From assembly GCA_944325685.1 (NCBI GenBank), contig CALVBC010000015.1, positions 1 through 61,160 on the forward strand: a stretch of 61,160 nucleotides of DNA. The letters run 5' to 3'. This document shows, one piece after another, positions 1 through 61,160 of this stretch. The stretch is from an uncultured Erysipelotrichaceae bacterium (GTDB lineage Bacteria; Bacillota_I; Bacilli_A; Erysipelotrichales; Erysipelotrichaceae). How positions within the stretch are numbered: position 1 is the first letter of the stretch; the number at the start of each line of letters is the position of its first letter. Under the pieces are notes generated by a model. It was not told the DNA's origin, did no database searches, and saw only the letters and a program-made list of their open reading frames with translations. The translations under genes were made by a program, and so were the position numbers.

Positions 1-35
1 ACGAACTGTTAAGCAGGAGAAAATAACCCATCCGC

Positions 36-76
36 AAAAGTGTCAGGAGCTAAAATCTGCTTCTGGCACTTTTTTT
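36..76 (+). terminator. Rho-independent terminator
   Basis: A 15-bp stem (two G-U pairs) with an 8-nt loop, followed by a run of seven T on the plus strand. It probably ends a plus-strand gene lying before this window. The stem also overlaps the end of a short minus-strand ORF. Confidence 0.7.
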
Positions 77-153
77 GTGGCTTTTTCGTGAATTTGATTA
101 AAAAGTCCTTGACAACTCGTTTCGGGAGATACGATAATAAGCTTTTTAAACAT
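43..153 (-). CDS. Possible 36-residue peptide (doubtful)
   Basis: A 36-codon ORF starting MFKKLIIVSPE. Upstream it has a GGAAG/GGTG ribosome-site-like stretch, and further upstream a TTGACA at 210-215 with a weak TATATT/TATTTA -10. The end of the ORF lies inside the terminator stem at 36-76, which argues against a conserved protein. It could equally be a truncated gene or chance. No family recognised. Confidence 0.25.
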   Translation of the reverse strand: MFKKLIIVSPETSCQGLFNQIHEKATKKVPEADFSS

Positions 154-221
154 GATCACCACTTCCTTTTTATGAAAATACTGTCTTAAATATATCATAA
201 ACGCCCCCCTGTCAAGAACTA

Positions 222-244
222 AAACAGGCTACCTAAGCCTGTTT
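222..244. terminator. Hairpin between opposing transcripts
   Basis: A perfect 9-bp inverted repeat AAACAGGCT / AGCCTGTTT with a 5-nt loop. Neither strand has a strong T run beyond the stem, so a terminator role is only plausible. It may back up the phosphate-operon terminator at 286-304. Confidence 0.4.
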
Positions 245-285
245 CCTTCTATATAAACGAGATATCAAAACCTAAGTGAATAAAA

Positions 286-304
286 GAACACCCGAAGGTG
301 TCCT
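286..304 (-). terminator. Terminator of the phosphate operon
   Basis: On the minus strand, GGACACC-TTCG-GGTGTTC forms a stem with a stable TTCG loop, followed by TTTTATTC. It sits just after the stop codon of the phoR-like kinase and probably ends the seven-gene pst-pho transcript. Confidence 0.75.
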
Positions 305-310
305 TTGTGT

Positions 311-1969
311 TTAATCTTTCTTAGGTAAGATGATCTTGAAGGTCGTGCCTTTCTTTAGATCGCTATCGACTGTTATCTCGCCATCATGGTATAGCACAGC
401 GTGCTTGACGATCGATAGGCCAAGACCGGTACCACCTAATTCCTTGGACCTCGATTTATCGACGCGGTAGAACCTTTCAAAGATCCTATCCTTACTATCA
501 GCTGGGATACCTATACCATTGTCTTCGACACTGATATAGGTATTACGTTCGTCTTCCTTAAGGATGACCTTTACATAACCACCTTCATTACCATACTTGA
601 TCGCATTGTCGACAAGGTTATTGATCATCTCTTCTAAGACACTGTAACTGCCAATTATCTTAGCTTCACCATCGACTTCTAAGCTAATCTTCTTTTTATC
701 AGCGCTTGGCTTTTGATGATCAAACACCTCATTTGTGAGCTTATTGAGATCGACTTCTTCATGTTCGTGGACTTTAGCCTTTGCATCAAGGCTCGATAAG
801 TGGATGATATCTTCGACGAGCTTGATCAGACGTTGAGCTTCATCATAGATATTACCCGCTAATTCTTTAGTATCATTGATATCAGCGACACCATTTTTCA
901 TGATCTCGGCAAAGCCAGAGATCGTCGTTAGTGGTGTCTTTAATTCATGGGAGACATTAGCACTGAATTCACGGCGCATCTTCTCTTGGAGTTCCTTTTC
1001 GGTGATATCGAAGATGATGATAGTTGCACCTTCGACTTCCTCTTCATCATTTTTAGCTGGACCCATGATCACATCAAAGATCCGCTTATCCTTTTCGATA
1101 TGGATATTCTGCTTATGACCAGCTAATACCTCTTCTACTGCCTTCATGAAGTCTTGTGAGCGATAGATCTCATAGACACTATCACCCACATCGACATCAT
1201 CGATCTTGAATAAAGCCTTCATCGCATGATTGATCGTGATGATATTGGCTTCCTTATTGATCATGATGATACCTTCATTCATATTACGGACGATCAGCTT
1301 AAATTCATCCTGTCTTTTTTGTAGTTCATTCAGTTGTTTGCTGATCGTATAGTTCTGTCTTTCGATCTTAGAATAAAGTGGATTTAACTCCTTATAAGGG
1401 GCGATGAGATTAGTACCATCAAGGTCGATCTCATTGATCGGTTTGACGATCTTTTTCGCTAGACGATGAGCGATCAAGAAAGTGACCACCATGACGATGA
1501 GGACGATCCAGACGATATGGACTGACATCCTTAAAAGCACGGTCGTCGTGGTATCAGCTGTCGTTGAGATCCTTAAGATATCGCCATTTTCTAAAAGGGT
1601 GGCGACATAGATGCTCTGTTTACCGATGCTTTCGGAATATCTTGTCGCATAACCCCATCCGCTATCAAGGGCTTCGATAACTTCTTCCCTGTCACTGTGA
1701 TCTTCTAGGTCTTCTTCATCAGTGACATTATCATAGATGACATCACCGCTTTGATCGATGATCGTGACCCTTTGAGCGACATTCACATCATCAAAGTAAG
1801 CGATGCCTTCATGGTCGACACCGACCTTGACTAAGGCGACTTCTTCTTTGAGGTTATCCATGGTGCTATTTTCAAATTCATGATATAAGACATTGAAGAA
1901 TAGCCCGATCGTCACGATGATCGCAACTAAGGTGCTGATCATACAGTATTTAAAAATCTTACTTGTCAT
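311..1969 (-). CDS. phoR: Phosphate-regulon sensor histidine kinase
   Basis: A membrane sensor kinase of the PhoR/WalK type, 552 residues. It has a membrane helix near 8-30, an extracytoplasmic region to about 145 rich in acidic residues, a second helix near 150-168, a PAS-like region around 220-325, a HisKA H-box with His341 (ANVSHELKTPL), and an HATPase domain (N box near 450, DNGIGIP near 483, GGTGLGLS near 512). It overlaps the response regulator gene by 11 bases and is last in the pst-phoU-phoB-phoR operon, so control of that regulon is the natural role. The phosphate-specific assignment rests on context; the domains alone would also fit WalK. Confidence 0.9.
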   Translation of the reverse strand: MTSKIFKYCMISTLVAIIVTIGLFFNVLYHEFENSTMDNLKEEVALVKVGVDHEGIAYFDDVNVAQRVTIIDQSGDVIYDNVTDEEDLEDHSDREEVIEALDSGWGYATRYSESIGKQSIYVATLLENGDILRISTTADTTTTVLLRMSVHIVWIVLIVMVVTFLIAHRLAKKIVKPINEIDLDGTNLIAPYKELNPLYSKIERQNYTISKQLNELQKRQDEFKLIVRNMNEGIIMINKEANIITINHAMKALFKIDDVDVGDSVYEIYRSQDFMKAVEEVLAGHKQNIHIEKDKRIFDVIMGPAKNDEEEVEGATIIIFDITEKELQEKMRREFSANVSHELKTPLTTISGFAEIMKNGVADINDTKELAGNIYDEAQRLIKLVEDIIHLSSLDAKAKVHEHEEVDLNKLTNEVFDHQKPSADKKKISLEVDGEAKIIGSYSVLEEMINNLVDNAIKYGNEGGYVKVILKEDERNTYISVEDNGIGIPADSKDRIFERFYRVDKSRSKELGGTGLGLSIVKHAVLYHDGEITVDSDLKKGTTFKIILPKKD

Positions 1970-2639
1970 TGTCTTCTCCGATCTTATAGCCTACACCTCT
2001 GACGGTCTTTACATAATCGCCAGAGCCATTTAACTTCGTCCTTAATGTCCGGATATGGACATCGACGGTACGACTTGAATCTTCAAATTCATAGCCCCAT
2101 ACTTGATTGATGATCTCATCCCTAGTAAAACATACACCTGGTCGTGTTAGTAGTAACGCCAAAATATCAAATTCCTTCTTGGTGAGAGCTACTTCACTAT
2201 CGGCTACCGTGACCTTGCGTTGGGCTTTATTGAGCCTTAGATCACGATATTTGAGCTCTTGATCTTGCTTATCGCGATTAGTTCGCCTTGATACAGCGTT
2301 GATCCTGGCGATAAGTTCCATGACACCAAAAGGCTTGGCGATATAATCATCAGCTCCTTCATCAAGACCTAAGACCTTGTCGTATTCAGTCCCCTTCGCC
2401 GTCAGCATGATCACCGGGATATCCCGATATAAGACATCAGCCTTGAGCTTTTTTAAGATACTGATACCATCCTCTTCCGGCAACATGATATCTAATAATA
2501 TCAAGTCAGGTCTTTGTTTTTTGAGGGCGCTATAAAAAGCTGATGGTGTATCAAAACCTTCGTTTTCCATCCCTTCTTTCGATAGCGTATACATCACTAA
2601 TTTTCTGATGCCTGTATCATCTTCAAGTATGTAGATCAT
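1959..2639 (-). CDS. phoB: Phosphate-regulon response regulator
   Basis: An OmpR/PhoB-family regulator of 226 residues. The receiver domain carries acidic Asp7/Asp8, the phospho-acceptor Asp50 (LILLDIMLP) and a conserved Lys near 82. A C-terminal winged helix follows (about 130-220, ending RTVDVHIRTLR and VRGVGYK). It is cotranscribed with pstSCAB, phoU and the kinase, and is expected to bind the TTTAAC repeats at 7164-7204 upstream of pstS. This matches PhoP of Bacillus or PhoB of proteobacteria; the symbol follows the operon type. Confidence 0.9.
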   Translation of the reverse strand: MIYILEDDTGIRKLVMYTLSKEGMENEGFDTPSAFYSALKKQRPDLILLDIMLPEEDGISILKKLKADVLYRDIPVIMLTAKGTEYDKVLGLDEGADDYIAKPFGVMELIARINAVSRRTNRDKQDQELKYRDLRLNKAQRKVTVADSEVALTKKEFDILALLLTRPGVCFTRDEIINQVWGYEFEDSSRTVDVHIRTLRTKLNGSGDYVKTVRGVGYKIGEDNDK

Positions 2640-2640
2640 A

Positions 2641-3279
2641 TCAACCTTCGACTGCGAATATGACTGATTCAGCGATATTGGTGCTATGATCGCCGATACG
2701 CTCTAAGTACTTAGCGATCATAAGGATGTCGACGATCGATTCCCCTTCACCTTCATTCTTGACGATGAAGCTTACGACTTCATCTTTGACATCAGAGAAG
2801 ATCTTGTTTACTTCTTGGTCACGATCTAAGACCGCTTGGGCAAGACTGACATCCTTTTTGACAAAGGAGTCAACACTGTCTTTGACCATCGTCGTGACGA
2901 CTTCGCACATGTCTTTGAGCCTTGTGTCACGGATCAGGGTCGCATTAGTGAAATCCTTGAAGAGATCGATGATATCAAATGTCTGATCACCGATACGCTC
3001 TAAGTCAGAGACCATCTTCAAGACCGCACTGATAAGCCTTAAGTCAGAAGCGACTGGCTGTTGTGAGAAGATGAGTTTAAGACAAGCTGATTCGATCTCC
3101 TTTTCCTTAGTGTCGGTCTTTTTCTCTAAGTCAGAGCACTTATTATATAACTCTTGAACAAAGACACCGATCTCGATCTGATTTTTGACACAGTTGATCG
3201 CCTCTTCACACATCGACCCCATATTGATGAGATCGGTGTTTAGTTTATTTAATTCATTGATAAATTTCTCGCGCATCAT
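2641..3279 (-). CDS. phoU: Phosphate uptake regulator PhoU
   Basis: 212 residues, all-helical, with the two repeated PhoU motifs: [20 protein letters not shown] in the first half and [20 protein letters not shown] in the second. PhoU couples the PstSCAB transporter to the PhoR kinase and limits phosphate uptake when phosphate is plentiful. The start overlaps the pstB stop by four bases (first or second of two Met codons), as expected for translational coupling. Length is typical of the family. Confidence 0.93.
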
Positions 3280-4031
3280 CCAAACCTTCCTGTAATATAG
3301 TTTTCTGTTCTCTCATCACTCGGCTTTGAGAAGATGACATCAGTCTTGTCGATCTCGACCATCTCACCGAGTAAGAAGAATGCCGTATAATCCGATATAC
3401 GGGCTGCTTGTTGCATGTTGTGGGTAACGATGACTATAGTATAATCTTTTTTTAGTTCTAATACCAAATCTTCGATCTTGCTGGTGGAGATCGGATCTAG
3501 AGCACTAGTTGGCTCATCCATGAGGATGACCTCAGGATTCATCGCGATACAACGAGCGATACAAAGACGCTGTTGTTGGCCACCAGATAAGCCCATCGCA
3601 CTGTCTTTTAGACGGTCCTTTACTTCATCATATAGGGCGACATCTTGCAAAGACTTGATGACGATCTCTTCGAGCTTTTTCTTATCCTTTAAGCCTTGGC
3701 ATTTAGGGCCATAGGCGATATTGTCAAAGATGCTCATCGGGAATGGGTTTGGCTTTTGGAAGACCATCCCGACTTTTGTCCTTAGATCGACGACGTCTTG
3801 TTTGTCACTATTGATATCTTGACCATCTTTTGTGATCTGACCGATGACCTTACATCCTTCAACGAGGTCATTCATCCGGTCAAGACATCTTAAGAAAGTC
3901 GATTTACCACAGCCTGATGGACCGATCAAAGCTGTTACCTTATTTTTATATATATCGAGGTTGATATCTTTGAGAGCTTGTTTCTCACCATAGAAGAGAT
4001 CTAAGTTCCTTACTTCAAAACATTTTTCCAT
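3276..4031 (-). CDS. pstB: Phosphate ABC transporter ATP-binding protein
   Basis: The ATPase of the high-affinity phosphate importer. Walker A (GPSGCGKST), Q-loop ([11 protein letters not shown]), signature LSGGQQQR and Walker B (VILMDEP) are all intact, and the length of about 251 residues is normal. A longer reading frame extends to 4061, but an AAGGAG site six bases before the Met at 4031 fixes that start (MEKCFEV). Lies between pstA and phoU in the operon. Confidence 0.95.
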
Positions 4032-4041
4032 TTCTGACTCC

Positions 4042-5250
4042 TTACATAAATGACCGGGCAAAGCGTTTACCGATCAGTTTGACGACAAAGTTGATCACAA
4101 AGACGATGACTAAGATGATCAAGGATATCGCACTAGCTAATTCGTAGTTTGGTTGTTCACCAGACATGATCGACCAGATCATGAGGGCAAGTGATGTGCC
4201 TTGGGATAGTAAAGTCGGATTATCACTGATGACTGTACTTGTCGTATAGACTAAAGCCGCTGATTCACCAATTACACGACCTATACCTAATAATACACCA
4301 GTCAAGATACCATTGACGGCACATGGCAAGACGACCTTGAAGATCGTTTGTGACTTAGTAGCCCCTAGTGACAAACTACCATCGCGCAAGCTCTGTGGTA
4401 CGACGATGAGGGCTTCTTCCGTTGAAGAGATGATCGTCGGTAGTAAGATGATCGCTAGAGTAAGACCACCTAATAGGACACTGGTACTATTAGCACCGAC
4501 CATCTGAGTGACCGGGAATAAGACCGTGACACCCATCAGACCATAGACGATACTTGGGACACCAGTCAGCGTATCGATACCCTGACGGATGAGTGAATTG
4601 ATCTTGGTCTTAGCGGCATATTCGTGTAAGTAGATAGCCGCCCCGATACCGATCGGTAAGGATATGAGTAACGATATAAGGATGAGATATAAGGTGACCA
4701 CGATCGATCCACGGATACCACCACCTAGGGTCTCATAGTTGATCGAAACGATACCAGTGGCATTCTCTTCTAAGATATTGACGAGGTTTTCAGCATTTTC
4801 CATGCCACCTCTTGATAAGAAGACACTTTCACCATTTGCGTCTAAGTAGTAGATATTCGATACGATACTGCCTTCACTTAGTGTTACTGCTGCATTATCA
4901 TCACCGGCGACTGTCGAATATAGACTTGCGAATGGTGAATTAGGATCGACATATACCACCGCGATCTCATCATCGCCATGGGCAGTGCTGACATCATTAA
5001 AGGCGATGCCCCATGTATCAGAATAATATCCTTCCCCGCTATATGAGCCAGGTGCGGTATATGTATAAGTCTCACTTACTGCCGCATTACCCGTCTCAGC
5101 ATAGTAATCCGATGATAATAGATGCCAATTGATACTACTAGCACCAGTCACGACAAGATATAGTAAGATCGAACCTAAGATGAGGACACCGATCGCACTT
5201 GATAGATAAGTCAAAAAATTAAGTGCGCCGTCTTTTCTTTTTCTCGTCAT
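4042..5250 (-). CDS. pstA: Phosphate ABC transporter permease PstA, with extra domain
   Basis: One of the two membrane subunits of the phosphate importer. The C-terminal half is a standard PstA core with five to six helices and the EAA-type loop ([20 protein letters not shown]). At 402 residues it is over 100 longer than usual. The excess lies between the first helix (about 15-37) and the second (about 180), a 140-residue probably extracytoplasmic segment rich in Tyr, Asp and Ser. It overlaps pstC by four bases. The function of the inserted region is unknown. Confidence 0.92.
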
Positions 5251-6170
5251 ACTTGATTACCGATCCTTTTCTTTACTTGATTCAAGATCCAGTTTGAAGC
5301 GAAGATGACAACGATGAGGACAAGACCGACCGAGAACCTGATGTCATAATCAAGGCCACTGGTCTCTTTTAATCCTGTCAACATCGTACTGGTCAAGGTC
5401 CTGGTGATATCAAAGAGGTCAAATGTTGGCCCAAAGAGCTTATTACCAGCGACCATCGATACGGCAGTCGCTTCACCAAATGCTCGACCAAGTCCTAAGA
5501 TCGCCCCAGCGAAGATACCCGATTTTGCGGCAGTGAGGACGACTTTGAAATTGGTCTGGGTCTTAGTTGCCCCTAAGGCTAAAGAAGCTGATTCAAGATC
5601 TTTATCGACGGCTTTGATCGCCGTGATCGACATCGAAGTCAAAGTTGGGAAGATCATGATCGCTAAAAGGATGATGACCGCAAGTAAACTAGAACCACCG
5701 AAAGTAGCGATCCCTAAAGATGCCGCTAAAGAACGGACCATCGCGGTTATGACACCACTGGCGAAGATACCATAGACGACACTAGGTACACTGGCTAATA
5801 ATTCGATGACGCTTTGCATCGCTGCCCCAAGCTTTTTAGGCGCGATCTTAGCGATAAAAAGTGATGTCAGTACTGATATCGGGAAGGATAGTAGTAAGGC
5901 CAAGAATGAGCAGATCAAGGTGTTGATGATGATAAAACCAACGCCATAGGTCGCTGTATCTTGCCGATATACACTACCAGTCAAAAATGACCACAAGTCA
6001 ACTTGACCAAATTCATATCCCGGTAAAAAAGGTGATATACCTTTGATGCATACAAAAGCGACGATGATGATGATAAAACTAGCGGACAAAACCGCCATCC
6101 CCATAAAGAGATAGCGGAATACTTTGTCGATCGTTTTATTCCTTTTGATGCGTTTACTATTCGCAAACAT
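5247..6170 (-). CDS. pstC: Phosphate ABC transporter permease PstC
   Basis: The second membrane subunit of the phosphate importer, 307 residues with six predicted helices, the first at about 20-45. The cytoplasmic coupling loop KDLESASLALGATKTQTNFK contacts PstB. It starts two bases after the pstS stop and overlaps pstA by four bases, so the transporter subunits are translationally linked. Normal length and no oddity. Confidence 0.94.
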   Translation of the reverse strand: MFANSKRIKRNKTIDKVFRYLFMGMAVLSASFIIIIVAFVCIKGISPFLPGYEFGQVDLWSFLTGSVYRQDTATYGVGFIIINTLICSFLALLLSFPISVLTSLFIAKIAPKKLGAAMQSVIELLASVPSVVYGIFASGVITAMVRSLAASLGIATFGGSSLLAVIILLAIMIFPTLTSMSITAIKAVDKDLESASLALGATKTQTNFKVVLTAAKSGIFAGAILGLGRAFGEATAVSMVAGNKLFGPTFDLFDITRTLTSTMLTGLKETSGLDYDIRFSVGLVLIVVIFASNWILNQVKKRIGNQV

Positions 6171-6172
6171 GA

Positions 6173-7120
6173 CTACTCAGCGTCAAAGCTTGTCTTTGTA
6201 CCACTGAAGATATCATATGCAACTTGTTTAGTGATATCTGTCATAGCGTTATTAGCTTCGACGATGACAACGACTGCATCCTTACAGATCTCACCACTTT
6301 CAAGGGCACCAGTAACATCTTCATCATCATTGAAAGCACGTGAAGCGAAACCGATATCGATCGCATTAGCACCGTCTTTTTCACTACCTAAAGTCCTTGG
6401 GACAGCGTCACCTGAACCAGTTTGCGCCATAGCGTAGTCGACATTACCAGCTAGAGGTTGGAATGCTTGTAGGCAAGCAGATACGACTTTCTCAACTGAT
6501 GTAGAACCACCAGTACGGATCGTGATACCTGAGTTATCTTGATTTAATACTGGATAGTTAGCTGCTAGCTCTGACCATGCAACAGCATTTGTCATATCGA
6601 CGATACCACCGTTTTCTTGAACAACTGTTAGACCTTCTTGTGATTGTGTCATATAAGCGATGAATGCTTCGACAAGTTGTTGTTTGTCATCTGATTCATA
6701 ATCACCATCAGCTCTTGTGACATAGTTGAATGGTCTTTGCATTTTATATGAACCGTCTAAGACTGTTTCTGATGTAGGTTCAACACCTTCGAAAGATAAT
6801 GGTTTGACATTGTTTGCTTCAAAGTCAGTTGTAAGTGAAGCATAACCGATACCATTGACGTCTTGACCAACACGTGTAGCCATATCACCATTTGATGAAA
6901 CTTCACTCGCTGCGCTTGTTAGTTCACCTTCACCTAAGCCGATCGCATCTTCAAATGCTTCTCTTGTACCACTTGATGAATCACGTGTATAGACATTGAT
7001 CGTACTTGAAGTTGTTGTACCACCTGTCTCTGTGCCTTCAGTACTTGTTTGTGCACCTTGGCAAGCTACTAAGCTAAGAGCTAAGATAGCGACGATAAAT
7101 AAACTTAAGATCTTCTTCAT
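6173..7120 (-). CDS. pstS: Phosphate-binding lipoprotein PstS
   Basis: A 315-residue lipoprotein whose signal peptide ends in the lipobox LVAC, followed by a low-complexity Ser/Thr/Gly linker. The mature part is a PBP-like phosphate-binding domain with the TRDSSSGTREAF segment and a second repeat IRTGGSTSVEKV, both typical of PstS phosphate loops. It captures phosphate outside the membrane and hands it to PstCA. It has an ordinary GAGGAG ribosome site and is the first gene of the operon, directly behind candidate PhoB/PhoP boxes. Confidence 0.95.
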   Translation of the reverse strand: MKKILSLFIVAILALSLVACQGAQTSTEGTETGGTTTSSTINVYTRDSSSGTREAFEDAIGLGEGELTSAASEVSSNGDMATRVGQDVNGIGYASLTTDFEANNVKPLSFEGVEPTSETVLDGSYKMQRPFNYVTRADGDYESDDKQQLVEAFIAYMTQSQEGLTVVQENGGIVDMTNAVAWSELAANYPVLNQDNSGITIRTGGSTSVEKVVSACLQAFQPLAGNVDYAMAQTGSGDAVPRTLGSEKDGANAIDIGFASRAFNDDEDVTGALESGEICKDAVVVIVEANNAMTDITKQVAYDIFSGTKTSFDAE

Positions 7121-7148
7121 TTAAAACTCTCCTCTTTTTACGATAGAG

Positions 7149-7204
7149 ATTTTAATAGGTGATTGTTAAATAGATGGTGTCCTAAATGTTAAATTATCGT
7201 TAAA
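7149..7204 (-). promoter_or_regulatory. Pho-box repeats and -10 of the pst operon
   Basis: On the minus strand TTTAACG (7204-7198) and TTTAACA (7193-7187) repeat with an 11-base period; a third TTTAACA lies 23 bases further (7170-7164), about two turns away. A TATTAAAAT -10 region follows at 7157-7149. Bacillus PhoP boxes are TT(A/C/T)A(C/T)A repeats with 11-base spacing, so these fit an activator site for autoregulation by the response regulator at 1959-2639. No good -35 is present, as expected of an activated promoter. The first boxes overlap the yolD-like stop codon. Confidence 0.7.
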
Positions 7205-7602
7205 TCGACCATGTAACTGTCGATATCGTAGATATCTTCGATATATATGACCTCATCATTAGCTAATATGAGCCTTTTAATCAGGTCATCGATCTTTTTG
7301 ACCTTAGATGTCACTGTTATATATTGACCACCGCTTTTGACCATGTCTTTTTTAAAGTAGGTGATCACATACTCAATACCTTTATTCATATCTATATACT
7401 GTAACTTACGATCTAAGATATCATAAGCCTCTTCATCGAGCTCGACCTTCATCTCGACATAGCGGCTTTTCTCTTTGACCTTTTCATCATAGCCGACCAA
7501 AGCCGCAAAAGGTGAGAATTGACCTGCTCGATCGTGCATGCTCATCCACTTGTGTCGTTTACTTTTGATATAAGGTCTATCGATGATGTCATCATATCTC
7601 AT
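7189..7602 (-). CDS. YolD-like protein
   Basis: 137 residues of the YolD-like family, recognisable by the N-terminal RYDDIIDRPYIKSKRHKWMS segment followed by DRAGQFSPFAALVGY. YolD-like proteins are usually encoded next to Y-family polymerases of the UvrX/YqjW type and are thought to act with them, with no established biochemical role. Here the gene follows the polymerase and overlaps it by four bases. Its 3 prime end carries part of the candidate Pho boxes for pstS. Confidence 0.85.
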   Translation of the reverse strand: MRYDDIIDRPYIKSKRHKWMSMHDRAGQFSPFAALVGYDEKVKEKSRYVEMKVELDEEAYDILDRKLQYIDMNKGIEYVITYFKKDMVKSGGQYITVTSKVKKIDDLIKRLILANDEVIYIEDIYDIDSYMVDLTII

Positions 7603-9083
7603 GCCTTATGACCTCCGACCTGGCTATTGCGATCGATACCTGTCGCTTCATCTAAAAAGTCTGTCCCTTTTAAGATCGCATTTTTGCCATACTTCTTTTT
7701 GATATCGATGATGGCCCTTTGGGCTTTCTTGTCCTTTTCGATCATCTTCTCTAACATTTGATCCTTTTGATCATCATAATCACTAAAAAGATCGATCTCC
7801 TTATATGTATCGACTTTGATATCTTCATCGATCACATCCAAAGCGACGATATTGATCCTACGGATATAGAGCTTTGGATCAGTGATCCTTGTATATAATT
7901 CGATCGCCTTATCCTTTAAGATATTAAATGATGATGTATACCTATCTAAAGATATCGTGCCATGGGCGTGTTTGGGGATCTTACGACCATAGTGATCATA
8001 TGTTATCTCACCTTTATAGCCATCAAAGAGATTACTGATATCATAGCCGATCGTAAGCACTAATTTAGCGGTCTTAAGATGCTTATAGACAAGATCCAAC
8101 GATAAGCTATCGACCATTTCAATTAATACAGTTTTAGCTTTTATAAAAGTATATGGTTCATGTAGTACCTGTCCTTGGCCAATACTGTTATTAGCGGGTT
8201 TATAAGCCTTGATATCACTCATCATACAAGGTTCATGACCAAAGGCATGATCGATAAGTAATTCAGCACTGATACCAAATTCCTTATATAGGCGATCTTC
8301 ATTATCAGGCTCTAAAGAGTACTTAGCGATATCACCCATCGAATACAAGCCTAAAGCCTCTAGTCTTTTGACATACCCATTACCGACGCGCCAAAAGTCC
8401 TTTAGTGGCTTATGATCCCATAATAGATGACGATAGGAATACTCATCTAAACTAGCGATCCTGACTCCATTTTCATCAGCTTCGATGTGTTTAGCCACGA
8501 TATCCATCGCTACCTTAGCCAAGTATAGATTGGTCCCGATACCAGCTGTCGCCGTAACACCAGTCCTATTTAAGACGTCCTTGATCATCGTCATCGCTAA
8601 CTCTTGAGCGGTCATCTTATAGGTATTGAGATAATCAGTCGCATCGATAAAGACCTCATCGATCGAGTAGACATGGATATCACTAGGGGCGATATATTTG
8701 AGATATACTTCATAGATCGTACTGCTGATCTGCATATAGCGTGCCATCTGCGGTGGGGCGATGATATAGTCGACCTTTAGATCTAATGACTTATCTAATT
8801 CGCTCTTTATATATGATGATCCTTTAAATTCCCTTCTTTTATTATCATATCTTCTTTTCTCATTGACCTTATCGATCTTGTCGATCACTTCATAAAGGCG
8901 TGGCCTACCACCAACGCCATAGCTCTTTAAAGATGGTGATACCGCAAGACAGATCGTCTTTTCTGTCCGTGACAGATCGGCGACCACTAAATTGGTATCT
9001 AAAGGATCTAGACCACGATCGACACATTCAACTGATGCATAAAAGGATTTAAGGTCGATGGCGATAAAACTGCGCTCTTTCAT
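7599..9083 (-). CDS. Y-family DNA polymerase (UvrX/UmuC type)
   Basis: A translesion polymerase of the ImpB/MucB/SamB family, about 494 residues. The catalytic palm shows FIAIDLKSFYASVE near the N-terminus and YSIDEVFIDATDY (second metal site), followed by TATAGIGTNLYLAKVAMD. A little-finger-like region lies near 300-420. The length and the YolD partner place it with Bacillus YqjW/UvrX rather than DinB. The frame is open to a TTG at 9101, but the ATG at 9083, preceded by AAGG, gives the expected N-terminus. No LexA-type operator was seen upstream. Confidence 0.9.
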   Translation of the reverse strand: MKERSFIAIDLKSFYASVECVDRGLDPLDTNLVVADLSRTEKTICLAVSPSLKSYGVGGRPRLYEVIDKIDKVNEKRRYDNKRREFKGSSYIKSELDKSLDLKVDYIIAPPQMARYMQISSTIYEVYLKYIAPSDIHVYSIDEVFIDATDYLNTYKMTAQELAMTMIKDVLNRTGVTATAGIGTNLYLAKVAMDIVAKHIEADENGVRIASLDEYSYRHLLWDHKPLKDFWRVGNGYVKRLEALGLYSMGDIAKYSLEPDNEDRLYKEFGISAELLIDHAFGHEPCMMSDIKAYKPANNSIGQGQVLHEPYTFIKAKTVLIEMVDSLSLDLVYKHLKTAKLVLTIGYDISNLFDGYKGEITYDHYGRKIPKHAHGTISLDRYTSSFNILKDKAIELYTRITDPKLYIRRINIVALDVIDEDIKVDTYKEIDLFSDYDDQKDQMLEKMIEKDKKAQRAIIDIKKKYGKNAILKGTDFLDEATGIDRNSQVGGHKA

Positions 9084-9101
9084 CCTTAAATGATAACACA
9101 A

Positions 9102-9797
9102 CTAATGATCTTCTAAAGCGATGAGTGCTGCCTTTTGCGCATGGATCAAGGTCGTATCAAATAACGGGATATCTGTATCACCTTGTTTGATGAGAAGACC
9201 GATCTCGGTACAACCTAAGATGATGCCTTCAGCTCCTTTTTGCACTAACTTATCGATGATCTTTAAATACTTCTCTTTAGAAATATCTTTGATGATACCT
9301 AAACACAATTCATTATATATGACATCATTGACGACTTCGATATCCTCTTGATCTGGTACTAATACATCGATCCCCTTAGCTATTAGGACATCCTTATAGA
9401 AATCTTGCGTCATGGTATATTTAGTTCCTAATAGACCGACTCTATGGATATCAGCCTTTTTAAGCTCTAAAGCGGTCATATCGGCGATATGTAAGATCGG
9501 GATATCGATCGCTTTAGCAATATCAGGTGCTACTTTATGCATGGTATTAGTACAGATCACGATAAGATCAGCCCCAGCTCTTTCTAAAGCCTTAGCGGCA
9601 TCAGCTAACACTTCACCGCTTTTAGCCCACTCGCCACTAGCTTGATATCTTTCGATCTCATCGAAATCAACGCTATATAAGATACATTTAGCTGAATGTA
9701 AGCCACCGAGTTCCCTTTTAACTGTTTCATTGATGACTTGATAGTAAGTTATCGTACTTTCAAAGCTCATACCACCGATAAGTCCTAATTCTTTCAT
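9102..9797 (-). CDS. Aspartate/glutamate racemase family protein
   Basis: 231 residues of the Asp/Glu/hydantoin racemase family, aspartate-racemase branch. Both catalytic cysteines are present: CTNTMHK in the first half and GCTEIGLL in the second. The N-terminal GLIGGMSFESTITYY motif is typical of aspartate racemase. Cofactor-independent interconversion of L- and D-Asp (or Glu) is the likely reaction, feeding D-amino acids to the cell wall; the substrate is not certain. A GAGGAAAAG ribosome site is present and the polymerase gene follows. Confidence 0.88.
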   Translation of the reverse strand: MKELGLIGGMSFESTITYYQVINETVKRELGGLHSAKCILYSVDFDEIERYQASGEWAKSGEVLADAAKALERAGADLIVICTNTMHKVAPDIAKAIDIPILHIADMTALELKKADIHRVGLLGTKYTMTQDFYKDVLIAKGIDVLVPDQEDIEVVNDVIYNELCLGIIKDISKEKYLKIIDKLVQKGAEGIILGCTEIGLLIKQGDTDIPLFDTTLIHAQKAALIALEDH

Positions 9798-9810
9798 CTT
9801 TTCCTCTTTT

Positions 9811-9832
9811 TAAAAAGGCTCTGATGAGCCTT
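9811..9832 (-). terminator. Terminator after prs
   Basis: On the minus strand AAGGCTC-ATCA-GAGCCTT is a perfect 7-bp stem followed by TTTTTAA. It overlaps the prs stop codon and separates the housekeeping operon from the racemase gene. Confidence 0.8.
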
Positions 9833-10814
9833 AGATCGTCTTTGATTTATTTTGATCGTTATACATGAGATCATAGATCTCTGATACCGGTTGATGATTA
9901 GAGATCGCCGCGATGATACGCGCTAATAATTTACCGGTCGATAAGACTTCGACTTTATCACACTTGGATTTGAATTCCTCGCTTAGGGGGATGGTATTAG
10001 TGATGACCATCTTTTTGATCGGTGAGTTTTGGATATTCTCAGCGGCATTGCCACTGAATACACCATGCGTTACCGCGACATAAATGTCTCTTGCGCCTTT
10101 GTCTTTTAAGATATTGCAACCAGCTACTAGAGAACCAGCTGTATCACAGATATCATCGACGACGATGACATCCTTACCGACGACATCACCGATGACATTG
10201 GTCGCTTCACATACATTTGGTCTAGGTCTTCTTTTATCGATGATCGCTAAAGGTACGCCTAATGCTTCCGCTAATCTTCTGGCCCTTGTCGTACCACCAT
10301 GGTCTGGTGATACCGCTACGACATTAGCCATATCGAGGCCGATATGCTTATAGTGATAAGCCATCATCGGGATACAGGTAAGGTCATCCGTTGGGAAGTT
10401 GAAGAAACCTTGGATCTGGGTAGCATGTAAGTCGATCGTAACGACGCGATTTGCGCCAGCAGCTTCTAGTAAGTCAGCTACGAGTTTCGCTGTGATCGGT
10501 TGCCGTGGACGAGCTTTCCGGTCTTGTCTTGCATAGCCATAGTAAGGCATGATACAGGTGATCGAGCCAGCTGATGCCCTTTTTAATGCATCGACACATA
10601 CAAGCAATTCCATCAGTCTCTCGGTGACTGGATTACAAGTACTTTGGACGACATAGACCTTCTTACCACGGACTGTCTCTTCCGGTTCAACTAAGATCTC
10701 GCCATCAGCGAAGTGTTTGACCGAGATCTTCCCCGGTGTGAGGCTCAAATATTGGCAGATCTCATTGACCAGCTCAACATTTGCCGTTAGTGCAAATACC
10801 ATCGTTTCATTCAT
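9831..10814 (-). CDS. prs: Ribose-phosphate pyrophosphokinase
   Basis: Makes PRPP from ribose 5-phosphate and ATP for nucleotide, His and Trp synthesis. 327 residues, with the conserved YYGYARQDRK catalytic stretch, the HATQIQGFF segment, the flexible-loop region and the PRPP-binding loop VVDDICDTAGS. Preceded by AAGGAGAG and placed directly after glmU, a gene pair common in Bacillota. Standard class I length. Confidence 0.96.
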   Translation of the reverse strand: MNETMVFALTANVELVNEICQYLSLTPGKISVKHFADGEILVEPEETVRGKKVYVVQSTCNPVTERLMELLVCVDALKRASAGSITCIMPYYGYARQDRKARPRQPITAKLVADLLEAAGANRVVTIDLHATQIQGFFNFPTDDLTCIPMMAYHYKHIGLDMANVVAVSPDHGGTTRARRLAEALGVPLAIIDKRRPRPNVCEATNVIGDVVGKDVIVVDDICDTAGSLVAGCNILKDKGARDIYVAVTHGVFSGNAAENIQNSPIKKMVITNTIPLSEEFKSKCDKVEVLSTGKLLARIIAAISNHQPVSEIYDLMYNDQNKSKTI

Positions 10815-10817
10815 CTT

Positions 10818-11909
10818 CTATCTCTCCTTGTTTATATATACGTACCCGTAACCCTCTTTAGTCGTCGCAAAGGGACGAGCGATCGCCATATCCTTGTCAT
10901 GCACATCATCGGTGATCGTTGAGCCAGCGGCGACAAGCGCATACTCACCAACGGTGATCGGTGCCACTAAATTGGCATTTGACCCGATAAAGGCATGATC
11001 TTTGACAGTCGTCTTATATTTATGAGCGCCATCATAGTTGACCGTGACGACACCACAACCGATATTGACATCTTTGCCGATCGTGGCATCACCTAAGTAT
11101 GTAAGATGGGCGCATCTTGAATAGTCATCAAAATAGGTCTTTTTAAATTCAACGAAATTACCGATCCGGCAATGATCCATGACTTCCGTTTGATCTCTGA
11201 AATGGGCATAAGGACCGATCTTATTGTGGTCATGGACGATCGAATCCGTGATACGTGAAGACATGATGAGATTATCTTCACCGATCTTTGCATTCTCTAA
11301 ATATGAGCCACTTGTGATCTTGGTACCACTGGCGATAAAGCTATCACCGTAGATACTGACATTACCTTCGATCGTGACCCCACTTGCGATCTTGACATCA
11401 GGACCGATATAAGTGGTAGAAGGATCTAAAAGGATGACACCATTACCCAGGTGATAATCCCGGATCTCTTTATAGATATAAGCGAGATACTCAGTATAGT
11501 CAAAAGGACTTATGATCTTTCTTAGATCACTTACTTCGATCTCATCAAATGATAGTTTATCCCCTTTGATGAGATCGGGTATGTTTACCTTGATGATCTT
11601 GGTATCCTTGATCCTAGCCTTATCGTGTTTGTATAGTTCAGCGTATTCATCTGCCTTGATATAAGGGTAGATATCATCGACGATGATGATCTCATCATCC
11701 GCTTGCATCTTGGCGATGATCGTATATAACGATGGCATATAGATGGTATCTTTAGATGATACTTCTGTATCACTATTGACATAGACCATCTCCGCTCCAG
11801 CTTCAAATAACTCATTGGCGACAAAGTCGAGGACCTGACGGTCTAGGACTTGTTTTGTAGCACTTTGACGTGTTTCTTCTCTATCTAAAATAACGATCGC
11901 TTTTTTCAT
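10818..11909 (-). CDS. glmU: GlmU-like acetyltransferase with degenerate uridylyltransferase domain
   Basis: The C-terminal part (from about residue 155) is a left-handed beta-helix closely matching GlmU acetyltransferase: GNFVEFKK, the catalytic-His segment AHLTYLGDA, NYDGAHK and SNANLVAP. It should acetylate glucosamine 1-phosphate. The N-terminal 150 residues are short and lack the nucleotide-binding LAAGxGTRM loop; only faint traces remain (VLDRQVLDFV, IIIVDDIYPYI). At 363 residues it is about 90 shorter than normal GlmU. The UTP-dependent second step is therefore doubtful here and may need another protein. Confidence 0.8.
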   Translation of the reverse strand: MKKAIVILDREETRQSATKQVLDRQVLDFVANELFEAGAEMVYVNSDTEVSSKDTIYMPSLYTIIAKMQADDEIIIVDDIYPYIKADEYAELYKHDKARIKDTKIIKVNIPDLIKGDKLSFDEIEVSDLRKIISPFDYTEYLAYIYKEIRDYHLGNGVILLDPSTTYIGPDVKIASGVTIEGNVSIYGDSFIASGTKITSGSYLENAKIGEDNLIMSSRITDSIVHDHNKIGPYAHFRDQTEVMDHCRIGNFVEFKKTYFDDYSRCAHLTYLGDATIGKDVNIGCGVVTVNYDGAHKYKTTVKDHAFIGSNANLVAPITVGEYALVAAGSTITDDVHDKDMAIARPFATTKEGYGYVYINKER

Positions 11910-11915
11910 AAGACA

Positions 11916-11921
11916 ATTATA
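11916..11921 (-). promoter_or_regulatory. Extended -10 promoter of glmU (leaderless)
   Basis: The minus strand reads TGG-TATAAT, then six bases, then the ATG of glmU. With normal -10 to start-site spacing, transcription begins at the ATG itself. No Shine-Dalgarno site is present. Confidence 0.6.
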
Positions 11922-11928
11922 CCACCTT

Positions 11929-12792
11929 TCATCGATTTAACATATCGACTTGGCTAAGTAAAAACTTGACCTTGCGCACATAATGACCCTGTCTTTTCAT
12001 GATCGTACAAACTTTATCTAATATCGCTTCATCTTGGGTGAAGCCTAAGACCGTTGAACCGCTACCGCTCATGACAGCGCCATCCATACCGATGATCGTT
12101 AACTCATCCTTGATCTTTTTGATCTCACCTTCCAGTTTGAAGGATGGCTCTTCTAAGCTATTGCCTAAAGACTTGATGAAATATCGGTAGTCACCTTCTT
12201 CCATCGTCCTTTGGATCATGTCGATATCAGGATGATCACATGTATTTAGATCAAGGCTAGAAAAGCTAGCTTTAGTCGATATCCCGACATATGGTTTGAC
12301 CAAAAGGATATGACAACGGATGCGGTTTTGAAAAGGCTTAATGATATCACCGGTCCCTTTAACACGGGCACACCTTTCAAAAAGGCAATAGTAGTCATCA
12401 GAGCCGATCTGCATCGCGATCTTTTTATAGTCAGCTAACGACATATCAAGGCCTAACATGCGGTCAATGGCTTTGATCGTGGCTGCCGCATCAGCTGAGC
12501 CACCACCAAGACCAGCCCGTGATGGGATATTCTTATTGAGCATGATCTTAAAATTATCTTTAAAACCATATTTAGCTCTTAAAAGCTCGATCGCTTTTAA
12601 GATGGAGTTGTCCTTATTCTTTTTGACATAGTCCATCGTCGCATCAAAGCTCATCTCAGGGCTTTTTTCGATGAAGAGTTCATCATAAAAGTTGATCGGG
12701 GCATTGATCATATCAAGCTCATGATAGCCATCATCCCGCTTATAGAGGACATTTAAGCCGAGGTTTATCTTAGCGTAAGCTCTGATCTTCAT
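11929..12792 (-). CDS. ispE: 4-diphosphocytidyl-2-C-methyl-D-erythritol kinase
   Basis: A GHMP kinase of the non-mevalonate isoprenoid pathway that phosphorylates CDP-methylerythritol. 287 residues, with the N-terminal AYAKINLGL motif, the ATP-binding loop PSRAGLGGGSADAAA and the C-terminal DGAVMSGSGSTV glycine motif. It overlaps the rsmA end by 23 bases, the usual rsmA-ispE arrangement in Bacillota. Confidence 0.95.
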   Translation of the reverse strand: MKIRAYAKINLGLNVLYKRDDGYHELDMINAPINFYDELFIEKSPEMSFDATMDYVKKNKDNSILKAIELLRAKYGFKDNFKIMLNKNIPSRAGLGGGSADAAATIKAIDRMLGLDMSLADYKKIAMQIGSDDYYCLFERCARVKGTGDIIKPFQNRIRCHILLVKPYVGISTKASFSSLDLNTCDHPDIDMIQRTMEEGDYRYFIKSLGNSLEEPSFKLEGEIKKIKDELTIIGMDGAVMSGSGSTVLGFTQDEAILDKVCTIMKRQGHYVRKVKFLLSQVDMLNR

Positions 12793-13615
12793 ATATCACC
12801 TCATATAAGCGTTTAAAGTCATCAAGGGCTAATTCTTGGGCCCTGACATTAGGTTTGATATCGGCCTTATCTAATAGTGCTAATACATCTTGATCTTTTA
12901 GATAGGCATCAAGGTTATTCTTAAGCGTTTTGCGTCTTTGTTTAAAGGAAGCTTTGATCAGTTCAAAAAACAGTGTCTCATCACCTTTAAAGTCGACTTC
13001 TTTTGGCGTAAAGCTGATGACCGCACTATCGACATTAGGCCTTGGATCAAAGACGGTCTTAGGCACATTCATGACGAGTTTGATGTCATATTTAAAGGAG
13101 GTGATGACCGATAAGGCACTATAATCAGGACTATTGATCTTAGCCACAAAACGATCTGCAACTTCCTTTTGGACCATGACGACGATCTTTTTGATCTTTA
13201 AGTCGCTTTCAAATAGCTTAAACAAGACCGGTGTCGTTATATAGTAAGGAAGATTAGAACAGACGACGATCTCCTTATCACTATATGGCATATCAGATAG
13301 GTCTGCCTTTAAGAAGTCACCAGGGATGATCTCTATATCTTCTTCTTTAAAGATATCCGCTAATACATCGATCAGTTTCTTATCGATCTCATGGGCATAG
13401 ACCCTTTTTGAATACATGGCTAAAAACTGCGTTAAAGCCCCGATACCAGGACCGATCTCAACGGTGATCGTCTTTTCATCACAAGCACTCATGGCGATCT
13501 TTTTGACGATATTGGCATCGATCAAGAAGTTTTGCCCGAAGCGTTTGGTCGCTTTAAGGTCGTATTTATCTAAGATCGTTTTAGTTACTTTTGGGGTAGC
13601 GATGATATCTTGCAT
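12770..13615 (-). CDS. rsmA: 16S rRNA dimethyladenosine transferase
   Basis: KsgA/RsmA dimethylates two adjacent adenines near the 3 prime end of 16S rRNA. 281 residues, with N-terminal KRFGQNFLID, SAM-binding motif I EIGPGIGALT and the catalytic motif CSNLPYYI. A C-terminal helical domain carries FKQRRKTLKNNL. It overlaps rnmV by 31 bases, as usual for the rnmV-rsmA pair. Confidence 0.96.
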   Translation of the reverse strand: MQDIIATPKVTKTILDKYDLKATKRFGQNFLIDANIVKKIAMSACDEKTITVEIGPGIGALTQFLAMYSKRVYAHEIDKKLIDVLADIFKEEDIEIIPGDFLKADLSDMPYSDKEIVVCSNLPYYITTPVLFKLFESDLKIKKIVVMVQKEVADRFVAKINSPDYSALSVITSFKYDIKLVMNVPKTVFDPRPNVDSAVISFTPKEVDFKGDETLFFELIKASFKQRRKTLKNNLDAYLKDQDVLALLDKADIKPNVRAQELALDDFKRLYEVIYEDQSLR

Positions 13616-14121
13616 ATCGTCTTTTGGACCTCCTCTTTTTTGACTTCTAACATATTTAACCGCTTGCGCATCGTCTTGGCATTAGGTTCACCTAAATGGT
13701 AATAAGCACTGACCTTATCGCGTAGTCTCTTATCACCAACAAGGCCAAGCTCGACCATATCACTTTCACTTATATCGCCTTCATTTTCCTTATAGGTCAC
13801 AAGGTTATCTAAAGCCTCTAAGATCTTTTCTTTCGTCGCATGTTCGACACCGACTTTTTTGCTTGTCCTGGCATCCTTCTTATTGATGAAGGCATTCTTT
13901 AAGCCCGGGATCGCTTCATTGATCTTAGCTCTGATCTTTTCCCCAGGATGATCAGGGTCGCAAAAGACGATGACGCCCCGTTTTTCATTTAGCGCTTTGA
14001 TCATCTCGATCGTTTCTATTGTGATGCCAAGGCCTGATACACTGATCGCATCGACATCCATAAAGGACTTTAGATGTTTGACATCATTCTCCCCTTCTAC
14101 GATGATGACTTCCCTTATCAT
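13585..14121 (-). CDS. rnmV: Ribonuclease M5
   Basis: Matures 5S rRNA. 178 residues with an N-terminal Toprim domain: EVIIVEGENDV supplies the catalytic Glu, and VIVFCDPDHPGEKIR supplies the DxD metal-binding motif. The C-terminal segment (GDKRLRDKVSAYYHLGEPN) matches the RNase M5 specific region. Coupled to tatD upstream and rsmA downstream. Confidence 0.94.
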   Translation of the reverse strand: MIREVIIVEGENDVKHLKSFMDVDAISVSGLGITIETIEMIKALNEKRGVIVFCDPDHPGEKIRAKINEAIPGLKNAFINKKDARTSKKVGVEHATKEKILEALDNLVTYKENEGDISESDMVELGLVGDKRLRDKVSAYYHLGEPNAKTMRKRLNMLEVKKEEVQKTICKISSLPQK

Positions 14122-14891
14122 CTTGACCTCATGAATAAGCGTTTATAGTTATCATATACTTTATCGATGAGCTTTTTTTCATCGATATCTAATAATCCGC
14201 TGATAAAGCGATAGACGTATTTGACATAAGTCGTCTTATTGCGCTCGCCTCTTTTAGGTACAGGTGTAAGATATGGCGCATCGGTCTCAACTAGTAGATA
14301 GTCAAGATCGAGATCTTTGATCGCCCTTATACCTTGGACATTATTCTTATAGGTCAAAGTACCACCAAAAGCGACCATATAACCGAGCTTATTAAACTCT
14401 TTCATCATCTCAAGTGATCCACTAAAACAATGTACCACACCTTTTCTCTTACAATCGTGCTCCTTTAAGACATTCAAGGTATCAGCCATCGCATCACGGC
14501 TGTGGATGATGATCGGAAGATCTAATTCATTAGCTATATCGATCTGTCTTATGAATAGTTCGATCTGTTTATCCTTGATCTCTTTTGCCCAGTGATAATC
14601 AAGACCGATCTCACCTAAAGCGACAAAGCCAGGTTTCTTTAATAGTTCTTTTAAATCTTTGATATCATCTTCAGTATACTTATCGGCATCCGTTGGAAAA
14701 ATACCTCTGGCAAAATCGAAATAAGGATCATCCTTTAAACTATCATATAGTTTTACTTCTTCTTTTTCCGTCAAGACTAAAAGCGACTTGACTAAGCCTT
14801 CTTCTTTTGCCTCTTTGATATCATCGAGATACATTTCGATATCTAAGGCATCATTAGTGATATGGGTATGTGAATCGATATATCCTTCCAT
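14118..14891 (-). CDS. tatD: TatD family metal-dependent hydrolase
   Basis: 257 residues of the TatD DNase family. Metal ligands are visible in order: SHTHI near the N-terminus, GEIGLDYHW, PIIIHSRDA, VVHCFSGS and ETDAPYLTP. Members are 3 prime-5 prime exonucleases active on DNA and RNA ends. The position before rnmV and rsmA is the classical Bacillota order. Confidence 0.94.
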   Translation of the reverse strand: MEGYIDSHTHITNDALDIEMYLDDIKEAKEEGLVKSLLVLTEKEEVKLYDSLKDDPYFDFARGIFPTDADKYTEDDIKDLKELLKKPGFVALGEIGLDYHWAKEIKDKQIELFIRQIDIANELDLPIIIHSRDAMADTLNVLKEHDCKRKGVVHCFSGSLEMMKEFNKLGYMVAFGGTLTYKNNVQGIRAIKDLDLDYLLVETDAPYLTPVPKRGERNKTTYVKYVYRFISGLLDIDEKKLIDKVYDNYKRLFMRSR

Positions 14892-16217
14892 TTACTTTCC
14901 TAAACAAAAATTCTTAAACAGATGATCGATCAGATCATCTTCATAATCTTTACCGATGATCATACTGAGATCATGGTAAGCACTATATAGGTCACTGCTC
15001 AAAAGATCTAGTGGGATCTCATCATTAGCCTCTTTAAGCAAGACCTTAAAGGTATCATTGGCTTTTTTCATAAGAGCGATCTGTCGCTCGTTATTCAAGA
15101 TATCATCATCGACTAGAGCTTGATCACTTTGGTATTCATCATTTAGGATATCGACAAGCTCACTGATATCGTTATTTTTAGCTGATATCGAGATGACCCC
15201 ATCGATCTTTTTGATGTCCCCTTTATTATAGACAACGATATGCTTCTTCTCTTTGACAAGCTTTAATAATCTTTCATCTTCACTATCTAATGGCTTAGAA
15301 CCATCTAGTACTAAGATCACTAGATCACACTCTTCTAGGGCTTTTAAAGAGCGATCGATGCCGATCTTTTCAACGACATCTTCGCTTTCCCTGATCCCAG
15401 CTGTATCGATAAGGTGTAAGGTGACATTACCAAGATCGATCGTATCTTCAACGAGGTCTCTTGTCGTACCTGCGATGTCGGTGACGATCGCTTTGTCTTT
15501 TTTTAATAGGGCATTTAAAAGCGATGACTTACCGACATTAGGCTTACCGATGATCGCCGTCTTTAGCCCATCTTTGATCACTCTAAAGCGCTCGGCCTTA
15601 TCGATCATCTCATCGCTTGTATTGATCCACTCCTTTAATTTAGGGATGATCATACTATGGGTCATGATCTTGACATCATCGTATTCAGGATAGTCGATAT
15701 TGACTTCGATCGTCCCGATGACTTCCATAACGCTATTTAAAAGCGGCTCGATCAGCCTTTCGATACTACCGTCGATCCCTCTGATCGCACTTTTGTGTTT
15801 GACTTCATTATTGGCTACTATCAAATCATTGATCGCTTCAGCTTCGCTGAGATCGATCCGACCATTGAGATAGGCCCTTTTAGTAAATTCACCATTTAAG
15901 GCAAGTCTTGCCCCTTTAGAAAGACACAGATTTAAAACTTTCCTTGTGACATAGATACCACCATGGGTATTGATCTCAACGATATCTTCCTTGGTATAGG
16001 TCTTCGGTCCTTTAAAGACTGATACGATGACTTCATCAATGACCTTATCACCGTCTTTGATAAAGCCATGAGCCATCGTATAGGATTTCATCTTGGTGAT
16101 ATCTTTAGAGAAGATACCATTGACGATGTCGATCGCTTCATCACCACTTAAACGCACGATCGCGATCGCGCCATTATTCAAAGCAGTACTTGTCGCAACG
16201 ATCGTATCACTTAGCAT
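14892..16217 (-). CDS. mnmE: tRNA modification GTPase MnmE
   Basis: Works with MnmG to modify the wobble uridine of certain tRNAs. It has an N-terminal tetrahydrofolate-binding region (TIVATSTALNNGAIAIVRLSG), a GTPase domain inserted in the helical domain (Walker A GKPNVGKSS, switch TDIAGTTRD, DTAGIR) and the C-terminal catalytic motif FCLGK with Cys. The frame extends to 16244, but the ATG at 16217 (MLSDTIVA) matches the family start and overlaps the preceding small gene by 11 bases. Confidence 0.95.
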   Translation of the reverse strand: MLSDTIVATSTALNNGAIAIVRLSGDEAIDIVNGIFSKDITKMKSYTMAHGFIKDGDKVIDEVIVSVFKGPKTYTKEDIVEINTHGGIYVTRKVLNLCLSKGARLALNGEFTKRAYLNGRIDLSEAEAINDLIVANNEVKHKSAIRGIDGSIERLIEPLLNSVMEVIGTIEVNIDYPEYDDVKIMTHSMIIPKLKEWINTSDEMIDKAERFRVIKDGLKTAIIGKPNVGKSSLLNALLKKDKAIVTDIAGTTRDLVEDTIDLGNVTLHLIDTAGIRESEDVVEKIGIDRSLKALEECDLVILVLDGSKPLDSEDERLLKLVKEKKHIVVYNKGDIKKIDGVISISAKNNDISELVDILNDEYQSDQALVDDDILNNERQIALMKKANDTFKVLLKEANDEIPLDLLSSDLYSAYHDLSMIIGKDYEDDLIDHLFKNFCLGK

Positions 16218-16398
16218 TTTTCTCGATCCTGTCGCGTGCACCACGCATCGCTAAGTATAGTAAGATCGGCGTGCTGACCATGATCCATATAAGTCCTGTA
16301 TATAATAACCATGTCTCCATCATATCGACTAGTAAAAAATCGATGATCAAGATCACGATATTGACCGCTAATAAGATCAAACTTATCTTTAACTTCAT
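16207..16398 (-). CDS. Small two-helix membrane protein
   Basis: 63 residues with two strongly hydrophobic helices (about 5-25 and 31-50) and a short basic C-terminal tail. It has a good AAGGAG ribosome site and is coupled to the genes on both sides (4 bases with the AAA ATPase, 11 with mnmE), which supports a real gene. No family recognised. Confidence 0.7.
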   Translation of the reverse strand: MKLKISLILLAVNIVILIIDFLLVDMMETWLLYTGLIWIMVSTPILLYLAMRGARDRIEKNAK

Positions 16399-18392
16399 TT
16401 ATCTTCTCCTTGTAATACAAAATCTTTCCGGATCAATAGATCGATCGGGGCTTTATCATCATTTAAGATGCGTTTAGCTTGATTTAATATCGCCTCTTCG
16501 ACGATATTGCGGGCCATCCGACCATTGCCACTTTGGATATCCTTGCGCTTTTGGACCATATCATAATAGGCATATAAAGGTCCGATCGCTTCTTCATCGA
16601 TCTTATAGTCCTTACTTTTAGCGATGCTTTTGGAGATATCGACAAGCTCCTCAGCCGTATAGTCATCAAAGTGGATGATATTAGGGAATCTTGACTTAAG
16701 ACCACTGTTGGCCTTTAAGAAAGCATCCATCTCTTTAGAATAACCAGCTAAGATGACGATGAGATCATCACGGTGATCCTCCATCGCTTTGACTAAAGTA
16801 TCGATCGCTTCTAATCCAAAGCTATCATCTTTGCCACGATATAAGCTATATGCTTCATCGATGAATAAGACACCACCTAAGGCGCTATTTATCACATCCA
16901 TCGTCTGCGGTGCCGTTTGACCGACGTATTTAGCTACTAGATCGGCCCTTGTGACTTCGACGAGTTGGCCTTGTGATAAGATACCAACGCACTTCATAAG
17001 CCGCGATATGAGCCGAGCGATCGTGGTCTTACCAGTACCAGGACCACCGGTGAAGATCATGTGTTTAGTGACTTCGGCGCTCTTTAGACCTTTGGCTTTG
17101 CGGATCTTAGATACCCGGATATGATCTTCTAAGCTCAAGAGGTATTCCTTGACCTTTTTAAGGCCGACGATCTCATCGAGCTCTTTTTGGATCTCGGCTC
17201 TTTCCTTTTGATGATCATCATCAAAGACAAGATCGATATCCTTGTCTTTGATCGTCATCACAAGTTTATCTTGATAGTCGATCATCAAGCTATCGATATC
17301 ATCGATAAGAGCTTGATCGATGATCATATCATAGATCTCTTGATAGACATTCATAAGTGATCGATGACCCATCATTTTATCATAAGCCTTTTTGATCTCA
17401 TCTTTGGCTTTATCGCTGATGGTGACTTTGATCTTAGCTTCACTTTGTGTCTTATCGATGAGCTTATTAGCGTAGTGATCATTTAATCTGGTGATATCAT
17501 CTTCTTTAAGTGGTGTAAGGGTCACCACATCATCGATGGCTTCCATAAAGGACTTACCATAGACATCGCTTAATTTAGATGCTTTATCGGCTAAAAAGAC
17601 GAGGATCTTATCATTGCCATCTAGATGATCGATCGCCCTTTTATCGAGGTTATTACCGACATCGACTAGCTGATCCTTATTGATGATATAACGCTTTGAT
17701 AGATGTATGCTTCCTTCTGTAACTAACTCTAATAGCATCCTACCAAAAACTGGATATACCAGTTCACTATTTTCAAATACGATGAGCTTATCCGAACTTA
17801 AGGCACTGTATAGGTCTTGGATAAAGAGGTTTTCTTGTGTTGATGAGCGATAGCGCTCAAGATCGATCACAAAGGGCTCTTCATATCGAAGTAAGCCTTC
17901 CTTTTTTAATAATAGGGCACAAGCTTCTACAAGCTCCCTTTTACCTAAGCCCATCTGCCCTTCGATCACGATGGTCTCTTTGATACGACTTATATCATGA
18001 CCTTTAAGATATGGTCGTCTTAAAGCTCTAGTTAGCTCCTTTATCGCTTCACCTTGACCGATGACCATCTCTTTTAAGTTATTTTCGATCTTATTAAAGA
18101 CATCAAGCGATGACTCTTTATCTAAAACGGTACTAGTGACACTTGGATCGATCTTGTAGTCTTTGGTGATCTCATCTTGAAAAGATGATAGATCAAAGTC
18201 CTTTTTGACCTCTTGATCGATCTTGGTATAAGTATCTTTCGGTGTTACCCTTTGTAGTTCCTTGAGATTTTCCTCATTGATCGAAATGATCTTCTTTAGA
18301 TCTTCACTACTATCGACGATGACATCATTGATATCGAGCTTAGTGGCCTTCCCAAATAGCTCATTCATGAGTTTTTCTTTTTCTTTATTCAT
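16395..18392 (-). CDS. Double AAA ATPase, CbbX/SpoVK-like C-terminal domain
   Basis: 665 residues. The C-terminal domain (about 405-640) is a CbbX/SpoVK-type AAA module: Walker A GGPGTGKTT at 449-457, Walker B VLFIDEAYSL with Asp512/Glu513, and the arginine segment LKSRFPNIIHF. The middle region (about 100-360) resembles a ClpA/B-type AAA domain, but its P-loop reads GQMGLGKR at 145-152, with Arg replacing the Thr/Ser, and no Walker B acid is evident, so it is probably non-catalytic. Likely a remodelling ATPase with an unknown client. It is cotranscribed with an XpaC-like protein and a 173-residue unknown protein. Confidence 0.82.
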   Translation of the reverse strand: MNKEKEKLMNELFGKATKLDINDVIVDSSEDLKKIISINEENLKELQRVTPKDTYTKIDQEVKKDFDLSSFQDEITKDYKIDPSVTSTVLDKESSLDVFNKIENNLKEMVIGQGEAIKELTRALRRPYLKGHDISRIKETIVIEGQMGLGKRELVEACALLLKKEGLLRYEEPFVIDLERYRSSTQENLFIQDLYSALSSDKLIVFENSELVYPVFGRMLLELVTEGSIHLSKRYIINKDQLVDVGNNLDKRAIDHLDGNDKILVFLADKASKLSDVYGKSFMEAIDDVVTLTPLKEDDITRLNDHYANKLIDKTQSEAKIKVTISDKAKDEIKKAYDKMMGHRSLMNVYQEIYDMIIDQALIDDIDSLMIDYQDKLVMTIKDKDIDLVFDDDHQKERAEIQKELDEIVGLKKVKEYLLSLEDHIRVSKIRKAKGLKSAEVTKHMIFTGGPGTGKTTIARLISRLMKCVGILSQGQLVEVTRADLVAKYVGQTAPQTMDVINSALGGVLFIDEAYSLYRGKDDSFGLEAIDTLVKAMEDHRDDLIVILAGYSKEMDAFLKANSGLKSRFPNIIHFDDYTAEELVDISKSIAKSKDYKIDEEAIGPLYAYYDMVQKRKDIQSGNGRMARNIVEEAILNQAKRILNDDKAPIDLLIRKDFVLQGEDK

Positions 18393-18906
18393 TATTCAAC
18401 TCTCTTTGTAGGATACTATTGATCTCCTTAGCGATAACATCCTTAGACTTCTTTAAAGCTTGCATGACATAAGAAAGACCATCGGTATAGCCTTTATCCT
18501 TTAAGTCGACCTTACTTGTTTTACCCTTCCACTTGAGCTCATCATTCACCGTCGCTAAGACGACTTCAAGGTTATTGGGATTGAGTTTGGCTTGTTCCAG
18601 GTAGCGGTTTAAAGCTTCGATATGACCATCGACATAGGAACGGTTGTTGTCTTTACCATAGTCGACATTTTTAAGGCAGTAGAGATAGATATCAAGCCTG
18701 GTCTTTAAAGATGATGGGATCTTCGGTAAACTTGGCCTTGATACGATCATGACCTTTCTTTGGGTATCGATCTTATCGCGCATCGACAAAAGCCCCTCAT
18801 CATCGGTGAGGCTTGAGCGGATATTGTCGACCGAGACATCGTTGGCCTTTTGAAGTTCCTCAAACATCCGATCGATCTCGTCGAATTTACTGTCTAACCT
18901 TGTCAT
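18385..18906 (-). CDS. Uncharacterised 173-residue protein
   Basis: Mostly charged and helical, with no membrane segment or signal peptide, so probably cytoplasmic. It overlaps the XpaC-like gene by 20 bases and the AAA ATPase gene by 8, so the three are likely made in balance. An adaptor or substrate for the ATPase is possible but is only inferred from position. No family recognised. Confidence 0.72.
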   Translation of the reverse strand: MTRLDSKFDEIDRMFEELQKANDVSVDNIRSSLTDDEGLLSMRDKIDTQRKVMIVSRPSLPKIPSSLKTRLDIYLYCLKNVDYGKDNNRSYVDGHIEALNRYLEQAKLNPNNLEVVLATVNDELKWKGKTSKVDLKDKGYTDGLSYVMQALKKSKDVIAKEINSILQRELNNE

Positions 18907-19873
18907 CTTCTTTTCCTTCGTATATCGTACCGGTCTTAACTAGACCATCTTTCTTTAATAGGGATTGTAATGTGGAGATATCAGCTGATAAGTCCATATA
19001 GTCATCTTCATGCAGTGACTCATTGATCGTCTTTAATGCTTCATTGATCAAGACGATCGTCTTGATCAGTTGATCTTCACTGTCTTTGAATTCCTTTGAC
19101 TCCTTAGAGACATCAGATAACGACTTATAATTGGTCAATATCTTGACCAAGATCGGTAGATAGTAGTCATATAGCTTGCGGATCTTATCATCATCCTCTT
19201 CTTTGACACTGATATCGATCTGCTTTAACAGTGCACAGGTCTGATATAAACCGCTTTTGATCTCCTCTTTTTGGATATCGACATTTAAAGAATTGATCTT
19301 TTCGATAAAACCCTGTGCTGGTGATAGCTTAGTATCATTATTAACTTCTTTATTTTCCTTGACTGTCTCTTTAGGTTGTGCTGCGAAAGCCGCCAAGAGT
19401 TTAGTGATATCACTAGCGGTACTAGGATAACGATCTTTGAATTCATCTAAACTCATGATATATTCATCACCCTTATTGATCACAAGATCACTCATATCAT
19501 TATAATTACCACCTTTGGCGACAAGATAGATATCATCAAAGACCGGTAAACGATAATTATCCTTAAAAAACTCCTTTAATCGATCATCGACTTGGCTTCG
19601 CTCTTTCATTGATAAGACGTCAGGATCTTTTTGTGTACGTCTTCGATAAGTGGTCTTTGTATCTTTTGATCCTTGCGTCTTTGCGATCGACCAGATGATA
19701 TATATGATGATAAGGATCGGTAAAAGCGGAGCGATAAGTCCGATGATCCCACCGACGATACCGATAGTCCCACCAAAAAGGCTCAAGATGACGATGATCG
19801 CGATAAATGGTCCTAATATCGATCCGCCACCCCTTCTTCTATTTGGTGATCTTCTTCCTCTGTAATATGGCAT
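18887..19873 (-). CDS. XpaC-like membrane protein
   Basis: 328 residues. After a basic N-terminus (PYYRGRRSPNRRRGG) come hydrophobic segments at about 21-65, then a soluble region. The C-terminal third (about 195-315) resembles the XpaC / 5-bromo-4-chloroindolyl phosphate hydrolysis family, with IRKLYDYYLPILVKILTNY and the hallmark MDLSADISTLQSLLKKDGL. Despite that family name no hydrolase function is established; XpaC homologues often neighbour TelA-type genes. First gene of the long operon ending at mnmE-ispE, starting directly behind a -10 box. Confidence 0.75.
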   Translation of the reverse strand: MPYYRGRRSPNRRRGGGSILGPFIAIIVILSLFGGTIGIVGGIIGLIAPLLPILIIIYIIWSIAKTQGSKDTKTTYRRRTQKDPDVLSMKERSQVDDRLKEFFKDNYRLPVFDDIYLVAKGGNYNDMSDLVINKGDEYIMSLDEFKDRYPSTASDITKLLAAFAAQPKETVKENKEVNNDTKLSPAQGFIEKINSLNVDIQKEEIKSGLYQTCALLKQIDISVKEEDDDKIRKLYDYYLPILVKILTNYKSLSDVSKESKEFKDSEDQLIKTIVLINEALKTINESLHEDDYMDLSADISTLQSLLKKDGLVKTGTIYEGKEDDKVRQ

Positions 19874-19880
19874 ACACCAT

Positions 19881-19886
19881 ATTATA
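19881..19886 (-). promoter_or_regulatory. -10 box of the XpaC operon (leaderless)
   Basis: The minus strand reads TATAAT followed by seven bases and then the ATG at 19873. No Shine-Dalgarno site lies between them. The -35 is weak. Confidence 0.5.
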
Positions 19887-19935
19887 CATTATTAAACGGA
19901 TAAGTTTACTAATGACTTGCATATTTGCCATCAAA

Positions 19936-19956
19936 AAAAGACCTTCTCGGTCTTTT
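19936..19956 (-). terminator. Rho-independent terminator
   Basis: The minus strand AAAAGACC-GAGAA-GGTCTTTT stem is followed by further T residues. It overlaps the stop of the gene at 19955 and ends that single-gene transcript. Confidence 0.85.
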
Positions 19957-20731
19957 ACTTACTGATCCGCCACATATCAGCGATCGCGATGAACTTTATC
20001 CCATCAGCTAAGCGTTTAGCTCGCGATCTTTGAGCCCTGTTATCACCACCATGAACTTCATTCAAGATCTCTTTATCGACCATATAACGGACATATACCG
20101 TCTTCTTTAATAGATACCAATCACTGACAGCCTTCTGGATGACCTTAGCTCGATCTGCTCCTTTTAAGATCTCATCTGTCGCTTCCTCTTTGATCATATC
20201 GGCTTTTCTTTGGGCATTTTCATATAGATCATCAAAGGAAGTGTAATTGATATGGTCAAGCTCTCTTTGGATCTCAGATGGCCGTTTAGTAAAGGCTTCA
20301 TCCATGATGAGATCTAAGTGCTCGATGTCTTTATCGGTGGCGATGATGAAATTCTTGTAGTCATTAAAGACACCGTCTTTTTCTGTCGCCACATAATATA
20401 GACCTAAGGATAGTAAATAGTCATCGCTGACGATGATGGCATTAGAGCGCTTTTCATCGCTCATGTAGAAAATATATGGACAGATGAGGATATTACGATC
20501 CAACTTCATGACATCCTTATAACGGATGATCATATTCGAGATCGAGTTCTCCACGATCGGGATGTGATAGTTGACACAGACGCGGATATTAGGTCTTCTC
20601 TTGAGCACGGTATCTAAAAAGATCCGTTCAGGATCATCTTGGTCACGGCACAAGATATACTCTTTCAGATCGCCATTATACTCGCAATAATCTCCGCTTC
20701 TTTCGGAATAAAGATAACTAAAAATACTCAT
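19955..20731 (-). CDS. Uncharacterised 258-residue protein
   Basis: A soluble-looking protein with no signal peptide or membrane segment. The N-terminal 130 residues look alpha/beta; the C-terminal part (about 150-250) is helical and charged, with VIQKAVSDWYLLKKTVYVRYM as the most hydrophobic stretch. It is a single-gene transcript with its own promoter (20772-20800), a GAGGAG ribosome site and a terminator. No family recognised. Confidence 0.75.
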   Translation of the reverse strand: MSIFSYLYSERSGDYCEYNGDLKEYILCRDQDDPERIFLDTVLKRRPNIRVCVNYHIPIVENSISNMIIRYKDVMKLDRNILICPYIFYMSDEKRSNAIIVSDDYLLSLGLYYVATEKDGVFNDYKNFIIATDKDIEHLDLIMDEAFTKRPSEIQRELDHINYTSFDDLYENAQRKADMIKEEATDEILKGADRAKVIQKAVSDWYLLKKTVYVRYMVDKEILNEVHGGDNRAQRSRAKRLADGIKFIAIADMWRISK

Positions 20732-20771
20732 TAAACATCTCCTCGTATTTATTACTTTACTTTATGCACTG

Positions 20772-20800
20772 ATTGTATTCTTTTTTTGAATCGCTTACAA
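20772..20800 (-). promoter_or_regulatory. Promoter of the gene at 19955-20731
   Basis: The minus strand has TTGTAA (20800-20795), a 17-base spacer and TACAAT (20777-20772), a good sigma-A match. A conventional leader with a GAGGAG site follows. Confidence 0.6.
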
Positions 20801-20859
20801 GGATTTTTACGCTAAATTTTCTGAAAAGTTTTTTCAATATACAACTGGTCGATTTAATG

Positions 20860-20884
20860 TATAATGGTGTAGCTAAAAAGGAGG
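20860..20884 (+). promoter_or_regulatory. -10 box and ribosome site of the helical protein gene
   Basis: TATAAT at 20860-20865, then AAGGAGG at 20878-20884, eight bases before the ATG at 20893. This ribosome site fixes that start although the frame is open from 20773. No good -35 is visible. Confidence 0.55.
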
Positions 20885-20892
20885 TACATTCT

Positions 20893-21432
20893 ATGGAACT
20901 TGAATATACGATAAACTATCTCGATGAAAAGATCGAAGAGATCAATGCCTATGTTGAAATGAGGGCAAATGACATGCCGGAGGATATCGTCGATAAGGTC
21001 ATCAAATTAAAAGACCGCTCCGTAACGGTCTTAGAAGATGTCAAAGCGAAGGTCATCGATACCGCAAGTAAGGTCGAACACGATGATGAATTCGCATCAT
21101 TTCTAGATCAAGTCGTGGAGAAAAGCGAAGCTGCAGTCGAATATACCAAGGCCAAGATCGATGAGACGGTCGCAATGGTAAGACACGATGAAAAGCTAAA
21201 AGAGGCTTCTAAACAGATCCAAGACACCTTCGATGAGATCAAAAACAACGATGAAGTCAAAGAGATGGTATCATCGATCAAGGAAGTCACCGCATCGATC
21301 TATTCCCAGATCGAAGACTACATGAGCAAGCCAGAAACACAAGAGACGATCGCTAAAGCGAAGATCTCAACGGTCAAGATCGCTGAAAAAGGCGTTGTCG
21401 CTTTAAAGAAGTTACTCAAAGTAGAAGACTAA
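20893..21432 (+). CDS. Helical coiled-coil-like protein, unknown function
   Basis: About 179 residues of amphipathic helix with repeated units around DEKLKEASKQIQDTFDEIKN and VKAKVIDTASKVEHDDE, very rich in Lys, Glu, Asp and Val. There is no signal peptide or membrane segment. The pattern recalls apolipoprotein-like or LEA/YtxH-type stress proteins, but that is resemblance of composition only. The stop codon overlaps that of the convergent GNAT gene, so the two transcripts must run into each other. Confidence 0.75.
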   Translation: MELEYTINYLDEKIEEINAYVEMRANDMPEDIVDKVIKLKDRSVTVLEDVKAKVIDTASKVEHDDEFASFLDQVVEKSEAAVEYTKAKIDETVAMVRHDEKLKEASKQIQDTFDEIKNNDEVKEMVSSIKEVTASIYSQIEDYMSKPETQETIAKAKISTVKIAEKGVVALKKLLKVED

Positions 21433-22316
21433 TCGATAAACCAGAGTGCTTTATCGCTTAGAGTAAAGGCTTCAAGGACATTGTGGATATCCGATCCATA
21501 AAGCCTTGAAAACATATCCTTATCATCAAGACGGGCTAAGATATCATAGACCCGTCTTTTTTTCGCATTTAAAAAGACGACATCAAGGCGCTCATAGCGC
21601 GATACCTTGACCATCACTGTATCGGTATACTTAAGGGCATAGGATATCATCTTCTTTAAAGAGGTGATATCGGTATAGATACACTCATCAATGATGGCTA
21701 CTTCATCATTTAAAGTCAGAGAAAAGTAAGCCACTAAGCGGTCATTTTTATAGATGCCAAAGAAATTAGTCCCTTTTATCTTATTGTGTTCGATCCGCTT
21801 TTGATAGTACTTGGTATCCCTTAGCTCATAGCCATCGAATTCACGCATCATCTTGGCATACATATCTAACATCGCTTCCGTGTCTTCTAAAGGCTTGATG
21901 ATCCCGATATCGACTGCTTCAAAGTCGTATTTGAAAAAGGTATAGACATCTTTAGGATATAGGTCACTAAACCCGAGCTTTTTTAAGTCGTAGGTATGAT
22001 CGAAATGTGCTAAAGACACTAATTCACGATGATCGAAGTAATCACATACCGTTTGATATAAGCGGTCCTTGATATTTTGGTCATCATCTTTGACGACGAT
22101 ATTTTTGATGATCGATACATTCAAGATATGCTTATCGATCTTAAGATCTAAAGTCCGCGATGTAAGATAAGCTACTAATTCATCCTTATCGAAGTAGCCA
22201 TATACCGTATCATCATCAAATTCATGATCAAAATAGTACTCTCTTTCGACTACCTTATTGAGATCAGCTAAAGCTAAAAGCTTATCTTTGTCACTACTTG
22301 TACAGATCCTGATCAT
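21429..22316 (-). CDS. GNAT family N-acetyltransferase
   Basis: 295 residues with features of the GNAT fold in tandem, as in the Eis-like group: an N-terminal half with FDKDELVAYLTSRTLDL and a C-terminal half with GIYKNDRLVAYFSLTL and DECIYTDITSLKKMIS. Acetyl-CoA-dependent acetylation is the expected reaction; the substrate is unknown. It is last in the rapZ-yvcK-whiA operon, overlapping the small membrane gene by four bases. Confidence 0.72.
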   Translation of the reverse strand: MIRICTSSDKDKLLALADLNKVVEREYYFDHEFDDDTVYGYFDKDELVAYLTSRTLDLKIDKHILNVSIIKNIVVKDDDQNIKDRLYQTVCDYFDHRELVSLAHFDHTYDLKKLGFSDLYPKDVYTFFKYDFEAVDIGIIKPLEDTEAMLDMYAKMMREFDGYELRDTKYYQKRIEHNKIKGTNFFGIYKNDRLVAYFSLTLNDEVAIIDECIYTDITSLKKMISYALKYTDTVMVKVSRYERLDVVFLNAKKRRVYDILARLDDKDMFSRLYGSDIHNVLEAFTLSDKALWFID

Positions 22317-22504
22317 TTCTTATCCTTGACCTTGAAACTTGCATCGATGATCCCATCATCTTTGTCTTTTTTATGCTTATTCAAATAGGCTAAGACAAAG
22401 ATGACGATAGCGGCTACTAAGATGATAAAGATGAGCCCTTTGATCAGTGGCCATAGTAACCATAGTATCAGTAATATAACTACCCAATATAATAGATCTT
22501 TCAT
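22313..22504 (-). CDS. Small single-helix-hairpin membrane protein
   Basis: 63 residues with a long hydrophobic stretch at about 5-42 (likely two helices, ILWLLWPLIKGLIFIILVAA) and a highly charged Lys/Asp tail. It overlaps whiA and the GNAT gene by four bases each, which supports translation. No family recognised. Confidence 0.68.
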   Translation of the reverse strand: MKDLLYWVVILLILWLLWPLIKGLIFIILVAAIVIFVLAYLNKHKKDKDDGIIDASFKVKDKK

Positions 22505-23442
22505 CCTAACTCCTTTGCGATCTCATGGATCTTATCTAAACGGTGTTTTAAGCCTGACTTAGAGATGGCTTCACCGGTCTTTTTCTCGTATTCTAAAGCT
22601 AAGTCTTTTAGACTGTGATCAGGGAATTCACGCCTGATATCGACGACTTCCTTTAGTTTATCACTCAAGTAAGGGTAACGGCCATTTTTGAGGATGGATT
22701 CGATATCAGCGATCTGTTTCTGACCAGCTTTGATGACCTTGACTTCATTGGCGATATCGCAGTTATTGACCTTGGTGATACTGTTGATCGCATCACGGGC
22801 GATCCTGACATCTTCAAAGGCCATCAAGGCTTCACTAGCTGAGACACAGCGCAAAAAGTCAGCGATGGCTTCCGCTTTTTTGACATATACGACATACTTA
22901 TTGCGCCTTTTCATCATCTTGGCTTCGATATAGAAGCGATTCAATAATTTGATGATGAATTGAGCATGGGATACGCTCATCAAAGATATCTCTAAGTGGT
23001 AATTGCTTTTCTTCGGGCTATTACAAGAACCAAAAGCTAAAAAAGCCCCAGCTAGATAGCTTTTAGCACAACAGTCCTTTTGGATGATGTGATATAGTGG
23101 GTGTTCTAATAAAAGGCCCTTGGTATTATAGAGACCAAGATCAGATAAGATCTCATTGGCCAAACCCCAGACCGTCATATTGTAGACGTTGTTTTTTCTT
23201 AAGTTGGTCTTTTTCATCACCTCAAGCTCGATATCGATCCCCGGATATCGCTCTTTCAAAAGCACCATGATGCGCTTAGCGCTGATGGCGTTTTCCGTTT
23301 TGATCGATAGAGCGATCTGCCCTTTAGCGATCTTGATCGATGAGGTAAGCTGTATCAGTGCACTTAGCTGTGCCCTCTTACAACATTCCCTCAGATCAGA
23401 TACGCTAGCGATCTCGTGTTTTATATCGGTCGAAAATGACAT
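22501..23442 (-). CDS. whiA: WhiA-type DNA-binding protein
   Basis: 313 residues. The N-terminal LAGLIDADG-homing-endonuclease-like fold includes YLAGAFLAFGSCNSPKK, where the catalytic acids are lost as in other WhiA proteins. The C-terminal helix-turn-helix has the typical HSLKDLALEYEKKTGEAISKSG segment. In Bacillota WhiA binds nucleoid DNA and affects cell division and chromosome segregation. It is coupled to yvcK, in the conserved rapZ-yvcK-whiA order. Confidence 0.95.
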   Translation of the reverse strand: MSFSTDIKHEIASVSDLRECCKRAQLSALIQLTSSIKIAKGQIALSIKTENAISAKRIMVLLKERYPGIDIELEVMKKTNLRKNNVYNMTVWGLANEILSDLGLYNTKGLLLEHPLYHIIQKDCCAKSYLAGAFLAFGSCNSPKKSNYHLEISLMSVSHAQFIIKLLNRFYIEAKMMKRRNKYVVYVKKAEAIADFLRCVSASEALMAFEDVRIARDAINSITKVNNCDIANEVKVIKAGQKQIADIESILKNGRYPYLSDKLKEVVDIRREFPDHSLKDLALEYEKKTGEAISKSGLKHRLDKIHEIAKELG

Positions 23443-24389
23443 TAACTTATCCTCTTTAATATCTCTTTGATGACCCTTGTGATCTTACTTGGATCATGAC
23501 GTACAAGATCCCTGCTAAAATCCAAAAGGTCATAGGTCATGACTTCATGACCGGTATCGTGATGATCGATGACTTCGATCGAATTTTCTTCTTTATAGCG
23601 CGCTAAGATCGCTTCGGGGATCTTATCGTTATGCTTGACCACCAGATCGATGATCGCCCCATGGCCTTCCATCGCTTCGATATGGTCTTTTAGATCATAA
23701 TCGAAGGTCTCGTTGTTTTGGGTCATGCAGTTAGCGAAGTAGACTTTATATGCGTTAGTCTTATTTAAAGCCTCCTTGATCTCGGGGATGATGATATTAG
23801 GGATGATCGATGTATAGACTGATCCGATCCCATATATCACAAGGTCAGCTTCCTTTATCGCTTGGATCGCTTCTTCAGTCGCTTTAGGGGCTTTTAAATA
23901 GAAGACCTCTTTGATATGGTGATTGAAACTTGGGATATTAGCTTCACCTGATACGATCGTATCATCATCCATCTTGGCGAATAAGGTGATCACATCTAGT
24001 GATGAAGGGATGATATCACCCTTGATATCTAAGATCCCTTTTAAGGTCTCGATCGCCCCCATAAAAGAACCGGTCGTATCGGTCAAAGCGGTCAAGATGA
24101 GATTGCCGAGATTGTGGCCGATGATATCAAATTCGCCCGTATATAACTCACTACTAAAGCGATAATCCAAAAGATCGGTCATGAAGTTCTTCTTATCGCT
24201 TAGGGCCAATAGGACATTGCGGATATCACCCATCGCCGGGATATTGTATAAACTCCTGATCCTACCCGTTGATCCACCATCATCCGCAACGGTGACGATG
24301 GCACTGATATGGATATCATCAATCCCTTTTAAGCCCTTTAAGATGGTCGATTGCCCATGCCCACCACCGATGACGACGATATTCTTCAT
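23442..24389 (-). CDS. yvcK: YvcK/CofD-like gluconeogenesis factor
   Basis: 315 residues of the YvcK family (2-phospho-L-lactate transferase fold). It begins VVIGGGHGQSTILKGLKG, binds UDP-sugars in characterised homologues and supports cell shape and growth on gluconeogenic carbon. The motif TVADDGGSTGRIR and the PAMGDIRN segment are intact. The stop overlaps the whiA start and its own start overlaps the rapZ stop. Confidence 0.94.
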   Translation of the reverse strand: MKNIVVIGGGHGQSTILKGLKGIDDIHISAIVTVADDGGSTGRIRSLYNIPAMGDIRNVLLALSDKKNFMTDLLDYRFSSELYTGEFDIIGHNLGNLILTALTDTTGSFMGAIETLKGILDIKGDIIPSSLDVITLFAKMDDDTIVSGEANIPSFNHHIKEVFYLKAPKATEEAIQAIKEADLVIYGIGSVYTSIIPNIIIPEIKEALNKTNAYKVYFANCMTQNNETFDYDLKDHIEAMEGHGAIIDLVVKHNDKIPEAILARYKEENSIEVIDHHDTGHEVMTYDLLDFSRDLVRHDPSKITRVIKEILKRIS

Positions 24390-25231
24390 ACATTCAACTC
24401 CCGATGGGCTTTAAGACAGGTATGGTCTTTTTTATAGTGGTCATATAAGAAATTGGTGATACTGACACTGCGATGTTGACCACCTGTACAACCGATGGCG
24501 ACAGTAAGATGTCTTTTACGGTCATTGATATAGGTCATAAAGACATGGTCAAGATATGGCAATAGGACCTTCAAGAAAGCCTTGGTCTTATCCTTGCTTA
24601 GGACATAGTCATATACGGCTTGATCATTGCCGTTGAGATATTTGAGGTCTTCATCATAGAAGGGATTATCTAAAAAGCGCGTGTCGATCACAAGATCAGC
24701 ATCCTGTGGTAGACCATTTTTATAGCCAAAAGACAAAAAGGAGATGGTCAAACGATAGTGATCATCGATCATGAGGATATCCTCGATGGTCTTTTTAAGG
24801 TCATAGGTCGCCATATGCGTCGTATCGATGACTTCAAATTTCTCCGCATAGCGATCTAAGATCTCCTTTTCTAGATCATAGGCCTCTTCTAAAGTATTAG
24901 CCCGATTTGTAAGTAATAGTGGATGGAGACGTCTTGTGAACTTATAACGGTTCAAGATCGTCTCTTCTTCCGCATCGAGTAATAAGAGCTTAGCTCTGAT
25001 CTGCAGATTATCCAAGATCTTAAAGTAGTTATCAAGGTCATCGATATAGACGGTGATCGCTACTTTGTCATATTTAAAACTCTCATCCTTTTCGATCAGA
25101 TCGATGAGATCTTTTAAAAGCGGTGCTGGTAATTGATCGATACACAAAAAGCCAAGGTCTTCTAAGATATTAGAGACACTGGTCTTACCAGCTCCTGATA
25201 TTCCACTGACGAGCACGAGTTCTTTTGCCAT
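24386..25231 (-). CDS. rapZ: RapZ/YvcJ nucleotide-binding protein
   Basis: 281 residues with an N-terminal P-loop (VSGISGAGKTS), Walker B-like segment and the C-terminal RapZ domain containing SFGYKNGLPQDADLVIDTR and the conserved AIGCTGGQHRSV. In E. coli RapZ controls glmZ RNA; Bacillus YvcJ is a nucleotide hydrolase of unclear role. It appears to have its own promoter and heads the yvcK-whiA operon. Confidence 0.94.
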   Translation of the reverse strand: MAKELVLVSGISGAGKTSVSNILEDLGFLCIDQLPAPLLKDLIDLIEKDESFKYDKVAITVYIDDLDNYFKILDNLQIRAKLLLLDAEEETILNRYKFTRRLHPLLLTNRANTLEEAYDLEKEILDRYAEKFEVIDTTHMATYDLKKTIEDILMIDDHYRLTISFLSFGYKNGLPQDADLVIDTRFLDNPFYDEDLKYLNGNDQAVYDYVLSKDKTKAFLKVLLPYLDHVFMTYINDRKRHLTVAIGCTGGQHRSVSITNFLYDHYKKDHTCLKAHRELNV

Positions 25232-25237
25232 ATATTG

Positions 25238-25243
25238 ATTATA
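25238..25243 (-). promoter_or_regulatory. Extended -10 promoter of rapZ (leaderless)
   Basis: The minus strand reads TGT-TATAAT, then six bases, then the rapZ ATG. It lies in the 19-base gap after uvrB. No ribosome site precedes the start, so the mRNA is predicted to begin at the ATG. Confidence 0.6.
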
Positions 25244-25250
25244 ACACAGA

Positions 25251-27224
25251 TCAAATGTCTGCTTTAAGCTCTAAGATCATATCGCGAAGTTCCGCTGCTT
25301 TTTCAAATTCCATCGCCTTAGCAGCTGCCTTCATCTCTTTGGTCAAACTATTTATGAGCTCATCACGGTCTTTCTTCGTATGGACCTTCTTTTTCATGAA
25401 CTTCTTAGCCATCTCTTTGGTCTCTTTACCATGGATCGGCTCTCTGATCTCCTTGATGATGGTCTTAGGTGTGATGTGATTCTTTTCGTTGTAAGCCTCT
25501 TGGATCGACCTTCTTCTTTCAGTCTCCTTGATCGCTTTAGCCATTGAATCGGTCATCGTATCAGCATACAAGATAACACGCCCATTGGCATTTCTCGCCG
25601 CTCTTCCGATCGTCTGGATCAAAGATCGCTCACTTCTTAAAAAGCCTTCCTTATCGGCGTCTAATATAACGATCAAAGATACCTCTGGGATATCAAGGCC
25701 TTCTCTTAAAAGGTTGATCCCAACAAGTACTTCATATTCACCTTTTCTAAGGTCAGTTATGATCTCTGTGCGCTCTAAGGTCTTGGTCTCATGATGGAGA
25801 TAGGCGACTTTAAGATCTTGTTTTTTTAAGAAGTCAGTGAGATCTTCGGCCATCTTGACCGTTAAAGTCGTGATCAGCGTCCTTTCGTTTTTGGCGATCT
25901 GTTTTTTGATCTCATCTAAGATATCATCGATCTGACCTAAGGATGGTCTTACTTCGATCTTAGGATCTAATAGGCCTGTTGGCCTGATGATCTGCTCGAC
26001 TACTTTACCATGGACCTTTTCAAGTTCAAAATCACCCGGTGTCGCACTGACGTAGATGCTCTGATTGGTGATATCCATAAATTCATCAAAGGTCATCGGT
26101 CGATTATCTAAGGCACTAGGTAAGCGAAAACCATACTCGACTAGTGTCTCTTTACGCGACCTATCACCATGATACATACCACGGATCTGTGGCAAGGACA
26201 CATGCGATTCATCGACGACGAGTAAAAAGTCATCAGGGAAATAGTCAAAGAGGTTATATGGTCTTTCATGGTGGTACCTGCCATCGATATGGGCACTGTA
26301 GTTCTCGATCCCACTACAGATACCGAACTCCCTTAGTGATTCAAGGTCATAGCGTGTGCGCTGTTCTAGTCGTTCTTTCTCAAGTGGCTTATCTTCCTTT
26401 TCAAAGTAGTCAAGCCTTTCATCGAGCTCCTTTTCGATCGATGTGCAAGCCCTTAATATATCACTCATATCGCGAGCATAACCTGTAGCTGGAAAGAAGT
26501 TATAGACAAGATAGCCATTCAATACTTCTTTTGTCAGCGGATCGATCTCGGTGATCCTTTCGATCTCATCATCATATAATTCGATCCGGATGATGAATTC
26601 ATCGGTATAGCCAGGTACGACTTCGATCGTATCACCCTTGACCCTGAATGATGACCTTACTTGATCTAGATCATTGCGTTTATATTGTCTTTGGATCAGT
26701 TTTCTTATCAGTTCTTGGCGATCGATGATATCACCGACTTTGAGCGTAAAAAACATATCATGATAGCTCTTAGGATCGCTTGATGCATAGATACAAGCGA
26801 CACTGGCGACCACGATCGTATCTCTTCGCTCTAGTAAAGAGTTATAAGCGCTCATCCTTAACATATCGATCTCGTCATTGGTCATAGCGCTTTTTTCGAT
26901 ATAAGTATCTGTTTTCGGTAAATAAGCCTCTGGTTGATAATAGTCGAAGTTTGAGACGAAGTATTCGACCCTGTTTTTGGGGAATAGTTCTTTGAATTCA
27001 GAATATAACTGACCCGCTAAGGTCTTATTGTGGGCAAAGACCAAAGTCGGCTTATTGACATTAGCGATGACATTAGCGATCGTAAAGGTCTTACCAGTAC
27101 CGGTAGCCCCTAATAAGACCTGGAATTTCTTATTATTTAGTACCCCTTCCGTCAGCTCTTTGATCGCTTCTGGTTGATCACCAGTGGGCTTAAAAGGAGC
27201 GACAAGTTCAAAATGATCCATCAC
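25251..27224 (-). CDS. uvrB: Excinuclease ABC subunit B
   Basis: The damage-verifying helicase-like subunit of nucleotide excision repair. 657 residues with Walker [11 protein letters not shown], the beta-hairpin region (YYQPEAYLP), DESHVSLPQ, helicase motif VI (QTIGRAARN) and a C-terminal UVR domain that binds UvrC (ending [13 protein letters not shown]). Start is one of two adjacent Met codons, overlapping the PHP gene by four bases behind AAAGGAGG. No uvrA is in this window. Confidence 0.97.
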
Positions 27225-27994
27225 TTCCTCCTTTTGATATCATCGACAAGCTCTAGACCTAATGTCTTTATCGTCTTTAAAGCTTCTTCTCTTAGATCAT
27301 TGCGTCTTAAAGAATTAGCCTCATGGGCATCGACACCGATGATGACTTTATTGTGATATAAACTCGCGATATACCAGAATTCAGGACACGGGTAATATCT
27401 ACCCTTGCGCATGCCTTCAAGGTTATACTCTAAGATGACATCTTTTTCTTTGGCGAAAGCACAGATCTTATGGGATAATTCCTCAGCCTTCTTATCAAAG
27501 ACCTTCCTTCCTTGCACAAAAAGATCGGGATGGCAAAGATAGGCATATAGGCCTGTATTCAAGCCATCGACCAGCCCTTCAAAGTAGTGATCCATAAAGG
27601 TATCATCACAGTTTTTGCCATAGTATTCATTGATCTCATCGGACATATAGTAGTGATTGCCAAAGATGATGTAGTCTGCCTCTACATCCTTGATCATCGC
27701 CTTTAAATAGTCCATATATTCCGGGAAATACTCACATTCAAACCCTAATAAGATCTCGATCTGATCTTTGTATTTTTCTCTTAGCGCCTTGATACTATCG
27801 GTATAGTCATATAGATCATCGATATCCATTCGCGTATGTGTTGAAAAAGGTGTCCTATAAAGCCATGGTACATGATCAGAAAAACCTAAAGTCTTATAGC
27901 CATTTTCGATCGCCGCTAAGACATATTCTTCATCTTTGTCTTTTTTAGCGTGCTTACAACGATAGGTATGTGTATGAAAATTAGTCTTACGCAT
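27221..27994 (-). CDS. PHP-domain phosphatase (histidinol-phosphatase family)
   Basis: 257 residues with PHP metal-binding motifs: [11 protein letters not shown] at the N-terminus, [19 protein letters not shown], and HPDLF, ending near [11 protein letters not shown]. These match HisK-type histidinol-phosphate phosphatases. No other his gene is nearby, so a different phosphoester substrate is possible. It overlaps ctpA by eight bases and uvrB by four. Confidence 0.85.
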
Positions 27995-29498
27995 TGATGA
28001 TCTCTAATGCCTCCATAAATTGATTGTCATGGCTATTATCGCCATATGCCAAAGCATACATGACCGACATGATCGCTTCATAGGTATCTTTATCCAATGT
28101 ACCATCACCTTCTAAGTCATGGTCATTTAAAAAGTCATTGATACAAGCTTTAGTATCTTCACTAAAATAACCATCAACGCGATCGATATCATAGCCGATA
28201 AAAGCTAAAGCCTCTTGTGTAAGTCTAGCATATTCACTAACTGTATCGACATCATATGTAGTATCCTCATCTAGTGGATAGAATACCTCATAGTAGACAT
28301 CTTCGCGTTTGATGTCGTAATCAGGATCGATCCCCGTTTCATGGATCGAGACCTTGTTTGGTGATGTCCAATACATCGATGTGAGCCTTAAGGTACTGCC
28401 ATCACTTAAAGTCAAAAGCGATTGGACGACACCCTTACCAAAAGTCGTCTCACCTAAGGTATGCGTATTAGGATGACCTTCTTTTAAAGCCATCGTCAAT
28501 ACCTCAGCAGCACTGGCGGTATTGCCATTGGTCAAGATGATGATCTCATCAAAGTTGTCATAGTAGACATCACTGTTGGTATAAGAGACGATCTCTTTTT
28601 CGTCTTTATCAAATTCACGCATGACTACTGAACCATCAGGCAAGAATAGACCAGCGATCTCTTCAACGGCTGATGCATAACCACCACCATTGTCCCTTAG
28701 GTCAATGATGAGCTTATCGTAGTCCTTATAGTTATCAAGATATTTGACACAATCATCATAAGTATCAAGACCAAAGGAATAGAGCTCTAATACAACGACA
28801 TCATCGACATTATAGACATATACCGAGCTGTCGACATTGCCTCTTGTGACATTTATATCTTCGATATGACCATTCCTTAATACTTCAAAGGATATCGCGG
28901 TATCCTCTTTACCTAAGACGAGATCTTGAAGGTCAGTAGTAACCATATCCTTAGTACTTTGACCATCGACTGATTTGATGATATCACCTGGTAATAGGCC
29001 AGCCTTTTGGGCTGGTGATCCTTCATAGACTTGGGTGATCACAAAGCCACTACCGGCTAAACGATATGTGACCCCGATCCCAACAAACTCGACATTGATG
29101 TCACTTGTATAGTCTTCCATATCATCGATACTAGCGTAGGTCGTATATGGATCATCGGCAAATGTCGTCATCCCATATAAAGCTTGATCATATAGTGTGC
29201 CAGTCAGATCTTCGTAGTCTCTAGCGTATAGCCAATAATTCTCAAAATAATAAGCGATCTCTTCTAGCTTATCACTGTCTAGACCTTCACTTGGCTTTCT
29301 TGACATATTTGATATGCCAAATAAAAGACCAAACTCAAAGCCGATGATCACTAAAACGATGACCATGATGATCGTCACGAGTTTTCGATTACGCTGGGCC
29401 TTTTTCGCTTTTATCTCTTCCCTTTCTGAACTTAGGGGTTGTTTCTTCAATTTTATCCGATATATCTCTTGATCGGTGTTCTTTTCTTCTTCTCTCAT
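27987..29498 (-). CDS. Carboxy-terminal processing protease (S41)
   Basis: 503 residues. A cytoplasmic basic N-terminus and one membrane helix (about 36-60) are followed by a PDZ domain (about 140-215) and an S41 peptidase domain. The nucleophile Ser lies in NGNTASAAEVLTMALKEG and the catalytic Lys in GETTFGKGVVQ. The C-terminal 80 residues resemble a peptidoglycan-binding domain (DGYFSEDTKACINDF). A membrane-anchored CtpA/B-like protease acting outside the cell is predicted. The start lies directly after a strong promoter without a ribosome site. Confidence 0.92.
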   Translation of the reverse strand: MREEEKNTDQEIYRIKLKKQPLSSEREEIKAKKAQRNRKLVTIIMVIVLVIIGFEFGLLFGISNMSRKPSEGLDSDKLEEIAYYFENYWLYARDYEDLTGTLYDQALYGMTTFADDPYTTYASIDDMEDYTSDINVEFVGIGVTYRLAGSGFVITQVYEGSPAQKAGLLPGDIIKSVDGQSTKDMVTTDLQDLVLGKEDTAISFEVLRNGHIEDINVTRGNVDSSVYVYNVDDVVVLELYSFGLDTYDDCVKYLDNYKDYDKLIIDLRDNGGGYASAVEEIAGLFLPDGSVVMREFDKDEKEIVSYTNSDVYYDNFDEIIILTNGNTASAAEVLTMALKEGHPNTHTLGETTFGKGVVQSLLTLSDGSTLRLTSMYWTSPNKVSIHETGIDPDYDIKREDVYYEVFYPLDEDTTYDVDTVSEYARLTQEALAFIGYDIDRVDGYFSEDTKACINDFLNDHDLEGDGTLDKDTYEAIMSVMYALAYGDNSHDNQFMEALEIINA

Positions 29499-29505
29499 GA
29501 CGACT

Positions 29506-29534
29506 ATATTATCTTTCTCAAACTAAATTGTCAA
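29506..29534 (-). promoter_or_regulatory. Strong promoter of ctpA-like gene (leaderless)
   Basis: The minus strand has TTGACA (29534-29529), a 17-base spacer, TAATAT (29511-29506), seven bases, then the ATG at 29498. It is the clearest leaderless arrangement in the window: near-consensus promoter and no Shine-Dalgarno sequence. Confidence 0.75.
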
Positions 29535-29558
29535 AACAATTGAGAGGCAAGTTTTAGA

Positions 29559-29585
29559 TGATCAAATACTATCAACATTTGATCA
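29559..29585. repeat. 9-bp inverted repeat upstream of ctpA
   Basis: TGATCAAAT and ATTTGATCA flank a 9-base spacer, about 25 bases upstream of the ctpA -35. It could be an operator or a transcript hairpin; there is no T run beside it. Confidence 0.4.
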
Positions 29586-29594
29586 AAGAGAAAA

Positions 29595-29619
29595 AAAGAT
29601 GACCATCAAGATCATCTTT
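29595..29619 (-). terminator. Terminator of ftsEX-envC operon
   Basis: The minus strand AAAGATGA / TCATCTTT stem runs into TTTTTTT. It overlaps the stop codon of the EnvC-like gene. Confidence 0.8.
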
Positions 29620-30994
29620 ATGCTAAGTAATTTTCTGGTTTTAAGCGACATGGTGCCCCAACACCATTTTCGCATAGTCGATTTAGTGCTGCTGAACCCC
29701 AACCGCAGTTGAATGATAAGGTATAATTTCTCTCTAAGTAACTTGGGATATCAGTGATATTACCCTCGCCTAAATAGAATAACTCGATATGGCAGTGTGG
29801 ACCTGTACTATTACCACTAGAGCCAACTTGCGCAATAGCTTGTCCTTGCACGACGATATCACCTTCTTCAACTAGTAATGAACCAGCTAATAAGTGACAG
29901 AAGGTGATCCCATAGATACTACCACCAGCTGATACGATGAGGTAGATCTGATTACCACCATAGACGACTCCACCATCAGCACTACCACAACTATCACCTA
30001 GATATCCTGTTGGACAACCATCCGATGATACGATGACGACACCACTTGCCGGGGCGACAAGTTCGGTACCGATACCGACCGCAAAGTCAGCACCTAAGTG
30101 GACACCACCACCGAAGGATTCAGGATAATACCAAGTACCAGCTGATATCTCAGCGCCTTGGGCTGGATTGATGAAGCCTTCACTGTTTGGGATACCTTCA
30201 AGGTCAGCTGCACTGACAAGGTCAGCGTAGTTTTGATATTCCTCTTCAAGGCTTGCCAAGGTCTCATCGATCAGGGCATTGGTCTCATCATATACTTCCT
30301 GTTGGAAGGCGACCATAGTCGCTAGATCATTTTGACTTTGTTCTAAAGAGGATAGTTGTAGATCTAAGAGTGATTTTGATTCATCTAAAGCCGCTTTTTT
30401 ATCATTGAGATCAGTCAATACTGCTAAGATGTCATTGCGGATCTCTTCATCAGCCTGCATGATGGTCTCTAGACCATAACCTCTTCTTAATAGATCTTCA
30501 AAGCTTGATGCGCCTAATAAGAAGTCAAGATAGGCATTAAAATGCATCGTCGATTGACCCGCTGCCATCCGATCTAAGACCCTTTCATTTAAGACATTTA
30601 CTTCTGCTTCTTGCACATCGATATCATCTTGGAGATAGTCGATATCGGCTTGTAGGTTCTCGATCTCGATCTGCTTGTTTTCGATATCGACCGATAGTGC
30701 TTCGATCTCAGCGTTATATTGTTCCATCAAGCGTTGTGCCTCTTCGAGATTACCCTCAAGATCTTCGATCTGTTGGGTCAGATCTTCGATCCTGTCTTGA
30801 CTTGATTCGATCTTGTATCTTTGATATGCCGCACATGCGGTGAACTTCTCTGAGCCCGCTCCTGATGTACGATAATCAACACAGTACTCATCCCAATACT
30901 CAGTATCGGAAAAATCATAGTCATCGGCGATGACACTGGTAAATGACATGGCACATAGTAATATGACTAATGATATATTTAAAAGCTTCTTCAT
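29618..30994 (-). CDS. EnvC-like murein hydrolase activator / M23 peptidase
   Basis: 458 residues: signal peptide (about 1-23), a long coiled coil (about 55-125 and 190-260), then a LytM/M23 domain with a full set of apparent zinc ligands: HLGADF, the internal FCHL and GPHCHIEL. It may therefore be an active endopeptidase rather than a degenerate activator. The gene follows ftsX, with a four-base overlap, matching PcsB/EnvC systems in which FtsEX controls the hydrolase at the division site. An unusual cysteine-containing tail (FNCGWGSAALNRLCENG) may form disulfides outside the cell. Confidence 0.9.
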   Translation of the reverse strand: MKKLLNISLVILLCAMSFTSVIADDYDFSDTEYWDEYCVDYRTSGAGSEKFTACAAYQRYKIESSQDRIEDLTQQIEDLEGNLEEAQRLMEQYNAEIEALSVDIENKQIEIENLQADIDYLQDDIDVQEAEVNVLNERVLDRMAAGQSTMHFNAYLDFLLGASSFEDLLRRGYGLETIMQADEEIRNDILAVLTDLNDKKAALDESKSLLDLQLSSLEQSQNDLATMVAFQQEVYDETNALIDETLASLEEEYQNYADLVSAADLEGIPNSEGFINPAQGAEISAGTWYYPESFGGGVHLGADFAVGIGTELVAPASGVVIVSSDGCPTGYLGDSCGSADGGVVYGGNQIYLIVSAGGSIYGITFCHLLAGSLLVEEGDIVVQGQAIAQVGSSGNSTGPHCHIELFYLGEGNITDIPSYLERNYTLSFNCGWGSAALNRLCENGVGAPCRLKPENYLA

Positions 30995-31887
30995 CGTTTT
31001 AACCTCAAATACTTACAGACACTGACATATGAACCGATAAAGCCGACAACGATACCGGTAAGACCTAAGATACCAGCGATATATAAGGCAAAAGGCATCG
31101 GTTCAATGAGATAGAAAGCACCAAATAGACTGCCATTCATCTCGCCATAGATATAGTAATAGACAACGACTGCCAAGATCATCGGGATGATCGCCCCTAA
31201 AAAGCCGATGATGATCCCTTCAACCAAGAAAGGTGCTCTGACATAGCCATTTTTAGCGCCGACATTGCGCATGATCCAGATCTCATCTGCCCTTGAGGCG
31301 ATGGTGATCTTGATCGTGTTATAGACAAGATAGATGGCTAATAGACACAGTGCCGCTACTAAGATACCACCGAATAAACGGATACTATCTAACATATCTA
31401 AAAGCGTATATGTATTAGCGCCACCATCAGCTACTTCATCGACATTGGCGATCTTCATGATCTCTTCTTTGACATAAGCCATTTGGCTACCGCTTTCTAC
31501 TTCAACTAAGATATTGCCTCTAAAGGGATTATCATCACGATATTCCTCATAGAAGGTCCTTAATTCATCACTACCCTGTGTTTCAAGATAGTAATCAAAC
31601 TCCTCTTCTGGGGTCCTGTATGTGACTGACTTAACGCCATCGATCTTTAAGATCTGCTCTTCGATCGTCTCATGACTATCTTCATCACCCTTTTCGATGA
31701 GGACTGAGATCGAGATCGAATCTTCGATCGTCTTGGTCATATCGTAAAGGTTTAAAGTCACGATGAGAAATAAGCCGATGAGGATCAAGGTGATCATGAC
31801 GGCACTGGCACTGGATAGGGCCATCCCTAGATGTCTAAATACACCAAAGAAACCCTCTTTGATGTGTCTAAAAAATCTTCTGAACAT
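30991..31887 (-). CDS. ftsX: Cell division protein FtsX
   Basis: 298 residues with the FtsX arrangement: cytoplasmic N-terminus (RRFFRHIKEGFFGVFRH), helix near 25-47, an extracytoplasmic domain of about 120 residues that should contact the EnvC-like partner, then three further helices near 170, 220 and 270. Adjoins ftsE and overlaps the EnvC-like gene by four bases. Confidence 0.94.
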   Translation of the reverse strand: MFRRFFRHIKEGFFGVFRHLGMALSSASAVMITLILIGLFLIVTLNLYDMTKTIEDSISISVLIEKGDEDSHETIEEQILKIDGVKSVTYRTPEEEFDYYLETQGSDELRTFYEEYRDDNPFRGNILVEVESGSQMAYVKEEIMKIANVDEVADGGANTYTLLDMLDSIRLFGGILVAALCLLAIYLVYNTIKITIASRADEIWIMRNVGAKNGYVRAPFLVEGIIIGFLGAIIPMILAVVVYYYIYGEMNGSLFGAFYLIEPMPFALYIAGILGLTGIVVGFIGSYVSVCKYLRLKR

Positions 31888-32567
31888 TAGATCTTAGCTC
31901 CTTTATTGAGATCAGCGACGATATGACCGCTTTCGATCATGACCATCCTTTTCGGGTGATGACGGACGATCTGCGTATCGTGGGTGACGATGAGGATCGT
32001 CGTTTCCTCTTCCTTGTTGATCTTCTCTAATAGTTGGATGATCTCATCGCTTTTCTTTGGGTCTAAATTTCCTGTCGGTTCATCAGCGATCAAGATCTTC
32101 GGTTTATTGGCGATAGCTCTAGCGATCGCGACACGCTGTTGTTGGCCACCGGATAATTCATCAGGGAAACTCGTGGCTTTATCTTCAAGGTCAACTAACT
32201 TTAATACTTCTCTGACCCTTACCCTGATGTCCTTCTTTTTGGCATCGACGACTTCTAAGGCATAGGCCACATTTTCAAAGACCGTCCTTCTTGGTAGTAA
32301 GCGATAGTCTTGGAAGACGACACCGATCCCACGGCGATAAAGTGGGACTTTACCAAAGCGCAACTTGCCGACATTGGTGCCATTGACCATAACTTCACCA
32401 CTGGTTGGGATCTCTTCGCCATTTAAGATCTTGATGAGCGTGCTTTTACCACTGCCCGTCGATCCGACGATATAGACAAACTCGCGATCTTGGATCTCGA
32501 GGTTGATGTTGTAAAGAGCGTGGGTACCGTTCTTATAAGTCTTGGAAACATCTCTAATACTAATCAT
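31887..32567 (-). CDS. ftsE: Cell division ATP-binding protein FtsE
   Basis: 226 residues, an ABC ATPase with Walker A GSTGSGKST, signature LSGGQQQR and Walker B ILIADEPTGNLD. It forms the FtsEX complex that links cytoplasmic ATP hydrolysis to wall cleavage at division. First gene of the ftsE-ftsX-envC operon. The leader appears to be only two or three bases, without a ribosome site. Confidence 0.95.
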   Translation of the reverse strand: MISIRDVSKTYKNGTHALYNINLEIQDREFVYIVGSTGSGKSTLIKILNGEEIPTSGEVMVNGTNVGKLRFGKVPLYRRGIGVVFQDYRLLPRRTVFENVAYALEVVDAKKKDIRVRVREVLKLVDLEDKATSFPDELSGGQQQRVAIARAIANKPKILIADEPTGNLDPKKSDEIIQLLEKINKEEETTILIVTHDTQIVRHHPKRMVMIESGHIVADLNKGAKI

Positions 32568-32576
32568 AACTTATAT

Positions 32577-32605
32577 ATTATAACCTCTAACCTAAATTCT
32601 AACAA
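32577..32605 (-). promoter_or_regulatory. Promoter of ftsE operon (almost leaderless)
   Basis: The minus strand has TTGTTA (32605-32600), a 17-base spacer, TATAAT (32582-32577), then nine bases to the ftsE ATG. The -35 lies inside the end of the YitT gene. Confidence 0.6.
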
Positions 32606-33437
32606 TATCGGAAAACCCTTCCCCATGGACATCACTAGCTTGAGTGACGATCACAAAGGCACTAGGGTCGTGTTTGTTGATGATGTCTAATACATGTTGG
32701 TACTCTTTATCACTGACAACAGCCAATAATAGCTTTTTCCTCTCTTTAGTATAGCCACCTTCGGCATCGATCAGCGTTGTGCCTCTTGATAAGACATCCT
32801 GGATATCTTGACTGATATCTTCATATTTGTCAGAGATGATCTGTAAGTACTTAGCGCTAGTCTCGCCATATGTTAGCGCTTGTCTTAGACCGATACCGGT
32901 CATAAAGACGGATACAAGACCGATCAAGAGCTCTTCAAAGCCATAAACATATAGACCACCTAATACCGTTATCGCATCAGTGATCATGACCGCTTTAGAG
33001 ACATCAAAGTGGAAGTACTTATTGATGATCAGTGGTGGTATATCCATACCACCAGTACTGGCGCCTTGTCTTACAACTAGACCAACACCAAAGCCAGATA
33101 AGATACCACCAAATAAAGCCGCAAGTAGTGGATCGACTGTCGGTGGTTCAAAGAAATATTCGATGATCATAAGTAAGACCGGATATAAGATCGAACTGAC
33201 ACAAGAGTTGACCATAAATTTAGTCCCCAAACTAAGCCATCCCAAGACTAGTAATATCATATTGATGATAAGCACTAATAGAGAACTCTCTAAAGGGATA
33301 AAGGGCTCTAAGATAAGTGATATACCAGCGACCCCTCCTGATAAGACATTATTAGGCAAGATAAATAGCCCTACCGCAAAAGCCAATAGGAGATTACCTG
33401 CAAATAGACCTAATATCTCAAAGATGATCTTTTTCAC
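32592..33437 (-). CDS. YitT family membrane protein
   Basis: 281 residues with five to six helices in the first 190 residues and a C-terminal cytoplasmic DUF2179 domain (GTTLIDAEGGYTKERKKLL). YitT proteins are widespread in Bacillota and lack an assigned function. The only usable start is a GTG, because an in-frame TAG lies just upstream. An AGGAGG overlaps that GTG and so cannot serve it, and TATAAT ends six bases before it, which suggests a leaderless GTG start. Confidence 0.88.
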   Translation of the reverse strand: MKKIIFEILGLFAGNLLLAFAVGLFILPNNVLSGGVAGISLILEPFIPLESSLLVLIINMILLVLGWLSLGTKFMVNSCVSSILYPVLLMIIEYFFEPPTVDPLLAALFGGILSGFGVGLVVRQGASTGGMDIPPLIINKYFHFDVSKAVMITDAITVLGGLYVYGFEELLIGLVSVFMTGIGLRQALTYGETSAKYLQIISDKYEDISQDIQDVLSRGTTLIDAEGGYTKERKKLLLAVVSDKEYQHVLDIINKHDPSAFVIVTQASDVHGEGFSDIVRI

Positions 33438-33443
33438 CTCCTA

Positions 33444-33473
33444 ATTATAAAACAGATGATTTTAAATGGTCAA
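33444..33473 (-). promoter_or_regulatory. Promoter of yitT-like gene (leaderless GTG)
   Basis: The minus strand has TTGACC (33473-33468), an 18-base spacer and TATAAT (33449-33444), then six bases to the GTG at 33437. The AGGAGG in between overlaps the start codon. Confidence 0.6.
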
Positions 33474-33490
33474 AAATGATCACCATATTG

Positions 33491-33499
33491 TGCTAAAAT
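33491..33499 (+). promoter_or_regulatory. Extended -10 of phosphoesterase-darA operon (leaderless)
   Basis: TGC-TAAAAT is followed by six bases and the ATG at 33506. There is no ribosome site. It faces the divergent yitT promoter about 20 bases away. Confidence 0.5.
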
Positions 33500-33505
33500 C
33501 ATCTT

Positions 33506-34777
33506 ATGAAAAAGTTGATCATCCTAGTATTAGTCATCTTGACTGGTTGTCATAGCTTTGTATATACACCTGAAAATAAAGGCGATGAAGTAGTGATCGC
33601 TATGACCACTGATATCCACTATATCGATCCTTCTTTGAAGGATGGTAAGACCTTTAAAGAGTCACTAGATAAGGGCTCTGATGGTAAACTAAGCATCTAT
33701 ATCGAAGAGCTAACTGATGCCTTTATCGAAAAGATGATAAAGATCAGTCCTGATATCGTCATCATCGATGGTGACCTTACCTACAATGGGGAAAAACTGA
33801 GCCATGAGACCTTGGCTAGTAAACTACAAAAACTAAAAGATCACGATATCCAACCGCTGGTCATCCCTGGCAATCACGATATCCGTAATATCATGGCTTA
33901 TGACTATCGTGATGATAATATCTACTACAGTGATTGGATCGAAGCTGATACCTTTAAAGAGATATATAAGGATGCTGGATACAGTGAGGCATTGAGCTAT
34001 GATGATAGTACCTTGTCATATCTATTTGAAGCTAGTGAAGACCTATGGTTATTCATGTTAGATAGTAATACCTATGAAAAGAATACGGGCTTTGCCCCAT
34101 CAAGCGTTGGTGAGATAAAGGAAAGTACGATGGCTTGGATGAGTAAAGAGCTAGAGAAGAAAGATCCCGATACCGATGTGATCGTCTTTATGCATCATCC
34201 GGTCTTTGATATCGGTGGCGCACAAAGCTATGTGATCGATAATGACATGGAATTCATCGATTTTTTAAATGACCATGATCTAAAGCTCAGCATCTCTGGT
34301 CATATCCATGCCCAAAACTACATGACCAAAGCTTTAGACGATATCGAACATACTGACTTTGGCCTATCTTCTTTAGCTGTATATGATCATCAATATACGA
34401 CCCTTACCTATAAAGATCACAAGGTCGATCTTAAAGCCACTGATCTAGACCTTGAAGGATATAGCGATGATCCTTTCTTTACCGATTTTGATACTAATGC
34501 AAGAGCTTATTTCAAAGAGTATTCTACTAATCGTCTAGTAGGTCAATATACAGGTGAAGATATCGCCAAAGAAGTATCTGATGCCTTATATGATCTAAAG
34601 GGTGAATTCAATATCGCTTTGTTTAGTGGTGAAGGATATAAGTTATATGACTTATTACATGATCATCCTTTATATAGTGATATTGAAAAGTATCAAGATA
34701 CTTATGCAAAAAGTTTCTTTCAAGATGTAAAAACATTTGATGTTGACGCCACGAAGTTGAGTATTGTGTTAAAATAA
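33506..34777 (+). CDS. Lipoprotein calcineurin-like phosphoesterase
   Basis: 423 residues. The signal peptide ends in a lipobox (LTGC, Cys at about 15), so the enzyme should be anchored on the outer face of the membrane. The metallophosphoesterase motifs are complete and in order: TTDIHY, GDLTYNG, PGNHDI, MHHPV and SGHIHAQN. The C-terminal 130 residues are an extension not recognised. Substrate unknown; cyclic nucleotide, nucleotide or phospholipid phosphoesters are possible. It is cotranscribed with the c-di-AMP receptor gene darA. Confidence 0.88.
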   Translation: MKKLIILVLVILTGCHSFVYTPENKGDEVVIAMTTDIHYIDPSLKDGKTFKESLDKGSDGKLSIYIEELTDAFIEKMIKISPDIVIIDGDLTYNGEKLSHETLASKLQKLKDHDIQPLVIPGNHDIRNIMAYDYRDDNIYYSDWIEADTFKEIYKDAGYSEALSYDDSTLSYLFEASEDLWLFMLDSNTYEKNTGFAPSSVGEIKESTMAWMSKELEKKDPDTDVIVFMHHPVFDIGGAQSYVIDNDMEFIDFLNDHDLKLSISGHIHAQNYMTKALDDIEHTDFGLSSLAVYDHQYTTLTYKDHKVDLKATDLDLEGYSDDPFFTDFDTNARAYFKEYSTNRLVGQYTGEDIAKEVSDALYDLKGEFNIALFSGEGYKLYDLLHDHPLYSDIEKYQDTYAKSFFQDVKTFDVDATKLSIVLK

Positions 34778-34800
34778 GGTAACTAAAGGAGGAAGCACAT

Positions 34801-35124
34801 ATGAAACTTATCTTAGCGATCGTCTCTAATGATGACAGCAGTGCAGTAAGTAATGCACTAACCAAAGAGAATTATCAAGTGACTCGTCTAGCGACGACTG
34901 GTGGTTTCTTAAGAGCTGGTAATACCACTATGATCGTCGGTTGTGATGATGATAAAGTCGAACACGCCATTGAACTGATCGGTTCTGAATCAAAAAGAAG
35001 GACCGAAGTCGTTCCTTCAACTGCTGCATATGACCTAGGCCGCTACGCATCATTCCCGGTCGAAGTCCAAGTCGGTGGGGCAACGATCTTTGTCCTCAAT
35101 GTCGACGAATTCCACAAGCTATAA
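34801..35124 (+). CDS. darA: PII-like c-di-AMP receptor DarA
   Basis: 107 residues of the YaaQ/DarA (PstA) family, a trimeric PII-like protein that binds cyclic di-AMP. The conserved KENYQVTRLATTGGFLRAGN loop and GCDDDKVEHAIELI segment are present, as is the C-terminal VEVQVGGATIFVL strand. A strong AAAGGAGG precedes the start, and the gene ends at a terminator. Confidence 0.94.
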   Translation: MKLILAIVSNDDSSAVSNALTKENYQVTRLATTGGFLRAGNTTMIVGCDDDKVEHAIELIGSESKRRTEVVPSTAAYDLGRYASFPVEVQVGGATIFVLNVDEFHKL

Positions 35125-35130
35125 TTCTTT

Positions 35131-35158
35131 AGGGCATCAAATGATGCCCTTTATTATT
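35131..35158 (+). terminator. Terminator after darA
   Basis: A perfect AGGGCATCA / TGATGCCCT stem followed by TTATTATT. Confidence 0.8.
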
Positions 35159-35189
35159 GGATATTGTTTATATTAGAAACAACAAATTT

Positions 35190-35216
35190 TCAAAAATAAT
35201 CCACTAAATAGTGGAT
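35190..35216 (-). terminator. Terminator of the LTA-synthase-like gene
   Basis: The minus strand ATCCACTA / TAGTGGAT stem is followed by TATTTTTG. The stem abuts the stop codon at 35216. Confidence 0.75.
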
Positions 35217-37015
35217 CATCTAGCTAGATCGTAGTAATACTTCCTATCCCTTGTATCAAAGATACTATCGTATTGGATGATCTGATACTCTTTGATCTTT
35301 TCGGTATGATCATTTGTTTCTAAATGGCTATAGGCATTGTATCTATCATCAAAGTAGCCCGGGAAGGATATGACTGGTAATTCTTCTTTGAGATCATTTA
35401 GATAATGACTATACAATGTCGTATCTAAGCCTAGTGTCTCAAGTAATGCTTGACCTAACATATTTAGACTAGTCTTACCGATATCGATATCAAGGTCGTA
35501 GTTAGCCCATATGACATAAGGCACTTCAAACCTAGCCATATATTCTTCCATCGATTGTTCATCACCATTTGCGTATAGAAGCTCATAAAACTCTTCTTCT
35601 AAAGCTGGCTTATGGTCACCGAACATGATGATGACTACTGGTTCATCGACTTCTTTAAAATACTCGATAAAGTCATAGAAGGCATCATCGGTCTCTTTGA
35701 CTAAGGACAGATATTGTTCCGCCATCGGATATTCACCTTCATGATCTATGATACTAACGGTATTTTGATATGATGTATCTTCATAACCACCATGTGATTG
35801 GATGGTCACATTGAAATAGAATAGTGGTTTATCATTATCACATTCTTCAAAATCCTTGATGATTTGATCAAAGTTAGACTCATCAGATACATAACCACCA
35901 TGTGCCTCCCTGATATCAACGATCATATCTTCTATTGACTTAAAGCTATCAAAGCCCATTAAAGGATAGGCTTTATCTCTATTCCATGATCCTCTATCAC
36001 CAGGATGGAAGGCTTTTGTATCATAGCCTTGAGCCTTTAAGATCGAAGCTAAGGATGATGTTTCTTCTAAGACATACTGTTGGTAAGGGATCGAGCCTGA
36101 TGGCAAGAAAGCCATTGAATTACCAGTCAAGAATTCATACTCACTAGCGCTTGTCCCTGCGCCAAAGACCGAGGCATAGGCGTAGTCAAAGTAGATATTA
36201 TCGATACCTTTGATCTTACTTGTCACTGACTCACTAAAGTTTAGACCACCGTATTTTTCTAGATCTGACCATGATTCATTCATGATGGCGATGATATTAG
36301 GTTTGATATCACTGGTATCAGTATCTATCTTGACATCATCTAATATACTATGAACCACTTCACTATCATAACCCTCAGGTACTTCAACTTCTAAAAACCT
36401 GGTATTAGCTAAAAAGACCGCTAAAGTACCACCTTCTCGATAAGCCTTATCCTGATCCCAGACATCAGTCTTAGCCCCATAGCTTTCGATACGCTTAGGG
36501 TCGGATATAACACAGACACAAAGGATAGTGATGACTAAAGCTACAGCACGACTTCCGATTGTCTCTTTTTTAAAACCAAAACTTCTTTTAGGGAAGAAGT
36601 AATATATGAGGATAGTCAAGATGATGATATAGATAAGACCGATGATCATCTGACTTGTTGGGTAGTACTTATACGCTAACATCACATCACCAGCGGTCTT
36701 TAAAGCGGTCAAGTCCCAAGGCAAGACAGGATTACCACGATAGTAATGAACATAATAGCAGGCTAAAGACCAGATGTAGTAAGCGATATGAGTAAAAGAG
36801 ATACTAAACTTATAGCTATTAGTTATAAATACTAAAAGCCACAATATCGCTGCTATGACGATATAGTTGATGATGGTGATACTAAAGCTATATAGACTAA
36901 AGACACCAGTGTAGATATATTGCCCTAATAGAAAGACACTTAGTGGTGTTAATATCAGGGCTATTACAGTAAGCTCGTAGGGTGCTTTACCTTTTAAGTC
37001 TTTTATTTTACGCAT
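35216..37015 (-). CDS. LTA synthase family sulfatase-like protein
   Basis: About 599 residues: five membrane helices in the first 190 residues, then a large extracellular alkaline-phosphatase-superfamily domain. The putative catalytic Thr lies in SVFGAGTSASEYEFLTG, metal ligands in NIIAIMNESWSD and IIMFGDHKP, and a His in FHPGDRGSW. Such enzymes polymerise glycerol phosphate or modify wall and lipid polymers; the exact acceptor is unknown. The frame is open to 37051, but that part lies over a TTGACT-17-TAAGAT promoter. The ATG at 37015 is therefore preferred. Confidence 0.88.
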   Translation of the reverse strand: MRKIKDLKGKAPYELTVIALILTPLSVFLLGQYIYTGVFSLYSFSITIINYIVIAAILWLLVFITNSYKFSISFTHIAYYIWSLACYYVHYYRGNPVLPWDLTALKTAGDVMLAYKYYPTSQMIIGLIYIIILTILIYYFFPKRSFGFKKETIGSRAVALVITILCVCVISDPKRIESYGAKTDVWDQDKAYREGGTLAVFLANTRFLEVEVPEGYDSEVVHSILDDVKIDTDTSDIKPNIIAIMNESWSDLEKYGGLNFSESVTSKIKGIDNIYFDYAYASVFGAGTSASEYEFLTGNSMAFLPSGSIPYQQYVLEETSSLASILKAQGYDTKAFHPGDRGSWNRDKAYPLMGFDSFKSIEDMIVDIREAHGGYVSDESNFDQIIKDFEECDNDKPLFYFNVTIQSHGGYEDTSYQNTVSIIDHEGEYPMAEQYLSLVKETDDAFYDFIEYFKEVDEPVVIIMFGDHKPALEEEFYELLYANGDEQSMEEYMARFEVPYVIWANYDLDIDIGKTSLNMLGQALLETLGLDTTLYSHYLNDLKEELPVISFPGYFDDRYNAYSHLETNDHTEKIKEYQIIQYDSIFDTRDRKYYYDLAR

Positions 37016-37022
37016 GCTTAAT

Positions 37023-37051
37023 ATCTTAGTTTTATCGATATCTAAAGTCAA
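37023..37051 (-). promoter_or_regulatory. Promoter of LTA-synthase-like gene (leaderless)
   Basis: The minus strand has TTGACT (37051-37046), a 17-base spacer, TAAGAT (37028-37023), then seven bases to the ATG at 37015. No Shine-Dalgarno site. Confidence 0.65.
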
Positions 37052-37053
37052 TC

Positions 37054-37074
37054 AAAAAAAAGACCCGAAGGTCT
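37054..37074 (-). terminator. Terminator after asnA
   Basis: The minus strand AGACC-TTCG-GGTCT hairpin is followed by seven T. It overlaps the asnA stop codon. Confidence 0.9.
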
Positions 37075-38071
37075 ATAGTAGATGGATACCAGCTTCCTTG
37101 CATTCATCATACATGCCCTTAGGCCATATGGATGCTTGGACTTCACCGATGTGAGCTTTATTGAGCAATATCAAACAGATCCGTGATTGACCGATACCGC
37201 CACCGATGGTCTGTGGTAGACGATTATTCAAGATATCTTGATGGTAAGGTAGACTGATACGATCAGTGGCCCTAGCTTTCTTCAATTGGCTCATCATGGC
37301 ATCCTTATCGACTCTGATCCCCATCGAAGAGATCTCGATCGCTTTATCGACGATCGGATCGTATATTAGGATATCTCCATTAAGATGCCAATCATCATAG
37401 TCAGGTGCCCTTAGATCATGTGGTTTACCGCTTTTAAGGGTGTCACCGATCTCCGTGATACAGACGGTCTTGTGCTCTTTAGTAAAGACTTCTTCACGCT
37501 TTTTAGGATCAAGATCAGGATATAAGTCCTCTAATTCCTGGCTTGATATAAAGGTCACCTTTTCTTCGATAAAGCACTCTAAGATAGGGCAAGCCACATG
37601 CAGTGCTTGTTCTGTGCGTTTTAAAGCTTTGACGATCCTTACGACATAGTCTTTAAAAGTCTCGATATTACGGTCTTTCTTATTTATGACCTTTTCCCAA
37701 TCCCATTGGTCGACATAAAAGGAATGGATATTATCGACGATCTCATCACGTCTGATCGCATTCATATCGGTATAGATACCCATATTACGGAAGTCATACT
37801 TCTTTAAAGCACTTCTTTTCCACTTAGCTAAAGAGTGGACGACTTCAAGTTCATCTTCGATATTCTTGGCATCAAAGGACACTGGTCTTTCAATACCGTT
37901 TAGATCATCATTAAGGCCACTATTGCGTCTGACAAACAAAGGCGCTGATACCCTGATCAGGTCTAATTCTTGCGCTAGACTGTCCTCAAAGTGATCTTTG
38001 ACGAATTTGATATAGTGTTCTGTCTCAAGATAAGTCAGTTTATCTTCGTAGTTTTTGATATTCCAAAGCAT
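37073..38071 (-). CDS. asnA: Aspartate-ammonia ligase
   Basis: Ammonia-dependent asparagine synthetase, a class II aminoacyl-tRNA-synthetase-like fold. Motifs include ISAPLFVRRNSGLNDDLNG-type sequence (RVSAPLFVRRNSGLNDDL), DQWDWEKVI, and the C-terminal QTIGGGIGQSRICLILL. The frame extends upstream to 38098, but the ATG at 38071, overlapping the ridA stop in TGATG, gives the normal N-terminus (MLWNIKNYEDKL) and about 332 residues. It is coupled to ridA. Confidence 0.95.
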   Translation of the reverse strand: MLWNIKNYEDKLTYLETEHYIKFVKDHFEDSLAQELDLIRVSAPLFVRRNSGLNDDLNGIERPVSFDAKNIEDELEVVHSLAKWKRSALKKYDFRNMGIYTDMNAIRRDEIVDNIHSFYVDQWDWEKVINKKDRNIETFKDYVVRIVKALKRTEQALHVACPILECFIEEKVTFISSQELEDLYPDLDPKKREEVFTKEHKTVCITEIGDTLKSGKPHDLRAPDYDDWHLNGDILIYDPIVDKAIEISSMGIRVDKDAMMSQLKKARATDRISLPYHQDILNNRLPQTIGGGIGQSRICLILLNKAHIGEVQASIWPKGMYDECKEAGIHLL

Positions 38072-38436
38072 CAGTATGCGATCACTTCGATCTCGCAAAG
38101 TGCTCCTTTAGGTAATTCTTTGACAGCTACACAGCTTCTAGCTGGCTTCGATGTAAAATACTTCTCATATACGCTATTGAAAGCCGCAAAGTCTTTCATA
38201 TCAGCCAAAAAGCAAGTCGTCTTGATAACACGATCAAATGAACTGCCTGCTTCTTCTAATAAGGCCCCGACATTCTTTGCGCTTTGATGAGCTTGTCCTT
38301 CGATATCACTTGGCATGGTACCAGTACTAGGGTCGATCGGTAATTGCCCGCTTAAAAAGATCAACCCTTCATGTCTATAGCCTTGTGAGTAAGGTCCTAC
38401 AGCAGCTGGTGCTTTATTAGTATTTATAACTTCCAT
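38071..38436 (-). CDS. ridA: RidA family reactive intermediate deaminase
   Basis: 121 residues of the RidA/YjgF family. The key elements are present: PAAVGPYSQGYR near the N-terminus, FLSGQLPIDPSTG, the active-site arginine in KPARSCVAVKELPKGALCEIE, and the Glu at the end. It hydrolyses enamine/imine products of PLP enzymes. Clear AGGAGG ribosome site. Cotranscribed with asnA. Confidence 0.94.
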   Translation of the reverse strand: MEVINTNKAPAAVGPYSQGYRHEGLIFLSGQLPIDPSTGTMPSDIEGQAHQSAKNVGALLEEAGSSFDRVIKTTCFLADMKDFAAFNSVYEKYFTSKPARSCVAVKELPKGALCEIEVIAY

Positions 38437-38459
38437 ATCATTTCCTCCTAATATGCCAT

Positions 38460-38488
38460 ATTATACACTAATATGCAAAGCATTATAA
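38460..38488 (-). promoter_or_regulatory. Promoter of ridA-asnA
   Basis: The minus strand has TTATAA (38488-38483), a 17-base spacer and TATAAT (38465-38460), followed by a short leader with AGGAGG. Confidence 0.5.
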
Positions 38489-38504
38489 AAAAGACCAAAT
38501 GAAA

Positions 38505-38535
38505 AAAGGCAGTTGATATAAGATCTTCTGCCTTT
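38505..38535 (-). terminator. Terminator of the TCS-PASTA-ABC operon
   Basis: The minus strand AAAGGCAG / CTGCCTTT stem is followed by TTTCATT. It lies just after the ATPase gene at 38546. Confidence 0.75.
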
Positions 38536-38545
38536 ATGACTAACT

Positions 38546-39223
38546 TTAGGAGATATCCTTTAAGATACCATCACTTAATAGTAATCTTTGGTCACTTAAT
38601 TCGGATACCGAATCAGAGTGCGTGACCACGATAACGGTCTTGCCATATTCATGGGCTAGCTCTTTGAAGACGCCGACGATCTCTTTTTCCGTCGCGGTAT
38701 CAAGGTTACCAGTCGGCTCATCGGCAAAGATGAGATCGACATTACTAGCCAAAGATCTAGCGATCGCAACACGCTGTTGCTCACCACCGGAAAGTTGGTT
38801 GACCATACGATCGGCCTTAGTCTTGACGATACCGAACTTCTCAAGTAGGGCATAGGCTACTTCCTTGTGGTTTTTAGGAAGTTTATTATCCGTCTCACTC
38901 ATCGCTACTAAGACATTCTCTAAAGCTGTCAAGTAGTTGATGAGGTTGTATTGTTGGAAAACGATACTGATCTTATTGCGACGGTATTTACCAAGCCCCA
39001 TCTTTTCGATATCTTCGCCAGCATAGTAGATCTTACCAGACTTTGGTGTATCTAGTCCTGAGATGATCGATAGTAAAGTGGTCTTACCACTACCTGATGG
39101 ACCAAGGATCGTATAGAACTTGTGATCTTCAAAGGTATAGGATAGATCCTTTAAGATCTGCCTTTCAAAACCACCATCGATATAACTGTAATTGATATTC
39201 TCAAGTTTTAGTATTTCTGCCAT
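38546..39223 (-). CDS. ABC transporter ATP-binding protein (MacB/LolD type)
   Basis: 225 residues. Walker A GPSGSGKTT, signature LSGGEQQR and Walker B LIFADEPTGNLD place it with LolD/MacB/BceA-type ATPases that work with FtsX-like permeases. A GGAGGGTCAT leader precedes it. It follows the permease gene by nine bases and ends an operon headed by a two-component system, so export or sensing of an envelope stressor is likely. No substrate can be read from the sequence. Confidence 0.92.
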   Translation of the reverse strand: MAEILKLENINYSYIDGGFERQILKDLSYTFEDHKFYTILGPSGSGKTTLLSIISGLDTPKSGKIYYAGEDIEKMGLGKYRRNKISIVFQQYNLINYLTALENVLVAMSETDNKLPKNHKEVAYALLEKFGIVKTKADRMVNQLSGGEQQRVAIARSLASNVDLIFADEPTGNLDTATEKEIVGVFKELAHEYGKTVIVVTHSDSVSELSDQRLLLSDGILKDIS

Positions 39224-39232
39224 ATGACCCTC

Positions 39233-40849
39233 CTAATTCTGGTTCATCAAGATCTTCTTTGGATTAAAGCGCATGATCATAAGCGATGGGATCAAGGTCG
39301 ATACAAGGACGATACCTAGACCTACGACATAGATCTCCGCGATGATGAGTGGTGAGATGCTGACACTGTATTCACCTACTAAGTCATCCAAGGTGATATC
39401 CGTCGTGTAGTCTGTATCCCAGATCGATGTTGAAGGATAACCGATCATATAATCATTCTCTTCCGCTACACCACTTTCAGTGATCTGATAATCTAAGACC
39501 ACTTCACCAACTTTACCAGCCACTAGTGAGCCACTAAAGATCGACAAGGTAAAACCGATGACCGCCACGATCGCAAGTTCCACAAAGAACTGACCGATGA
39601 TCTTGAGCTTACTAGCCCCGATCGATAGTAAGACACCGATCTCATATTCACGGGTCTTAAGCGTTAGAGCTGTAACAAGCGTGATGATGACTACCGCATT
39701 GATGACGACTAACCAAACGATGAAATTAGCGAACAAGGAGATCGTATCTAGTGGCTTAGATAATCTTTCAAACTCTTCATTATTGGCATTTATCATCATG
39801 AATTCAGGGATATCATCACTGTAATCAGCGACAAAGCTATCGACATCAAGTGGATCGTTCAATAAGATCGTGACATTACCGATATAGCCTAATGTCTCAG
39901 CTGTTGGTCGGTTAGCAGGATCGGTATAGTATGGATCATCTGGGAATTGACTAGCGTAGTAATCCCATGACTTTTCAGCTTGTGCAAGACTATGTGCTGC
40001 ATATGATGTGCCAGGCATGAGTAACATATTATCTGGATTCTCATATGGATAGGTCCAATCAAAGTTTTCACTGCTTGGTGTGATCGCTTGATTATGGGTA
40101 TAGATACCGATGATCTCTAATGACATCGTGATATCTTCTGTAGTGATCCCCATATCACCCATATAGCCACCTGGTTCGATCGAACTTGGATCACTTGAAT
40201 AGAAATCGATCACATCACCAACACGCCAGCCATTCAGATCAGCTAAAGCTTGCGATACCAAGACGACCATCACATTATCATTGATCTCATCTTGCGTATA
40301 GAAGCGACCATCGACGATATTATATGACCCTTCTTGGAATTCGATCATATTAGGGAAGTAGTTGGCTTTTAAGAAGTATGTCGGCTGATTATATGGCTCA
40401 CATACTTGATTACCATCAGGATCGACATAGCACATCTCTTGACTGCTGAGGTCCTCTTCGACTTGGTTACCTAAATGGACAAAGTCACTGCCTTCAGTGG
40501 CGTATAATTGTGTCGTTGTTAAAGCATTAGCGGTTAATACTCTTTCATCCTCTAATAGTGGTTTAACATCACTTAATTTGATATTAGGATAACCATTATT
40601 ATAGAACTCATCGATCGCATCCTGATCGGTCAAAGAATTGATATATTCATTGATCGCATCATAATCGATCTCATAGCTAACGACAGCACGCATCTTTTGT
40701 CTTGTCATGATCTTAGCATTCTCACTGGCTTGTGATATGCCTAAGCCAACGATGACAAAGTTACCGATGACAAAGAATGTCAACAGTAGCAAGATCGACT
40801 TCGACAATTTGCGCGTTACGTTTTTGATCGCTCTTTGTAGAAAATTCAT
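39233..40849 (-). CDS. FtsX-like ABC transporter permease
   Basis: 538 residues with the MacB/FtsX topology: one N-terminal helix (about 16-36), a large extracytoplasmic domain (about 40-365, rich in Asp, Tyr and Pro), then three helices near 370-400, 415-445 and 495-525. The KTREYEIGVLLSIGASKLKI coupling segment is typical. One permease with one ATPase suggests a homodimeric transporter. Encoded between the PASTA protein and the ATPase. Confidence 0.9.
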   Translation of the reverse strand: MNFLQRAIKNVTRKLSKSILLLLTFFVIGNFVIVGLGISQASENAKIMTRQKMRAVVSYEIDYDAINEYINSLTDQDAIDEFYNNGYPNIKLSDVKPLLEDERVLTANALTTTQLYATEGSDFVHLGNQVEEDLSSQEMCYVDPDGNQVCEPYNQPTYFLKANYFPNMIEFQEGSYNIVDGRFYTQDEINDNVMVVLVSQALADLNGWRVGDVIDFYSSDPSSIEPGGYMGDMGITTEDITMSLEIIGIYTHNQAITPSSENFDWTYPYENPDNMLLMPGTSYAAHSLAQAEKSWDYYASQFPDDPYYTDPANRPTAETLGYIGNVTILLNDPLDVDSFVADYSDDIPEFMMINANNEEFERLSKPLDTISLFANFIVWLVVINAVVIITLVTALTLKTREYEIGVLLSIGASKLKIIGQFFVELAIVAVIGFTLSIFSGSLVAGKVGEVVLDYQITESGVAEENDYMIGYPSTSIWDTDYTTDITLDDLVGEYSVSISPLIIAEIYVVGLGIVLVSTLIPSLMIMRFNPKKILMNQN

Positions 40850-40867
40850 AAGCCCTCCTTTTGTGTA

Positions 40868-42472
40868 TTATGAACCTTGTTTTTGGTTTTCAGTTCCTTC
40901 TGTTTCTCCTGGATTTAGCGTTTCATCGCCACCTTGATCAATGCCATCATCGATCGGTGGTATCAAAGCACACGCTTCTTTATCGACTCTACTACCACTT
41001 GAGATCACATATTCTTGATCACTATATAGGAAATCGTATTGGTAAATACGATGACCTTCAGAGTCTTCGATACGTGCACTCTTTTCAAAATCAGTCTTAT
41101 TCTCAACTGAGAATGGGATATTATTCTTAGCGAAGAAATCGACCATATCAAAGACCGTTGTGCAGTATGGATCAAGTGTCATCTCTAGACCTCTACCTTG
41201 GGAGATAACGATATCAAACCTAACATTTAATGGTAAACGACCATTACAATCGATCTGTGGTCCATCATCACCGGTATAACACTTGACAGAGACGATCTCA
41301 CCTTTGTCATATTCTTTTGAATATACCGCTGTTCTTTCACCATAGTTATCGACCTTAGCGTTGATACCATATTCTTTCATATCTTCACACCAATCAAACA
41401 ACTTAAAGTATGTACCACCTACTAACTCAGGTGCTTCTACATCACTGAGATAGAAGTAACTACCAAGGTTTACTGTAAGTCTTAATTTATCATCCGTACC
41501 TACTTGTTCACCCGCGGCGACGCTTTGTTCGATGACATAATCATCAGTGGTATCAGAATAGACCTCTCTTAAGGTAACGACACTGGCGTTGTCTTCGGTC
41601 CATGTCTTGACTTCAGATTTAGTCATCGTGCTGAAATCAGGAACAGTGACACCTTCACCCTTTGATACGACGATCGTTAATGTCTCACCTTGACCGATCG
41701 TTTGATTAGCGGCTACCGATTGTGAGATGACCATATTCACAGCGACATCACTACTGTATTTTTCCGTCACATCAAGTTCGACCCTATTTTGATTTGCCCA
41801 CGATTGGACTGTTGATAGGTCCTTATTCTTAAAGTCCTCGACGACTACTGTACCGGCTGGTGCTTGACCTTTAGAGACATTGATATTCAAAGTACAGCCT
41901 CTAGTGAAATCAGTACGGTCACAATTTCTAAAGTCGATACTGATGACTTCATTTTCCGGTACGGTATTACTGAAGGCAGTGATGACCTTGGTATTGAGTA
42001 GCTTATTATCATCGATCCAAGCTTGGATCTCGGCATTAGTCATCTCTTCAAGATCACTTGGCACTTCGATCACTTCATCAGGATCTGGTCCTAAAGATAA
42101 GCCAAAGTTGATCTTGACATCGTTTTTGACTTTGGTACCACCTTCGATAGTCTGTGACATGATGATACCATCATCGTATTCCATACTATATGACTCATCA
42201 AAGATGATACCACTGGTCTCGATGTTGTATTGGGTCACCCATTTACCGACATCTTCTCGTGTTTTACCAACGAAATTCGGTAATTCGATATTGGCCCTGA
42301 AGATAAAGAACCATATCAAAAAGACGATCAATACTAAGACCACGATCGGGACCGCGATCATCCACGGTTTGATCGGTGGTAGATCCTTTTTGACTGGTAT
42401 CCTCTCTTCCTCTTTGAAGCTCTCTGGTTTGTCATCTTTGACTAATCCACTTAGAAAATCCTTATCACTCAT
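40868..42472 (-). CDS. Membrane-anchored PASTA-repeat protein
   Basis: About 534 residues: a cytoplasmic Lys/Glu-rich N-terminus of about 35 residues, one helix (about 38-60), then four to five PASTA-like repeats outside the cell (LPNFVGKTREDVGKWV, DLEEMTNAEIQAWIDD, VEDFKNKDLSTVQSWA, VPDFSTMTKSEVKTWT and others) and an acidic Gly/Glu/Thr tail. No kinase domain is present, unlike PrkC/PknB. PASTA domains bind muropeptides or lipid II in characterised proteins. The ATG at 42472 follows AGAGAGGAT; the longer frame to 42520 overlaps the kinase gene and is less likely. Confidence 0.85.
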   Translation of the reverse strand: MSDKDFLSGLVKDDKPESFKEEERIPVKKDLPPIKPWMIAVPIVVLVLIVFLIWFFIFRANIELPNFVGKTREDVGKWVTQYNIETSGIIFDESYSMEYDDGIIMSQTIEGGTKVKNDVKINFGLSLGPDPDEVIEVPSDLEEMTNAEIQAWIDDNKLLNTKVITAFSNTVPENEVISIDFRNCDRTDFTRGCTLNINVSKGQAPAGTVVVEDFKNKDLSTVQSWANQNRVELDVTEKYSSDVAVNMVISQSVAANQTIGQGETLTIVVSKGEGVTVPDFSTMTKSEVKTWTEDNASVVTLREVYSDTTDDYVIEQSVAAGEQVGTDDKLRLTVNLGSYFYLSDVEAPELVGGTYFKLFDWCEDMKEYGINAKVDNYGERTAVYSKEYDKGEIVSVKCYTGDDGPQIDCNGRLPLNVRFDIVISQGRGLEMTLDPYCTTVFDMVDFFAKNNIPFSVENKTDFEKSARIEDSEGHRIYQYDFLYSDQEYVISSGSRVDKEACALIPPIDDGIDQGGDETLNPGETEGTENQKQGS

Positions 42473-42485
42473 ACTCTTATCCTCT

Positions 42486-43682
42486 CTATATCTTGATCGT
42501 AAATTCTGTTCCCTTATCAACTTTCGATGAAACTTCGATCTTATAACCTAAAGTATCAGCGATCTTCTTGACGATCGCTAGTCCTAAGCCTGAACCACCT
42601 AGTTCTCGGCTCCTAGACTTATCGACACAATACAATGGTTCAAATAAATGTTCTAAGCTATCTTCAGGGATACCGATGCCGGTATCACGGATCGATAGCT
42701 CATGGGGTCTATAGGTGATATATATATCACCTCCATCTTTATTATACCTTGTCGCATTAGACAAGATATTATAAGTAAGCCTTTCAAATAGCTCTCTACT
42801 GGTGACGATCTCTAAATCACTTATATCCTTATGGATCTTGATCTTCTTTTGTTCGATCAGTGGCTTTAAAGCTTCAAGGTCTTTATCGATGACCTCTTTG
42901 ACACTTATGATCGTCGCTTTGATATCGATATCTCTTGAATACTCTAATAAGTCATCGACAAGTTCGATCATCCGATCGACATTCTTCTTTTCGATCGCAA
43001 CGACTTCTTTATATTCATCGATCGTACTATCCTCATCTAAGGTCTCTGGATAGATCTTCATGACGCTTAGCGGCGTCTTTAATTCATGGGCGACATTAGA
43101 GGCAAAGGAACTTTGCCTTTCTAGTACTGTACTGACCCTTACGAGTAATTTATTAAAAGCCAACTTGATCTTACCAGTCTCATCTTTAGGGTTTTCGATA
43201 TATAGTAATTCATTTAAATTGCCTTCATTGATATTGGAGATATCATTAGCTAGCTTTCTAAATGGCCTTAATAATAAGCCACTGAGTGGATAAGCTAATA
43301 TAAAACCGATAAAGCCAAAGACAAAGGACCAGATGATACATTCATAGATGACTCTTCTATATGTATCATTGAATAGTGTAAGAGCTACTCGATATGATTC
43401 AGCACTACGGTCGACCGTCTCCTTTGGTGCTGGTGCTGAATTAAGGGATGGTGCCATTTGGTTACCAGCTTCTTCTTTGAAGGAATTATCGACATCGTTT
43501 TTGATCACTTCACTCGACTTACTTTCAACATAGCTAATATTAGCTTCTAGCTTATCGATCGAATCCCGCATCGTACTGGAGATGATATTGGTGTATGCCA
43601 ACATCATGATGATACTGAAGATGAAGATCGCTAGTCCAATAGTCAAAGCAAATTTAAAGCGTGTACTGATCTTACTCATCAT
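42486..43682 (-). CDS. Sensor histidine kinase
   Basis: 398 residues: helix near 11-34, an extracytoplasmic stretch of about 75 residues, a second helix near 110-135, HAMP, HisKA with His199 (SNVAHELKTPLS), and HATPase (NATRYNKDGG, DTGIGIP, GGSGLGLAIVKK). It overlaps its response regulator by 11 bases. The target is probably its own operon with the PASTA protein and ABC transporter; the signal is unknown. Confidence 0.92.
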   Translation of the reverse strand: MMSKISTRFKFALTIGLAIFIFSIIMMLAYTNIISSTMRDSIDKLEANISYVESKSSEVIKNDVDNSFKEEAGNQMAPSLNSAPAPKETVDRSAESYRVALTLFNDTYRRVIYECIIWSFVFGFIGFILAYPLSGLLLRPFRKLANDISNINEGNLNELLYIENPKDETGKIKLAFNKLLVRVSTVLERQSSFASNVAHELKTPLSVMKIYPETLDEDSTIDEYKEVVAIEKKNVDRMIELVDDLLEYSRDIDIKATIISVKEVIDKDLEALKPLIEQKKIKIHKDISDLEIVTSRELFERLTYNILSNATRYNKDGGDIYITYRPHELSIRDTGIGIPEDSLEHLFEPLYCVDKSRSRELGGSGLGLAIVKKIADTLGYKIEVSSKVDKGTEFTIKI

Positions 43683-44355
43683 TGCCCCTTATGCGATAGC
43701 CTTGGTTACGCTTATTGATGATGTAGTCGATACCTGTATCTTGGCTCAATTTACGCTTTAAAGTATGGATATGGTACTTTAAGGTATCGGTATATAGGTA
43801 GTTATCGGTATTACCTTCCCAGACATGCGAGAATAATTCAAAGTTTGATATCAAACGATCCTTATTGACCATCAGGTATTCTAAGATACCAAATTCCTTC
43901 GATGTAAGACTGATGGTCTTACCTTTGACTTGAACTTCTTTAGAATTGGTATTCAAAGATATATCACCGATCACAAGTAGGGTTGGGGAAGAGGTATAGT
44001 TGATCCTTAATGATGTCCTGATCCTAGCTTCTAACTCTTTGAAATCAAAAGGTTTGATCACATAGTCATTAGCGCCAAGGTTTAATCCTAATACCCGGTC
44101 ATCGATCTCAGAGCGCGCACTGACGATGATGACCCTGGTCTTAAGGTCATTCTCTCTGATCTTCTTTAAGACATCGATGCCATCGATCTTCGGTAGGTTC
44201 AAGTCTAAAATGACGAGGTCATATTCATTGGCTTTGAGCATCTTCAAAGCCTCCTCACCATCATAGGCACTGTCACTAGCATACCCTTCCTTGCGGAGAG
44301 CTTTCGTCATGGCATAATTGAGATCTTTTTCATCTTCGACGATCAATAATTTCAT
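43672..44355 (-). CDS. OmpR-family response regulator
   Basis: 227 residues: receiver domain with Asp51 as phospho-acceptor (LVILDLNLP) and Lys in VIVSARS / YVIKPFDF, then a winged-helix domain ending RNQGYRIRG. The ATG at 44355 is chosen over a TTG at 44373; it lies six bases after a TATCAT box. Heads the operon with kinase, PASTA protein, permease and ATPase. Likely binds the direct repeats at 44376-44393 upstream of itself. Confidence 0.92.
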   Translation of the reverse strand: MKLLIVEDEKDLNYAMTKALRKEGYASDSAYDGEEALKMLKANEYDLVILDLNLPKIDGIDVLKKIRENDLKTRVIIVSARSEIDDRVLGLNLGANDYVIKPFDFKELEARIRTSLRINYTSSPTLLVIGDISLNTNSKEVQVKGKTISLTSKEFGILEYLMVNKDRLISNFELFSHVWEGNTDNYLYTDTLKYHIHTLKRKLSQDTGIDYIINKRNQGYRIRGNDE

Positions 44356-44361
44356 ACCTAT

Positions 44362-44393
44362 ATGATACAACAAGCAAAGTTAGATAAAAGTTA
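44362..44393 (-). promoter_or_regulatory. Response-regulator box and -10 (leaderless)
   Basis: On the minus strand TAACTTT occurs twice with an 11-base period (44393-44387 and 44382-44376), the hallmark of an OmpR-family dimer site. TATCAT (44367-44362) lies six bases before the regulator ATG. Autoregulation of the operon is inferred; the same repeats are just upstream of the divergent nnrD -10. Confidence 0.55.
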
Positions 44394-44407
44394 AAACGAT
44401 ATCGAGA

Positions 44408-44413
44408 TATAAT
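44408..44413 (+). promoter_or_regulatory. -10 box of nnrD (leaderless)
   Basis: TATAAT is followed by six bases and the ATG at 44420. No ribosome site is present. Confidence 0.5.
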
Positions 44414-44419
44414 AAAGAT

Positions 44420-45265
44420 ATGCAAAAGATCGATGAAAAACTTATAAAGCAAATATTCCCTAAACGCGATGACCTAGCCCATAAAGGTACCTACCATAAG
44501 GTCTTAATGATCGGTGGATCGAAGATGATGCACGGTGCCATTGAACTTGCGGCTTTAAGCGCTTATCGAAGTGGTGTTGGTACCCTGACCCTGATGATAC
44601 CTGATGTCATATATGATATTATCGCTAAGCGTTTTGATTTTGCGATGATCAAGACCATCAAAAATGATGAAGATGGCTTTATGATCTATGATGATAAGAT
44701 CAAAGAGTTTGCCGCAAATTTTGACATCATCGTCTTTGGTAATGGCATAGGGAGAAGCAAAGATACAAAGATGATCTTAAAGGATATCCTAAGCCTTGAT
44801 AAAAAAGTTATCGTCGATGCGGATGGCTTATATTTCATCAAAGATATAAAGGATATCAAAGCCCAGGTCATCTATACACCACATCTCAAAGAGATGAGCT
44901 ATATGACCGGTCTAACTGTGAAAAATATAGAAGATGATCCATTAAAAGCGATAAATACCTATATCCAAAAAGATCCTAAAGCGACGATCATCTTAAAATC
45001 GGCAAGATCGATCATCGCCGATAAAGACAGTGCATATCTATTAAATAACCCAACTAGTAAATTAGCCAAAGGTGGTAGTGGTGATATCTTATGTGGTATC
45101 GTGACTGGTATGTGGGCACAAGGGATAAGCGCTATCGATGCCGCGATCTTAGCTTCCTATATCCACAATCTTGCAGCTTTTACCTTAGACAAGAGCCCTT
45201 TATCGATAATACCTGATGATATCATCGCTAATCTTGATCATATCTATCAAAATTTAGCCAAATAA
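44420..45265 (+). CDS. nnrD: ADP-dependent NAD(P)H-hydrate dehydratase
   Basis: 281 residues of the YjeF C-terminal / ribokinase-like family. It repairs hydrated NAD(P)H using ADP or ATP. Motifs seen: HKGTYHKVLMIGGSKMMHGA at the N-terminus, FGNGIGRS, VDADGLYF, YTPHLKEM and the nucleotide site KGGSGDILCGIVTG. The N-terminal epimerase half (NnrE) found fused in many bacteria is absent, as in Bacillus YxkO. It is divergent from the response regulator gene. Confidence 0.93.
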   Translation: MQKIDEKLIKQIFPKRDDLAHKGTYHKVLMIGGSKMMHGAIELAALSAYRSGVGTLTLMIPDVIYDIIAKRFDFAMIKTIKNDEDGFMIYDDKIKEFAANFDIIVFGNGIGRSKDTKMILKDILSLDKKVIVDADGLYFIKDIKDIKAQVIYTPHLKEMSYMTGLTVKNIEDDPLKAINTYIQKDPKATIILKSARSIIADKDSAYLLNNPTSKLAKGGSGDILCGIVTGMWAQGISAIDAAILASYIHNLAAFTLDKSPLSIIPDDIIANLDHIYQNLAK

Positions 45266-45349
45266 AAACTCATATAGCCTAAACCATTTGAAGTGGTACC
45301 CATGTCAAGGACAATTAAATAAAAACCTCTTTTTATATGATAGGTAATG

Positions 45350-45382
45350 ATATATCCTCCAAGCGTAGATCGGAGGATATAT
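45350..45382 (+). promoter_or_regulatory. Hairpin hiding a ribosome binding site
   Basis: A perfect 11-bp inverted repeat ATATATCCTCC / GGAGGATATAT with an 11-base loop. The right arm contains the GGAGGA site that sits seven bases before the ATG at 45385, so folding would block translation. It has no T tail. Confidence 0.5.
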
Positions 45383-45384
45383 TC

Positions 45385-45602
45385 ATGAAATACGAATGGT
45401 TTGTTGGTGAAGAAGTAATGAATACCTATGGGTCCGTGATGATCTTCTTGAGATGTTTAAATACCTTAAAGATCGTCTTGCTGAAGTGAAGCTTAAGAAA
45501 GACGATCTTGCATATAATGTATCAGAGCTTGGAGAGAGCTTAAGTGAGGTGCAGGTCATCCTTTCTTTGATTTTAGAAGACTTGGATCACTTGGCTCTTT
45601 GA
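45385..45602 (+). pseudogene. Frameshifted small coding sequence
   Basis: A good GGAGGA site and ATG begin MKYEWFVGEEV, which soon runs into a stop in frame. Moving to the frame open from 45411 gives EYLWVRDDLLEMFKYLKDRL and then a clean coiled-coil-like peptide to the TGA at 45600. Together they make about 71 residues with normal codon use, so a one-base indel between 45411 and 45423 is the simplest explanation. Programmed frameshifting is not excluded. Family not recognised. Confidence 0.45.
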
Positions 45603-45719
45603 TCAGATCTTTGAGTGGGTAATCGCCTGTTAGATAATATTGATGGTCTATTTTAAACTTTATAACTGGTAAAGCACTGATATATCGATCGGATATGGTT
45701 TGTGATAGATAGCGGTATT
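45556..45719 (-). pseudogene. Gene fragment on the opposite strand
   Basis: A 54-codon open stretch without a start codon, reading RYLSQTISDRYISALPVIKF and later YYLTGDYPLKDLIKEP before its stop. A second open stretch in another frame continues to about 45800 (NWFIPKVDSAYDNAYPSYDY). The peptides look protein-like, suggesting the decayed 3 prime end of a gene. It overlaps the frameshifted plus-strand ORF, so one of the two may be illusory. Confidence 0.3.
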
Positions 45720-45986
45720 AGATATATAGTCATATGATGGGTATGCATTATCATAGGCAGAATCTACTTTAGGAATAAACCAATTGTAATGTAGTTTTTC
45801 TTAACTCTATTTATTAGTCTATCATAAGAAAAATCGAATTATAAGACTGTTTTTACTTTTAGTTAATCGTTATACTGACGTTGAGGGGGGAATGTGATCA
45901 TAATATGTTATATTCCATCACGATATAAGAACGGCATCATAAGGTAGTTGGAACTATTCATGTTTTATGTGCATTAGTTTCAACAG

Positions 45987-46014
45987 TTGACAATTAAATC
46001 TTAAAACTTATGGA
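45987..46014 (+). promoter_or_regulatory. Promoter of the two-gene secreted-protein locus
   Basis: TTGACA at 45987-45992, a 16-base spacer and TATGGA at 46009-46014. It lies 30 bases before the lipoprotein gene at 46045. Confidence 0.5.
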
Positions 46015-46044
46015 TTATTAAGAGGAAAGGATCTGCAACGTAAC

Positions 46045-46287
46045 ATGAAAAGAATAATCATATTATGTCTTATGATCATAATGATCACATCATGCACCGC
46101 AAACAAAGAAGAGGAAATGATCAATTATTATGAATATTCCATTCCCAAAAGCATGCTTTCTGAAGAAACGATCGAATGGCTAGAAAAATTTAATCCTTTG
46201 CCTGATAGTTCTAAGATCGCTGTTAGTTATATACCGTATGATCTAGCACAAGCTATCGAAGAGATATACGGACCACCAGGAGAATAA
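46045..46287 (+). CDS. Short lipoprotein related to the next gene
   Basis: 80 residues. The signal peptide ends in the lipobox ITSC, so the mature part of about 63 residues is membrane-anchored outside. The segment EETIEWLEKFNPLPDSSKIA followed by VSYIPYDLAQ matches EETKEWIRKFESLP and VSYRPYELVH in the downstream protein, so the two are paralogous over about 35 residues. This copy lacks the large C-terminal domain and may be a truncated copy or a separate partner. AGGAAAGG lies 14 bases upstream, farther than ideal. Confidence 0.6.
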   Translation: MKRIIILCLMIIMITSCTANKEEEMINYYEYSIPKSMLSEETIEWLEKFNPLPDSSKIAVSYIPYDLAQAIEEIYGPPGE

Positions 46288-46325
46288 ACAAATGAAAAAA
46301 ATTAATTAATAACGTCATAAAATAA

Positions 46326-47087
46326 TTGTTTTCAATAATTTTGATTTGCTCATTATTTTCATCAACTATCGTCGCTGATGATTTACGTAGCGAAGTGTTT
46401 GATAGTTTTTCAGAAGAAACTAAAGAGTGGATACGGAAATTTGAGTCTCTTCCATATGATGCTCAAATGATGGTTAGTTATCGACCTTACGAATTAGTTC
46501 ACAGTTCATATGAATTAAAAATTAACTATGGAGTGTATTCAAATTCTCCAAGCTCTATTGTGCCTGTTGATCCAGGTCCAGGCGGAGTTGGATTACCGAT
46601 TGGTGGATATGAACTAGACTATAATCCTAGTTATTGGAATGGAGCGAGGAAAGACAAGGCTAACTGTTATTTCTACGCTATGAATGAAGTAGGAACATCA
46701 TCTGATATTAGAACACAACAACCGGGTTTTCTTTCTGGAAATACGTACAATGTAAACGATTATAGTACTATTATAAATGCTGTCGAAGAAGATGTATTTT
46801 ATCTAGATAGTGTAATAGGCTTTAGGTCTTCATCGGCAGGAGAAACACCTGGAATTGATGAGTATAAAGTGGCTTTAGTTATTGCCTCTGGATTTGATTA
46901 TCATTGGTATAGACAAAATTCTGATGGAACATGGTCTCATAAACAAGGCCATACAAATGTGACGAATGTAGATGCTTCAGGAGATGTAATTTATAACCCG
47001 CAGACATGTGATCGAAATTATAAAAGTGCACATGGACCTTTGTATAACTACACTATATTTGCTGGATATTACATAGTGGAGTATTAA
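46326..47087 (+). CDS. Secreted protein with cysteine-peptidase-like C-terminal domain; damaged start
   Basis: 253 residues from a TTG, beginning with a hydrophobic stretch that lacks the positive N-terminus of a signal peptide. A good ATG with AGGAG upstream exists at 46292 (AGGAGAATAAACAA before it), but that frame stops after five codons. Removing one A from the A7 run would give MKKLINNVIK, then a TAA at 46323, then the hydrophobic core. The 5 prime end therefore looks doubly broken, or translation starts at the TTG. The mature domain has NCYFYAMN and DYHWYRQNSDGTWSHKQGHT, a plausible Cys/His pair, and ends in a strand-rich segment. The peptidase idea is inference. Confidence 0.55.
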   Translation: MFSIILICSLFSSTIVADDLRSEVFDSFSEETKEWIRKFESLPYDAQMMVSYRPYELVHSSYELKINYGVYSNSPSSIVPVDPGPGGVGLPIGGYELDYNPSYWNGARKDKANCYFYAMNEVGTSSDIRTQQPGFLSGNTYNVNDYSTIINAVEEDVFYLDSVIGFRSSSAGETPGIDEYKVALVIASGFDYHWYRQNSDGTWSHKQGHTNVTNVDASGDVIYNPQTCDRNYKSAHGPLYNYTIFAGYYIVEY

Positions 47088-47166
47088 CCATAAATTCACA
47101 TATAATCTTTACTAGAGGAAAAGTGAGAATAATATAAACCGTGTAAGTTAATGGCGTACGAAAATA

Positions 47167-47202
47167 AAAAGATCATCCCTCTGATCTTTCGATGATCTTT
47201 TT
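47167..47202 (-). terminator. Terminator of dtd-folD operon
   Basis: The minus strand AAAAGATCATC / GATGATCTTTT stem is followed by TATTTTC. It overlaps the end of the DUF951 gene. Confidence 0.75.
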
Positions 47203-47370
47203 ACATTTGCGTTCAAATTCTGGCCTATCCATAATGACAACAGCACCGCAACCCATGCATTTGATCTTGACATCAGCCCCTAAGCGAATGATCTTCCAAT
47301 AGTGGCTCTTTTTACATGGGTGGTCCTTTTTCATCTGGACGACATCATCTAAGCGATAATCAGTTATCAT
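47173..47370 (-). CDS. DUF951 (YyzM-like) zinc-ribbon protein
   Basis: 65 residues of the DUF951 family, with the typical DVVQMKKDHPCKKSHYWKII and RLGADVKIKCMGCGAVVIMDR segments. A CxxC plus another Cys may bind zinc. Function unknown; homologues are small conserved Bacillota proteins. Overlaps the folD stop by four bases. Confidence 0.88.
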   Translation of the reverse strand: MITDYRLDDVVQMKKDHPCKKSHYWKIIRLGADVKIKCMGCGAVVIMDRPEFERKCKKIIERSEG

Positions 47371-48200
47371 CTTTTACCTCTTAACTCATAAGCTTTATAG
47401 ACGTTTTCCATCAACATGCATACCGTCATCGGCCCAACACCTTTAGGCACTGGTGTGATGGCTTTTACTTTATCGACCACTTTATCAAAGTCGACATCAC
47501 CACATAACTTACCATCGACATGATTGATCCCGACATCGACGACATATGCCCCTTCCTTGATATAGCTATCATCGATATAACGGGCTTGCCCAATAGCGAC
47601 AACTAAGATATCAGCAAGTCTTGTGATCGACTTTAGATCTTGAGTATTACGATGACATACAGTGACGGTCGCATCAGCGTTTAATAATAGCTTACTTAAA
47701 GGCGAACCTACTAGTGACGATCTTCCGATGACGACCGCATGTTTGCCTTTTATATCGACACCCATCTCCTTTAAGATCGCCATGACACCAAGTGGCGTAC
47801 ATGGGACAAAGCCATCTTCATGCAAAGCTAATTTACCGACATTTAATTTATTCAAACCATCGACATCCTTATCCGGATCGATATGATCCATGATCATCTT
47901 GGCATCGATATGTTTAGGTAAAGGCATCTGAACTAAGATGCCATCAACTGTATCATCTTTGTTTAGATCATCGATCAGTTTGATCAGTTCATCTTGGGTC
48001 GTCTCTTCTTCCTTTTTTATTAACAAGAATTCGATCCCTACATAGCTAGCTGCCTTTTCCTTACTTTTGATATAGGAGATACTAGCTTTATTATCACCGA
48101 CTAAGACGACGGCAAGTTTTGGTTTGACTTCTAACTTTTCGATCTTGGCCTTAAGTTCATCTTTATATCTTAAGGCTAACTCTGTCCCGTTTATGATCAT
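47367..48200 (-). CDS. folD: Methylenetetrahydrofolate dehydrogenase/cyclohydrolase
   Basis: A bifunctional enzyme interconverting methylene-, methenyl- and formyl-tetrahydrofolate. About 277 residues, with the catalytic Lys segment SYIKSKEKAASYVGI, DGILVQMPLPKHID, and the NADP-binding VIGRSSLVGSPL. The PVPKGVGPMTVCMLMENV C-terminal signature is intact. The ATG at 48200, behind GAGGAG and one base from the dtd stop, is preferred to a GTG at 48215. Confidence 0.96.
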   Translation of the reverse strand: MIINGTELALRYKDELKAKIEKLEVKPKLAVVLVGDNKASISYIKSKEKAASYVGIEFLLIKKEEETTQDELIKLIDDLNKDDTVDGILVQMPLPKHIDAKMIMDHIDPDKDVDGLNKLNVGKLALHEDGFVPCTPLGVMAILKEMGVDIKGKHAVVIGRSSLVGSPLSKLLLNADATVTVCHRNTQDLKSITRLADILVVAIGQARYIDDSYIKEGAYVVDVGINHVDGKLCGDVDFDKVVDKVKAITPVPKGVGPMTVCMLMENVYKAYELRGKR

Positions 48201-48201
48201 C

Positions 48202-48648
48202 TTATAACTCCTCACTGTCGATGATGATCGTCACTGGTCCATCATTGATCATCTCGATCTTCATATCCGCACCAAAGACACCGGTCTTGACTTCAAAGCC
48301 ACTATCTTCAAGTAGCTTATTGAAATACATATATAGCTCATTAGCGTCTTGTGGCTTCATGGCTTTGATAAAACTCGGTCTATTGCCTTTAGCACAATCA
48401 GCATATAGCGTAAACTGCGAGATACTCATGATCTTACCACCAATGGTCTTAAGATCGAGGTTCATCTTACCATTTTCATCTTCAAATACACGAAGACCAC
48501 TTACCTTTTTAGCGATCTTTTCAACTTCATTTTTGGTATCACCTTCCTTGATACCCACTAAGATCATAAAACCTTGATCGATCGCACTGTACTCTTTACC
48601 ATCGATATGGCATTTGGCATATTTAACTCTTTGGATTACGACTTTCAT
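48202..48648 (-). CDS. dtd: D-aminoacyl-tRNA deacylase
   Basis: 148 residues. Removes D-amino acids mischarged on tRNA. The active-site motifs are clear: SQFTLYADCAKGNRPSF and the cross-subunit Gly-cisPro motif in NDGPVTIIID. No relA-like gene precedes it, unlike in Bacillus. It starts eight bases after a TGC-TAGAAT box and has no ribosome site. Confidence 0.95.
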   Translation of the reverse strand: MKVVIQRVKYAKCHIDGKEYSAIDQGFMILVGIKEGDTKNEVEKIAKKVSGLRVFEDENGKMNLDLKTIGGKIMSISQFTLYADCAKGNRPSFIKAMKPQDANELYMYFNKLLEDSGFEVKTGVFGADMKIEMINDGPVTIIIDSEEL

Positions 48649-48656
48649 ACTTCGCT

Positions 48657-48665
48657 ATTCTAGCA
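48657..48665 (-). promoter_or_regulatory. Extended -10 of dtd operon (almost leaderless)
   Basis: The minus strand reads TGC-TAGAAT, eight bases, then the dtd ATG. It directly follows the T run of the upstream terminator. Confidence 0.45.
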
Positions 48666-48695
48666 CAAAAAAGCCCCCACTTTATAGTAGAGGCT
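48664..48695 (-). terminator. Terminator of the lipoprotein gene
   Basis: The minus strand has a 10-bp stem AGCCTCTACT / AGTGGGGGCT (with G-U pairs) followed by TTTTTTG. Confidence 0.8.
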
Positions 48696-48720
48696 CTTGA
48701 TTTAGTGATTTAAATTCTGA

Positions 48721-49761
48721 TTAAGCGCAAGCTTTTGTGATAGCTGTGATGAAATCACCAACTGCCATTGTACAGCTTGTAGCTAGATCTACTGGGCTGT
48801 TGTGATCGCCACCTAATTCCATACCTTCGATCTCAGCAGCTGTCTTACCAACGCAGTATTCTTCGAATGCTGCTGCTTGTTCGAACCATTCAGCACCGAT
48901 AGGAGAAGCACTTCTCATACCGTAGTCATCTTTACGATCTTGTTTTGAATCGATTGGATCAGCGCTAACGATAGTACCTGTAGCATCGAACTTAGCTGTG
49001 TTTTGAGCAACGTCGATATCTGTTAATAAGACTTTACCATCAGCATCTAATGCAACACCAGCATATGTGACATTGTATTGGACTGAACCATCACCATCAG
49101 CTGAAGCAGCTGTTGTTGAAACAGTTGTTTCTGAAGCTAAGCCATAGCTAGCAACTTCACCTTCAACAGCTGTTAAGTGTTCGTTCGCATCAGCGATCGC
49201 ATTTAAGAATTCTTGAACGCTCATCGTGCAGCTTGTTGTTAGATCAACAGGGCTGTTGTGATCGCCACCTAATTCCATATTTAATACTTCATCAACTGTT
49301 TTACCGATGCAGTATTCTTCGAAAGCGTCAGCTTGTTCATACCATTCAGCACCACCTTCGATGTTACCCATAGCAGCTGATGTCTCTTTCATAGCGTAGT
49401 CATCGCCACGTTCTCTCTTTGTGCCTTGTAGGCCTTCAGTTACGATAGCACCTGTGCCATCCCAAGTTGAAGTGTTTTGCGCAACGTCGACTTGAAGATC
49501 AACGATCTTACCTTCAGCGTCTACTGCTAATAAAGCATATGTTGTGTTAACTTCTACTGAACCTTCTTCATGATCAGCGTCAACGCTTGTAGGTGACATT
49601 GTTGTTGATTGACCAACACCCATTGAAACGGCGCCAGTAGTTGTACCAGTTGTTTCTGTCGATTCTGGTGTGTCTGTTCCTGTTGGTTCTGTGTTATTTG
49701 AACAAGCAACTAAGCTTAGAGCCATTAGACCACAGACTAATAAAGCTAATAATTTTTTCAT
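48721..49761 (-). CDS. Lipoprotein with two tandem copies of one domain
   Basis: About 346 residues. Signal peptide with lipobox LVAC, a Thr/Glu-rich linker, then two copies of a domain of about 140 residues (roughly 70-200 and 215-345). Matching pairs include VDVAQNTSTWDGTGAIV / IDVAQNTAKFDATGTIV, FEEYCIGKTVDEVLNMELGG / FEEYCVGKTAAEIEGMELGG and a shared HNSPVDL-TSCTM. The fold recalls FMN-binding-like lipoprotein domains of Clostridia, but no cofactor motif is certain. Start at 49761 follows AGGAGG by ten bases; the frame is open further upstream over the promoter. Confidence 0.85.
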   Translation of the reverse strand: MKKLLALLVCGLMALSLVACSNNTEPTGTDTPESTETTGTTTGAVSMGVGQSTTMSPTSVDADHEEGSVEVNTTYALLAVDAEGKIVDLQVDVAQNTSTWDGTGAIVTEGLQGTKRERGDDYAMKETSAAMGNIEGGAEWYEQADAFEEYCIGKTVDEVLNMELGGDHNSPVDLTTSCTMSVQEFLNAIADANEHLTAVEGEVASYGLASETTVSTTAASADGDGSVQYNVTYAGVALDADGKVLLTDIDVAQNTAKFDATGTIVSADPIDSKQDRKDDYGMRSASPIGAEWFEQAAAFEEYCVGKTAAEIEGMELGGDHNSPVDLATSCTMAVGDFITAITKACA

Positions 49762-49785
49762 TCTTTGCATTCCTCCTGCCCAAAT

Positions 49786-49814
49786 ATTATATGGGATGAA
49801 AAAAGCCATTGCAA
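49786..49814 (-). promoter_or_regulatory. Promoter of the duplicated-domain lipoprotein
   Basis: The minus strand has TTGCAA (49814-49809), a 17-base spacer and TATAAT (49791-49786), followed by a leader with AGGAGG. Confidence 0.7.
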
Positions 49815-49831
49815 GCATAAATTTCCCAAAA

Positions 49832-49846
49832 TGTGAAAACTTTCAC
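49832..49846. promoter_or_regulatory. Possible CRP/FNR- or Rex-type operator
   Basis: TGTGA-N6-TCAC, centred about 60 bases upstream of the predicted start site of the lipoprotein gene, the classical position for a class I CRP/FNR activator. Rex boxes have a similar shape. One half is imperfect. No such regulator lies in this window. Confidence 0.35.
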
Positions 49847-49902
49847 TCAAAGTTCACATGTTGAACTCATATTTAGCTTACGTGGCTTTAATATAAACTT
49901 AA

Positions 49903-51120
49903 CTAACGCTTAACTAAAAGGTCGAGATATGATGTCCCGTTCTCTGGCATATCGACGCCAAAGTAGTCGCAACAGGTCGCACCATTATCAGACATCGTCT
50001 TTCTGGTACCGACCCTAACACCATGAAGACCCTTCTTATAGATAAGTAGTGGCACATACTCTCTAGTATGTTTACTACTTCCACTATCTGGGTCATTGCC
50101 ATGGTCAGCTTGGACGATCAAGATATCATCTTCAGTGAGTAGTGGTAAGATCTTAGCTAAACCCTCATCGGCTTGCTCGAGGATCTTTTTATATTCGGTA
50201 CTATCTTGCGAGTGACCAGCTAAGTCAGTCTCTTGGATATTGGTACAGATAAAACCGGTATCGTGTTTTTTGATCGCATCGATCGTCAGTTGCATGCATT
50301 CAGGTGTTGGGACACATGAATAGCTCTCACCTAGATCATTGGCGACGATATCAGCGACTTTACCGATAAGGACACAGGGGATACCCGCTTTGGTCAAGAT
50401 CGTCGGTGCTTGGACATTCTTATTGACGCCATAGCCTAAGTGACGACATTGATATCCTTGTTCGTAGGATTTTGACTTAGCACTGGCGATACCGATGTAT
50501 TTGCCATCTTTGACTTCTTCGGCATTGTATAGATCTTGCATATTATTACCGGTACCACCAAATACGATGACCCTACCAACGGTGACCACTTCTCTTACAA
50601 GCTCTGCGATCTCATGTTCCTTCTCAAAGGAGATGTAATCAAGTGGTGCTGTGACGTTATAGCACATGCCAAGATCAGCTTCTAAGTTATCCGCGACCGT
50701 GACATAATCATCACATACGACATATCTAAGACCATCTCTTTCTTTATACTCGACCTTATGACCGTGCTTTTTAAGATGCTCATAGACGATATCGACCTTC
50801 TGTTGAAAAGGATGGACTTCAGGTTTCTTTGGTAATGTGCCCATGATCTCTTGGTGACCCATAAAGGTATCAGCCCCAAAGTGCATAAGGGCACTTCTGC
50901 CATAGTTTGCTTCATCATTAAACTTCATGAAGTCACTTTCTTTACCATAGGCATTCATAAGACCTAATTTCTCTAAGGTCGGTAACTTAAGATCAGGATG
51001 ATCTTTTAAGATGCTCCTTAAAGTATTGGTATTTTCATCACCTGGTCTTACGACCTTGGCATCTTCCATCGCGCCGATGCCAAAACCATCTAAGACGATG
51101 ATGATAAAACGCTTACTCAT
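49903..51120 (-). CDS. yhfW: YhfW: phosphopentomutase-like enzyme
   Basis: 405 residues of the alkaline-phosphatase superfamily, phosphopentomutase (DeoB) group. Metal and phosphate ligands: VLDGFGIGAM, the nucleophile region GDENTNTLRS, ETDLAGHSQD, QADHGNDP and SKHTREYVP. DeoB moves phosphate between C1 and C5 of ribose; the position after a YhfS-like gene and the lack of nucleoside genes point instead to E. coli YhfW, which is uncharacterised. It overlaps yhfS by eight bases and is the last gene of the cluster; no clear terminator follows. Confidence 0.85.
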   Translation of the reverse strand: MSKRFIIIVLDGFGIGAMEDAKVVRPGDENTNTLRSILKDHPDLKLPTLEKLGLMNAYGKESDFMKFNDEANYGRSALMHFGADTFMGHQEIMGTLPKKPEVHPFQQKVDIVYEHLKKHGHKVEYKERDGLRYVVCDDYVTVADNLEADLGMCYNVTAPLDYISFEKEHEIAELVREVVTVGRVIVFGGTGNNMQDLYNAEEVKDGKYIGIASAKSKSYEQGYQCRHLGYGVNKNVQAPTILTKAGIPCVLIGKVADIVANDLGESYSCVPTPECMQLTIDAIKKHDTGFICTNIQETDLAGHSQDSTEYKKILEQADEGLAKILPLLTEDDILIVQADHGNDPDSGSSKHTREYVPLLIYKKGLHGVRVGTRKTMSDNGATCCDYFGVDMPENGTSYLDLLVKR

Positions 51121-52210
51121 CTTTGGCCTCCTTGATACTTTCCTTTAAGATCCTGATGATCGTATCAGCCCCTGCGCGCATCGGGTTGATGCGGATCATG
51201 TAATCAGCACGTGATGGATCATCCTTTAAGAAAGTGCCTGATGCTCGATAGAATAGCGGGGTGATCTCATATTTGGACTCTGAACCAACTGGATTTGGTA
51301 AAGCCCCTTGTCTTTCAGCTATTTTCAAGACCTTTTTAGCGATCGGCTCTTTAAAGGTCACAAGTAATACCTTGGATTGCGCATTAGCGATAAAGGCATC
51401 ATCGATCTCCTTGATCTCACCTTTGTTTAGATATTCTAAGACCTTGTTGGCTTCGATATTGCTGATAGCTAATAAGACTGGCGCATATGTTAGACCTCTT
51501 AAGACCTCTAATGCTTCAAAGCCCTGGGTTTGACAACCACCTGAGTAGTGCATGGCTCTGATCTTATCGATATATTCCGCTTTTCCAGTCACAACACCGA
51601 TGCCTTCTGGTCCTTGTAATTTGAAAGTAGAAAAACATGATAGATCTGCTCCACACTGCGTTCCGATCTTTTTGACCTTCATGACGGCATAGTTATCATC
51701 AGTCACAACAGGTAGACCATAGCCTTTGATCACCTTGACCACTTCTTCTAGGTCATAGCTATCGCTTGGTGCCTGTCTTGTATATTGCACTAATGCCCCT
51801 TTGATATCCTTATTCTCTTCAAGGCATTTTCTGATACTATCAAGGTCATTGTAGTCACAAGCTACTGGCTCTAACCCTAACATCTCAAAGCTTGTCTTTG
51901 TTGTGCTATAGATCGGTGCTGTATGGACTAATACCTTGTCATTAGCCTTAAATATGCTGCTTAGGGCATATCTTATAGCACCTGTACCGCTGCCTCTTAC
52001 TAAGATCGCTTTTTCATCGTCGAAGAAATCGGCGATGACCTTTTCGACCTTGATCGTCGTAAGTGGCTCATTACCTGGCTGATGGACACCGAGATCACCG
52101 CGTGTCAAAAGCTCTGAGCCAGTGAAATGGCGCATTATCGTATCGACAAACTTGAATTGACATTGTGTTGCTTCTTCAAGCGTCATGCTTTCTAATGGAT
52201 ATACTTGCAT
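51113..52210 (-). CDS. yhfS: YhfS: PLP-dependent aminotransferase-like enzyme
   Basis: 365 residues, fold-type I PLP enzyme. The Schiff-base Lys lies in CFSTFKLQGPEG, the pyridine-N Asp in PVVTDDNYAV, and the small-domain segment in RINPMRAGADT. It resembles E. coli YhfS and distantly the cysteine-desulfurase / SelA-like enzymes. Elimination, transamination or cleavage of an amino acid is possible; the substrate is unknown. It lies ten bases after the amidase-like gene. Confidence 0.82.
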   Translation of the reverse strand: MQVYPLESMTLEEATQCQFKFVDTIMRHFTGSELLTRGDLGVHQPGNEPLTTIKVEKVIADFFDDEKAILVRGSGTGAIRYALSSIFKANDKVLVHTAPIYSTTKTSFEMLGLEPVACDYNDLDSIRKCLEENKDIKGALVQYTRQAPSDSYDLEEVVKVIKGYGLPVVTDDNYAVMKVKKIGTQCGADLSCFSTFKLQGPEGIGVVTGKAEYIDKIRAMHYSGGCQTQGFEALEVLRGLTYAPVLLAISNIEANKVLEYLNKGEIKEIDDAFIANAQSKVLLVTFKEPIAKKVLKIAERQGALPNPVGSESKYEITPLFYRASGTFLKDDPSRADYMIRINPMRAGADTIIRILKESIKEAKDE

Positions 52211-52219
52211 CGTTTCCTC

Positions 52220-53194
52220 CTATATCTTGTATCCTTCGATAAAGTAGTTATTGAGATCGAGGAAATAACGCTCGATCAGTTTATCGTGGACTTCATTGAT
52301 CTTTTTACCTAAGGCTAATAATTTAGCGATCTTGTCTTCCTTTGATTCTGACATCAAAAGATATGCCATCCCAAGACCCTCTTGTGGTAAAGACATCGCG
52401 GTTGCCCCAGCGATATTACAGACCCTGACATAGCCCTTATTAGCCCTTTCTTGATAGGCTTTGGTCCTTTCATCAAAGTGACCATATAATGAATCACCAA
52501 GACCATCGATATCGATCGGTCCCTCACTTATAAGTAAGACATCACATTCCTTTAGAGTCTTCTCTAAAAATGGTACTAAGGTATTCCTAGGTGTATGACT
52601 ATCCAATAATTCAATGACCTTAGAATCGATACCTTCATACTCTTTATCAGAATAGACGATACCACAGTCTTCACTTGGCTTGATATTGATCGCGACTTCG
52701 ATCGCCTTATATAAGACCTCTTTGTCACGGGCCATAAAGCCGATCGAGCTTGTTGCCATCATCCCATCGGTATTGGGCTTAGTCGGTGCTTTGATCATAT
52801 CCTTTTCGATCAGTTTTGATATAAAGCTCAAGATATTGACACTGATAGCTGGGGCTAAAACACTACCACCGCCATCATTACCGATACCAAGGTCATTGAT
52901 CCCACTGAAGACATTGACCGCTGTACCTGATGAAGAACCTGACATGATCCGTCCGCTGATCGGATTGATGACTTCTGTATCGATGGCTCTACCAGCTAGT
53001 TGTGACTTCTTATCGATCGTATGTAGACTAAAGCCTTCTTTCTCTAATTTATGCATCAAAGTATTAGGGATCGAAGCGACATTTTTGATCCCGACTAGTA
53101 ATTTACTAGGATCAGCGTCTAAAAGCTTGACGACGGTATGATATGGATCAAGCTCAGCGACGCGATGCCTTAGCTCATATTCTAGCATGTCCAA
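52220..53194 (-). CDS. Amidase-signature-like protein
   Basis: 324 residues, shorter than usual for the amidase family (about 450). It keeps the Ser-Ser-Lys triad pattern: Lys37 in VGIKNVAS, Ser87/Ser88 in SGSSSGTA and Ser111 in GNDGGGS. The 24-residue gap between the serines is the one found in FAAH and GatA. E. coli yhf clusters lack such a gene. It overlaps yhfX by 13 bases and so belongs to the pathway. Hydrolysis of an amide or ester is likely, though the divergent motif context leaves room for another use. Confidence 0.7.
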   Translation of the reverse strand: MDMLEYELRHRVAELDPYHTVVKLLDADPSKLLVGIKNVASIPNTLMHKLEKEGFSLHTIDKKSQLAGRAIDTEVINPISGRIMSGSSSGTAVNVFSGINDLGIGNDGGGSVLAPAISVNILSFISKLIEKDMIKAPTKPNTDGMMATSSIGFMARDKEVLYKAIEVAINIKPSEDCGIVYSDKEYEGIDSKVIELLDSHTPRNTLVPFLEKTLKECDVLLISEGPIDIDGLGDSLYGHFDERTKAYQERANKGYVRVCNIAGATAMSLPQEGLGMAYLLMSESKEDKIAKLLALGKKINEVHDKLIERYFLDLNNYFIEGYKI

Positions 53195-54351
53195 TCATCC
53201 TCGATCTTTTTACCAACGGCATCATATAACGCGATTTTAGGATCATTACGCTTTAATCCTTCGACACAAGCCACATAGCTTCTGGTGGTAAAGATCTGGG
53301 TCCTAAAGCACATGACGACGGTATCGGATACCTTGGCATTATGATCTAATTCAAAGTGATAATCGATCGAATCATCATCTGGTGCTTTGATGCCATATTC
53401 TTTTGCTTCTTTAAAGCTTTCACCAACTAAGGCATTAGCCATATGACCACGACGATAAGTACCACCACCATAGACATAAGCCTTGTCTTTAAAGTTATGC
53501 GATACTTCACTGACATATACATAACCGACCTTTTCCACCTCTTCATGGACCTTATGGAGTGGTGTCGTACCGGTAAGACCATGACCTGGTTCACCACTTG
53601 TACCACCTAACGCTTTGATCGTTGGGATCGAAGCTGCACAGGTAGCACTTGGGATATTGATCTCAAAATCTTTATAGCCAACACCTTTTAAGATATCGAT
53701 AGCCCTTTCTAATCCCTTTAGATTATCCGTCTTTTCGATCTTGTCATCTTGACTATCGTATAAAAGGGCTGGGAAAGCAGTCACACCACCGATCTTGACG
53801 TTGCTGAGGCTTTCGACTTCATTTATGACATCAACAAATTCATCGGTTGAAAAACCAGCGACTTGACCTGAATAAAGCTCAGCATCATCATCAGTGATCC
53901 TGATAAGGAGCTTTTGGATAATACCTAATTCCTTAGCTACTTCATTGACCTCTTTGATCTTGTCGATCGAATAGACCGTCATATAATCAGGCTTAGATGC
54001 GATGATCTTCTTTAAGGCATGTCTTGGCGTTTGGACTAAATGGCCGACATTAGCGATATGGATACCATTATCGATCATGACTAAAGCCTCTTTAAAATCA
54101 ACGACGACCGCCCCTTTAAAGCCGATATCCATGAGCATCTTAGCTACCTCAGGATTTCTTCCGATCTGCTTGAGCATGAAAAACAGTTCGATGCCATTAG
54201 CTTTTGCCACCTCTAACATCTTCGTCGCATTCTCTTTGATCGTATCAAGATCTAAGATATAAGTATCTGGTAAGATCAGACCTTCCTTGTGCGCTTTGAA
54301 GGCATATTCGATGAGTTTAGGATTATTCTCTATACATCTATCTAAAAACAT
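53182..54351 (-). CDS. yhfX: YhfX: PLP-dependent racemase-like enzyme
   Basis: 389 residues, fold-type III PLP enzyme of the alanine-racemase-like YhfX group. The Schiff-base Lys lies in FFMLKQIGRNPE near residue 58; a TIM-barrel follows with GGVTAFPALLYD and GTSGEPGHGLTGTTP, the phosphate-binding region. Racemisation or decarboxylation of an amino acid derivative is expected. Coupled with the amidase-like gene, 8 bases after php. Confidence 0.85.
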   Translation of the reverse strand: MFLDRCIENNPKLIEYAFKAHKEGLILPDTYILDLDTIKENATKMLEVAKANGIELFFMLKQIGRNPEVAKMLMDIGFKGAVVVDFKEALVMIDNGIHIANVGHLVQTPRHALKKIIASKPDYMTVYSIDKIKEVNEVAKELGIIQKLLIRITDDDAELYSGQVAGFSTDEFVDVINEVESLSNVKIGGVTAFPALLYDSQDDKIEKTDNLKGLERAIDILKGVGYKDFEINIPSATCAASIPTIKALGGTSGEPGHGLTGTTPLHKVHEEVEKVGYVYVSEVSHNFKDKAYVYGGGTYRRGHMANALVGESFKEAKEYGIKAPDDDSIDYHFELDHNAKVSDTVVMCFRTQIFTTRSYVACVEGLKRNDPKIALYDAVGKKIEDDWTC

Positions 54352-54359
54352 AGGCTATC

Positions 54360-55262
54360 TCACTTATCTAAGATCCGCGCTGGATTTAAGACCAAGAGCT
54401 TATTTAGATCTTCATCGCTGATGCCATATTCCTTAAGCAGTGGCACTGTTATCTTCATGACACTTAGATAACCCTTTTCACCAAAGCTCGTGAAATAGGT
54501 CCTTCTAGAGATGTCATTGGATAAGACGATATGATCACCATATCCTTTTTCGATGAGTTTCATGATATTATGCGCTCTGACTTCATCGCTCATATAGGCG
54601 CTTTTACCACAGGTATCAAAACCGATATTGACACCATTTTTCAAAAGTTCTAAGTGATATTCCGTATCATCGATGAGATCTTGATGACCGATGATGATCT
54701 TATCAGGATCAACACCTTTATCTAATAATGTCTTGACCGTTTCAAAAGCGGTCACTTTACCAGTATGCGTTGATACGGCAAAGCCCGTTTTAGAACTAGC
54801 GATACCAGCCGCTTCTAAGACCTTTTTCTCTTGGCCTACAAAGCCCTTTGGCGAAGAAGCGATCTCAGCGATGATGCCAGCTTTGATATCGGTATCATCG
54901 ATCCCGACAGTGAGTTCCTTGATAAAGGTCTCAGCGATCTCTTCAGCGCTTTTTTGTGTAAGTTCTTCAGGATGATACTCACTTAAGTAGTAACCCGTAG
55001 CTGCCACGATCTTTAAGCCAGTGATCTCAGAGATCCTCTTTAGTTTATGGATGTCCCTGTACATGTCGATCGTACTGACTTCAATAGCGCTATTCACTCC
55101 TAACGCCATCATCTTTTCGATCTCAGGGACGACCTCTTCAACGGTCTCGATCTTAGAGACACCATCGTGTCTTACATGGTCGAGATCGATATTGAAGTGT
55201 TCATGAGCCATCGTGATGCCTAGTTCTTCTTTTTTGATATTTCCTAATACAGTTTGGATCAT
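54360..55262 (-). CDS. php: Php: phosphotriesterase-family hydrolase (YhfV)
   Basis: 300 residues of the amidohydrolase superfamily, phosphotriesterase homology group. Metal ligands in order: MAHEHFNID, the bridging Glu in IIAEIASSPKG, VSTHTGK, IIGHQD and the Asp in VLSNDISRRTYF. In E. coli the corresponding gene php lies in the yhf operon. Many relatives are lactonases or phospho-sugar lactonases. The substrate here is unknown. Confidence 0.9.
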   Translation of the reverse strand: MIQTVLGNIKKEELGITMAHEHFNIDLDHVRHDGVSKIETVEEVVPEIEKMMALGVNSAIEVSTIDMYRDIHKLKRISEITGLKIVAATGYYLSEYHPEELTQKSAEEIAETFIKELTVGIDDTDIKAGIIAEIASSPKGFVGQEKKVLEAAGIASSKTGFAVSTHTGKVTAFETVKTLLDKGVDPDKIIIGHQDLIDDTEYHLELLKNGVNIGFDTCGKSAYMSDEVRAHNIMKLIEKGYGDHIVLSNDISRRTYFTSFGEKGYLSVMKITVPLLKEYGISDEDLNKLLVLNPARILDK

Positions 55263-55286
55263 TTTCTATTACCTCATATATACAAA

Positions 55287-55307
55287 GGGACATCATCAAG
55301 ATGTCCC
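55287..55307 (-). other. Stem-loop between yhfU and php
   Basis: A perfect 8-bp stem GGGACATC / GATGTCCC with a 5-base loop. It is followed on the minus strand by only TTTGTAT. It lies in the only gap over 30 bases within the operon downstream of yhfT, and may act as an attenuator or an RNA processing/stabilising structure. Confidence 0.5.
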
Positions 55308-55317
55308 TACGATTTCT

Positions 55318-55698
55318 TTATTCCGGTCTTCCTTCTGACTTGTCGATCAGGGCTCTGACCAAAGCAGGAACGACCTGTTCAGTATGGGATTTAACAAACC
55401 CAAAAGCCTTGTGATCGCCAGAATAGACCATGTGGCGGATCTGCTTTTCGTTTGGACAACTACCTTGTCTTGAGACAGTGAGGCATTTACCATAACCTAA
55501 GACCATGATCGCAGTAGCGATACTACCACCACCACCGGTCATACAACTACCTAAGTAGTAATCAGATTCACCATTTTTGACATTCTTAGCAGCGATCATA
55601 TCTGGATGTTCAAATGGTTCTGCTTCCCCTTTGAACTGCTTTTCAATGATCTGCTTGATCTGTAAGGACGTTAGTCCACAACATTCGATCTTCAACAT
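55318..55698 (-). CDS. yhfU: YhfU: DUF2620 protein
   Basis: 126 residues of the YhfU/DUF2620 family. A glycine-rich loop (GSCMTGGGGSIATAIMVLGY) and several cysteines stand out. There is no membrane segment. In E. coli it neighbours the membrane protein YhfT, as here (four-base gap), suggesting the pair forms one transport or regulatory unit. Function unknown. Confidence 0.85.
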   Translation of the reverse strand: MLKIECCGLTSLQIKQIIEKQFKGEAEPFEHPDMIAAKNVKNGESDYYLGSCMTGGGGSIATAIMVLGYGKCLTVSRQGSCPNEKQIRHMVYSGDHKAFGFVKSHTEQVVPALVRALIDKSEGRPE

Positions 55699-55702
55699 CT
55701 GC

Positions 55703-57019
55703 TTAACCTAATACGACAAAGCCGAATCCGACCATGATGTTGAAGAGGATACCGACGACAACAGCGGCGATAGGACCAACAGCTGTCTTTGGTAGTCTTT
55801 GACCTGTAACTTCGTTTAGTGCATAGAAGCCACCGACGATCATGAGACCTACAGCGCCCCAAGTAGCATTACCAGCTAAGAATGAACCAGCGACGATCGC
55901 TAATGATATACAGGATACCATCGCATCACGGATATAGTCACCGCACTTAGTGAGTTCTGGGAATTTCGATAGACCTTTACCTAGTAAGCCTAGTAATTGG
56001 ATCTCGATGAATTCAACGATGAAACCTAAGATCGGTGCTAACCACCATGTTGGAGCTAAAGCACCTACTAACATGACAGTCGTTAGACCAACAGCTTGAT
56101 AGACACCTGTAGCTAGTGATGTTGAAACGATAAGTGGGATGAAGGCGATGATGACACCGACCATAGCGAGTTCAAATGAACCGAGGTTACCACTTAATAC
56201 AGCTGGTGCTAAGATATATGGTTGATAAGCTTGGGCTAATACAGCGATACCTAGAGCATTCAAAGCACCTTGGATACATAGATATAACCAGTTTGATTTG
56301 ATGCGGTTAGCATTCTTAGTGAATAGGTTCTCTGTATCGGCATCTTGTTCGATAGCAGTTGTTTTCTTTGAGTTTTTGACAGCGTATACGATAAGGCAGA
56401 TCATACCAGCTAACATCGCGAATGTATATGGATATAAGCTTACAGAGATCGAACCGATCGTAACTGAGCCAACGATCGTGCAGAGCATGTAGATGATCGC
56501 TTGGATGATACCGGTGATGATACCATTCTTAGCACCAAACTGGCTTGCGATAGCGACAGCTGGGAACATCGAGAAGACTGGTAGTGCAGGTGATGAGATC
56601 TGGGTCAAGTCATTCAAGAAGTTGTAAGGTAGAGCTTGGAATGCTTGGTTGATAAGATCAGTACCAAATGCACAGATAGCACCGTAGATACCACCGATGA
56701 TGAGAGCGACCCACTTATTAGGTGACCAAGCACCTAAGCAGTCAGTTGCGATCAACGTTAAGTGAACGGCGATAAGACCAGAACCTAACCATTGGCTAAA
56801 ACCAGTTAGGACCCAACCGATACCCATACCAGTTACGACAACAGCGAATTCGGCACGAGTCATTCTGCCTTCCATGAATTCAGGGAAAACAGGACGAGCA
56901 CCATCGTTGAAGTTAGAAATGTTCATGTGCGACAGTAATGAAGCCCATGCACAGATCGCGATCAAGACGATAGCACGGAAAATGAGTGGAAACTCAAATG
57001 TAGTAACAATACCTTCCAT
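55703..57019 (-). CDS. yhfT: YhfT: multi-pass membrane protein, likely transporter
   Basis: 438 residues with about 11-12 hydrophobic helices, one short cytoplasmic loop after about 215 residues (KNSKKTTAIEQDADTENLF), and no ATP-binding or PTS motif. It matches E. coli YhfT in context and size. Uptake of the pathway substrate is inferred. A proper AGGAGG ribosome site precedes it. Confidence 0.85.
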   Translation of the reverse strand: MEGIVTTFEFPLIFRAIVLIAICAWASLLSHMNISNFNDGARPVFPEFMEGRMTRAEFAVVVTGMGIGWVLTGFSQWLGSGLIAVHLTLIATDCLGAWSPNKWVALIIGGIYGAICAFGTDLINQAFQALPYNFLNDLTQISSPALPVFSMFPAVAIASQFGAKNGIITGIIQAIIYMLCTIVGSVTIGSISVSLYPYTFAMLAGMICLIVYAVKNSKKTTAIEQDADTENLFTKNANRIKSNWLYLCIQGALNALGIAVLAQAYQPYILAPAVLSGNLGSFELAMVGVIIAFIPLIVSTSLATGVYQAVGLTTVMLVGALAPTWWLAPILGFIVEFIEIQLLGLLGKGLSKFPELTKCGDYIRDAMVSCISLAIVAGSFLAGNATWGAVGLMIVGGFYALNEVTGQRLPKTAVGPIAAVVVGILFNIMVGFGFVVLG

Positions 57020-57049
57020 AAATTTTCTATCCTCCTAATTTTGAAAGTA

Positions 57050-57415
57050 TCATTTATCGCGGCAAGCCGCGAGCACGTTATTGATATGCATCAAAGCGTA
57101 GTCTTTTTCGACATCATTGAGTCGATCATCACTTAATGCAATGACATCTTTTAAGATATCTAAAGACTCTTCATATGTACCAAGACCTTTGATCTCCTCT
57201 TGGATCATCTCTGGTACTGGATCGATATCTTCATGTGTATGACACCTAGAAAAAGCTGCACACAAATGAGCGATGAAAGTCCCAGCGTTTTCTTCGCTTA
57301 GTTCGATACCGTGTTTTTGATTAAACATCGCGATGATCTTTTCGACATCAGCACGGTCTTTCTTATCGATCATGCCACCTTCTTCATAAAGATCCAAGCG
57401 TTCTTTAAAGTCCAT
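57050..57415 (-). CDS. yhfY: YhfY: PRD-like domain protein
   Basis: 121 residues, helical, resembling a single PTS regulation domain (PRD) as in E. coli YhfY. Candidate histidines lie in FIAHLCAAFSRCHTHED and ALMHINN. It contains no DNA-binding part. It may sense PTS phosphorylation or a metabolite and tune the pathway; that is inference. It overlaps the zinc-ribbon gene by 11 bases. Confidence 0.8.
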   Translation of the reverse strand: MDFKERLDLYEEGGMIDKKDRADVEKIIAMFNQKHGIELSEENAGTFIAHLCAAFSRCHTHEDIDPVPEMIQEEIKGLGTYEESLDILKDVIALSDDRLNDVEKDYALMHINNVLAACRDK

Positions 57416-57794
57416 GTTTTTTCTTCTCCTTAGCTTTACGGGCTTTGATCGCTTCCTTCACATCTGGCTTTTCAAACGGCACATAGCGCAGATGGAAGAT
57501 CTTGTCAGTGATGATCAAGCATAAGCGATCGTATACGTTCATAAGAGCCAACATGATCGATAGTACGATGATCAAGGCGACGTAGCTTGACACCGTGCCC
57601 AAGTTCATCATCCCGATCATAAGTATGCTGACGACGATAGCGACAAAAAGCGTCCGCGTATACTTGAGCATCCTTTGGCTGCGACCGTCGATCATGAGCT
57701 CCATATTACAATGGGGACACTTGATGACCTTCTTAACTTCTTTAAAGGTGTGTGATATATGATTGCCACACCTTGGGCATGTAATATCTCTCAT
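57405..57794 (-). CDS. Zinc-ribbon membrane protein
   Basis: 129 residues: an N-terminal zinc ribbon (CPRCGNHISHTFKE then IKCPHCNMEL, two CxxC pairs), two membrane helices at about 47-85, and a basic cytoplasmic tail rich in Lys. First gene of the yhf operon behind its promoter; E. coli has no clear counterpart. A role in controlling the transporter or regulator is possible but unsupported. Confidence 0.75.
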   Translation of the reverse strand: MRDITCPRCGNHISHTFKEVKKVIKCPHCNMELMIDGRSQRMLKYTRTLFVAIVVSILMIGMMNLGTVSSYVALIIVLSIMLALMNVYDRLCLIITDKIFHLRYVPFEKPDVKEAIKARKAKEKKKHGL

Positions 57795-57811
57795 ATCTCT
57801 CCTATGGCTTC

Positions 57812-57840
57812 ATTATAAATAGTTCACATACTAAATTCAA
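57812..57840 (-). promoter_or_regulatory. Promoter of the yhf operon
   Basis: The minus strand has TTGAAT (57840-57835), a 17-base spacer and TATAAT (57817-57812), followed by an AGGAGAG ribosome site before the ATG at 57794. The strong match suggests it is switched off by repression rather than switched on. Confidence 0.7.
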
Positions 57841-57846
57841 TACAAA

Positions 57847-57862
57847 ATACAAAATTTTGTAT
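57847..57862. promoter_or_regulatory. 16-bp palindromic operator of the yhf operon
   Basis: ATACAAAATTTTGTAT is a perfect palindrome seven bases upstream of the -35. A further AATACAAAA half-site repeat adjoins it on the promoter side. It is the obvious candidate site for the YhfZ regulator encoded just upstream. Confidence 0.6.
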
Positions 57863-57886
57863 ATTGATATTTATGACCATTATAAA

Positions 57887-57922
57887 AGGCCCTTTTATAT
57901 AAGTATTATGTTAAAAGAGCCT
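57887..57922 (-). terminator. Terminator after yhfZ
   Basis: The minus strand AGGCTCTTTTA / TAAAAGGGCCT stem (one G-U pair, 14-base loop) is followed by TTTATAAT. It insulates the regulator gene from the yhf operon promoter. Confidence 0.75.
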
Positions 57923-57934
57923 ATAAATAAATTA

Positions 57935-58858
57935 CTAATAACTTGGGGTTATCTTACCCTCTAATACGAGCCTTTGGATATTCAAAACGGTCGTGACATC
58001 TAATAGTTCTCTGATCAGATAATCGATGATCTCATTGTCACTTCTAGTTATGACAGCCGCGATACTACCATCATCGATCCCATCGATCGGGACCATCTTG
58101 ATACGGACCCTTTTATCTAATGCTTCATCTTCATTCATGACCGATGCATCGATATCACCATAGATGATCTTATTTAGGATCTGAGAATATTCTAACTGGA
58201 CTAATTCGACATCTTTATCCTTACAGACATAGTTTACCAAAGCGCTCTGGTCGACTGATGTAAGGTCGATACCGACCTTCATCCCATCTTTGATATCATC
58301 TTCACTATCATCATGGAACATCATCACATGGCGATTGAGATATGACCTTTCACCAAAGTCCATGACGATCTTGATGATATCACCATATTCTTCGATAAAT
58401 CTTTTAGCTGATAGTAAAGAGACGATCGCAAAGTCATAGCGCTTTTGGATGACCATACTGATCCGATTCTTACTACCACGCATGTAGGCAAGGTTTACTG
58501 GTAATTCATAGTTATTTTCCATAGTGGCAATGATACCAGATGCCAATCCTTCATAGCGCTTGGAATAAGGCAAAGGCATAGCGCCTAATAGTGAATTGAT
58601 ACCGGCATACTTGAGCAAGGTCTTTACATTCTTCTTGATGAGATATGAGCCTAAATGGCCTTTAGACTCAAGCCTGATCGCTCCTGATTCGACTAAGGTC
58701 TTGATGCCATTTTGCACAGTACCCCTAGCTAAAGATAGCGCATCGGTAAATTCTGAGACCGTCGGGATCTTTTCCCCGAGCGGATAGCGAAGTAATTCCC
58801 GCGCTAATTTAGTGGTCGCGATCGCATTTTTGCCAAGTAGGTTGATGTATTGTTCCAT
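57935..58858 (-). CDS. yhfZ: YhfZ: GntR-like transcription regulator
   Basis: 307 residues. The N-terminal winged helix-turn-helix (about 10-75) reads KIPTVSEFTDALSLARGTVQ and NGIKTLVESGAIRLESKGHL, similar to GntR-type motifs. The C-terminal 210 residues look like a periplasmic-binding-type ligand domain (SKRYEGLASGI, DFAIVSLLSAKR, GDIDASVMNEDE), as in E. coli YhfZ. It should bind the palindrome at 57847-57862 and respond to a pathway metabolite. It starts six bases after an extended -10 box. Confidence 0.85.
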   Translation of the reverse strand: MEQYINLLGKNAIATTKLARELLRYPLGEKIPTVSEFTDALSLARGTVQNGIKTLVESGAIRLESKGHLGSYLIKKNVKTLLKYAGINSLLGAMPLPYSKRYEGLASGIIATMENNYELPVNLAYMRGSKNRISMVIQKRYDFAIVSLLSAKRFIEEYGDIIKIVMDFGERSYLNRHVMMFHDDSEDDIKDGMKVGIDLTSVDQSALVNYVCKDKDVELVQLEYSQILNKIIYGDIDASVMNEDEALDKRVRIKMVPIDGIDDGSIAAVITRSDNEIIDYLIRELLDVTTVLNIQRLVLEGKITPSY

Positions 58859-58864
58859 GTATAG

Positions 58865-58873
58865 ATTATATCA
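58865..58873 (-). promoter_or_regulatory. Extended -10 promoter of yhfZ (leaderless)
   Basis: The minus strand reads TGA-TATAAT, then six bases and the ATG at 58858. No ribosome site. Confidence 0.6.
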
Positions 58874-58893
58874 TCAAAATGACATAGCTTGAT

Positions 58894-59511
58894 TTATTTC
58901 TTGATATCTTTAGCCCAATCATCACGGATCTTTTTATTGTTCCTGACATCACTGATAACTTCATTTATGACCATATAATTACATCTTGTACCATGACTAT
59001 CACTGTGGTAGTTACTAGCTCTATCCCTACTGATACCGATATCACTAGCTACCTTTATCGCATCGATATTAGCTCCTAAAAAGATGAATTCCCATCCTAA
59101 TTCCTTTTTCGCTTCGATTAAACTCTTGATAGCTTTTAAACTATATTCATGACTACTGTTTTCTTTTCCATCAGTCGTGATCACAAACAAGGTCTTATCA
59201 GGGACATCTTTCATCTCTTTGTGGACATCACTTATATGACATATGGCATCACCGATCGCATCAAACAAGGCTGTACAACCACCTACTACATAATCATCTC
59301 TTGTCATATACGTGATATCCTTGATATCGACACGATCATGGATGACTTTAGAAAAGTCATTGAATAATACCGTCGATATATAAGCTTTGCCTTTTAGTTT
59401 GCGTTGTTTATCAACTAAGGAATTAAAGCCACCGATCGTATCCTCTTCTAAGCCCTGCATCGAGCCACTACGGTCTAATACAAATATGATCTCACTGAAA
59501 TTTTCCTTCAT
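58894..59511 (-). CDS. VWA-domain protein
   Basis: 205 residues, essentially one von Willebrand factor A domain. The MIDAS metal site is intact: FVLDRSGSMQG (DxSxS), Thr in GGCTALFDAIGDA and Asp in VITTDGKENSS. It resembles the YegL/TerY group of cytoplasmic VWA proteins; no signal peptide or membrane segment is seen. A GGAGG ribosome site is present. It lies next to a macro-domain gene, possibly in one transcript. Confidence 0.85.
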   Translation of the reverse strand: MKENFSEIIFVLDRSGSMQGLEEDTIGGFNSLVDKQRKLKGKAYISTVLFNDFSKVIHDRVDIKDITYMTRDDYVVGGCTALFDAIGDAICHISDVHKEMKDVPDKTLFVITTDGKENSSHEYSLKAIKSLIEAKKELGWEFIFLGANIDAIKVASDIGISRDRASNYHSDSHGTRCNYMVINEVISDVRNNKKIRDDWAKDIKK

Positions 59512-59559
59512 ATTATCATCCTCCTTGATGATAGTATAGGGATATTAGTGATGAAGATG

Positions 59560-59576
59560 GTCGCTTAAAAAGCGAC
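59560..59576. repeat. 7-bp inverted repeat between VWA and macro genes
   Basis: GTCGCTT / AAGCGAC with a 3-base loop and no T run. It could be a weak transcript hairpin in the gap between the macro-domain and VWA genes. Confidence 0.4.
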
Positions 59577-59582
59577 ATTTAT

Positions 59583-60527
59583 CTAAACACCTAAGAGCTT
59601 TTGATCAAAAGTGAATAGAGCTTCATTGATCTTATATATGTCATAGATCTGATTCTTGATAAAGTATTCGATGATCAGATCAAACTTGTAAGAATGAGAC
59701 AAAGCAAAACCAGCCTTTCTTAATATCTCCTTTGTCTCATCTAGCGATAATCTTAAAGCGATAGCTAAAGCTAAGACCGTTGACTTTGATGGATGATAAT
59801 CCTTACTAGAGCGGATCTTAGAGAATAACTTACGGTCGATATTAGCCCTTTTATAACACTCACTATCACTGATACCTGCCTCATCGATCTTGCGGAATAA
59901 CATATCCGCAAAACTCTCATCGATATTAGCCAGTACATCATCTAGTGACGCTTCTTTTAAAAGGAATGATGTATATCTTAGTCTTTTGTCGATATGTTTA
60001 TTGACATAGTTATCATCGATATAGGCTTTGATATCAGAATATAGCTTAGTACTTATGACATATGTATCATGATCATATATGACAAGATATACTATTAGAT
60101 CATGATCTTTTAAAAAGCCACTGATCTCATCTATCGCTATCTTAAAAGCCTCAGCTTTAGGATAGCCATAGATACCTGATGAGATAAGGGGAAAAGCGAT
60201 CGAATCTAATTCCTTTTCTAAAGCGATCTCTAATGCCCTTCTATAGCAAGACCTTAATAGTCTTTCTTCATCATGATGACCATCGATATATTTAGGACCT
60301 ACCGTATGGATGATGTAATGGCAAGGAAGATCATAAGCACCAGTTATCTTCACATCACCGGTAGCACAACCACCAAGTGTCTTACACTCCAATAGCAAGT
60401 TAGGACCAGCGGCTTGATGGATCATCCCATCAACGCCACCACCGCCTAAAAGGCTATTATTAGCCGCATTGACGATCGCATCGACTTTCATCTTACATAT
60501 ATCATTTCTAACGATAAATAATGGCAT
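59583..60527 (-). CDS. Macro-domain protein with C-terminal helical domain
   Basis: 314 residues. The N-terminal macro domain (about 1-165) has VDAIVNAANNSLLGGGGVDG, the ADP-ribose-binding ISSGIYGYPK loop and KYIDGHH, typical of the YmdB/MacroD-like O-acetyl-ADP-ribose or ADP-ribosyl hydrolases. The C-terminal part (about 205-310) reads SDSECYKRANIDRKLFSKI and TVLALAIALRLSLDETKEIL, resembling an XRE-type helix-turn-helix domain found fused to several effector domains in Bacillota. The fusion suggests ADP-ribose-linked signalling or regulation. Confidence 0.87.
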   Translation of the reverse strand: MPLFIVRNDICKMKVDAIVNAANNSLLGGGGVDGMIHQAAGPNLLLECKTLGGCATGDVKITGAYDLPCHYIIHTVGPKYIDGHHDEERLLRSCYRRALEIALEKELDSIAFPLISSGIYGYPKAEAFKIAIDEISGFLKDHDLIVYLVIYDHDTYVISTKLYSDIKAYIDDNYVNKHIDKRLRYTSFLLKEASLDDVLANIDESFADMLFRKIDEAGISDSECYKRANIDRKLFSKIRSSKDYHPSKSTVLALAIALRLSLDETKEILRKAGFALSHSYKFDLIIEYFIKNQIYDIYKINEALFTFDQKLLGV

Positions 60528-60620
60528 AATACACTTCCCGAGATAAGTGTAACACTCATTTTGTCCATAATAAAAGAGGATACCCTAAGATACCCTCTCT
60601 CTTTAGTGATTTAATGATGA

Positions 60621-61160
60621 CTACCTAGCACTAGTATCAACTACGATCCTATTGCCTCTGATGATAGCGTAGGTACTGAAAGCATCTGTTTCAAATTCAT
60701 ATGTCTTATCACTATCTCTATCATATAGTCTATCGACATATTCTACTTTATCATCATGGACTCTGTATACATAGTAACTAGTACCAGTGATATCAGTTAC
60801 TTCGATCTCAACTTTTTCATCTAAGTTATTTAAAGTACCAACTACTTTACCTTCAACTAAGATATTGATCTTTAGATCAAAGAATCTGACTACTTCTGCT
60901 TTATCACCAAGATAGCTATTTATTAATCTTTGATCTTTATTTGGTGTTAGATTAGAGATAGAGATCTCTACTGTGATATCATCTTTATCTCTTATTGCTT
61001 CTTTTAAAGCATTATATGTACCAAGTGATACTCTATCACTTGCACCTCTTCCATTTCTGATATCACTTAGTAATGAATCTAGCTCATCTTCTAAAGCATA
61101 TAATGTATCACTTGGTACATCATACTTTAGATTAGATGGGATAGATACAGATACTGTATC
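60621..61160 (-). CDS. C-terminal end of a large surface protein (partial)
   Basis: 180 codons open to the window edge, so the start is missing. The sequence is beta-rich and acidic, with ALEDELDSLLSDIRNGRGAS, then EGKVVGTLNNLDEKVEIEVT and a final YEFETDAFSTYAIIRGNR, a closing motif common in large repetitive cell-surface proteins. It ends without an LPXTG or hydrophobic anchor. Codon use (AGA for Arg, AT-rich) differs from its neighbours. Confidence 0.75.
   Translation of the reverse strand, partial: DTVSVSIPSNLKYDVPSDTLYALEDELDSLLSDIRNGRGASDRVSLGTYNALKEAIRDKDDITVEISISNLTPNKDQRLINSYLGDKAEVVRFFDLKINILVEGKVVGTLNNLDEKVEIEVTDITGTSYYVYRVHDDKVEYVDRLYDRDSDKTYEFETDAFSTYAIIRGNRIVVDTSAR

Follow-up and report, generated by a model that had tools for sequence, protein, structure and literature searches.

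The window (the whole 61,160-nucleotide stretch analysed) contains, between positions 49903 and 58858, ten co-oriented minus-strand open reading frames that form a yhf-type cluster. Its genes and predicted control elements are listed below by position.

49903..51120, minus: yhfW, phosphopentomutase-like metalloenzyme (NF009049, 573.5 bits, cut-off 254)
51113..52210, minus: yhfS, fold-type I PLP enzyme (PF22475, 146 bits)
52220..53188, minus: short amidase-signature enzyme (PF01425, 26.4 bits, just below the cut-off of 27)
53182..54351, minus: yhfX, fold-type III PLP enzyme (PF21279, 125.5 bits; PF01168, 52 bits)
54360..55262, minus: php (yhfV), phosphotriesterase-family metal hydrolase (PF02126, 230.7 bits)
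55286..55308, minus: 9-bp stem-loop in the yhfU-php gap (from a scan in which terminator-like sites were no more frequent than in shuffles)
55318..55698, minus: yhfU (DUF2620), predicted RpiB/LacAB-fold protein with catalytic-type Cys52 (PF10941, 110 bits; model pLDDT 96.5)
55703..57019, minus: yhfT, membrane protein of a divergent subtype, predicted transporter (PF10797, 354 bits; model pLDDT 91)
57050..57415, minus: yhfY, stand-alone PRD protein (PF00874, 22.8 bits, just below the cut-off of 23)
57405..57794, minus: zinc-ribbon membrane protein of the TIGR04104 type (30.8 bits, below the cut-off of 45)
57812..57840, minus: promoter-like TTGAAT-17-TATAAT of the structural operon (10/12 matches; shuffled sequences have such sites at least as often)
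57842..57867, no strand assigned: YhfZ box, predicted palindromic operator (matrix score 34.2, the sole match of at least 9 in the window)
57887..57922, minus: inverted repeat 3' of yhfZ, possible terminator (read by eye, absent from the list of the scan)
57935..58858, minus: yhfZ, winged-helix regulator with the YhfZ C-terminal binding domain (NF041241, 358.6 bits, cut-off 260; PF14503, 224.5 bits)

All eight E. coli Yhf families are contiguous here, together with the zinc-ribbon protein, whose cysteines are conserved across 6 aligned sequences, and the amidase-type enzyme. The initial annotation had proposed this gene set on the minus strand, and both the curated profile models and the comparison with the E. 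coli K-12 genes bear it out. The genome-context survey, which took in 80 of the 270 YhfS loci, found all of T, U, V, X, S, and W in 83 of 115 comparable loci, so that chance is excluded for the gene set; the amidase gene was found in 71 of the 115. The claim of a conserved, catabolic-looking cluster stands, with conserved neighbours in comparable loci, and the proteins belong to Yhf-specific families rather than to unrelated characterised ones with other neighbours, the outcome that would have spoken against the initial annotation. The E. coli cluster had been described as having no established substrate, and the literature searched (open PMC subset) likewise gave no function for it. No match to YhfT patterns was found in the viral contigs searched.

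Protein families and conserved residues

The best solved-structure matches of YhfW are phosphopentomutases, and the metal site of these enzymes is kept (D10, D306, H311, D347, H348, and H359). Position 98 is occupied by Thr in 87 and by Ser in 10 of the 97 YhfW proteins, and we accordingly rejected the notion of an enzyme dead for want of a nucleophile; the roles of these metal ligands and of the Thr nucleophile are those that we take to hold for DeoB. YhfW is nevertheless not an ordinary DeoB, because its score against the DeoB model TIGR01696 (153.4 bits) lies below the cut-off of 341.2 and because, in a single MAFFT alignment, all 97 YhfW proteins have His and Gly at the positions of DeoB R226 and R230. 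The cap also differs from that of DeoB.

Php is closest, among solved structures, to E. coli Php (4lef/1bf6, ‘phosphotriesterase homology protein’). The binuclear metal ligands are present, with H20, H22, E133, H166, H193, and D250 conserved in at least 97% of 99 sequences, and E133 occupies the place of the carbamylated Lys bridge of the phosphotriesterase family, presumably as in E. coli Php. The two PLP enzymes find their best structure matches in E. coli proteins deposited as uncharacterised, YhfX in 4kbx (314 bits) and YhfS in 4j8l (400 bits). YhfX combines the N-terminal barrel of Alr, including the PLP-binding Lys (PF01168; K61, conserved in at least 97% of 106 sequences), with a YhfX-like_C domain (PF21279) in place of the C-terminal domain of Alr. 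The start of the amidase gene was corrected to the ATG at 53188, giving 322 aa; the listed 324-aa frame begins at a TTG. Its Lys-cisSer-Ser triad of the amidase signature family, K35-S85-S109 (K37-S87-S111 in the 324-aa frame), is conserved in at least 95% of 81 sequences, and the 24-residue spacing of the serines agrees with that of GatA.

YhfU (DUF2620) is newly predicted, from its structural model, to have the fold of RpiB/LacAB isomerases with a catalytic-type Cys. The top 23 matches were all of RpiB, LacAB, or DhuI types both in Foldseek and in VIA-align, where their Z scores ranged from 12.6 to 7.9 and the next match had 7.4; the relation was also obtained by hhalign. C52 is invariant in 45/45 sequences and aligns with C65 of RpiB. 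A phosphotransferase EIIB identity is less likely, as, among the families listed by VIA-align, the cellobiose IIB domain ranked 28th (Z 7.2), far below RpiB. The YhfT model gave no Foldseek match under 1e-3 and a best VIA-align Z score of 4.8; the VcINDY, CitS, and TRAP matches, all below Z 5, prove nothing about its fold. An origin of YhfT as a fusion of the DUF4311 and DUF4310 membrane proteins was rejected (hhalign probabilities of 0.2 and 2.2). In YhfY, H50 and H110 are conserved in at least 90% of 20 aligned sequences.

The YhfZ box and its distribution

The best solved-structure match of the YhfZ domain is 2ozz, deposited as ‘hypothetical’. Of 101 loci, 86 have a palindromic YhfZ box next to yhfZ, against a control mean of 4.5; no box of note was seen in Cetobacterium and Vibrio halioticoli. 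The palindrome of the window sits just upstream of the promoter-like site (57840-57812), which supports the proposal that the cluster has its own control, and its 22-mer has just one match in the genome at up to 3 mismatches, namely the operon's own box. From this comparison we infer that YhfZ would bind the palindrome and repress the operon. The inverted repeat downstream of yhfZ may mark the end of the yhfZ transcript, and the stem-loop between yhfU and php is a possible attenuator or processing site; Rfam models gave no riboswitch match at gathering scores in positions 46000-60600.

YhfZ boxes are also present ahead of other genes, namely nagB in Clostridium sp. OS1-26 (score 27.7) and genes for GlcD-type oxidases in Oceanobacillus polygoni (25.2) and Salirhabdus (30.0). 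Far from yhf loci, three sites score at least 20. Such distant boxes stand ahead of genes of the PBP4B type in Clostridium polynesiense (32.5) and in one Lachnospiraceae genome (30.5, 26.0), and the one in C. tertium (33.9) stands ahead of an etfB-etfA-glcD row, in which etfA has a ferredoxin-like start. GlcD-type genes with a YhfZ box thus occur in just three genomes, of two classes, and the curated-model matches of both GlcD and PBP4B are below cut-offs. A row of the etfB-etfA-glcD type encodes the D-lactate dehydrogenase/Etf complex of Anaerobutyricum, as described in a passage of PMC7702098, and PBP4B is assigned to the murQ operon of E. coli in a passage of PMC5061867. Three off-cluster pattern hits in two further genomes (G037 and G080) had matrix scores under 20 and were set aside as chance.

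Accessory genes and the candidate substrate

Apart from YhfY left unlabelled (18 loci inside and none outside, an internal positive control), two families were clearly enriched within yhf operons when neighbour families were scanned without preselection: nagB (16 loci inside, 1 outside, p 2e-10) and the PBP4B-type hydrolases of PF00144 (13 inside, 3 outside, p 5e-7), both p values treating related loci as independent. Counted by genes, nagB makes up 16 of the 234 accessory reading frames inside yhf operons versus 2 of 994 others. It belongs to the co-directional run of 16/115 loci, spread over 12 sequence clusters at the 70% identity level and 9 at 60%; in most cases it follows yhfW or yhfX or separates yhfX from the amidase gene. 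It is missing from the runs of the other 99 loci, some of them cut by contig ends, as well as from the E. coli yhf cluster. The operon of the window contains no nagB, PBP4B, or GlcD gene, and its genome carries nagB elsewhere; presence in a genome says nothing, however, since nagB was found in 29/30 genomes with yhf and 28/30 without. Locus L186 runs on into a NagZ-like gene. SIS proteins follow YhfX in Embleya and two Alphaproteobacteria (just 2/9 loci examined in the latter), with NagB-II, below its cut-off, as the best curated model. A glmS gene downstream in Lacrimispora/Hungatella was not used, since it lies on the opposite strand in one related group.

The genes that were recruited or share the YhfZ box suggest glucosamine-6-phosphate together with a 2-hydroxy acid, for instance lactate, as the products. 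The initial annotation had proposed a sugar joined to another moiety, which is in part supported, and had named an amino acid and a pentose or similar sugar as the two parts, which is less well supported, as the genes recruited or co-regulated are nagB and those for lactate. Muramic acid is glucosamine with a D-lactyl ether. Given a glucosamine-6-phosphate deaminase, lactate oxidation, and a hydrolase of a muramic-acid operon, a muramic-acid-type substrate is suggested, and we tentatively favour, with slightly less than even confidence, YhfZ-controlled catabolism of a compound of glucosamine and a 2-hydroxy acid, with muramic acid or its lactam, acyl, or peptide derivative as the most likely candidate. 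The glucosamine-6-phosphate and lactate enzymes were seen in the predicted YhfZ regulon of some relatives, not in that of the genome of the window.

By this muramic-acid-type route, YhfZ, with its ligand-binding-type domain, would act on the palindrome at 57842-57867; in those relatives with boxes ahead of PBP4B-type genes, the secreted hydrolases may trim the compound outside the cell. Import would fall to YhfT, and YhfY may provide a connection to the phosphotransferase system. The amidase and Php would take off amide, lactam, or lactone groups, which would give YhfX and YhfS access to the liberated amine and let them detach the side group. YhfU would isomerise the sugar or sugar phosphate, as its modelled fold suggests, and YhfW, judging from its metal site, would move phosphate. 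One end of the route would be glucosamine-6-phosphate, converted to fructose-6-phosphate by NagB, and the other lactate, oxidised by a GlcD-type enzyme.

No ether-cleaving MurQ-like enzyme and no SIS family was found among the ten genes, and the ether-cleavage step is thus provisionally assigned to the PLP enzymes. In its most specific form, which we regard as doubtful, yhf would be a MurQ-independent route, in which hydrolases free the 2-amino group and YhfS or YhfX expels the 3-O-lactyl group by beta-elimination, a reaction that N-acetylation of the sugar would prevent, so that D-lactate and a precursor of glucosamine-6-phosphate would arise from muramic acid, muramic lactam, or a muramyl fragment.

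Another glucosamine conjugate is an unlikely alternative; here glucosamine-6-phosphate would still be the end product, but with an amino-acid or acyl side group and with lactate genes that serve another purpose. The nagB enrichment and the presence of two PLP enzymes and an amidase fit it, as do the M20 deacylase found with YhfX in 8/9 alphaproteobacterial loci examined and the amino-acid permease found with YhfX in Embleya. It is opposed by the YhfZ boxes that precede GlcD-type genes in three genomes from two classes, in one case as a lactate dehydrogenase-Etf row.

The Embleya YhfX also has a ROK kinase and an SIS protein as neighbours, a layout like that of frl, and in E. coli yhf adjoins frlABCDR. 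Both observations are consistent with glycated-amine catabolism, in which NagB or the SIS protein would be a deglycase that converts an Amadori- or Heyns-type substrate to fructose-6-phosphate and an amino acid; Gfr deglycases give glucose-6-phosphate or fructose-6-phosphate plus lysine, according to a passage of PMC12675984. We consider this reading decidedly unlikely, since all eight in-operon deaminases scanned (L142, L102, L197, L198, L065, L155, L192, and L083) match NagB above the cut-off, and it has no need for PBP4B and lactate oxidation genes. SIS proteins follow YhfX in Embleya and two Alphaproteobacteria (just 2/9 loci examined in the latter), with NagB-II, below its cut-off, as the best curated model.

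The initial idea, in which the substrate is an amino compound of ribose or another pentose and YhfW is truly a phosphopentomutase, agrees with the retained metal site and Thr/Ser98 of YhfW, the RpiB fold of YhfU, and a uridine-type nucleoside hydrolase downstream in four non-duplicate Bacillaceae loci (L186, L187, L188, and L190). It is nonetheless very improbable, given the replacement of both DeoB arginines in all 97 YhfW proteins of the alignment used, the different cap, and the recurrent recruitment of nagB and no pentose gene. Least probable of all is sugar-free processing of a D-amino acid or peptide by YhfX and YhfS with the sugar-related genes as bystanders, which would suit the two PLP enzymes, the amidase, the Embleya permease, and the PBP4B-type hydrolases, whose relatives carry out D-amino-acid chemistry, but is opposed by the sugar-phosphate enzyme folds of YhfU and YhfW and by the setting of YhfX in Alphaproteobacteria, within a sugar-type ABC operon that also has a ROK regulator.

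Relation to known systems

New here are the YhfZ box, the YhfU fold, the enrichment of nagB and PBP4B, and the YhfZ boxes away from yhf loci. In E. coli K-12, yhfSTUVWXYZ comprises eight unassigned genes, and for four of these there is an orphan solved structure; the shared operator, the DUF2620 fold, the recurrent end enzyme, and the unlinked regulon members reduce the candidates to a short substrate list testable in K-12 knock-outs. If the muramic-acid reading is true, several phyla would possess a second, PLP-based salvage of cell-wall sugar that does without MurQ.

The E. coli K-12 cluster shares with that of the window all eight families, the single strand, and the position of YhfZ beside the operon. 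Gene order differs, the amidase and zinc-ribbon genes occur only in the window, the YhfT proteins are about 32% identical, and the predicted YhfZ box is weak in E. coli (sites of 18.1 and 14.4, versus 34.2). YhfU resembles the RpiB/LacAB sugar-phosphate isomerases in its modelled fold, its D-x5-C-x-T-G-x-G loop, and the Cys aligned to their catalytic Cys, whereas RpiB D8-H9, H98, R133, and R137, invariant in the seven RpiB compared and which we take to be substrate residues, are without counterpart among the invariant residues of YhfU. The EF_0829-0833 cluster (SFCGS-DUF4310-4312) likewise has, one after another, a small Gly-rich Cys protein (YhfU versus SFCGS in hhalign, P 8e-6, probability 84) and proteins of PRD-like, amidohydrolase-like, and membrane type, but hhalign found no relation between its membrane proteins and YhfT.

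The glycated-lysine systems frl and gfr act on a sugar conjugate, as proposed for yhf, and frl is its neighbour in E. coli; the cluster of the window differs in having neither a deglycase nor a kinase gene. The lct operon for lactate dehydrogenase-Etf has the same etfB, etfA, and GlcD-type genes as lie behind the YhfZ box of C. tertium, outside the yhf cluster itself. The E. coli murQP-PBP4B operon has no MurQ or MurP counterpart among the ten genes of the window; in it, too, as far as described in PMC5061867, a secreted PBP4B-type hydrolase accompanies catabolic genes. MurQ yields GlcNAc-6P and D-lactate (PMC5061867), which correspond, in acetylated form, to the products proposed for yhf.

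Gene content and distribution of the yhf cluster

The ORF listing of the window places ten minus-strand genes in a row starting with yhfZ (58858) and ending with yhfW (49903). In profile searches, YhfZ, YhfT, YhfU, YhfX, YhfS, and YhfW were confirmed by Yhf-specific models, Php was assigned to the phosphotriesterase family, and YhfY was identified as a stand-alone PRD; the products of the two additional genes are a zinc-ribbon membrane protein and a short enzyme with the amidase signature. The initial annotation, which had recognized a ten-gene yhf cluster, was right. The same eight families are found in E. coli K-12, where the gene order differs and the cluster adjoins frlABCDR. With the amidase start corrected, the genes after yhfZ form a nine-gene operon with overlaps or gaps of at most 55 bases. 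The features of the region are as follows:

49903-58858, minus strand: yhf cluster
57842-57867: predicted palindromic operator (YhfZ box), in the intergenic region after yhfZ, with a promoter-like site downstream of it
55286-55308: perfect 9-bp stem-loop inside the operon, between yhfU and php
48721-49818, after yhfW: lipoprotein-like protein of 365 aa made up of two similar halves, unmatched in Pfam
58894-59511, between yhfZ and the macro-domain gene: vWA-like ORF (by eye; no Pfam match)
59583-60527, upstream of yhfZ: macro-domain protein with an additional C-terminal part

A gene very similar to that at 48721-49818 occupies the equivalent position in the compared locus L150, together with a dtd-like gene.

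The genome containing the window is 1.36 Mb in size. YhfT was found in 39 of 244 genomes of the window's family and in 12 of 392 genomes of the phylum sample. Above the cut-off, it occurs in 7/299 genomes from the family to which a Merdimonas genome belongs and in 18/299 genomes from the order that includes Salirhabdus. A YhfS scan detected 270 relatives, and the 80 listed include Clostridium, Lachnospiraceae, genera of Bacillaceae, Paenibacillaceae, Spirochaetales, Sebaldella, and others. Loci of Cetobacterium and Vibrio halioticoli were added from plasmid records. The comparison set comprises 115 loci, i.e., 140 called by script minus 23 duplicates and two loci with too few core genes (L068 and L103). 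The complete core set (T, U, V, X, S, and W) is present in 83 of them; the amidase gene is found in 71 and is therefore common in the yhf system outside E. coli.

Several loci show further variation. In six loci from several Erysipelotrichaceae-type genomes (L061, L062, L063, L069, L070, and L073), yhfW is followed by a second pair of Php and YhfS paralogues (30-32 and 43-47% identity to the best query, respectively). L053 (G188:C22) carries both YhfT/YhfU subtypes, window-like and E. coli-like, in tandem in one cluster, and the only Yhf gene labelled in the 13 kb examined of L068 (G558:C35) codes for a divergent YhfT homologue (23% to E. coli). L047, L048, L049 (where it is PF13350), and L053 share a tyrosine-phosphatase-like protein close to yhfZ or php, and a PHP-domain histidinol phosphatase-like protein (by eye) is encoded close to yhfZ or nagB in the Bacillaceae loci L186-L190, L192, and L198. 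The L042 cluster is flanked on one side by a ChbG/YdjC-type deacetylase gene and an esterase-like gene, and PTS genes (EIIC identified by Pfam, EIIA and the antiterminator by eye) follow its yhfZ; in V. halioticoli (L164, 1635-5710), yhfZ comes after a PTS set (EIIC assigned by Pfam), a DUF7916 gene, and, judged by eye, a porin-like gene. YhfX, DUF2620, and PRD appear among genes distinguishing a Lactobacillus rhamnosus clade in PMC7513527. No function for the yhf cluster was found in the open PMC subset, outside which most subscription papers and preprints lie.

The predicted YhfZ operator and its candidate regulon

The predicted operator is conserved: in 86 of 101 loci, a palindrome with the consensus TCAATATACAAAATTTTGTATATTGA (at most 8 mismatches of 26) is found no more than 200 bases from yhfZ, whereas random positions drawn 20 times in these loci gave a mean of 4.5 and a maximum of 8. 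On a matrix built without the window, the window box scores 34.2, the only score of at least 9 in 61 kb, and no other site in its genome comes within 3 mismatches of a 22-mer. In E. coli, only weak boxes occur (18.1 and 14.4); the matrix scan found no box scoring at least 8 in Cetobacterium and none at yhfZ in V. halioticoli, which has one weak match elsewhere.

In relatives, predicted boxes precede PBP4B-type, nagB, and lactate-oxidation genes. Near the clusters, boxes scoring at least 15 precede nagB (L102), the amidase gene (L123, L142, L147, L152, and L191; inside the called start in L142), a PF00144 gene (L046 and L126), and the gene of a GlcD-type oxidase (L130 and L142). Pattern searches yielded 18 places in 20 whole genomes (16 at yhf loci by coordinate comparison) and 35 places in 57 whole genomes (26 at most 6 kb from yhfT by script, and 5 more matched by hand to known sites). 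Six places away from yhf loci are left over, three of them scoring below 20 (one in genome G037 and two in G080). The other three lie 83 bases upstream of a PBP4B-type gene in C. polynesiense (32.5), before a PBP4B-type lipoprotein gene with a divergent aroE-like gene (by eye) in a Lachnospiraceae genome (30.5 and 26.0), and, in C. tertium (33.9), before a row of etfB, etfA, and a gene of GlcD type. In Anaerobutyricum, a row like the latter codes for a complex of D-lactate dehydrogenase and Etf (PMC7702098). Lactate genes with a YhfZ box were seen in three genomes only.

Genes recruited to yhf operons and partners of YhfX

We compared the 234 ORFs lying in the co-directional run at most three genes from a core gene with the remaining 994 ORFs of these loci that are not core genes. 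nagB has been recruited to these operons (16 in-run ORFs vs. 2 outside), and genes of PF00144 are enriched in them (15 vs. 3). Unselected clustering of ORFs of at least 100 aa gave ten families with at least three in-run loci, among which unlabelled YhfY (18 in, 0 out), NagB (16 and 1), and PF00144 (13 and 3) stood out; the next family was one close-knit group (p 0.002). The NagBs divide into 12 clusters when grouped at 70% identity (9 at 60%) and sit at varying operon positions, which speaks for repeated recruitment. One of the 16, in L079, is encoded three genes upstream of yhfZ. Genome-wide, nagB is present in 29/30 yhf-positive vs. 28/30 yhf-negative genomes. PBP4B was the best match, below the cut-off of 385, for all eight PF00144 proteins of one scan (seven in-run and one of L188 just beyond the run), for that of L094, and for two unlinked ones (312 and 242 bits). 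The E. coli PBP4B gene lies within the murQ operon (PMC5061867). L186 continues with a nucleoside-hydrolase-like gene, another gene of PF00144, and a NagZ-like GH3 gene.

Plasmid records contained 13 alphaproteobacterial YhfX proteins, nine of which were looked at. All nine loci have YhfX flanked by the permease and ATPase of a sugar-type ABC system, and a ROK regulator and an M20 deacylase occur in eight (unmatched in L249). In L162 and L249, the row leads on to a NagB-II-like SIS protein (275 and 267 bits, respectively, vs. a cut-off of 430), which was not found within 10 kb in the other seven. The sole actinobacterial locus, in Embleya, comprises a ROK regulator, an amino-acid permease, YhfX, a ROK kinase, and a NagB-II-like SIS protein (179 bits). 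Judging from these three loci, YhfX with unrelated transporters can accompany a putative glucosamine-6-phosphate deaminase-type enzyme.

Enzyme features and the predicted pathway

The AlphaFold model of YhfU (pLDDT 96.5) has the fold of RpiB and LacAB. RpiB and LacAB entries fill the top 23 Foldseek rows (best E 1.5e-4), and proteins of RpiB, LacAB, or DhuI types fill the top 23 of VIA-align (Z from 12.6 down to 7.9; next row 7.4), led by 6fxl_C (Z 12.6, 113 residues, 3.1 A). Profile comparisons gave P 8.3e-5 (probability 61) for RpiB and P 8.2e-6 (probability 84) for the SFCGS family. Asp46, Cys52 (invariant in 45/45 sequences), Thr54, Gly55, and Gly57 of YhfU align with D59, C65, T67, G68, and G70 of RpiB, whereas the other RpiB residues have no kept counterpart; therefore, the substrate is probably different.

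Active sites are kept in YhfW, Php, YhfX, and the amidase. YhfW still has the full set of phosphopentomutase metal ligands as well as the Thr/Ser. Where DeoB has R226 and R230, however, the alignment used shows His and Gly in 97/97 YhfW proteins, and the cap region differs. Php retains its six metal ligands, YhfX retains the PLP Lys and has its own C-terminal domain, and the amidase Lys-Ser-Ser triad is present in at least 95% of 81 sequences.

In the pathway we propose, YhfT would import a compound, the amidase or Php would deacylate it, PLP chemistry would split the conjugate, YhfU would isomerize, and YhfW would transfer phosphate, with glucosamine-6-phosphate and lactate as the predicted end products. 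Points against this proposal are that none of the telling genes (PBP4B, nagB, and lactate oxidation) is present in the window operon, that nagB is hardly commoner in yhf-positive than in yhf-negative genomes, and that boxed lactate genes were seen in three genomes only. The initial annotation, which proposed an amino acid joined to a phosphorylated pentose or similar sugar, was partly right: a sugar conjugate is plausible, whereas the pairing of amino acid and pentose is disfavoured, and we favour glucosamine with a lactate-type group as the predicted substrate.

The cluster is a variant of the known but functionally orphan yhf system, to which this analysis adds a predicted operator, unlinked candidate regulon members, a modelled fold for DUF2620, and testable end products.

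Follow-up and report, generated by a model that had tools for sequence, protein, structure and literature searches.

The yhf cluster of an uncultured Erysipelotrichaceae bacterium contains a compact predicted amidase whose association with the yhf genes is near-exclusive and ancient. We put at roughly 55% the probability that this protein is a cytosolic hydrolase of ~320 residues with the amidase-signature (AS) fold and a Ser-cisSer-Lys triad, which releases the substrate of the yhf pathway from a small polar amide or ester ahead of the PLP enzymes. We demonstrate homology to AS enzymes at the level of the fold, conservation of the triad and oxyanion loop, a position within the operon and an association with yhf genes across genomes. 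The structures of YhfX, YhfS and Php from E. coli have been solved, and we found no substrate in the open literature; a search there on yhfX, yhfS, yhfT, yhfZ and yhf function returned mentions by name and no functional account, and the 'yhf' genes of Bacillus found there were dismissed as name clashes.

In the window (the whole 61,160-nucleotide stretch of DNA that was analysed), the genes from position 57794 down to 49903 are all on one strand and either overlap or are separated by gaps of < 60 bp. The co-located genes are yhfZ (57935..58858 (-); NF041241, 358.6 bits), encoding a GntR-like regulator; yhfY (57050..57415 (-)), a stand-alone PRD-like domain (PF00874, 22.8 bits, cut-off 23); yhfT (55703..57019 (-); PF10797, 354 bits), a membrane protein and probable transporter; yhfU (55318..55698 (-); DUF2620, PF10941, 110 bits); php (yhfV; 54360..55262 (-)), a phosphotriesterase-homology protein (PF02126, 230.7 bits; 1bf6, 4lef); yhfX (53182..54351 (-)), a PLP enzyme with an alanine-racemase fold (PF21279, 125.5 bits; E. 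coli structure 4kbx, E 1.2e-92); yhfS (51113..52210 (-)), a fold-type-I PLP enzyme (PF22475, 146 bits; E. coli structure 4j8l, E 5.6e-119); and yhfW (49903..51120 (-)), a phosphopentomutase-like metalloenzyme (NF009049, 573.5 bits). A small protein with a zinc ribbon and a membrane part (57405..57794 (-)) is encoded between yhfZ and yhfY, as in most clusters of layout A (see below). The naming of these neighbours in the earlier note was correct, with matches to YhfX_C, YhfS_C, PRK12383 phosphopentomutase (YhfW), PTE, DUF2620, YhfT and YhfZ. The E. coli yhf (php) cluster shares homologues of yhfZ, Y, X, W, php, U, T and S but has another gene order (Z-Y-X-W-php-U-T-S) and, as had been claimed, lacks the amidase. 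Downstream of yhfW, positions 48721-49818 hold an open reading frame for a probable secreted lipoprotein-like protein with two internal repeats. Rfam gave no match in 49000-59600, and promoter and terminator patterns were no more frequent than in shuffled sequence.

The amidase-like open reading frame is genuine and lies between yhfX and yhfS. A length of 324 residues had been proposed, which holds for a TTG start at 53194 (52220-53194 (-)), whereas the likelier ATG at 53188 yields 322 residues (52220..53188 (-)). We prefer the ATG because complete layout A homologues start at the equivalent place, give or take 1–2 residues (M-K-x-x-Y or M-N-Y), and because a GAGG lies 9–10 nt 5′ of it vs only ~ 4 nt 5′ of the TTG. 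With this start, the overlap with yhfX shrinks from the 13 bases first given to 7 bp. The residues singled out as Lys37, Ser87 and Ser111 are all present and become K35, S85 (cis-Ser) and S109 (nucleophile), predicted to be catalytic. The serines are exactly 24 residues apart, the same spacing as in the genome's own GatA (S130/S154) and in malonamidase (S131/S155, positions taken from mutant names in PDB entry titles).

The only Pfam match of the protein was Amidase (PF01425; residues 76-120, 26.4 bits, E 4.6e-6, cut-off 27), which corresponds to the motif stretch GSSSG...DGGGSVLAPA (52832..52969 (-)). Judged from the sequence, membership is borderline by the curated cut-off and clear by E-value; five of six distant relatives scored 28.4–34.5 bits, and the Cetobacterium protein 21.3. 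A series of NCBIfam amidase models also matched (up to 32.6 bits, best E 3.8e-8), all far under their equivalog cut-offs, and a PDB sequence search gave weak matches to GatA, malonamidase and FAAH. A chance motif was rejected on the Pfam and NCBIfam E-values. In an alignment of 17 members with identities down to 34%, K35, S85, S109 and the DGGGS loop with its oxyanion-loop glycines were invariant; the full set of invariant residues around them comprises G33, K35, G84–G88, D105–L111, P113 and A114.

The likeness to AS enzymes extends beyond the motif. A global profile alignment to GatA (E 4e-9) paired K35, S85 and S109 with GatA K55, S130 and S154, and comparison with a profile of ten GatA sequences showed that the C-terminal half of the compact amidase matches as well, with a large gap between the signature and that half. 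A MAFFT alignment with the genome's own GatA had put the lysine in the wrong place. The Lys-to-cis-Ser distance is 50 residues vs 75 in the genome's GatA, so that this segment is 25 residues shorter while the core motif and the lysine are kept; a complete AS signature region has been defined as ~ 160 residues (PMC11741061). The fold was checked on an AlphaFold2 model built from 14 close homologues, which is modest (pLDDT 63.7, pTM 0.72, with catalytic segments at pLDDT < 50). Foldseek matched it to AS enzymes at probability 1.00, and among the structural matches listed by VIA-align 2 all 50 of 50 were AS enzymes (Z 11.0–13.1, rmsd about 4–7 Å over 216–256 aligned residues, with a model core at pLDDT < 50). 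The predicted fold is that of the AS family and, because the fold matches and the independent GatA profile alignment, including the C-terminal half, agree, the protein appears to be a trimmed AS fold and no isolated motif.

GatA itself ranked near the top of the structural matches (2df4, Z 13.0), which would suit an ammonia-supplying or amidotransferase-type enzyme, a GatA-like glutaminase serving an amination step. We regard such a role as very unlikely, since the GatA equivalog model scored only 27.8 bits against a cut-off of 481.1, much of the region from the GatA signature to the C-terminus is missing, neither gatB nor gatC adjoins the gene, and a full GatA is encoded separately in the same genome (G000:C7). 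On the same score and the presence of this full GatA, a GatA paralogue was rejected. That GatA (L002:1432-2826 (-)) and those in L110–L123 carry the loop (S/T)DTGDS(I/V)R(K/R)PA; the Asp directly before the nucleophilic Ser was invariant in ten aligned GatA sequences and is Gly in the S. aureus and yeast proteins.

With the AS family (PF01425; malonamidase E2, GatA, FAAH, peptide amidase, ClbL) the compact amidase shares the Ser-cisSer-Lys triad, the 24-residue Ser-Ser spacing, the Gly/Ser-rich motif and the predicted fold. It differs in size (322 residues vs about 400–600), in reading SVLAP vs SIRxP, in scoring near the Pfam cut-off and in invariant residues of its own. Two residues past the nucleophile, where GatA and FAAH have Arg, all 17 members have Leu, and H56, T57, D59, R67, D70, E222, G223, P224, D226, D232, Q246 and K251 are invariant among them. 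By their compactness, the lost Arg and these residues, the members form a distinct AS subfamily. A non-catalytic, structural or regulatory relative of AS enzymes could also be very compact, lack the Arg after the nucleophile and score under the Pfam cut-off; a pseudoenzyme would have no need, however, to keep K35, S85, S109 and the DGGGS loop invariant in 17 diverse members, and we consider that explanation improbable.

The association with yhf genes was examined across genomes. YhfX_C was found in 43 and the amidase family (> 50 bits) in 34 of 315 Erysipelotrichales genomes, and yhfX was present in 31 of the 34 amidase carriers (Fisher p 1e-29, on phylogenetically non-independent counts). The three carriers without yhfX are contig fragments, two of which still adjoin yhfS and yhfW. 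In an even phylum draw of 392 genomes, all 10 full-length amidases fell within the 12 yhfX genomes, counts that are likewise phylogenetically non-independent. The amidase gene (AMID) occurs in layouts A (Z-ZnR-Y-T-U-php-X-AMID-S-W), B (U-T-php-AMID-S-X-W), C (Y-U-T-AMID-php-S-X-W) and, in another family, D (U-T-AMID-Z-Y-php-S-X-W), and in all four gene orders it is inside the cluster. Searched for in other Gram-positive yhf clusters, it recurs there and in one fusobacterial cluster, the complete one of Cetobacterium somerae (Fusobacteriota; Z-Y-U-T-AMID-php-S-X-W), where it is annotated as 'amidase family protein'. The differing gene orders and the second phylum provide the independent evidence for the association. 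Over 22 clusters, amidase distances correlated with those of yhfS, yhfX, yhfW and php at r 0.77–0.85, inside the range of the core yhf genes among themselves (r 0.50–0.91). A recent insertion was rejected on the four gene orders, the coevolution with neighbours and the Cetobacterium cluster. The description of the gene as inserted in the yhf cluster is misleading; the gene is an old, co-inherited and optional component.

The amidase is dispensable: E. coli lacks it, and so do six Erysipelotrichales clusters among those inspected, namely G053, G057, G210, G211, G281 and G292. Within one genus, G092 has yhfT-AMID-php, whereas yhfT and php are directly adjacent and ~ 15 bp apart in G057, and the order is otherwise identical. 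No obvious replacement was found in five of the six larger clusters without the amidase; in the sixth (G281), a peptidase M28-family gene lies 46 bp after yhfW. A tyrosine-phosphatase-like protein (PF13350) is encoded in or beside two amidase-less yhf clusters (L129:13448-14236, L135:2907-3650). Three genomes (G283, G284 and G288, a count taken apart from G285 of the same genus) have yhfX with no surrounding cluster, and two (G176, G232) have it on truncated contigs. Outside a cluster, yhfX lies beside yhfZ in L131, and no other yhf gene was found near it in the relatives L138 and L139. Dispensability in some clusters is frequent for repair enzymes, and the amidase is always beside php, yhfS, yhfX, yhfT or yhfZ; it might thus be an in-pathway repair enzyme, which would open a lactam or hydrolyse an amide that the PLP enzymes form as a side product. 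It coevolves strongly with its neighbours and is present in nearly all clusters of layouts A–C, which suits a step of the main flux at least equally, and we consider repair unlikely, if less so than the roles weighed above.

For the hydrolase that would release the yhf substrate, the proposed course is as follows. The substrate would be taken up, probably via YhfT; Ser109, activated through Ser85 and Lys35, would attack the carbonyl of its amide (or ester); and the acyl-enzyme would be hydrolysed, passing the freed amine or acid to the PLP enzymes YhfX and YhfS. We infer that the amide or ester so cleaved is small and polar; the many invariant polar residues (H56, D59, R67, D70, E222, D226, D232 and K251) suggest as much. 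Since the clusters of E. coli and of some Firmicutes do without it, the amidase would stand outside the core chemistry, as an optional step at the front end that broadens the range of substrate forms that can be used. Against this stand the Leu in place of the Arg after the nucleophile, the low-confidence core of the AlphaFold2 model (pLDDT < 50) and the six larger clusters without the gene, and Php, of the amidohydrolase-type superfamily, could itself carry out such a hydrolysis. That the amidase belongs to the pathway is far better supported than where in the pathway it acts. The earlier note's reading is partly supported: both outcomes that would have spoken against it, a fold other than that of amidases and absence from other Gram-positive yhf clusters, were checked and did not occur, and its suggestion that the substrate may be amide- or ester-linked, or be processed one step earlier, fits the evidence. 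That the substrate might derive from a sugar acid or an amino sugar is no more than a guess, based on YhfW being phosphopentomutase-like, Php being phosphotriesterase-like and layout D having a glucosamine-6-phosphate deaminase gene. This deaminase-family gene comes right after yhfW (L140:5793-6515, L141:10391-11113) and might hint at the substrate class. Several clusters (six loci) carry two further genes in tandem after yhfW: another, diverged php (~ 31% identity) and another yhfS (~ 45%).

The pairing of a YhfX-family PLP enzyme with a probable amide hydrolase is also seen in alphaproteobacteria, where a conserved unit on plasmids (four loci) comprises a ROK regulator, an M20 hydrolase, an ABC transporter and a YhfX-family PLP enzyme. 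That hydrolase, in contrast, belongs to the unrelated, metal-dependent M20 family, and yhfS, yhfW, php and yhfT are not annotated in those stretches. The cases in which YhfX-type enzymes are paired with unrelated probable amide hydrolases (M20, M28) are few and suggestive.

A cluster-specific hydrolase with a predicted covalent mechanism provides a handle on the yhf substrate, through acyl-enzyme trapping and the screening of amide libraries, and the natural pair of clusters with and without the amidase in one genus allows a comparison. The compact amidase is further an example of how far an AS enzyme can be reduced in size, which bears on the essential parts of the fold. More tentatively, and with odds that we place somewhat below even, the yhf-specific minimal AS subfamily may open an undescribed pathway, in which gut Firmicutes and fusobacteria would use a small polar amide-linked compound and E. 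coli only its unblocked form.
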